IMG/VR virus record: IMGVR_UViG_3300008120_000361
Coordinates: 1-22,054 of that record
Length of the DNA: 22,054 nt
DNA from: a virus
Reading direction: 5' to 3' (one strand)
In this document: in pieces, positions 1-22,054 of the stretch
Numbering within the stretch: the stretch's first letter is position 1
Layout of the letters: every line of letters starts with the position of its first letter
The notes under the pieces: model-generated
Told to the model about the DNA's origin: nothing
Databases searched by the model: none
Seen by the model: the letters and a program-made list of their open reading frames with translations, nothing else
Program-made: the position numbers and the translations under genes

Positions 1-768
1 CATCCGACTAAAGTAGGTCCAGGTAGTTACACCTACTGGAACGACAACAACTATGCAGAAATCTACGGAGAAGATAACAACAAATCTGTAGCAATATATG
101 CAATGGCAGGTGTTTGCAATCGAGTCTACACAGATTGGCTATCTGCTATGTTTGAAAAGTATGATGACATTGACGAAGTGTTTATATGTCTAGCCCCATT
201 TAATAGGTTTAGGCTGGCCTTTGACGGTGAGCTGTCCGACGAAGTTATACCCATTGACTATTTTACCGAAAAGATGAGTGCTGATAACGGTGCCATTGAT
301 AGGTACTGTGATCAAACTATACAAAATGAAAAAATACAATTATTTCAGAAGTCACTCGATAATGACTATGGTAATTTCCCTGGAATAGACATTGACATGC
401 GCAAAGGACTGCGCACACCAAATCTTCGTAAAAACACCTATATGGAAGTGAAGTTATTTTTTGAACTTAACACATTTCTAGAAAAACGTGATTTTTTACT
501 AGATGTCTATGTATGGGATCGTATGTGTGCAGAACACGGCGCTAAACTCTATCTTTTTAATTTTACAGAACGATTAAAATTTCCTAGTAATTTTGAATAT
601 TATGGAAAATTAAACAATACTGTGATTGCTTCTAAAACTGTTGAAGCCTATCTTGCTGACAAACTGATAGATCATACAAAATTCTATCTAGAAGACAACG
701 AACATTATAATCGTGAATATCACAGGTATATCTCAGATAAATATCTGCCCTGGTTAAAATCACAATGA
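1..768 (+). CDS. SGNH-hydrolase-like protein, 5' end cut by window edge
   Basis: The reading frame is open from base 1, so the start lies upstream; the first internal ATG at 103 is probably not the true start. The visible part is about 255 residues. I see an SGNH-like core: a hydrophobic strand ending in LAPFNR, which resembles block III with its Asn, and near the C-terminus HYNREYHRYISDKYLPWL, which resembles block V, where a His sits a few residues before a helix. The block I Ser (GDS) would lie outside the window, so catalysis cannot be judged. SGNH proteins hydrolyse or transfer acyl groups on sugars, lipids or peptides. The 3' end overlaps the next gene, also SGNH-like, by four bases (ATGA), so the two are probably translated together. 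The family call is by motif only. Confidence 0.55.
   Translation, partial: HPTKVGPGSYTYWNDNNYAEIYGEDNNKSVAIYAMAGVCNRVYTDWLSAMFEKYDDIDEVFICLAPFNRFRLAFDGELSDEVIPIDYFTEKMSADNGAIDRYCDQTIQNEKIQLFQKSLDNDYGNFPGIDIDMRKGLRTPNLRKNTYMEVKLFFELNTFLEKRDFLLDVYVWDRMCAEHGAKLYLFNFTERLKFPSNFEYYGKLNNTVIASKTVEAYLADKLIDHTKFYLEDNEHYNREYHRYISDKYLPWLKSQ
736..743 (+). promoter_or_regulatory. Possible T4-late-type promoter octamer inside a coding region
   Basis: GATAAATA fits the NATAAATA late-promoter pattern of T4-like marine phages and lies 21 bases before the ATG at 765. It sits in a short inverted repeat (CAGATA, AA, TATCTG; 734-747). The bases also encode the end of the upstream protein, so a chance match is quite possible. 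Confidence 0.3.
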
Positions 769-1340
769 AAATATTGATTGCCGGAGACAGTTTTGCTACA
801 GTATGGCCAAATGCCCAGTTAGGATGGCCTACACTTCTGGCTGCAAAATATAGTGTGGTTAATCTAGCACAGGCAGGTATAGGCGAATACAAGATCCTAA
901 AACAAATTGAATCTCAGCAAGTTATGAATTTTGACCTAGTAATTGTGAGTCATACCAGTCCCAGTCGACTGCATACCCCGCAACATCCTATACATAAACA
1001 AGGATTGCACAAAGATTGTGACTTGATTTTAAATGATCTGCTTGATAGATCTTCATTTAGAAATCCCAGTCTCAAAGCTGCACAAGAATATTTTAAATAT
1101 CATTACGATGATCAATATCAAATAGACATTTATAATTTAATTAGAAAACAGATTAAACTATTGATCACTGTGCCTTATATCAGCATGAGTCATGTTGATA
1201 TCGCCAAACAACTTGCAATAGAAACTAATCATATTGATTTTAGTAGGCTTTGGTCTAAAGAAAGAGGAAGTATAAATCATTATACCATTGAAGGTAATTC
1301 TAAAATATTTAAAACATTAGAGGACATGATCAGTGAATGA
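765..1340 (+). CDS. SGNH/GDSL-family hydrolase-like protein
   Basis: A 191-residue protein. Block I is clear near the N-terminus (IAGDSFA, candidate nucleophile Ser9) after a short beta strand. A block II-like segment follows (NLAQAGIG, Gly38), then a strand VIVSHTSPSR where block III would be, although the usual Asn is missing. The C-terminal INHYTIEGN gives a candidate catalytic His172 but lacks the normal Asp three residues earlier. Family members are esterases, lipases or acyltransferases. With the Asn and Asp positions altered, this one may be divergent, non-catalytic or act on an unusual substrate. It starts in a four-base overlap with the upstream SGNH-like gene and overlaps the next gene by eight bases, so it belongs to an operon. 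No signal peptide is seen, so it should act in the cytoplasm or on the virion. Confidence 0.65.
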   Translation: MKILIAGDSFATVWPNAQLGWPTLLAAKYSVVNLAQAGIGEYKILKQIESQQVMNFDLVIVSHTSPSRLHTPQHPIHKQGLHKDCDLILNDLLDRSSFRNPSLKAAQEYFKYHYDDQYQIDIYNLIRKQIKLLITVPYISMSHVDIAKQLAIETNHIDFSRLWSKERGSINHYTIEGNSKIFKTLEDMISE

Positions 1341-1530
1341 AATTCTAGTTCCTTGGAAACAAGAACAAACTGGTTTTTGGTGGAATGAAACCTGTGCTAT
1401 GGTGTTAGAACACTTTGGCTTGCCGGGCGATCGATACACTAGTCATCCAGAAACTGATCAGATGACATTTCGATTTCATAACGAACACGATGCAATGATG
1501 TGTAAAATATTGTTGAGCGATAGAATATGA
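1333..1530 (+). CDS. Small conserved-looking phage protein, unknown function
   Basis: A 65-residue protein rich in Trp, His and acidic residues, with no membrane segment or signal peptide. I do not recognise a domain. It looks like the small soluble proteins typical of T4-like marine phage genomes, with an N-terminal part rich in Trp (FWWNE) and a C-terminal part that may form a compact alpha/beta fold. It starts inside the end of the SGNH-like gene (eight-base overlap) and its stop overlaps the start of the next gene (ATGA), which supports it as a real gene rather than a chance frame. Confidence 0.6.
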   Translation: MNEILVPWKQEQTGFWWNETCAMVLEHFGLPGDRYTSHPETDQMTFRFHNEHDAMMCKILLSDRI

Positions 1531-1724
1531 TCAAATACGTCATCGGATTTATTGTTGCTTGTGTGATTTGGATTTTGGTATTGTCTCAAATCAGTATGCC
1601 GGAGTACAAAATATATGATTGTAGTCTATCTGAATGGCATCCTGATATTCCTATTGATGTCAAAGAAGAATGTCGTCGACGTAGACATCAAGACTGGAAG
1701 AAGCAAAATGAGAACACAATTTAA
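1527..1724 (+). CDS. Small single-pass membrane protein, unknown function
   Basis: A 65-residue protein. Residues 3-22 or so form one hydrophobic segment (VIGFIVACVIWILVLS) preceded by a Lys, which suggests an N-in membrane anchor or an uncleaved signal anchor. The rest is hydrophilic, with two cysteines (in YDCSLSEW and KEECRRRR) that could form a disulfide if it lies outside the cytoplasm. The C-terminus is strongly basic. The start overlaps the previous stop by four bases. It could be a holin-like or envelope-targeted accessory protein, but nothing in the sequence settles that. Confidence 0.6.
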   Translation: MIKYVIGFIVACVIWILVLSQISMPEYKIYDCSLSEWHPDIPIDVKEECRRRRHQDWKKQNENTI

Positions 1725-1737
1725 TTAGGAGTTGAAA

Positions 1738-1923
1738 TTGAAAAGTTGGACACTTAACCTAGAAGAAACTGACGATGGTAGTGGGGATGCCATATTAACT
1801 TTTCCACCGGAACTGCTAGAACAGGCAGGTTGGAAAGAAGGAGACACATTGAAATGGATAGATCAAAAAGACGGTAGTTGGCTTTTGAAAAAGGTTGACG
1901 CACCTGTGGAAAATAGTGTATAA
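1738..1923 (+). CDS. AbrB/MazE-type (SpoVT-AbrB) DNA-binding protein
   Basis: A 61-residue protein with the swapped-hairpin AbrB pattern: a first strand, then LTFPPELLEQAGWKEGDTL, where a Pro-Glu-Leu-Leu helix and a Gly-Asp turn are typical, then a final strand ending LLKKV. Members dimerise and bind DNA, either as transcription regulators or as antitoxins. I chose the TTG at 1738 because TAGGAG (1726-1731) sits at a normal distance from it; the in-frame TTG at 1732 directly abuts that site and is too close. No toxin gene is adjacent: the downstream neighbour is queE. A regulator of phage transcription is therefore the simpler guess. A sigma-70-like promoter overlaps its 3' end. Confidence 0.6.
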   Translation: MKSWTLNLEETDDGSGDAILTFPPELLEQAGWKEGDTLKWIDQKDGSWLLKKVDAPVENSV

Positions 1924-1924
1924 T
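1895..1924 (+). promoter_or_regulatory. Sigma-70-type promoter ahead of queE
   Basis: TTGACG (1895-1900) and TATAAT (1919-1924) are separated by 18 bases, one mismatch from the bacterial consensus in total. Initiation about six or seven bases past the -10 would fall at or next to the queE ATG at 1930, predicting a leaderless or nearly leaderless message. In T4-like phages such promoters drive early transcription by unmodified host polymerase. Confidence 0.55.
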
Positions 1925-1929
1925 ATATT

Positions 1930-2784
1930 ATGAGTAAAATTAAAATCGCAGAGCTGTTTTACAGCATACAAGGTGAAGGCAGGTACATGGGGGTACCTAG
2001 TGTGTTTCTACGTACATTTGGATGTAACTTTAAATGTGCAGGATTTGGTATGCCTCGCGGCGAACTAAGCAAAGAAGTTGAATCTATCTCTGAACGCATC
2101 ACTGAATTTAAAGTCAATGAAGAGCTTCCGTTAGTTAGTACTGGTTGTGATAGTTATGCATCATGGGACCCACGCTTTAAGGATCTTAGTCCAATGCTTA
2201 CTAGCGATGCTATTGCAGAACGTATTGAAGAGATACTGCCCCACAACAAATGGAAGGATGAACATCTTGTTATCACAGGCGGTGAACCTTTGCTAGGGTG
2301 GCAACGTGCTTATCCAGACTTGCTACGTCATCCTAAAATGGCAGGCCTAAAAGAAATTACATTTGAAACAAACGGTACTCAAAAGCTAACAGAAGAGTTT
2401 AAAGAATATCTAGTAGAATGGCAAATGCCTAATATGGATTTTGCTAGAGAAGTTACATTTAGTGTAAGTGCTAAACTTCCATGCAGTGGTGAGAAGTGGG
2501 AAGAAGCAATTCTACCAGAAGTAGTTTGTGAATACGAACAAGTTGGCACAGCATACTTAAAATTTGTTATTGCTACAGAACAAGACTTTGCCGACGCAGA
2601 GTGCGCTATTGCCGCTTATCGTAAAGCAGGATTTAAAGGACACGTTTATCTAATGCCAGTGGGAGGGGTAGAAAGCGTTTACGCACTAAACAATAAAAAT
2701 GTAGCATTATTAGCAATGAAGAATGGTCTACGCTACAGTGATAGATTGCAGGTGCCGTTGTTTAAAAATGAGTGGGGTACTTAA
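1930..2784 (+). CDS. queE: 7-carboxy-7-deazaguanine synthase (QueE), phage type
   Basis: A 284-residue radical SAM enzyme of the QueE family. These convert 6-carboxy-tetrahydropterin to 7-carboxy-7-deazaguanine, a step towards preQ0, queuosine and, in some phages, 7-deazaguanine bases in DNA. The N-terminus FYSIQGEG is diagnostic. The cluster ligands appear to be Cys32, Cys36 and Cys73, so the third Cys is moved about 36 residues away by an insertion starting GFGMPRGE; this departs from the compact CX3CX2C. The SAM-binding GGEP is at 117-120. No SD site is visible before the ATG, and a sigma-70-like promoter abuts it. The stop overlaps the next start (TAATG). No folE, queD or queC is in the window, so other steps are elsewhere or supplied by the host. 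Confidence 0.88.
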   Translation: MSKIKIAELFYSIQGEGRYMGVPSVFLRTFGCNFKCAGFGMPRGELSKEVESISERITEFKVNEELPLVSTGCDSYASWDPRFKDLSPMLTSDAIAERIEEILPHNKWKDEHLVITGGEPLLGWQRAYPDLLRHPKMAGLKEITFETNGTQKLTEEFKEYLVEWQMPNMDFAREVTFSVSAKLPCSGEKWEEAILPEVVCEYEQVGTAYLKFVIATEQDFADAECAIAAYRKAGFKGHVYLMPVGGVESVYALNNKNVALLAMKNGLRYSDRLQVPLFKNEWGT

Positions 2785-3224
2785 TGAAACGATTTATAGA
2801 AAAATTATTTGGCATTGATAAACTCAAAGCAGAAACTGAAGCCGCAGTAAAGCTGGCAGAAGAATCCACAAAGATCGCTAAAGATGCAGTTGCGTCTGCA
2901 GAACGTGCCAAAGAAGCAGAAGAAACTGCCAAACTAAGTCCAAAAGATCGCGCCACTAAATTAAAAGAACCCTGGGTAGGTGTGCTTAACACGCACGTTA
3001 ACAAAGACAACATTCGTAATGGCTTTTTTGAACTTGACTGGAACGAGCAATTTGTGTTAAAATTAAAGCAAGAAGGATACGGATTTGATGGCGACAAAGA
3101 TGAAGAAATTGTAGATCGTTGGTTCCGTGAACTCTGCGCTAATGTAGTAGTTGACGGAGATTTTGGAGGTGCTGTTAACACTGGCGTTATTGATATTAAT
3201 TCTGTTAGAAAAAACAATCTATGA
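2784..3224 (+). CDS. Alanine/glutamate-rich coiled-coil phage protein, unknown function
   Basis: A 146-residue protein from the ATG at 2784, which overlaps the queE stop by one base; an in-frame GTG at 2772 is less likely. Residues about 12-50 are an Ala/Lys/Glu-rich stretch with heptad character, likely a coiled coil and perhaps an oligomerisation arm. The remaining part is a compact globular domain with GFFELDWNEQF and a Gly-rich VVDGDFGGAVN near the end. I do not recognise a named family; similar proteins appear conserved in T4-like marine phages. It ends in an ATGA overlap with the exonuclease gene, so the two are probably co-translated. Confidence 0.65.
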   Translation: MKRFIEKLFGIDKLKAETEAAVKLAEESTKIAKDAVASAERAKEAEETAKLSPKDRATKLKEPWVGVLNTHVNKDNIRNGFFELDWNEQFVLKLKQEGYGFDGDKDEEIVDRWFRELCANVVVDGDFGGAVNTGVIDINSVRKNNL

Positions 3225-4207
3225 CATATATTTTAGTTGATACTGCAAACACTTTCTTTCGTGCAAGGCACGTTATCAACGGTGATGCTGACATTAAGTT
3301 AGGCATGGCATTTCATATTACTCTTAATAGCATTAAAAAAGCATGGCAAGACTTCGGCGGCACACACGTGGTATTCTTCTTAGAAGGTAGAAGCTGGCGT
3401 AAAGATTTTTATAAGCCGTATAAAGCCCAACGTACTGCTGCTCGTGCGGCACATACAGAGCGAGAAGCAGAAGAAGAACGTGTGTTTTGGGAAGCGTTCG
3501 ATACATTTAAAGATTTTGTAACTGAAAAAACAAACTGTTCAGTATTGCAACATCCTAGACTAGAAGCCGATGATTTGATTGCAGGCTGGATTCAGAGTCA
3601 TCCTGACGATAATCATGTAATCATTTCGACAGACACAGATTTTGTACAACTAATTGCACCAAACGTGAAACAATACAATGGCGTCACCGAAATCACTATC
3701 ACGCACGAAGGCTACTTTGATAAAAAGAATAAGCCCATCATTGATAAAAAAACTCAAGAAGTCAAAGCGGCTCCGGACCCACAATGGCTACTTTTTGAAA
3801 AGTGTATGCGAGGTGATACCTCAGACAACGTATTCAGTGCATATCCGGGAGTACGTGAAAAAGGCACAAAGAATAAGGTTGGTCTCCGTGAGGCCTACGG
3901 TGACCGAGACACAAAAGGCTACTCGTGGAACAATCTCATGCTTCAGCGTTGGTCCGACCACAACGGCGAAGAACATCGTGTGCTCGAAGACTATGAACGC
4001 AATCGACAGCTGATTGATCTTACAGCACAACCTAATGACATTAGACAGATCATGTCTGAAACTATTGCAACAGCAACACAGGCAAATAAAAATGTCAGCC
4101 AGGTAGGAATTAGATTAATGAAATTTTGCAATCTGTATGATCTTAAGAAGATTGCAGATCAGGCACAGGCTTATGCTGAGCCACTTAATGCGAGGTATAC
4201 ACTATGA
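3221..4207 (+). CDS. rnh: T4 RNase H-like 5'-3' exonuclease (FEN/PIN fold)
   Basis: A 328-residue flap-endonuclease-type nuclease, close in size to T4 RNase H (about 305 residues). In T4 that enzyme removes RNA primers and 5' flaps on the lagging strand. The metal-binding acidic residues are visible in order: Asp7 in LVDTAN, Glu115/Asp117/Asp118 in EADDLI, Asp138/Asp140 in STDTDF, and Asp199/Asp202 in GDTSDN, the classic GDxSDN signature. A Lys/Arg-rich stretch at about 57-80 fits the arch that guides the 5' flap. The region after GDTSDN should be the helix-three-turn-helix that binds duplex DNA; it contains a basic, Gly-rich insertion around 210-230. Overlaps on both sides are four bases (ATGA), so it is in the middle of an operon. 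Confidence 0.87.
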   Translation: MTYILVDTANTFFRARHVINGDADIKLGMAFHITLNSIKKAWQDFGGTHVVFFLEGRSWRKDFYKPYKAQRTAARAAHTEREAEEERVFWEAFDTFKDFVTEKTNCSVLQHPRLEADDLIAGWIQSHPDDNHVIISTDTDFVQLIAPNVKQYNGVTEITITHEGYFDKKNKPIIDKKTQEVKAAPDPQWLLFEKCMRGDTSDNVFSAYPGVREKGTKNKVGLREAYGDRDTKGYSWNNLMLQRWSDHNGEEHRVLEDYERNRQLIDLTAQPNDIRQIMSETIATATQANKNVSQVGIRLMKFCNLYDLKKIADQAQAYAEPLNARYTL

Positions 4208-4680
4208 CCGATTTACATGCTAAACCAATTATCGAAAACAAATTCTGGATTGTTGAAAAAGATGGCGCAAAGTTTGCCACACTGAGAAAGAACGAAGACA
4301 ATCGTTTTATTCTCAGCAACGAACTAGGCATTAAAATTTATGACACTAAAGAAAGTCTAACTCGACAATTTGGTAAAGATTTCTTTGTTGCTAAGATTGT
4401 CAAAGAAGCAGACAATGCCTTGCCGAATGAAGTTCACGGCTACTCGACAAGTACCGAACCACACAATGCTATGTTTGACATCAAACGTAAACTACCATTA
4501 TTTACAAAAAGCAGCGATTCAAAAAGTTTGTATTGTGCAGGTTATTATGTAATTAAGTTTGACAAAGGGTGGGTCAAGAGTTTTTGTCCTAAGTTGATTA
4601 CCTTGCAAAGATACACCTATCAAGGTCCCTTTAGAACTGAACTAGAAATGCGGCAGGTGCTGGCAAATGTTGCAAAATAA
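4204..4680 (+). CDS. Conserved-looking phage protein, unknown function
   Basis: A 158-residue soluble protein with no membrane segment or signal peptide. It alternates beta-like stretches (KFATLRK, RFILSNELGIKIYD, YCAGYYVIKF) with charged loops. A Cys-containing strand is followed by a Trp (KGWVKSFCPKL). I do not recognise a catalytic motif. It starts in the exonuclease stop (ATGA) and its own 3' end overlaps the next gene by 14 bases, so it is translated with the replication gene upstream. A structural or nucleic-acid-related accessory role is possible, but the sequence does not say. Confidence 0.6.
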   Translation: MTDLHAKPIIENKFWIVEKDGAKFATLRKNEDNRFILSNELGIKIYDTKESLTRQFGKDFFVAKIVKEADNALPNEVHGYSTSTEPHNAMFDIKRKLPLFTKSSDSKSLYCAGYYVIKFDKGWVKSFCPKLITLQRYTYQGPFRTELEMRQVLANVAK

Positions 4681-4921
4681 CTTACCCACAAATCTACCTG
4701 GTGTTGAACGATTGCTGGCCAGAGTAGCTGCTGCTGAACGCAGCCAACAAAAAGATATTAGGATATCAATACAAGAAGCCAAAGACCTAACTGCTGAATT
4801 AGCAGTATTAACATCTAAATTAGGTCGCACCGTTCAAGAAATACACGCTATGTTAGCGGAAATACGTGAATCAACTACCAAAATTGACGTTAAGTTCGAT
4901 GGAGGTGGGTTCGGTTCTTGA
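4667..4921 (+). CDS. Small helical/coiled-coil phage protein, unknown function
   Basis: An 84-residue protein. Residues about 12-70 look continuously helical, with hydrophobic spacing typical of a coiled coil (LLARVAA through EIHAMLAEI). A Gly-rich tail follows (DGGGFGS). There is no membrane segment. It starts inside the preceding gene (14-base overlap) without a strong ribosome site, which points to translational coupling. Just beyond its stop is the late-like octamer at 4920-4927, so it may be the last gene of the transcription unit that begins upstream. No known family recognised. Confidence 0.55.
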   Translation: MLQNNLPTNLPGVERLLARVAAAERSQQKDIRISIQEAKDLTAELAVLTSKLGRTVQEIHAMLAEIRESTTKIDVKFDGGGFGS

Positions 4922-4927
4922 TAAATA
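4920..4927 (+). promoter_or_regulatory. T4-late-type promoter octamer
   Basis: GATAAATA matches the NATAAATA late-promoter pattern used by T4-like marine phages. It lies in a true intergenic gap (4922-4957), 30 bases ahead of the ATG at 4958, a suitable distance for initiation. It would start late transcription of the genes from 4958 to 7101. Confidence 0.6.
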
Positions 4928-4928
4928 T

Positions 4929-4955
4929 ATACGTGGTTAATTAGGAAACACGTAT
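4929..4955 (+). promoter_or_regulatory. Leader hairpin holding the ribosome-binding site in its loop
   Basis: ATACGTG (4929-4935) and CACGTAT (4949-4955) are perfect inverted arms of seven bases around a 13-base loop. The loop carries TAGGA, the likely ribosome-binding site for the ATG at 4958, which is two bases past the stem. The structure could present the site or restrict initiation; a chance pairing cannot be excluded. Confidence 0.4.
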
Positions 4956-4957
4956 TA

Positions 4958-5242
4958 ATGAGCAGACCAAAACCCAAAGTTATACTTGAACATGCCAATA
5001 AGGACACTTTTAAGATTGAACAAATTCTTGAAAGCGATGCCATCTGGGCTGTGTTTTATAAAGGTGAGCCATTCAATCTAAAGAGTGGTAGTCTGGTGGC
5101 TAGTTACCCCGGTCCTAAATACAAGAAAGTTTCATTTAGTAATCCCGGTCATGCGCACAATCTTGCAAAAAAACTTAATCGACTTTTCAAGACTCAAGAC
5201 TTTGCAGTTTATAAACTCAGTCAAGGCGAAAAGATAGAGTAA
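4958..5242 (+). CDS. Conserved-looking phage protein, unknown function
   Basis: A 94-residue basic protein, first gene after the late-type octamer at 4920-4927, with TAGGA as ribosome site. It reads as a small alpha/beta domain: strands around DAIWAVFYKGEPFNLK and VSFSNPGHA, then a helix AHNLAKKLNRLFKT and a final strand. The pattern recalls small conserved proteins of cyanophage and pelagiphage myoviruses but I cannot name a family. The late promoter suggests a structural, assembly or packaging role rather than DNA replication; that is inference from position only. Confidence 0.65.
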   Translation: MSRPKPKVILEHANKDTFKIEQILESDAIWAVFYKGEPFNLKSGSLVASYPGPKYKKVSFSNPGHAHNLAKKLNRLFKTQDFAVYKLSQGEKIE

Positions 5243-5245
5243 TAT

Positions 5246-5644
5246 ATGGACCGCAAGGATACCTATACTTCGGTATTCCTCAAAGCTGCTGGACAGCCAC
5301 ATGATGCCGAATATGTTAAAAAATTTCGTGCTGTTTGGTGGTTAAGTACTCGAGGCAAAGATGTTGGTGGCCTACGTATGACTGACCAATGTCTAGAATT
5401 TGTAGAAACCAAATCAGAAATTAAAACTTACAAAATAGAACTTCCAAAAGATCTTACAATAGGACCGCAAGTTCTAGTTTGGATGGATCAATATCTAGAT
5501 TCGCCCTTCCATTTACAAAAACGATACATTAAAGTATTATCAGAAAAAGCAGCCTTTGAACTGTATCTGTTTGCCGGCGATGTTAGAAAAATGGGTGCTG
5601 CTAAGGCGTTGAATAAAAGACTAAGCCAAGAATCGTCTCAATAA
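5246..5644 (+). CDS. Conserved-looking phage protein, unknown function
   Basis: A 132-residue soluble protein starting three bases after the previous stop, so it shares the transcript of the gene at 4958. It carries aromatic clusters (FRAVWWLSTRGK, VLVWMDQYLDSPF) and a mixed alpha/beta pattern, and ends in a basic helix. No membrane segment or catalytic motif is evident. I do not recognise the family with certainty. Placement among late genes suggests a virion or assembly function. Confidence 0.6.
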   Translation: MDRKDTYTSVFLKAAGQPHDAEYVKKFRAVWWLSTRGKDVGGLRMTDQCLEFVETKSEIKTYKIELPKDLTIGPQVLVWMDQYLDSPFHLQKRYIKVLSEKAAFELYLFAGDVRKMGAAKALNKRLSQESSQ

Positions 5645-5655
5645 ATTATCGTTGA

Positions 5656-5663
5656 ATTAAATA
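5656..5663 (+). promoter_or_regulatory. Weak late-type promoter octamer
   Basis: ATTAAATA differs at one base from NATAAATA. It lies in the 24-base gap between genes, six bases before the ATG at 5669, which is closer than the other candidates. The same one-base variant recurs on the - strand at 20931-20938. Confidence 0.2.
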
Positions 5664-5668
5664 TCACT

Positions 5669-5944
5669 ATGTTAAAACTAAACGCTCTTGACATCTTAAA
5701 TCATAGACAGGTTGATTCAGTGGCTCCGCATTTTGCCAAAATAAAACTGGCCGATGTAGACCTATTTGGATCAGATGTTGAAACTTGGATCAGATCCAAA
5801 TTGGTGGGAAGATTCTACATAAAAAGGCAGCCTGGTATTTCACAAGATGGAAAACTCAAGACTGCCACATATGTGGGATTTGAAGATCACAAAGAGCTGA
5901 CTTATTTTATGCTAGCATGTCCACATATAAGGAGAAACACATGA
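5669..5944 (+). CDS. Small phage protein, unknown function
   Basis: A 91-residue protein. It opens with a leucine-rich helix (LNALDILNHRQ) and has a beta-rich middle (KLVGRFYIKRQ) and a C-terminal helix (HKELTYFMLACPH). There is no membrane anchor or recognised motif. Its stop lies just past the next gene's ATG (four-base overlap at 5941-5944), and the SD-like AAGGAGA for that next gene is embedded in its final codons. It is probably part of the late unit starting at 4920-4927. Function unknown. Confidence 0.55.
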   Translation: MLKLNALDILNHRQVDSVAPHFAKIKLADVDLFGSDVETWIRSKLVGRFYIKRQPGISQDGKLKTATYVGFEDHKELTYFMLACPHIRRNT

Positions 5945-6159
5945 ACGAAGAAGTAAAAACACCAGAAGCACAGCCAGCCGCAGAAGCACCGCAGCCGGCA
6001 GCACCGGATTTAAATATCAACGACTTGTCCGCACTAAGAAGCATATTAGATGTGGCCAGCCAACGAGGAGCGTTTAAAGCAGCCGAATTAGAAGCAGTTG
6101 GTAAGACTTATAATAAACTAAATGCATTCTTAGAAGCTGTCACGAAAAAGGAACAGTGA
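5941..6159 (+). CDS. Small Pro/Ala-rich-headed phage protein, unknown function
   Basis: A 72-residue protein from the ATG at 5941, chosen because AAGGAGA (5929-5935) is ideally placed; an in-frame ATG at 5917 lacks this. The first 28 residues are a disordered Pro/Ala/Glu segment. The rest is a short helical domain (LSALRSILDVASQRGAFKA, then a helix ending in KKEQ). Short proteins of this build, with SQRGAFKA-like helices, are to my memory widely conserved in T4-like marine phages, but no function is established that I know of. It overlaps the next start by one base (TGATG). Confidence 0.7.
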   Translation: MNEEVKTPEAQPAAEAPQPAAPDLNINDLSALRSILDVASQRGAFKAAELEAVGKTYNKLNAFLEAVTKKEQ

Positions 6160-6800
6160 TGAAATCATTAAAACATGTAGGAAAAATGAAAAAGGCAGGC
6201 TCTAAGGTTCTAGTAGCTTTTAGAACATTACCCGGCGAATCCAATCAGGCATTGGTTATTCCAGTATCCAGTCTGTCAGACAACTACCATGACGATATCA
6301 TGAAGTTGGTTGAGACTACCGAAGCACAATCTGCATTTGAATTTGGTGAAGTATTATTTACAAGATCATTTTCCGACGGCCGTCCAATGTTGCAGGCGCT
6401 AAAGGCTGATAACAGAATGGCCAAGGTTCCTACAGACGATGTTTTGATGATGCCGTCGCCTGGCAGTGAAATTGCCCTGCATCAACTTAATACATTGATT
6501 GCGGAACAGAAAAACTGTGCAGTGGATGACTTATGCACGTTTGTTTCGGGTTCTAAGAAAAATACCCCCGAAGTTCAAGAACTTGTAAAGGTCAAAGACC
6601 TTGCTCCTCCATCAACACCTGCAGTAGTACCTCTTAAGGCGGCCGCTAATGAAGTTTTATCTGATAAAGATATTGCTAAAAGCTACCGCAGTCAAGCTGA
6701 TTCAATGTACAAAGAAGCTGCAAGACTACGTAAAGAAGCAGACGACTTGGATCCACCGGTAAAGAAAACGGCAAAGGCCAAAGAAATTAACAGTGCCTAA
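6159..6800 (+). CDS. Conserved-looking phage protein with disordered C-terminal half
   Basis: A 213-residue protein from the ATG at 6159; the GTG at 6156 is possible but the ATG overlaps the previous stop by one base, as expected for coupling. Residues 1-130 form a folded domain that starts basic (MKSLKHVGKMKKAGSK) and continues with strands such as VLVAFRTLPG and QALVIPVSSL, then a helical part. Residues about 145-213 are Lys/Ala/Glu-rich with a probable coiled coil (ADSMYKEAARLRKEADDL) and look flexible. No enzymatic motif is visible. It resembles a conserved marine T4-like phage protein of unknown function. Its 3' end overlaps the GTG start of the next gene by eight bases. Confidence 0.65.
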   Translation: MKSLKHVGKMKKAGSKVLVAFRTLPGESNQALVIPVSSLSDNYHDDIMKLVETTEAQSAFEFGEVLFTRSFSDGRPMLQALKADNRMAKVPTDDVLMMPSPGSEIALHQLNTLIAEQKNCAVDDLCTFVSGSKKNTPEVQELVKVKDLAPPSTPAVVPLKAAANEVLSDKDIAKSYRSQADSMYKEAARLRKEADDLDPPVKKTAKAKEINSA

Positions 6801-7101
6801 ACCTCTGTTCAAACCGCCCAAACATCTTGTTCAGGAATGGCCGGAAGTCTTTGAAGATCTTTATATGAATACCATGCCGGTTCACTACCTAGAATCAATT
6901 AGGTTGGAATTTGGCAATGGTAGGATATGGGAGATCAATATTGCTGAACAGCTGTCTAACAGTCACAGCGATATAGTTGCCAATAGATTGGTAGAAACAT
7001 TTGCTGAATACAAAGATGAAATCAAAAAGATAGATTTCAAAGTAAATGTAGATAAATTAAAGGCAGATATAGGACAAGAAACAAAACGAATACTAGATTA
7101 A
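6793..7101 (+). CDS. Small phage protein, unknown function, GTG start
   Basis: A 102-residue protein beginning with GTG at 6793 inside the end of the previous gene. An ATG about 25 codons in would cut off the conserved-looking Pro-rich start (PKPLFKPPKHL), so I prefer GTG. The body is a small alpha/beta domain with ESIRLEFGNGRIWEINI followed by helices and a basic end. The function is unknown. It is the last + strand gene: its stop codon lies within the last codons of the convergent - strand SGNH gene (nine-base overlap), so no space remains for a terminator between the two blocks. Confidence 0.65.
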   Translation: MPKPLFKPPKHLVQEWPEVFEDLYMNTMPVHYLESIRLEFGNGRIWEINIAEQLSNSHSDIVANRLVETFAEYKDEIKKIDFKVNVDKLKADIGQETKRILD

Positions 7102-7908
7102 TTTACTAATTTGTTCTGCGAATTCTTTATGTGTTTGTTCTGTAAAGTGATGATTAGGTAATACATATTCTGGGTTAAGATCAGCCATTTTTAAAACAAT
7201 TGGAATAATTTTTTTGTAAAACTGTAGTTTTTCTTTATATTCAAAATTAAATTTCGTTAATCCATTGTTCCAAATACACGAATCAACAAAATGTATACTA
7301 CATCCGTTAGTTTCAAAAAACAATTTTGCAAGAGACAATACAGAGATAGATTTTACTAATCGATCATAATCTTTCATTTTAAAGAAAAAATTGAAAACAT
7401 CATTTTCCATAAAAGATGGAGATATTTTATTTTCAAAGTGCCCAGAAGTCCAGCTAGCATAATTATATTCATTTTTATAATTAACATCATACATGGGATA
7501 TCCCATTCTATTATAAGAAGTGACCATAATTATAATTGATATATTATTAGCTTTATAATCATTTTTCAAATTACAAAAAGTATCTATTGCTCTGTGAACA
7601 ATTTCTTCATTAGATATTCCAGGTGCTGAACAATTTATTACATCGGTACCAGATAGCAGTTGTTCTAAATGAGCAGGCCATGCCTTTTTCTTACATTCCG
7701 ATTCGTAAAAATTTTTCTTAATTTTATCTTGCCATAACGGTAAAGTTTTTTTTTGTAATTTTTCAATTATTTTTTTACGCTCATCCGTCATTTCTTGGTT
7801 ATTAGGATATAACGTACTGGTATAACCTTCTACAAAAAGATCTCCTGCAAGTTCATCTCCTGCTGTATAACTATCGCCTGCACAAATGATTAATTTAGAC
7901 TTTGTCAT
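7093..7908 (-). CDS. SGNH/GDSL-family hydrolase
   Basis: A 271-residue protein with the best SGNH signature in the window: block I CAGDSYTAG with candidate nucleophile Ser13, block II CSAPGISNEEIV with Gly97, block III TSYNR with Asn133, and a C-terminal block V region PNHHFTEQTHKEFAEQI, where His254 is the likely catalytic base. Such enzymes de-acylate or acylate sugars, lipids or peptides. It is the last gene of the ten-gene - strand operon and starts in a one-base overlap with the upstream stop. Company of glycosyltransferases and radical SAM enzymes suggests it edits or transfers an acyl group on the same product. There is no signal peptide. It is only distantly like the two SGNH-like proteins at 1-1340. 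Confidence 0.75.
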   Translation of the reverse strand: MTKSKLIICAGDSYTAGDELAGDLFVEGYTSTLYPNNQEMTDERKKIIEKLQKKTLPLWQDKIKKNFYESECKKKAWPAHLEQLLSGTDVINCSAPGISNEEIVHRAIDTFCNLKNDYKANNISIIIMVTSYNRMGYPMYDVNYKNEYNYASWTSGHFENKISPSFMENDVFNFFFKMKDYDRLVKSISVLSLAKLFFETNGCSIHFVDSCIWNNGLTKFNFEYKEKLQFYKKIIPIVLKMADLNPEYVLPNHHFTEQTHKEFAEQISKLI

Positions 7909-8729
7909 TATTCAATATGTATATTTGTAATTTTAGATTCTGTTTTTAAAATGTTTTTAATTTTTGTTGGAGATAAATCTGTGGTATTTAATGTTGCCGC
8001 GATGTATCTAGAATTTCCGGCCCTGATATCTCTTTTTTTCCAATTTGTTCTTTGTTTAAACCATTCATAATTGCTATCAAACCAGCTCCAAAATTCTTCT
8101 GAAGGTTCAGATCTAGTGTTTTTACCAAACCATATTACAAAATCTGCAGAATATTGCGTATACTCAACAAATACGTCGTCAGATAAAATATCGTTGCTAC
8201 TCCATATAGCATATGGATCTTTTCCTATATGATGATAGGTTAGAAATATATCGCCAAAATTTCTACTTTTGTCGAACAAAAGATGTTCTCTGTCTTCAAA
8301 TGTTTTACCGTAAGAAGTATTCCATGCAACATGAGTGTTAGGAAATTTTTGTACATGTTGATTCGATATTTCCGATTCTAAGCTGTGTAATGACATATGT
8401 AAAGTATGCAAAACATGGGTTATATCTTGTGCATTTGCAAACCAATCATGTAGGCTGTTTAAATCCTGTAAATTTATAGAGTCTATTGTAGGAAAATTAG
8501 GAATTAAATTTATTTTTTCTTTTAATAAATTTATAGAATCTCTGGTAGACTCATAATAATACTGTTTGGGGTTTGACATAAAATGAAAATTCATTACCTT
8601 GGTGGGTAATTCTTTGGTAATCATTTCTTGTACCAGTTCTGCCCATTTTTGTGCAAGAGGTTGACGTTTTATATTCCATTCTAATTGAATAGAATTATCA
8701 AATTCAATTATTAATTTTTGTTTCATCAT
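7908..8729 (-). CDS. Unknown His-rich protein linked to radical SAM genes
   Basis: A 273-residue protein; the start may be the ATG at 8729 or at 8726. I do not recognise a family. The N-terminal third looks like a small beta domain (KLIIEFDNSIQLEWNI). The middle is a helical stretch with regularly spaced histidines and acids (His94, His105, His108, His111, His115, Glu118), and later a TYHHIGKD segment (His166, His167). That arrangement could bind a metal, but spacing alone does not prove it. The C-terminal part is Trp-rich (FWSWFDSNYEWF). It overlaps the upstream radical SAM gene by up to 26 bases and the SGNH gene by one base, so it is probably made together with them and may be a partner protein. 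Confidence 0.65.
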   Translation of the reverse strand: MMKQKLIIEFDNSIQLEWNIKRQPLAQKWAELVQEMITKELPTKVMNFHFMSNPKQYYYESTRDSINLLKEKINLIPNFPTIDSINLQDLNSLHDWFANAQDITHVLHTLHMSLHSLESEISNQHVQKFPNTHVAWNTSYGKTFEDREHLLFDKSRNFGDIFLTYHHIGKDPYAIWSSNDILSDDVFVEYTQYSADFVIWFGKNTRSEPSEEFWSWFDSNYEWFKQRTNWKKRDIRAGNSRYIAATLNTTDLSPTKIKNILKTESKITNIHIE

Positions 8730-10068
8730 ATATAGTTTTACACAAATTATAAAAATCAGTATATTCGGGAAACACTTCTAAGAGATTAGTTCCTAATCTA
8801 CGATCATTTTCTGTAAAAAACGAATAAAAATCTCGGCGGCCTTGACGAATCTTTTCTTTGCTTACCGGATTCTCTCGCATGTAATCCGTAACTCTTTTAA
8901 ACTTTTCGTATTCAATTCCTGTAAAGTAATCTTGATTATCTTTAATAAATTCAAGATTAGAATCCATGCACTGCAAGAAATCATCTGTTAATATGTTAAT
9001 CATCCAGTGAGGCGGTTCTTTCAAATATGGCATGTCTAAACTGATTGCTTGTTTTCCATATTTCTTTCGCCACTCAATGCATTTCTCTAAGAGAGATCGG
9101 AAATTAGTTACGCATAGTACATTAAATGTAATCATGAAATTAACTGATATTCCTAGCTGTTCGATGGCCTGTGTCATATTTCTTTCCCAGTGATCACACT
9201 GCAACCCCGTACGCATATATTCTGCTTGTGGTCCCCACGAATCTATACTGGTAAACAAACTAAAAGATTTAATCTTTTTTTGAGTTATCAAGCTGTTAAC
9301 TCTAGTATACAAACTATCGACTTTTTCAAATGTTACACCTAAGTTACTGTTAATACTTACTTCTAGGTTAGGTGCCGGTTCATTTTCTAATAGTTTAAAA
9401 AACTGCATAGCTCCTGGATTCATTAGAGGTTCTCCGCCAGTAATTCTTAAAGTATGCAAATCATTTTTTAAACTAGGCCACCATTTCCAAAACGCTTCAA
9501 TATAAGGATTTTCTTCCTTAGGTGCATAGTATGTTCCTGTTTTTAGAAACTCAATACCGTATTGATTATAGGTTAAATCATAATTTCCGTGCTTTTTAAT
9601 TTCTTCCATCCACATCGAACTGGCTTGGGGGCCACAATATCCGCAACGATAATTGCAACCATTACCAAAACTAATTTCGAGATATCTAGGATTGATTGGA
9701 GCGTCCCAAGGAAGTTCTGCTATTTTTTCAATTATAGGTTCGCTAAATGTACTTGAACTATGTAACATTCTGTCACTGATATGATCGCCGTCTAGATCTT
9801 CAATATTCCAACAGTAGTAACATTCCTGAGGACGCTCACCCTCTAACATTTTTTTACGTTGTTCTTTTTTCCACTTGGTATTGTGTAATGCCGACACATC
9901 TACTGCGATTTCATCTAGACCAATGTGATGTGGACGAGGATGATAGCAACTGTGGTTATCTCCCGTATGAAGATAAAGCGTTTGGTGTAACCACTTCATT
10001 GTACAAAAGCTAGGACTCACTGCATTTAATCTATCTCTAACATCTTTTACAAATTGTATTCTATTCAT
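8704..10068 (-). CDS. Radical SAM enzyme with N-terminal Twitch-like domain (copy B)
   Basis: A 454-residue enzyme. Residues 1-100 hold four Cys suited to an auxiliary iron-sulfur cluster: Cys22 (PSFC), Cys41 (SCYHP), Cys83 and Cys86 (CYYCW). This matches the N-terminal Twitch-type radical SAM family that I know from marine phages. The catalytic CX3CX2C follows (Cys138, Cys142, Cys145 in CNYRCGYC), then GGEP at 211-214 for SAM binding. These enzymes use the cluster and SAM to make a 5'-deoxyadenosyl radical; auxiliary clusters are common in peptide-modifying members. The start is supported by AAGGGA just upstream. Overlaps the paralogous gene by eight bases. The substrate is unknown; a peptide or glycopeptide is possible. 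The C-terminal signature NDRRLGTNLLEVFPE is shared with copy A. Confidence 0.83.
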   Translation of the reverse strand: MNRIQFVKDVRDRLNAVSPSFCTMKWLHQTLYLHTGDNHSCYHPRPHHIGLDEIAVDVSALHNTKWKKEQRKKMLEGERPQECYYCWNIEDLDGDHISDRMLHSSSTFSEPIIEKIAELPWDAPINPRYLEISFGNGCNYRCGYCGPQASSMWMEEIKKHGNYDLTYNQYGIEFLKTGTYYAPKEENPYIEAFWKWWPSLKNDLHTLRITGGEPLMNPGAMQFFKLLENEPAPNLEVSINSNLGVTFEKVDSLYTRVNSLITQKKIKSFSLFTSIDSWGPQAEYMRTGLQCDHWERNMTQAIEQLGISVNFMITFNVLCVTNFRSLLEKCIEWRKKYGKQAISLDMPYLKEPPHWMINILTDDFLQCMDSNLEFIKDNQDYFTGIEYEKFKRVTDYMRENPVSKEKIRQGRRDFYSFFTENDRRLGTNLLEVFPEYTDFYNLCKTIYDETKINN

Positions 10069-11476
10069 TTTGTCCCTTGCTTTGAATCCACAGATTATTT
10101 AATTCAGGAAAAGTTTTTTGAAAATCAGTTCCTCTTCTTCGATCGTGTTCTAAAAAATAAAGATAAAAGTTTTTAATAGCTATTTTGTCATCAAACGGAG
10201 TTAGCGTAATCCAATCAATTAACCGTTGTACTTTACTAATTTCGTAATCTTTGAAACCTTTAAATCTATTGCTTTCAGTTTCTTTATTCTGTTGCATGAA
10301 CCAAATAGAGTCTTCAAGCACAGTGATCATGTCTTTGGCCATCCTAGGATCCATCCAATTAGGACTTGATAACTGTGGAATATCAAACCATATTAATTGT
10401 CTATCTACATTGAACTCGTTTCTTAGTGCGTGGATATTTTTTACATACTCTAACCAGCCTGAAAAACTTAAAACATTAAATGTTACAATAAATGTCAAAC
10501 TGTGCTTTTTTCCCTTGATTAAATATTCTCTAATGTTTTTATTAAGAGTTTCAAAGTGTAATCCGTCTCTAATATATTCTGCTTGAGGACCCCAGCTGTC
10601 TAAACTACAGAATAACATGAAATGGTCAATAGCAGAAGAAACACCATCTAATTCATTTATAAACTTATTCCATTGATCTCCGGGCGGACAACAATTACTG
10701 GTTATGCTTAGATGCAAATCTTTTTTAGGATTATTCTTAACATAATCAAACATGTGAAACGTGTTCTTGTCCATTAACGGTTCTCCGCCTGTCATACGGA
10801 ATGTTTGTAATGTTGGATAAATTGTAGGCAACCATTTCCAAAACGCCAGTAAGTAAGGATTATCAGGACTGTTATTTGGCATGGATTTATCTTTCATCCA
10901 CGTCAAATCATTGTGAGTTCTGTCTGTTAATTTATACGGACCATTTCTTTCAATATCTTGTTGCCAAGCTGTACTAAGATGAGGACTACAATAAGTACAT
11001 CTAAAATTACAGGCTTGATTAAAATTGACTTCAACATACCTAGGTTTAGGATTTCCTTGATGCCCAAGTGCTATTGCTTCTCTAATTAATCCTGGACGCC
11101 AGCTATCTAAACTGCGGTAGGGCCTATCACTGAGATTATTTCCGCTATCTTCTATTTCCCAACAAAAATTGCATTCTGAAGGCCTAGTACCTTCTAGCAT
11201 TTTTTTGCGCTGTTCTTTTTTATATTTTGTATTGTGTAATGCACCTACGTCAATTTTGATTTCTTCTATAGGAACGTGGTGGCTTTTTGGATGATAACAA
11301 CTATGAGTTTGACCTGTAGGAATGTGTATGCTTACATTATACCATTTGGCTAGACAAAAACTTGGACTAACTTTGTTTAATTCAGACAACATGTGTTCTG
11401 ATTTGTGCATATAGACAGATTCAAATTTTCCATTTATAATTTTTACTTCGTCGCCTTTGATATTATTATCTGCCAT
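10061..11476 (-). CDS. Radical SAM enzyme with N-terminal Twitch-like domain (copy A)
   Basis: A 471-residue paralogue of the next gene. I start it at the ATG at 11476, because AAGGAT lies about nine bases upstream; an in-frame ATG at 11503 would add nine residues inside the upstream gene. The Twitch-like Cys are Cys41, Cys60, Cys102 and Cys105; the radical SAM Cys are Cys156, Cys160 and Cys163 (CNFRCTYC); GGEP is at 230-233. Against copy B the region around HNTKYKKEQRKKMLEG is nearly identical, while the middle and C-terminal substrate regions differ much more, so the two probably do related but distinct reactions, or act as a pair. It overlaps the glycosyltransferase-like gene upstream by 11 bases. 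Confidence 0.82.
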   Translation of the reverse strand: MADNNIKGDEVKIINGKFESVYMHKSEHMLSELNKVSPSFCLAKWYNVSIHIPTGQTHSCYHPKSHHVPIEEIKIDVGALHNTKYKKEQRKKMLEGTRPSECNFCWEIEDSGNNLSDRPYRSLDSWRPGLIREAIALGHQGNPKPRYVEVNFNQACNFRCTYCSPHLSTAWQQDIERNGPYKLTDRTHNDLTWMKDKSMPNNSPDNPYLLAFWKWLPTIYPTLQTFRMTGGEPLMDKNTFHMFDYVKNNPKKDLHLSITSNCCPPGDQWNKFINELDGVSSAIDHFMLFCSLDSWGPQAEYIRDGLHFETLNKNIREYLIKGKKHSLTFIVTFNVLSFSGWLEYVKNIHALRNEFNVDRQLIWFDIPQLSSPNWMDPRMAKDMITVLEDSIWFMQQNKETESNRFKGFKDYEISKVQRLIDWITLTPFDDKIAIKNFYLYFLEHDRRRGTDFQKTFPELNNLWIQSKGQNE

Positions 11477-12824
11477 TTTCAAATTTATCCTTAAGCCAAT
11501 CAAAATCGTTAATTTTAGCCAATGCCTGTAAATTTCCTATATTGTTTTCTCCGTATTTTTTCCCTTCTATTGCACCGTCTATGGCATACTCACCGTATTT
11601 GTTTTCTATTCCTTCTGTGCACCAAATTTGTAATCTATGATCAGTTTCCTTATCATAATATCTATCAATTACATTGCTAGATAATTTTACGCATTCTCTA
11701 AATGCACTTCTCCACGTAGTAAAAGGATCTGTATTAAACTGTGTGATATTACTAACCGTAGGTATAACTTTAAAGTTGTTACTTATAGAAGTTGTCATGT
11801 CTGGTGTTGTTAGATCCATGTTCAGTGTTAGTTTTTTAGGAAATAGCTTTACACCACCGTACCCATAAGTTAATCCGTTAATAGGATTTTGACTTTTCCA
11901 TACATGTACAGTTTCGTTAAAGTGATTTCTTTCTTGCAGATTGTAATAGGGAATTTGCGGCATTGTAAATTCGAAATTTTCTAATACTTGTGCATCTCCA
12001 TCGACTATCCAAAACATTTCTGATGTAGATTCCTTGGCCGCTTGTAAGTGTGCCTGATGTATTCCTTTTACACCGTGTATTCTTTTAGCAGACGAAACTC
12101 TTGTTAACAATGTTTTATAATTTTCATCTGCATTGGATTCATTATAAGAAATAAAAAATATATCAAATATTCGAGGAATTGACGCAACTATATCTATTTC
12201 TTTTTTTTCTACATAGAATCTATTTTCAAATTCTCGTTGTGTGACCTTGACTGTTCTTGGAAAAATACAGATACCGTCAAAGAACTTTCCGTTTTTAAAT
12301 ACGTGAGGAATATGCTGTTCATACTTAGGAACTTTAAAATCAAATTTAAATTTAGAATTTACAACAACTTCTTTCCAGACAACCCAAAACATATCAGTTG
12401 TTGCAGTTTCTATAGCATTTAAATATTCATCATACGTGTCTATATAAAATATATCATATGGTTTAGGATGCGATGCTACAATATCTATTTCTTTTTTTCC
12501 GTTAACAACAAATCTGTTTTCAAATTCTCGTTGGCTAATATTAGCTGTTTTAGAAATTAAACAAACTCCGTCAAAGAATTCACCGTTTTTAAATACGTGA
12601 ATGTAATCGTTATCCCATTCAGGCACTTTATAAGAAAAATCAAAAGATTCATCAACTAATAAATCTTCCCAAATTATCCAAAAAAACTTGGTAAATGCTT
12701 TTGATTTTATTTGATCAAAAGATGTTACATTATCTATTTTTTGTGATCGTGGATATCTTTTTTTAAAAGTTTGCCATTGGTTGTTGCATACTACAGATTT
12801 GCTTACAAGAAAAATATCATACAT
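11466..12824 (-). CDS. Glycosyltransferase-like protein with tandem degenerate repeats
   Basis: A 452-residue protein made of three related units. Units 1 (about 2-120) and 2 (about 122-218) share the order YDIF, FW(I/V)(I/V)W, a KVP turn, HVFKNG, FFDG and REFENRF. Unit 3 (about 219-452) begins FDIFFISYNES and carries VDGDA, with Asp275 and Asp277 as a DxD-type metal site. Units 1 and 2 have WED and WKE at this point, so they are probably inactive copies used for binding. Unit 3 aligns with the whole of the next-door 300-residue protein, including HGVKG, NGLTYGYGGVKL and a conserved WR-x2-FRE segment. This points to a GT-A-type sugar-transferase fold. The enzyme activity is inferred. No signal peptide or membrane segment. 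Confidence 0.68.
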   Translation of the reverse strand: MYDIFLVSKSVVCNNQWQTFKKRYPRSQKIDNVTSFDQIKSKAFTKFFWIIWEDLLVDESFDFSYKVPEWDNDYIHVFKNGEFFDGVCLISKTANISQREFENRFVVNGKKEIDIVASHPKPYDIFYIDTYDEYLNAIETATTDMFWVVWKEVVVNSKFKFDFKVPKYEQHIPHVFKNGKFFDGICIFPRTVKVTQREFENRFYVEKKEIDIVASIPRIFDIFFISYNESNADENYKTLLTRVSSAKRIHGVKGIHQAHLQAAKESTSEMFWIVDGDAQVLENFEFTMPQIPYYNLQERNHFNETVHVWKSQNPINGLTYGYGGVKLFPKKLTLNMDLTTPDMTTSISNNFKVIPTVSNITQFNTDPFTTWRSAFRECVKLSSNVIDRYYDKETDHRLQIWCTEGIENKYGEYAIDGAIEGKKYGENNIGNLQALAKINDFDWLKDKFENGR

Positions 12825-13719
12825 TTTTTAAATAGGTATTAGATAAATTCATTGTTTCTATATAAAGATCCAACGTATATTTGCTTTGATCAGCATCTAG
12901 CCAAGGCCAATGTAATCCTAATTGCGTACTTATTTTGTCACCTAAAGATTTTATTTCTTCAATTAGACCTTGATTGTTATCATCTTCATAAGGCTTTGCA
13001 TAATCATGATATATATCTTTTAATATTTCAAAATCTCTAACATCAATATAATTCCATTGAGTGCAATTTGCCAACCAAGTGCCGAGTCTAGCACCGTATA
13101 CGGCATATATACCATTTTCTTCATGTGCTCCCACAGTTGACCACATGCGCAGTCTATGTATATTATGCCACCACACACGTTCCTTGATTTCCATAGGAGG
13201 AACTTTTATTCCATCTAGTAAAGTCATTTTCACGCCCTCACGAAATCCTGCTCGCCATGCCTGGAACGGTGATCCTGTAATTACAGTTTCACTATAGCAT
13301 TCTTTAAATTGACGATATCCATCTTCCCAACAAAAATCAACCTGGGCTCGTTCACTGTCGCTGGCTTCGTGAGTTTTCATGTTGAGAATGAAATCTTTCC
13401 GCCAAATTTTTAATCCACCGTTACCATAGAGCAAACCATTTAATCTGTTTCTTCCTAGCCAGCTGTATACCTGAATTTTTGGATCAATGGTATCTATCTC
13501 AACGTTAAAAAATTTAGAATCTACAATGTTGTCAGCATCCACAGTAACCACCCAATCTGTTTCCGACAGTTCTGCGGCCTGTTTATGTGCTGCGTCCGAT
13601 CCTTTTACGCCGTGTACACGTTTGGCCCAAGGCACCTTAGAACATAGATCTGCATAGTGAAGATCTGCATTGGGTTCGTCGTAGCTTAAAAAAACTATGT
13701 CAAGTTCAATTGTTTTCAT
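12817..13719 (-). CDS. GT-A-type glycosyltransferase-like protein
   Basis: A 300-residue protein. It begins with a strand (IVFLSYDEPNAD), followed by HGVKGSDAAHKQAAE and VVTVDADN, where Asp61 and Asp63 form the DxD that in GT-A enzymes holds the metal and nucleotide sugar. A Gly-rich loop (YGNGGLKIW) and WRAGFREGVKM near 160 are shared with the downstream 452-residue protein. The family recalls glycosyltransferase-like proteins of marine phages, but I cannot name donor or acceptor. It starts inside the 196-residue gene upstream (14-base overlap) and overlaps the downstream gene by eight bases, so it is in the single operon. No signal peptide is seen; it should act in the host cytoplasm. Confidence 0.72.
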   Translation of the reverse strand: MKTIELDIVFLSYDEPNADLHYADLCSKVPWAKRVHGVKGSDAAHKQAAELSETDWVVTVDADNIVDSKFFNVEIDTIDPKIQVYSWLGRNRLNGLLYGNGGLKIWRKDFILNMKTHEASDSERAQVDFCWEDGYRQFKECYSETVITGSPFQAWRAGFREGVKMTLLDGIKVPPMEIKERVWWHNIHRLRMWSTVGAHEENGIYAVYGARLGTWLANCTQWNYIDVRDFEILKDIYHDYAKPYEDDNNQGLIEEIKSLGDKISTQLGLHWPWLDADQSKYTLDLYIETMNLSNTYLKNV

Positions 13720-14296
13720 TTATAAAAATATATTTTTTAAAAAGTCGTCTAGAATAAACACTAAATTTTTTTGGGGAATCAATTTTTATTGAAAAATTTT
13801 CTTCAATTAATTTACTGAGTTTTACTGTAAACATGTTATGCAAAACATTTGGATCATTGTAATCTGTAATAAAAAAATTCATTTCAGTTTCTCCGTTCCA
13901 AAAAATGCGTTTTCCTTTTCTATACTTTTCATTTAAAATTATAGAAATAGTACTGTTATTATGTGTTATGTAGATATCTGCATCAGTAGTGTCAGACCAT
14001 TTCGAATCTACCACTCTGTGTAGTACATCGTCAATACTTGTCAATGATTTAATTTCTATAATTTCTAAATTGCCGGATTCTAAATCTACGTGGCAATTAA
14101 AAATAGAAGTTGTTCCGTCATTTATTGATTCTGCAGTCTCTTGATCAATTTCTATCTTATTTTTTATTGTATCTGCAGATGATCCTGGATATATTCCAAG
14201 AACTTTTCCGTTGTCGGGATCATATTTTGCCCAGTATTGTATTTTGGTAGCGTTGGCGATTTTGATCCATTCGTCAAAATCCATTAATTCTTCCAT
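13706..14296 (-). CDS. Conserved-looking phage protein, unknown function
   Basis: A 196-residue protein beginning at the ATG at 14296, supported by AGAGGA six or seven bases upstream; an internal ATG at 14284 lacks this. Near the start is a short motif-rich strand pair, QYWAKYDPDNGKVLGIYPG, followed by IEIDQETAESINDG and FNCHVDLESGNLEI. Such a pattern reads like a small beta-rich domain that I associate with marine phage accessory genes near tail fibres. The C-terminal half is Ile/Asn/Lys-rich with little recognisable motif. No catalytic residues can be proposed. It sits between two pairs of glycosyltransferase-like genes; a fibre-associated or chaperone role is possible, but unproven. Confidence 0.6.
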   Translation of the reverse strand: MEELMDFDEWIKIANATKIQYWAKYDPDNGKVLGIYPGSSADTIKNKIEIDQETAESINDGTTSIFNCHVDLESGNLEIIEIKSLTSIDDVLHRVVDSKWSDTTDADIYITHNNSTISIILNEKYRKGKRIFWNGETEMNFFITDYNDPNVLHNMFTVKLSKLIEENFSIKIDSPKKFSVYSRRLFKKYIFINENN

Positions 14297-15123
14297 GCTA
14301 TTTCCTCTAATATACTAATAACCTCGTCAGTTATTAGTTCTTTATTAACATAATGAATAATGTCTGTCTGTTGATAATTTCCTAATTTTATGTGTCCGTC
14401 GACGTTGAGATAGAATCCTATGTGATCAGTCCACTCATTGGCGGGCCATGGCCAATTTTGCACCATTGGTTTCATATGAACTACTTTGGGGAATTCTAAA
14501 TTATAACTAATTTCATTTTCAATGCCTAACAGTTTAGCACTGAGAGCGAATGCTTCGTCGGTGCCAACAACTTTTGGTTTTCTGTTCGACAGGTAAAGAT
14601 TAGAAAACTCTGTAGGATTTTTTATGATCCACCTACCTAAAGAAAAAAACTCTTCAACTAATTTTGAATCTTGTTTAAAAAAAGTGTAAAAACTATATAA
14701 ATTTGGTAACGAATTATCTGTAAACGCTCTTCTATAAAAATCGTTAGTAATTAGTTCTCCTCGATATGTATATGCGTTAGGAGCAATGTATAGCTCAGAA
14801 TTTTCTATAAAATAATCTATCCAATGACTGTAATCTCTAGTGAACAACATATCCGCATCTAGACAAACTGTATATTCAAAGGGAGATAATTTGTTCATCC
14901 ACGATCTTCCGTCCCAAAACGTTTCTTTATTCCATTCAATTACATGATCAAAAACCCATGGGCTTTTTAAATCTTTAATTTTTTTTGTGTCGTCAATTAT
15001 TAATGCAACATGGCCATATCCATCTCTTTGAGTATTTTTAATGCTGAGAGCCAATGCATACGCTAATTTTAAATAGTCTATATTGTTGTTTGAAGATACT
15101 ATTATTAGATAACCAAAGTTCAT
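14284..15123 (-). CDS. GT-A-type (GT8-like) glycosyltransferase
   Basis: A 279-residue protein with a GT-A pattern: an initial strand, ALALSIKNT helix, a second strand VALIID, then the central YTVCLDADMLF with Asp89 and Asp91 as the DxD metal site. A later AFALSAKLLGI helix, FPKVVHMKP and a Trp-rich WPWPANEW follow, placed like the GT8 C-terminal His that helps hold the metal. GT8 enzymes transfer glucose- or galactose-type sugars with retention of configuration; that detail here is inference. It starts in a four-base overlap with the previous gene and its end overlaps the next start by 13 bases. No signal peptide or membrane segment. Confidence 0.75.
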   Translation of the reverse strand: MNFGYLIIVSSNNNIDYLKLAYALALSIKNTQRDGYGHVALIIDDTKKIKDLKSPWVFDHVIEWNKETFWDGRSWMNKLSPFEYTVCLDADMLFTRDYSHWIDYFIENSELYIAPNAYTYRGELITNDFYRRAFTDNSLPNLYSFYTFFKQDSKLVEEFFSLGRWIIKNPTEFSNLYLSNRKPKVVGTDEAFALSAKLLGIENEISYNLEFPKVVHMKPMVQNWPWPANEWTDHIGFYLNVDGHIKLGNYQQTDIIHYVNKELITDEVISILEEIAWKN

Positions 15124-15980
15124 AGTAACTCCAAAAGTTTTTTGCTGTTTCTAATAATGCTTTGTTTATTCATAATATGAATATCTCTATTCTTTGAAGC
15201 TGCTGCTATATATTTTTCTTGATTTAATAAATCGTTAATTAAAAAAGTTAATTTATCATTACTTACGTCGCACAAAATATCTTTATCTATTACAGTATTA
15301 ATTGGCGGCAAACATATGTTATCTGTTTCTCTGTAACCATTTAGAATGTGTTTAGCTACTGAAAATGCAATATCGTTTCTAAACTGCAAGGGATTGAATC
15401 TATAAAGATCTGAGTAGTATTTGTAATTGATTTTTATGTGGTCAACCAAATCAAAAAATAATTTTGTTTCTGAATTTTTTGTAAACATTACTGTAGTGGC
15501 CCAATACATATGGATACCAGTTTCTGAAACATTTTTGTCTAATTCACCTACCCTGTCTCCTTTTATATCGTTCATGGAATGTGAAATTAATAAAGATTCA
15601 TCAACATCCCAATACTGACCTAAATTGTCAGAAAATATTAAAAAATCGCTGTCTAGCAACAGTGTTCGATCATAAGGAGTTAATTCCCAAACAGAATGTC
15701 TATTTGAATTAATAAACGGTACTGTTGACGATTCCATGCCGTCACTTAATTTTCTTGTATTATTTGTCACTGGTCTGTCTACAATAATTATGTTTTCAAA
15801 TATTTCTTTGGCTTTTGGTAAAGAGCCAAACTCATGCATCCAATCAACCGTTGATTTGTCTGTTACTAAAGATATTGGAACTTTTAAATTTTTTTTAGCA
15901 AGCCCGCCGGATATTAAAGCCAACAGACTGTAATCAATTTGTCTGTTATTGTGTGCAAATATTAGACATCCTTTTTTCAT
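15120..15980 (-). CDS. GT-A-type glycosyltransferase-like protein
   Basis: A 286-residue protein of the same general fold as its downstream neighbour but divergent. It opens with GCLIFAHNNRQIDY, a typical first strand and loop, then SLVTD, and the central RTLLLDSDFLIF, where Asp110 and Asp112 form a DxD-like site. Beyond it, HMYWATTVMFTK and the stretch FNPLQFRNDIAFSVA resemble the acceptor-side helices of GT8-like enzymes; the Asp in FRNDIAF is a candidate catalytic residue. The extreme C-terminus is Lys/Asn-rich. Its start overlaps the previous stop (ATGA). The substrate is unknown. With three further transferase-like genes downstream, it may contribute one sugar to a common glycan. Confidence 0.7.
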   Translation of the reverse strand: MKKGCLIFAHNNRQIDYSLLALISGGLAKKNLKVPISLVTDKSTVDWMHEFGSLPKAKEIFENIIIVDRPVTNNTRKLSDGMESSTVPFINSNRHSVWELTPYDRTLLLDSDFLIFSDNLGQYWDVDESLLISHSMNDIKGDRVGELDKNVSETGIHMYWATTVMFTKNSETKLFFDLVDHIKINYKYYSDLYRFNPLQFRNDIAFSVAKHILNGYRETDNICLPPINTVIDKDILCDVSNDKLTFLINDLLNQEKYIAAASKNRDIHIMNKQSIIRNSKKLLELL

Positions 15981-16327
15981 AGATCTAACAATTTTTCAAC
16001 GGAGCGAGATTTTTTTAAAGTTTCATGTTGTTCATAATATTCGTAAACAGCAGTAAAATATCTATCTAATATTTCTTCTTTAAACTCATTCATATTTTTA
16101 ATCAAAATTGGAGTATCGTTTGAGTCTAGCAAAGGAACTTCTTCAATTCTTTCGCTATCAATTAGCAGCTGAACAAAATTGATTAGAGAGCGATCTATCT
16201 TGAATATTCCGCCATTATGACCGTAGGTCATCTTTGCATCAATTTTTTCTTTGAGCTGCTTACGCTGGATTGTGAGTGTTTGCCTGTAGTTTGAAAAATC
16301 TAAGGCTGCTTTTAAACGACCGTCCAT
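15977..16327 (-). CDS. Conserved-looking phage protein, first gene of the operon
   Basis: A 116-residue, mostly helical protein. The N-terminus (MDGRLKAALDFSNYRQTL) is followed by a long basic helix, GHNGGIFKIDRSLI, and two further helices. Proteins of this appearance, starting MDGRLKAALDFSNYR, are to my memory common in marine T4-like phages, without known function. It is the first gene behind the late-type octamer at 16353-16360 and has a strong ribosome site (GGAGGT at 16331-16336). The good signals suggest high late-stage expression. It ends in an ATGA overlap with the first transferase gene. Confidence 0.7.
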   Translation of the reverse strand: MDGRLKAALDFSNYRQTLTIQRKQLKEKIDAKMTYGHNGGIFKIDRSLINFVQLLIDSERIEEVPLLDSNDTPILIKNMNEFKEEILDRYFTAVYEYYEQHETLKKSRSVEKLLDL

Positions 16328-16340
16328 GTTACCTCCTATA

Positions 16341-16370
16341 AAACACGCACATTATTTATGTACTGTGTTT
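16341..16370 (-). promoter_or_regulatory. Compound hairpin enclosing the late-type promoter
   Basis: Read on the - strand, outer arms AAACAC and GTGTTT enclose inner arms ACAT and ATGT with a five-base loop, AAATA. The outer right arm is followed by a T and then ATA. It could act as a weak terminator for the fibre genes or a structured leader, but the stem is imperfect and AT-rich. Confidence 0.3.
16353..16360 (-). promoter_or_regulatory. T4-late-type promoter octamer of the ten-gene operon
   Basis: CATAAATA on the - strand matches NATAAATA. It sits in the gap 16328-16382, 25 bases before the ATG at 16327, with GGAGGT between. It would drive late expression of the operon running to 7093. Confidence 0.6.
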
Positions 16371-16382
16371 CGAGAGGTAAAA

Positions 16383-17285
16383 TTATGAGCCGCTGATTGC
16401 GCTGACTACTGAAGAGCTTGGTGCGATAATAGTAAAGGTACCGCTGGGCTGTAGAAATCCAGCAGGGCGAACTTGATCAACTGTAAGCGTAAGAGTACCG
16501 TCTACTAGGTCGCCTGGGGGCGGATTTGGATTTGGACCGGGATCAAAGTAATTGTCTAACCAACTCACTCGGAAAGTGATAACATTGGCAGTTCCTGTAG
16601 TATTGCTACTGACGTTGCATAACGCTTCTAGTTTCCACTGATTGGCAGCATAGGCCGAACTACCGCTTGCAGTATAAAATGTTTGATAAGAGTTCGTAAG
16701 TGAAAAGAAATTTATGCCTGCTGGGCCGCCGACAAATGTCTGTGTACCTGCGCTGCTGAGCAGATTGCTCCAAGATGTGTTTTGTGCTTCGGCTGATCCG
16801 CCTGTTCTTGAGCTGGCGAATCGAATTTTTCCACCGGCATTAAAAAAGAATCTAGCCTCCTCAGCTGTAGAAAATGTAACAGTAACAGTGGCAGTTAAAG
16901 AATTTACCCAGGAAGATGTGAATGTTTTGTTGTCAATGGCCTCTGTGACAAATTGTCCTGTACCTAGATCAAATCTATTTGTAGTTGCTTGATCAGCAAA
17001 GGTGTCATATTGAAAATTAGGTTGGCTGGCACCATATCTTACTACGTCGCCTACAGCCACTGTGGTCAATACTGCGCCCGATCCTGTTTGATGTAATAAC
17101 GCATTATAGATGTCATATCTCAAGGCATCCCATTGAGTCTTTGTTACTGAATTCCCAGCTGCTACCAAAGAACTAAATACGGTTTGGCCGTAACCAAAAT
17201 TACCAGCTCCTGTGGACATTACATTGAATATTTTTGTTCTGATTGTGTTATAATCAGTTGCAGTAATAAAATCACCGATTGCCAT
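16383..17285 (-). CDS. Probable virion/tail-fibre-associated structural protein
   Basis: A 300-residue, Ser/Thr/Gly/Asn-rich protein of mainly beta composition, typical of phage adhesins. The first 70 residues form a short repeat-like module (GDFITATDYNTIRTKIFNV, then KTQWDALRYDIYNALLHQTG), where FGYGQ and HQTG motifs recall short fibre or hinge proteins of marine myoviruses. The rest alternates beta strands with small residues. A Pro-rich linker (GPNPNPPPGD) at about 250 separates a final beta domain. AAGGA lies five bases before the ATG. It is separated by only nine bases from the fibre gene upstream, so both are likely on one transcript. The exact virion position is unknown. Confidence 0.65.
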   Translation of the reverse strand: MAIGDFITATDYNTIRTKIFNVMSTGAGNFGYGQTVFSSLVAAGNSVTKTQWDALRYDIYNALLHQTGSGAVLTTVAVGDVVRYGASQPNFQYDTFADQATTNRFDLGTGQFVTEAIDNKTFTSSWVNSLTATVTVTFSTAEEARFFFNAGGKIRFASSRTGGSAEAQNTSWSNLLSSAGTQTFVGGPAGINFFSLTNSYQTFYTASGSSAYAANQWKLEALCNVSSNTTGTANVITFRVSWLDNYFDPGPNPNPPPGDLVDGTLTLTVDQVRPAGFLQPSGTFTIIAPSSSVVSAISGS

Positions 17286-17294
17286 AAATTTTCC

Positions 17295-19052
17295 TTATAA
17301 TACCAATGCTTCTATAACACCTGAACCAGACTGGTGGTCTTGAAGAGCTATAGCAAAATAATCTGTATCAGATTTGTCTGCAGCCGATGCTGCGCCAAAC
17401 ATATTTTGAGCAGGGACCAACTTGTCCCCTTTCTTAACTGTACCTTGTACTTTTACAGGCACACGACCTTTTAGTGCAACCAATGTGCCACCATCTAATT
17501 GCGAATTCATTATGAAACCTGGCTTACCTGACACAATACCGATAGCTCTATTACCATATGTGGCTGCTGTAATTTCTTTTACACCACCAATACATACCAC
17601 TGTGCCCACTTCATATTCTTTATCTGCTAGATATTTTTCAGCAAGATCTGCATATTGCGCTGCGGTTGCTGTACCGTCAAAGGTATTGGCCAATAGATTT
17701 CCTGAACCGTCTCTAGCTGCAATTGTGTTAGCTGTTTTTGTGGTTTTAGCAGATCTGTAATTAGGGTCTGTGTCTACTGCTGCGTCATTTATTCTAGTTC
17801 TATCTGATTTATCTACGACTCCGATAAATCTAGTAGCAGTGATGTTACCACTGCTATCTCGCAGAGCCACAGAAGTTGCTACTGCACCAAGTTCTCCAAC
17901 TAGACTGTTCAAAGACAAAGCGTTAGTGGCTGTACCTGTAACTGAACCTATCACATTGCCTGTGAGTGTTCCCGAGAAATTGCCTGAAAATATTTTTGTA
18001 ACCGCGGTATAGGCCACAGAATTGTCGTCAGCAAGTATATTACCTTTGTGTACGCCTGTGGTATTTCCGGTTACATTACCAGTTAATGCCCCTGTGAATG
18101 TGGTTGAATGCACGTTAGCCCACTTAGAAACAGCAGAACCAAGAGTAAAGAAATTGTCTGTGCCTGGAATCATGCCATTTGCAGTTACAATACCAACATT
18201 ACGAAGATCACTGTCCGATACTCGTATTCTCAAGGTTATAGTATTGCCTAATCTGTTTTCAATAATGGGTTCATCACCGTTTTCAACACGGATTCTTAAA
18301 TCATTTTGATCACCTACTGTAAGGCCAGCATCGGCGAAAGCAATTGCATTAGTAAAGGATACCTCACCTATTCTAATATATTCGCTGGCAGCATAACCGC
18401 CTAATCTCAATGCATTGCTTGCTGATCCCCAAAAATAGTGATCTGTAGTTGTTACTCCGGTAGTGCCGTTGGTGTTGACTAGATTGACACCTTTCTTGAT
18501 CACTGAGAATCCTGTTATAGGATTTAAAACGCTATTTAGGGTGAATGCATCTTTGCTGACGATTGATATTACATCACCGCCAGATTGAAATTTTACTATG
18601 GTATGATTGTTGTTAAGGGTGTCTTTGACTACCTGCGCCTGTACTGCCGATGCGCCTAGATCAGGCAGGGTTTCAGGGCCAATTAATACAAATTCAGTGC
18701 CAGTATAGGCATACAGTTGTTCGGCTCCGGTATCAAACCAAAAATCACCGGCCTGCAATCCGCTGGGAGGGGTAGGACCTATCTCTGCGCCGCTGGCTGT
18801 TCTAAACTTTGTGCCGTCGTAGAACCGAAGTTTTTTTAGGCCGCTGTCATACCAAATTTGACCAGTTATTCTTTTTGGAGGGGCCGATGTATTGGCAAAG
18901 TTTTCCAGCAAATGTAAGAAATTCTCGTTCTGTACTTCGCCGTAGCCAGCGTAATTTTTACCTACAAAACGCAAATCAGTGGTGGTATCAATGGTACCGT
19001 CGTCGACAGAGACTAAGAACGTTCCATTAAATTTGTCTACTTGATATGCCAT
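17295..19052 (-). CDS. Tail-fibre-like protein (copy 2)
   Basis: A 585-residue adhesin-like protein. The N-terminus is shared with the upstream paralogue, including GYGEVQNENFLHLLENFAN and the ITGQIWYDSG-type Trp/Tyr/Gly module repeated at about 60-130 (FWFDTGAEQLYAYTG). The middle is rich in Thr, Asn and Gly, with repeated LTGNV(I/T)G(N/S)-type strands expected for a trimeric beta fibre. The C-terminal 120 residues begin TATAAQYADLAEKY and contain GRVPVKVQGTVKKGDKL; this module resembles a self-assembly or auto-processing chaperone domain of phage fibres, though I see no confident catalytic pair. A late-type octamer at 19075-19082 lies 23 bases upstream. It would bind the host surface or the baseplate. 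Confidence 0.78.
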   Translation of the reverse strand: MAYQVDKFNGTFLVSVDDGTIDTTTDLRFVGKNYAGYGEVQNENFLHLLENFANTSAPPKRITGQIWYDSGLKKLRFYDGTKFRTASGAEIGPTPPSGLQAGDFWFDTGAEQLYAYTGTEFVLIGPETLPDLGASAVQAQVVKDTLNNNHTIVKFQSGGDVISIVSKDAFTLNSVLNPITGFSVIKKGVNLVNTNGTTGVTTTDHYFWGSASNALRLGGYAASEYIRIGEVSFTNAIAFADAGLTVGDQNDLRIRVENGDEPIIENRLGNTITLRIRVSDSDLRNVGIVTANGMIPGTDNFFTLGSAVSKWANVHSTTFTGALTGNVTGNTTGVHKGNILADDNSVAYTAVTKIFSGNFSGTLTGNVIGSVTGTATNALSLNSLVGELGAVATSVALRDSSGNITATRFIGVVDKSDRTRINDAAVDTDPNYRSAKTTKTANTIAARDGSGNLLANTFDGTATAAQYADLAEKYLADKEYEVGTVVCIGGVKEITAATYGNRAIGIVSGKPGFIMNSQLDGGTLVALKGRVPVKVQGTVKKGDKLVPAQNMFGAASAADKSDTDYFAIALQDHQSGSGVIEALVL

Positions 19053-19074
19053 TGATCAACTCCGTTGTAACTAT

Positions 19075-19082
19075 TATTTATC
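19075..19082 (-). promoter_or_regulatory. T4-late-type promoter octamer ahead of fibre copy 2
   Basis: GATAAATA on the - strand matches NATAAATA. It is in the gap 19053-19096, 22 bases before the ATG at 19052, with a CGGAG ribosome site between. Good placement supports a real promoter. Confidence 0.6.
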
Positions 19083-19096
19083 GTAAATACACCCAT

Positions 19097-20914
19097 TTAA
19101 ACTCTGCCTACTGCTACTTCTATAACACCATTTACACCATCAAAATCTGCTAGTGCTTTGCCTATAATTGTACCTATTTGAGGACTGATTGCTTTTCTAG
19201 CATATCCGTCACCTGCACTCATCAGCATATCGCCTTTGGATATTTTTCCTCTAACTTTGCAAGGTGCTCTACCCTGTAATGCAAGGGCAACTACATATGT
19301 ACCTACACATTCGCTGTTCATTAGATATGCAGGCGCTGTTGATACAATACCAGCCAATCTATTTGATCCGTCTTCTGCTAGAGTTACTTCAAATTCACCG
19401 CCGAATTCAAGTACTGTACCAGGCTCATATTCTTGATCTGCTACGTATTTTTCAGCAAGATCTGCGTATTGTGCAGCAGTGGCTGTGCCTACAAAAAAGT
19501 TGGCATGCACGTTGTTCCATTTTGCAGTGGATATTCCTAGATCAGTAGTAGCAGTATTCACTGGGATCATAGCTGGAGCATTGAGCCCTCCTAACGCCAA
19601 CGCCGTGGCTGCATTTACCATAGAGATTGCAGCCGTACTTGACGGTTGTGTTGGATCAAGAATTGTGAAACGTATTCCAGAATTACGTGAATGTAATGTT
19701 GGTATTGTAGATGCGTCTAAGTATATTCTCAAAGGCGCCACACTGGTGCTAGGTCCTCCGAGTGTGATACCGGTTGCGCCAGCTACGTCTAGAGAAGATA
19801 GTGTTCCCACATTAGTAAGATGAGAATCTACTATGTTGACTGCCAATTGTGTGCCCGTCAATGTGTTACCGTCTGCAGGTACTGTGATATTTGCACTGCC
19901 ATCAAACAGTACCGTGTTGATTGTTCTTGCTGTTTGTAATTTTGTGGCTGTAAATGCGTTGCCAGATAGCGTGGCTCCTATGAATTCGTTGGCTGATACT
20001 ATGTTGAAAGTACTGGTTCCGCTAGCAGTGGTTACATTTCCAGAGACATTACCGAGCAAATTAGCAGTGATTGTGCCTGCGGAAAAATCTCCGGCACTGT
20101 CTCTAGCCACAATTTTGCCTATAACATTATTGGGACTGGCATCTACACTCCAAGTAGTGGCTGTTGAGCCATTAAAGTTTGCACCAGTTAGATAGGTGCC
20201 TCTTGTTAATGTATTAGTTGTGTTTGATGTAATTGCGATGTCTGTTTGACCATCGAAATACACACCATTTATAGTTCTACCAGGATTCAATTTACTAGCA
20301 GATTCTGCATTTCCCACCAGTGACCCAATGACTGGCCTGGCGGTTGAAATATTGGTTCCTGCCTGTAAGATTGAAAATCCAGGTATTGCGTTGGCATCAT
20401 CTATAGTAAACGCATCATCAACACACACTGCCAACACTGTGCCATCTACTACTACCTTGAGGGCCGCATGTTCAGTGCCATTACTATCCCTAATTTTTTC
20501 AGCTAGAACTTTAGTCATACCAAAGCCTTCAATGGCTTCGGGTCCTATTAATTTCCATAATCCAGAATCATATACAAACAGTTGATCTGTGATATCTTTG
20601 TACCAAATGCCGCCGTCGAATCCTTCTGGCTCAGTGTCACTGATAACAGCAGATCCTACAGGAGTCCAGGCTGTACCATTATAAACATTCAGTGCGCCAA
20701 TATCGGTGTTATACCATGTTTGTCCTGTGATTGGTCTAGACGGTGGATTGTCATTGGCAAAATTTTCAAGCAGAAACAAAAAATTCTCATTTTGTGTTTC
20801 ACCATAGCCAGTATAGTTTCTGCCAAGCAATCCTAGACTGGTTGAGGTATCTAGTGTGCCATCTTCTAGCACTACTAATTGCTGACCGCTAAATCTGTTT
20901 ATGATATATGCCAT
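19097..20914 (-). CDS. Tail-fibre-like protein (copy 1)
   Basis: A 605-residue paralogue of the gene at 17295-19052. N-terminal residues (YTGYGETQNENFLFLLEN), the ITGQTWYNTD module and the C-terminal ATAAQYADLAEKY-to-GRAPCKVRGKISKGDML module are shared, while the central beta repeats differ. The central part has NGVYFDGQTDI and FDGSANITV-type repeats known from phage fibre shafts. Shared ends with a variable middle are what one expects of duplicated adhesins that diverge in receptor binding. CGGAG precedes the ATG. A weak late-type octamer lies upstream at 20931-20938. No membrane segment. The position relative to the baseplate is unknown. Confidence 0.78.
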   Translation of the reverse strand: MAYIINRFSGQQLVVLEDGTLDTSTSLGLLGRNYTGYGETQNENFLFLLENFANDNPPSRPITGQTWYNTDIGALNVYNGTAWTPVGSAVISDTEPEGFDGGIWYKDITDQLFVYDSGLWKLIGPEAIEGFGMTKVLAEKIRDSNGTEHAALKVVVDGTVLAVCVDDAFTIDDANAIPGFSILQAGTNISTARPVIGSLVGNAESASKLNPGRTINGVYFDGQTDIAITSNTTNTLTRGTYLTGANFNGSTATTWSVDASPNNVIGKIVARDSAGDFSAGTITANLLGNVSGNVTTASGTSTFNIVSANEFIGATLSGNAFTATKLQTARTINTVLFDGSANITVPADGNTLTGTQLAVNIVDSHLTNVGTLSSLDVAGATGITLGGPSTSVAPLRIYLDASTIPTLHSRNSGIRFTILDPTQPSSTAAISMVNAATALALGGLNAPAMIPVNTATTDLGISTAKWNNVHANFFVGTATAAQYADLAEKYVADQEYEPGTVLEFGGEFEVTLAEDGSNRLAGIVSTAPAYLMNSECVGTYVVALALQGRAPCKVRGKISKGDMLMSAGDGYARKAISPQIGTIIGKALADFDGVNGVIEVAVGRV

Positions 20915-20930
20915 TTATCGCTCCGTTACA

Positions 20931-20938
20931 TATTTAAC
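20931..20938 (-). promoter_or_regulatory. Weak late-type promoter octamer ahead of fibre copy 1
   Basis: GTTAAATA on the - strand differs from NATAAATA at one base. It lies in the 26-base gap before the ATG at 20914. Placement is good, but the mismatch keeps confidence low. Confidence 0.3.
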
Positions 20939-20940
20939 CA

Positions 20941-22054
20941 TTAAGATACAAATACCCATGCGCCAGTAATAATCTGAAATGTTTTGACTATCCTTGAAAC
21001 AATCAGCCCAGGCGCTGCCACTGTAGCAGTGGTAAAACTAACGTTGTTTATACCAAACGCTGTGCCTGTTGGAGTCACAAATTCTGTTGAAGAGGTTGAC
21101 AGCAATGGGTTGATATCAAGATTAGTGGTGCTGTTGATCAACAGTGAACACAACACTCTAGCAATGGTACCGTTGTTGTACTCTGCTACCGGTGCAATCT
21201 GCTCTAATAATGTAGCAATACCTGCATTAGAAATACCGTCAGATATATCCAGGCTGAGTACAATACTTCTAGCTTTGATGGTATTATCAACATAATTTTT
21301 TGTGGCAGCATCTTGTGCAGAAGTTGGGTCTGCTACTGATTTGATTTTTTTGCTGCCTAAATTAAGACCGCCTGTGCCGTTGATAAGCAACGATAAATCG
21401 GTGTTTGATGTTGTTACCTGTATAGCGGCATCATTGAGATATAGGCTATCTACAGATAGTTGTGTTTGCACACCGAAGCTGGTTACACCCGGAATACTAG
21501 TTATACCTGGACCAAGTGATGTACCCGACAACACAGTTACTCCGTCAATTTTAAATTCTTTACCTGTGGCTAGATTTATGTGTTCTGAACTGGTCCACGC
21601 AGCACTGGCTAATGCAGGAATAGCATCATTGTAGCCTTCAGCAGTTGCAGTCCCGCTAGTGGCCTGTGCTGCTTGACCTACATCGTGCCATAAAAATACA
21701 TGGCTGGCGGCTCCTTGTAGTACTACACCTCCGCCAGCTGCATTTGTATCTGTGGGTACAATACCAGTTTGTTTGGCCAACACTATGTTCTTATCTTCAA
21801 TGGTTACTGTGCTGGTATTCACTGTGACCACGTTTCCGTTCACAGTAAGGTCTCCCTGCACTGTGAGACTTCCACCTATTTGTACTTCACTGGTAGGAAA
21901 TCCATCATATAAATCAATTCGACGAGCATCAGCTTCTATATTGATTGCTGCTTCTGCGATAACATCTCGTCTAACGTTGAAAGTCATCTGTTTGTTTGAA
22001 GCGATGTTAGCAATTATTAAATTACCATCTTGAACTTGAAACTGTCCTTGGTTT
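20941..22054 (-). CDS. Large tail-fibre-like protein, 5' end cut by window edge
   Basis: The reading frame stays open past the ATG at 21987 to the right edge, and the extra codons give plausible fibre sequence (QFQVQDGNLIIANIASNK), so the real start lies outside the window. The visible 371 residues are a Thr/Asn/Gly/Ala-rich beta-repeat protein. GGSLTVQGDLTVNGNVV and STVTIEDKNIVLAK form a repeat-strand module common in marine myovirus fibres. AATKNYVDNTI is a known-type fibre motif with a coiled or trimer-forming role. The end is a compact beta domain terminating GAWVFVS. It is probably a receptor-side or shaft portion of a long tail fibre. It is followed after 26 bases by a fibre paralogue pair. 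Confidence 0.72.
   Translation of the reverse strand, partial: NQGQFQVQDGNLIIANIASNKQMTFNVRRDVIAEAAINIEADARRIDLYDGFPTSEVQIGGSLTVQGDLTVNGNVVTVNTSTVTIEDKNIVLAKQTGIVPTDTNAAGGGVVLQGAASHVFLWHDVGQAAQATSGTATAEGYNDAIPALASAAWTSSEHINLATGKEFKIDGVTVLSGTSLGPGITSIPGVTSFGVQTQLSVDSLYLNDAAIQVTTSNTDLSLLINGTGGLNLGSKKIKSVADPTSAQDAATKNYVDNTIKARSIVLSLDISDGISNAGIATLLEQIAPVAEYNNGTIARVLCSLLINSTTNLDINPLLSTSSTEFVTPTGTAFGINNVSFTTATVAAPGLIVSRIVKTFQIITGAWVFVS

Follow-up and report, generated by a model that had tools for sequence, protein, structure and literature searches.

What is built by a run of overlapping phage genes that sets glycosyltransferase-like proteins, radical SAM enzymes and an SGNH-hydrolase-like protein directly beside the tail fibres? 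The question is raised by the window analysed here, a stretch of 22,054 nucleotides from a virus (IMG/VR record IMGVR_UViG_3300008120_000361), in which ten consecutive minus-strand ORFs, designated A to J, occupy positions 7093-16327. A preliminary description had proposed a late-expressed pathway that builds or alters a surface glycan or modifies a protein such as the fibres, and the sequence comparisons reported below support a glycan pathway that is expressed late and encoded next to the fibres.

Organisation of the island and its neighbours

The ten ORFs overlap head to tail and adjoin the tail-fibre genes, with shared bases of 4 (A/B), 4 (B/C), 13 (C/D), 14 (D/E), 8 (E/F), 8 (G/H), 26 (H/I) and 1 (I/J); the F/G overlap is 38 bases with the TTG start given by the ORF tool and about 11 with an in-frame ATG nine codons downstream. 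A late-type promoter motif, CATAAATA, lies on the minus strand at 16360-16353, 26 nt upstream of gene A; the T4 late consensus is TATAAATA. Four copies of the core ATAAATA were observed in the whole window against 10.9 expected, and all four stand approximately 20-30 nt upstream of start codons of listed ORFs. Since the core is rarer than expected and every copy precedes a start, it is regarded as a placed late-promoter motif and not as background. The arrangement originally described, ten overlapping minus-strand genes behind one late-type promoter beside the fibres, is thus borne out by ORFs, overlaps and motif. The island is AT-rich (GC 0.32 versus 0.39 and 0.42 in the flanks), and no membrane protein, flippase or polymerase was recognised in it.

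The gene adjoining A, f300 (16383-17285, minus strand), is termed tail-fibre-like from its placement among fibre genes, having no family match itself, and is often duplicated in relatives. It is followed on the same strand by the tail fibre proteins f585 (17295-19052), which has a separate late motif (19082-19075), and f605 (19097-20914), and by a tail/virion structural protein, f348 (20941-21987). Between the window and loci L127/L128 the fibre genes are mostly more than 90% alike whereas the island differs, and therefore fibre sequence and island do not simply co-vary. QueE, of the deazaguanine pathway, is also encoded in the window.

Two conserved proteins accompany the putative transferases. 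A (15977-16327, minus strand; 116 aa), the first island gene, is present in 128 of 161 loci and lies between f300 and B in every testable locus. D (13706-14296, minus strand; 196 aa) is the fastest-diverging core gene; its structure model (pLDDT 82.5, pTM 0.57) predicts a C-terminal beta-sandwich and gave no significant structural match by Foldseek.

Two pairs of GT-A-like proteins

Four proteins had been described as GT-A-like, and a DxD motif is indeed found in all four; the description needs correction in that they form two homologous pairs. The first pair consists of B (15120-15980, minus strand; DxD at D110-D112) and C (14284-15123, minus strand; DxD at D89-D91), which align with an hhalign probability of 99.6%. 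D110 and D112 are invariant in 30 sequences of B; in C, D91 is invariant and D89 is conserved in at least 90%. B matched the Pfam GT8 model PF01501 with an E-value of 2e-4 and 21.4 bits, below the gathering cut-off of 24.3, and C gave no match to PF01501. Because the gathering score was missed, both are described as GT8-like by sequence and are not assigned as GT8 members. Glycogenin was matched by profile (B, E = 0.036; C, E = 0.012), E-values ranging over 0.012-0.06, and this similarity suggests a GT-A structure for the pair.

The second pair is E (12817-13719, minus strand; DxD at D61-D63) and F (11466-12824, minus strand). The structure model of E (pLDDT 92) confirmed the predicted GT-A fold, in which the nucleotide-binding half ends with the DxD. 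Its best PDB match by Foldseek was 2p6w, the PBCV-1 capsid glycosyltransferase (E = 5e-6, probability 1.00), and its top matches were overwhelmingly GT-A enzymes, with low TM-scores to solved glycosyltransferases (about 0.30-0.37 by query length). The nearest solved neighbours are protein or polysaccharide glycosyltransferases; fold likenesses also include the peptide S-glycosyltransferases SunS/ThuS and, among the BFVD matches, the Che8 glycosyltransferase (E = 2.4e-4). By module HMM matches, F comprises two degenerate GT-A-like modules (approximately residues 1-216) and one catalytic GT-A-like domain, and its homologues carry one to eight such tandem degenerate modules and one catalytic domain. 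The catalytic domain is homologous to E (hhalign 100%, E = 1e-41) with DGDA at D275-D277, and this homology places F in the GT-A superfamily. The aspartates are invariant in both proteins (D61 and D63 in 26 sequences of E; D275 and D277 in 16 of F). B, C, E and F are putative sugar-transferring enzymes.

Radical SAM arrays and the variable cassette

The claim of two Twitch-like radical SAM enzymes held firmly. G (10061-11503, minus strand) and H (8704-10068, minus strand) are N-terminal-Twitch proteins that scored 302.6 and 308.9 bits, respectively, against NF033640 (N_Twi_rSAM; curated cut-off 170). G carries CxxxCxxC and four N-terminal cysteines, and in A6 the residues C138/C142/C145 (CxxxCxxC) and C22/C41/C83/C86 (the N-terminal four-cysteine auxiliary site) are invariant. 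By score and motifs both are genuine members of the family, with binding of two [4Fe-4S] clusters and reductive SAM cleavage predicted. NF033640 is a family without an assigned substrate, and in these islands it is set out as arrays of one to five paralogues (109 across 31 non-redundant islands), 108 of the 109 retaining CxxxCxxC. Weak NCBIfam similarities of G and H include RiPP maturases. There are 186 relatives of H in IMG/VR, and the radical SAM gene of the MAG loci closest to H is surrounded by genes for GT2/GT7, epimerase, PMT and UDP-glucose pyrophosphorylase.

The His-rich I and the SGNH protein J, both listed as island members, are present in the window but are variable elsewhere, occurring in 9 and 14 of 161 loci. 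I (7908-8729, minus strand) has no family match and was found in 4 of the 31 islands. J (7093-7908, minus strand) shows GDSYTAG as block I and a conserved histidine near the C-terminus (HHF), a pattern shared by its relatives in clusters c2, c4 and c6; its own cluster, c2, is present in 14 of the 31 islands. Against curated SGNH/GDSL family models J gave no match, the sole similarity being a weak one to DUF6071 (E = 0.036), so that the hydrolase label is supported by motif only and J is best called SGNH-like. Besides SGNH proteins, the cassettes of some islands hold NDP-sugar dehydrogenases, epimerases, a sugar C-methyltransferase, Methyltransf_24, a B12-dependent radical SAM protein and a 2OG oxygenase. 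Genes I and J belong to this swapping cassette and lie outside the core.

Recurrence and carriers

The order f300-A-B-C-D-E is retained in all 50 loci fetched with E that had 5 kb upstream, and a Twitch radical SAM gene is present in all 51 that had 4.5 kb downstream; conversely, E is present in 66 of 69 loci fetched with H that had 6 kb upstream. The co-occurrence check put forward earlier has thereby been run, and the homologues are not scattered. What recurs is not the exact ten-gene set as first supposed; the unit consists of the A-F core with one or more Twitch radical SAM genes, after which the tail is variable.

No match was obtained by tblastn of A, E, F, G and H against 50,697 phage records, a search regarded as sound because the QueE control found its matches; against PDB sequences, neither a phmmer search with H nor profile searches with D, E and F gave anything useful. 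The gp23 of linked contigs is nearest to jumbo phages of the PA5oct/GAP32/Phosso type, and the carriers are large T4-like phages of a group that is uncultured and widespread, the island being found in hundreds of environmental contigs. A cyanophage origin showed no sign, psbA being absent from 16 linked contigs, and one linked 187-kb contig held no tRNAs and thus offered no host clue. The relatives had been expected among marine phages; nothing was found in support, and they look freshwater rather than marine. The IMG sample numbers of the contigs are, we take it, mostly those of lakes, and the MAG relative L180 is apparently from an offshore lake sample.

Discussion

We give about an even chance to the reading that this is a hypervariable island for glycan assembly or modification, expressed late with the fibre genes, in which a fixed transferase core is combined with swappable tailoring and the likeliest acceptor is the virion. 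The island would be transcribed late, together with the tail-fibre genes; the soluble GT-A enzymes B and C, then E and F, would draw on nucleotide donors to attach sugars to an acceptor in the cytosol; G, H and their changing paralogues would then modify sugar residues through radical reactions, for example epimerisation or dehydrogenation, in the manner of Twitch/SPASM enzymes acting on aminoglycosides; and SGNH proteins would attach or strip acyl groups. The acceptor would most likely be a virion protein, probably a fibre, and exchange of the tailoring cassette among phages would change the glycan displayed. Gene order, protein families, the fold of E, the conserved catalytic motifs and the turnover of the cassette are observed; a glycan product, a sugar as the radical SAM substrate and the virion as acceptor are what we infer. 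Speaking for this reading are the constant gene order and co-occurrence, the GT-A and radical SAM assignments, the late motif and fibre adjacency, the sugar genes in relatives' cassettes and around the radical SAM gene of the MAG loci closest to H, the lack of any recognised membrane protein, flippase or polymerase in the island, and the resemblance of E to the PBCV-1 capsid and Che8 glycosyltransferases. Against it stand the low TM-scores of E, the score of B below the Pfam GT8 cut-off, the lack of a known substrate for NF033640, the absence of simple co-variation between fibres and island, and the fact that a comparable island has been read in print as modifying the host O-chain (PMC7029224).

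That same reading, in which the enzymes would change the infected cell's surface glycan late and so block co-infection or the sticking of progeny to debris, is plausible for the window too, although we lean against it. The substrates of the glycosyltransferases would then be lipid-linked intermediates on the inner side of the membrane, and the cassette would change the serotype. An NDP-sugar dehydrogenase and epimerases are typical of surface polysaccharides, the MAG loci with H relatives resemble surface-glycan gene neighbourhoods, and the host O-chain was the target proposed for pelagimyophage host recognition clusters carrying GT8s and radical SAM cassettes (PMC7029224). However, late expression is late for exclusion, and no flippase, polymerase or membrane-bound transferase was recognised in the island of the window or in the 31 cassettes; the Gtr systems through which phages are known to convert serotypes work with membrane proteins. 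The virion is favoured over the host surface glycan as the target.

It is quite improbable that the Twitch enzymes modify protein, whether side chains of the fibres or some small peptide, with the glycosyltransferases then decorating the modified residues. Many SPASM/Twitch enzymes mature peptides, and the RiPP-maturase similarities of G and H and the SunS/ThuS likeness of E agree with such a role; but among island ORFs of at least 60 aa none was recognised as encoding a small precursor peptide, and the co-occurring sugar enzymes and one to five divergent radical SAM proteins per island better fit the tailoring of a variable glycan. Glycosylation of hypermodified bases in phage DNA, for which T4-like phages are known and to which the QueE gene might point, was rejected as very improbable in view of the fibre-adjacent position, the late motif, the lack of recognised nucleotide-modifying genes in the island and the protein or polysaccharide glycosyltransferases nearest to E. 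The swapping of I and J and the AT-richness could be taken as signs of a chance gathering of unrelated accessory genes; for A-F with a Twitch radical SAM gene this is scarcely credible, being refuted by the constant order, the unbroken co-occurrence and the overlapping genes behind one late motif.

The earlier statement that no such phage pathway had been described was too strong, as GT8s and radical SAM cassettes have been published in the tail-fibre island, or host recognition cluster, of pelagimyophages (Zaragoza-Solas et al. 2020, PMC7029224). That cluster, located between VrlC and gp14, is likewise a fibre-adjacent hypervariable island of T4-like phages in which glycosyltransferases abound, those of GT8 most of all; it also carries UDP-glucose dehydrogenase and has gained radical SAM cassettes, and the freshwater pelagimyophages of that study are without LPS and radical SAM genes (PMC7029224). 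The same combination of features is found here, B and C being only GT8-like, whereas a fixed-order A-F core followed by a radical SAM array and gp23 nearest to jumbo T4-like phages set the present island apart. In mycobacteriophages such as Che8, phage glycosyltransferases glycosylate capsid or tail proteins, as far as the work is cited in a later paper (Freeman et al. 2023, cited in PMC12619734). The Che8 enzyme is a fold neighbour of E; the phage family differs, and here the virion is a putative target. We know of no radical SAM tailoring array in Che8-type virion glycosylation. The PBCV-1 enzyme is also a virus-encoded GT-A protein but belongs to an algal virus, acts on the capsid protein and shares 16% identity and a low TM-score with E. 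BtrN, NeoN and HygY, described in cited work as Twitch/SPASM radical SAM enzymes that dehydrogenate or epimerise aminocyclitol or sugar substrates (cited in PMC10991966), belong to the same broad class as G and H. In G and H the Twitch domain is N-terminal. The auxiliary-cluster domain of BtrN, NeoN and HygY is C-terminal.

A bolder form of the virion-glycan reading, speculative and rather unlikely, is an 'antigenic variation' of the virion, in which the constant transferase core and swappable radical SAM array would give a lineage-specific fibre glycan and the one to eight modules of F would be acceptor-binding or length-setting repeats. If this proposal is true, it would to our knowledge describe the first Twitch radical SAM pathway that acts on a viral glycoprotein. 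Few phages are known to have glycosylated virions, and the island would link virion glycosylation with Twitch radical SAM families that, like NF033640, have no known substrate. It offers a concrete place to test the substrates of these enzymes, and to test whether large phages diversify a surface glycan in the way that bacteria do their O-antigens.

Organisation and predicted late expression of the island

The window, a 22-kb viral contig, carries ten minus-strand ORFs, A (at 16327) to J (at 7093), which overlap head to tail and are flanked on one side by four tail-fibre-type genes (16383-21987) and on the other by a convergent plus-strand block that includes QueE and a 5'-3' exonuclease. The GC content of the island is 0.32, compared with 0.39 and 0.42 in the flanks. 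The sequence CATAAATA is located 26 nt upstream of gene A. Its ATAAATA core is rarer in the window than expected by chance (4 copies observed against 10.9 expected), and each of the four copies, at 737, 4921, 16353 and 19075, directly precedes the start codon of a listed ORF, in one case that of the tail fibre gene f585. Such placement is characteristic of T4-type late promoters, and expression of the island is therefore probably late, together with the fibres. The pattern also looks as if the core were shunned elsewhere in the window.

The QueE-like 7-carboxy-7-deazaguanine synthase gene (1930-2784, plus strand) shares 49% identity with its counterpart in Synechococcus phage BUCT-ZZ01, and deazaguanine DNA modification is possible in these phages. 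Near the left end of the contig (103-1340, plus strand) are gene u1 and its neighbour u2, a second SGNH-like protein beginning with GDSFAT; relatives of u2 (cluster c4) were also found within the radical SAM (rSAM) cassettes of other islands.

Protein families

G and H scored 303 and 309 bits, respectively, against NF033640 (cut-off: 170), with invariant radical SAM cysteines and an N-terminal auxiliary site of four cysteines. B and C are homologous (hhalign 99.6%) and each weakly matches glycogenin by profile, B being slightly under the Pfam GT8 cut-off, while E is homologous to the C-terminal domain of F (hhalign 100%, E=1e-41). B, C, E and F all carry the DxD motif, which is invariant or almost invariant in each. 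The top solved-structure match to the model of E (pLDDT 92) was the PBCV-1 capsid glycosyltransferase (E=5e-6), nearly all the remaining matches being GT-A enzymes, and a mycobacteriophage Che8 glycosyltransferase was among the matches in a viral structure library. The TM-scores were modest (about 0.30-0.37), so the predicted model supports the GT-A fold superfamily for E but implies no specific family or donor. J has SGNH motifs and no match to a curated family. No family was assigned to A, D or I, of which D is a predicted beta-sandwich for which the structure search gave no significant match.

Conserved core and variable cassette

In IMG/VR, at least 186 stretches hold a relative of H and at least 453 a relative of E. 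To avoid circularity, the loci fetched with E were used to query all other genes. The tail-fibre-like gene f300 and A-B-C-D-E were found in this order on one strand in 50/50 E-fetched loci having 5 kb upstream. All 51 having 4.5 kb downstream contain a Twitch rSAM; conversely, E was present in 66 of the 69 H-fetched loci having 6 kb upstream. Ten further, more divergent H-fetched loci with E lacked at least one core gene at the limit of tblastn. The core therefore withstood the refuting condition set in the preliminary description, a lack of co-occurrence, but I and J did not, being present in only 9 and 14 of 161 loci, respectively. Many relatives (L014, L020, L104 and others) have a duplicated f300 directly before the island.

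The cassette, spanning E/F to the convergent gene v102, was compared in 31 non-redundant islands (199 ORFs), all of which contain F. The rSAMs account for 109 of these ORFs, at 1-5 per island, and are on the opposite strand in five islands (L095, L096, L111, L127 and L131); SGNH-like proteins surround them, the cluster of J occurring in 14 islands. Single or few islands contain an NDP-sugar dehydrogenase, NAD-dependent sugar epimerases/dehydratases, a sugar C-methyltransferase (Methyltransf_13/14), Methyltransf_24, a B12-binding radical SAM protein or a 2OG-Fe(II) oxygenase. These accompanying genes are typical of glycan tailoring. Between the window and loci L127/L128, protein identity is 80-97% for the fibre genes and 96% for the flank gene v214 but 43-79% for A-F, and the rSAM block is different and inverted. 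The island thus diverges faster than the sequence around it. In L127/L128 the fibre and right flanks that enclose the inverted block reach 97% identity to those of the window, which marks a replacement of the whole cassette.

F (window 11466-12824, minus strand) is modular: in 30 proteins from 30 islands, a tandem array of 1-8 modules, each ~105 aa long, precedes a single catalytic GT-A domain, the protein length rising in steps of 344-366, 441-472, 561, 652-668, 755-769, 874-875 and 1084 residues. Since the module HMM also matches the catalytic domain in 30/30 proteins (E about 1e-6 to 1e-13), the modules are degenerate GT-A halves; their DxD position is mostly WDD or WPE. Modules 4-7 of the L031 protein (L031:5340-8594) share 75-89% likeness, reflecting a recent expansion by duplication. 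We can only guess that the modules serve acceptor binding or length setting.

Phage group and relatives outside viral collections

The gene for gp23 was found on 7 of 16 contigs linked through the island, and the one compared has 65-70% identity to gp23 of PA5oct, GAP32, Vibrio 2.275 and Phosso, each of them a jumbo T4-like phage. As the window itself lacks gp23, its jumbo T4-like placement is by linkage. No psbA was found on the 16 linked contigs.

The nearest rSAMs outside viral collections come from contigs of MAGs or isolates. One of them, in a Pelagibacterales MAG (L180), shares a run of genes with transferases of the GT2 and GT7 types, a pair of sugar epimerases, a methyltransferase, a second rSAM and a DUF6071-like protein; at L180:4337-7206, two GT7-type transferases, each with a fused Laminin_G/ConA-like lectin domain, adjoin Twitch rSAM and epimerase genes. 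The rSAM of a Bacteriovoracales MAG is, from reading of its ORFs, near GT2-like and other glycan genes. That of a Bdellovibrionales MAG is near a PMT-type mannosyltransferase. About nine rSAM ORFs, mostly of the Twitch type, extend over 16 kb of a Bdellovibrionia MAG (L178:118-15797), accompanied by an SGNH-like protein and UDP-glucose pyrophosphorylase. Some of these contigs, including L178, could be misbinned phage DNA instead of bacterial.

Proposed function and acceptor

The donors of DxD-containing GT-A enzymes are nucleotide sugars, and SGNH proteins carry out glycan acylation or deacylation. Aminocyclitols or sugars are the substrates of BtrN, NeoN and HygY, radical enzymes of the Twitch/SPASM type (cited in PMC10991966). 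Because of these enzyme classes and the co-occurring sugar genes, the island very likely encodes a glycan pathway, as had been proposed.

That the virion is the acceptor we infer at roughly even odds. A host surface glycan, for which the reading published for the pelagimyophage cluster speaks (PMC7029224), seems less likely to us. The virion is favoured by the adjacent fibres, the late motif, the likeness of E to capsid/tail glycosyltransferases, the presence of soluble proteins only (maximum 19-residue hydropathy of 1.52 among the ten proteins of the window, and above 1.8 in 1/199 cassette ORFs) and the absence of any recognised flippase or polymerase from the island.

A hypervariable island beside the fibre genes, holding GT8s as well as cassettes of radical SAM genes, is already described for pelagimyophages (Zaragoza-Solas et al. 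2020, PMC7029224), and the present island resembles it in being hypervariable, beside fibres and equipped with GT8-like proteins and radical SAM cassettes. The phage group, strict A-F core, size of the rSAM array and modular F, however, either differ or are features for which we found no published description.
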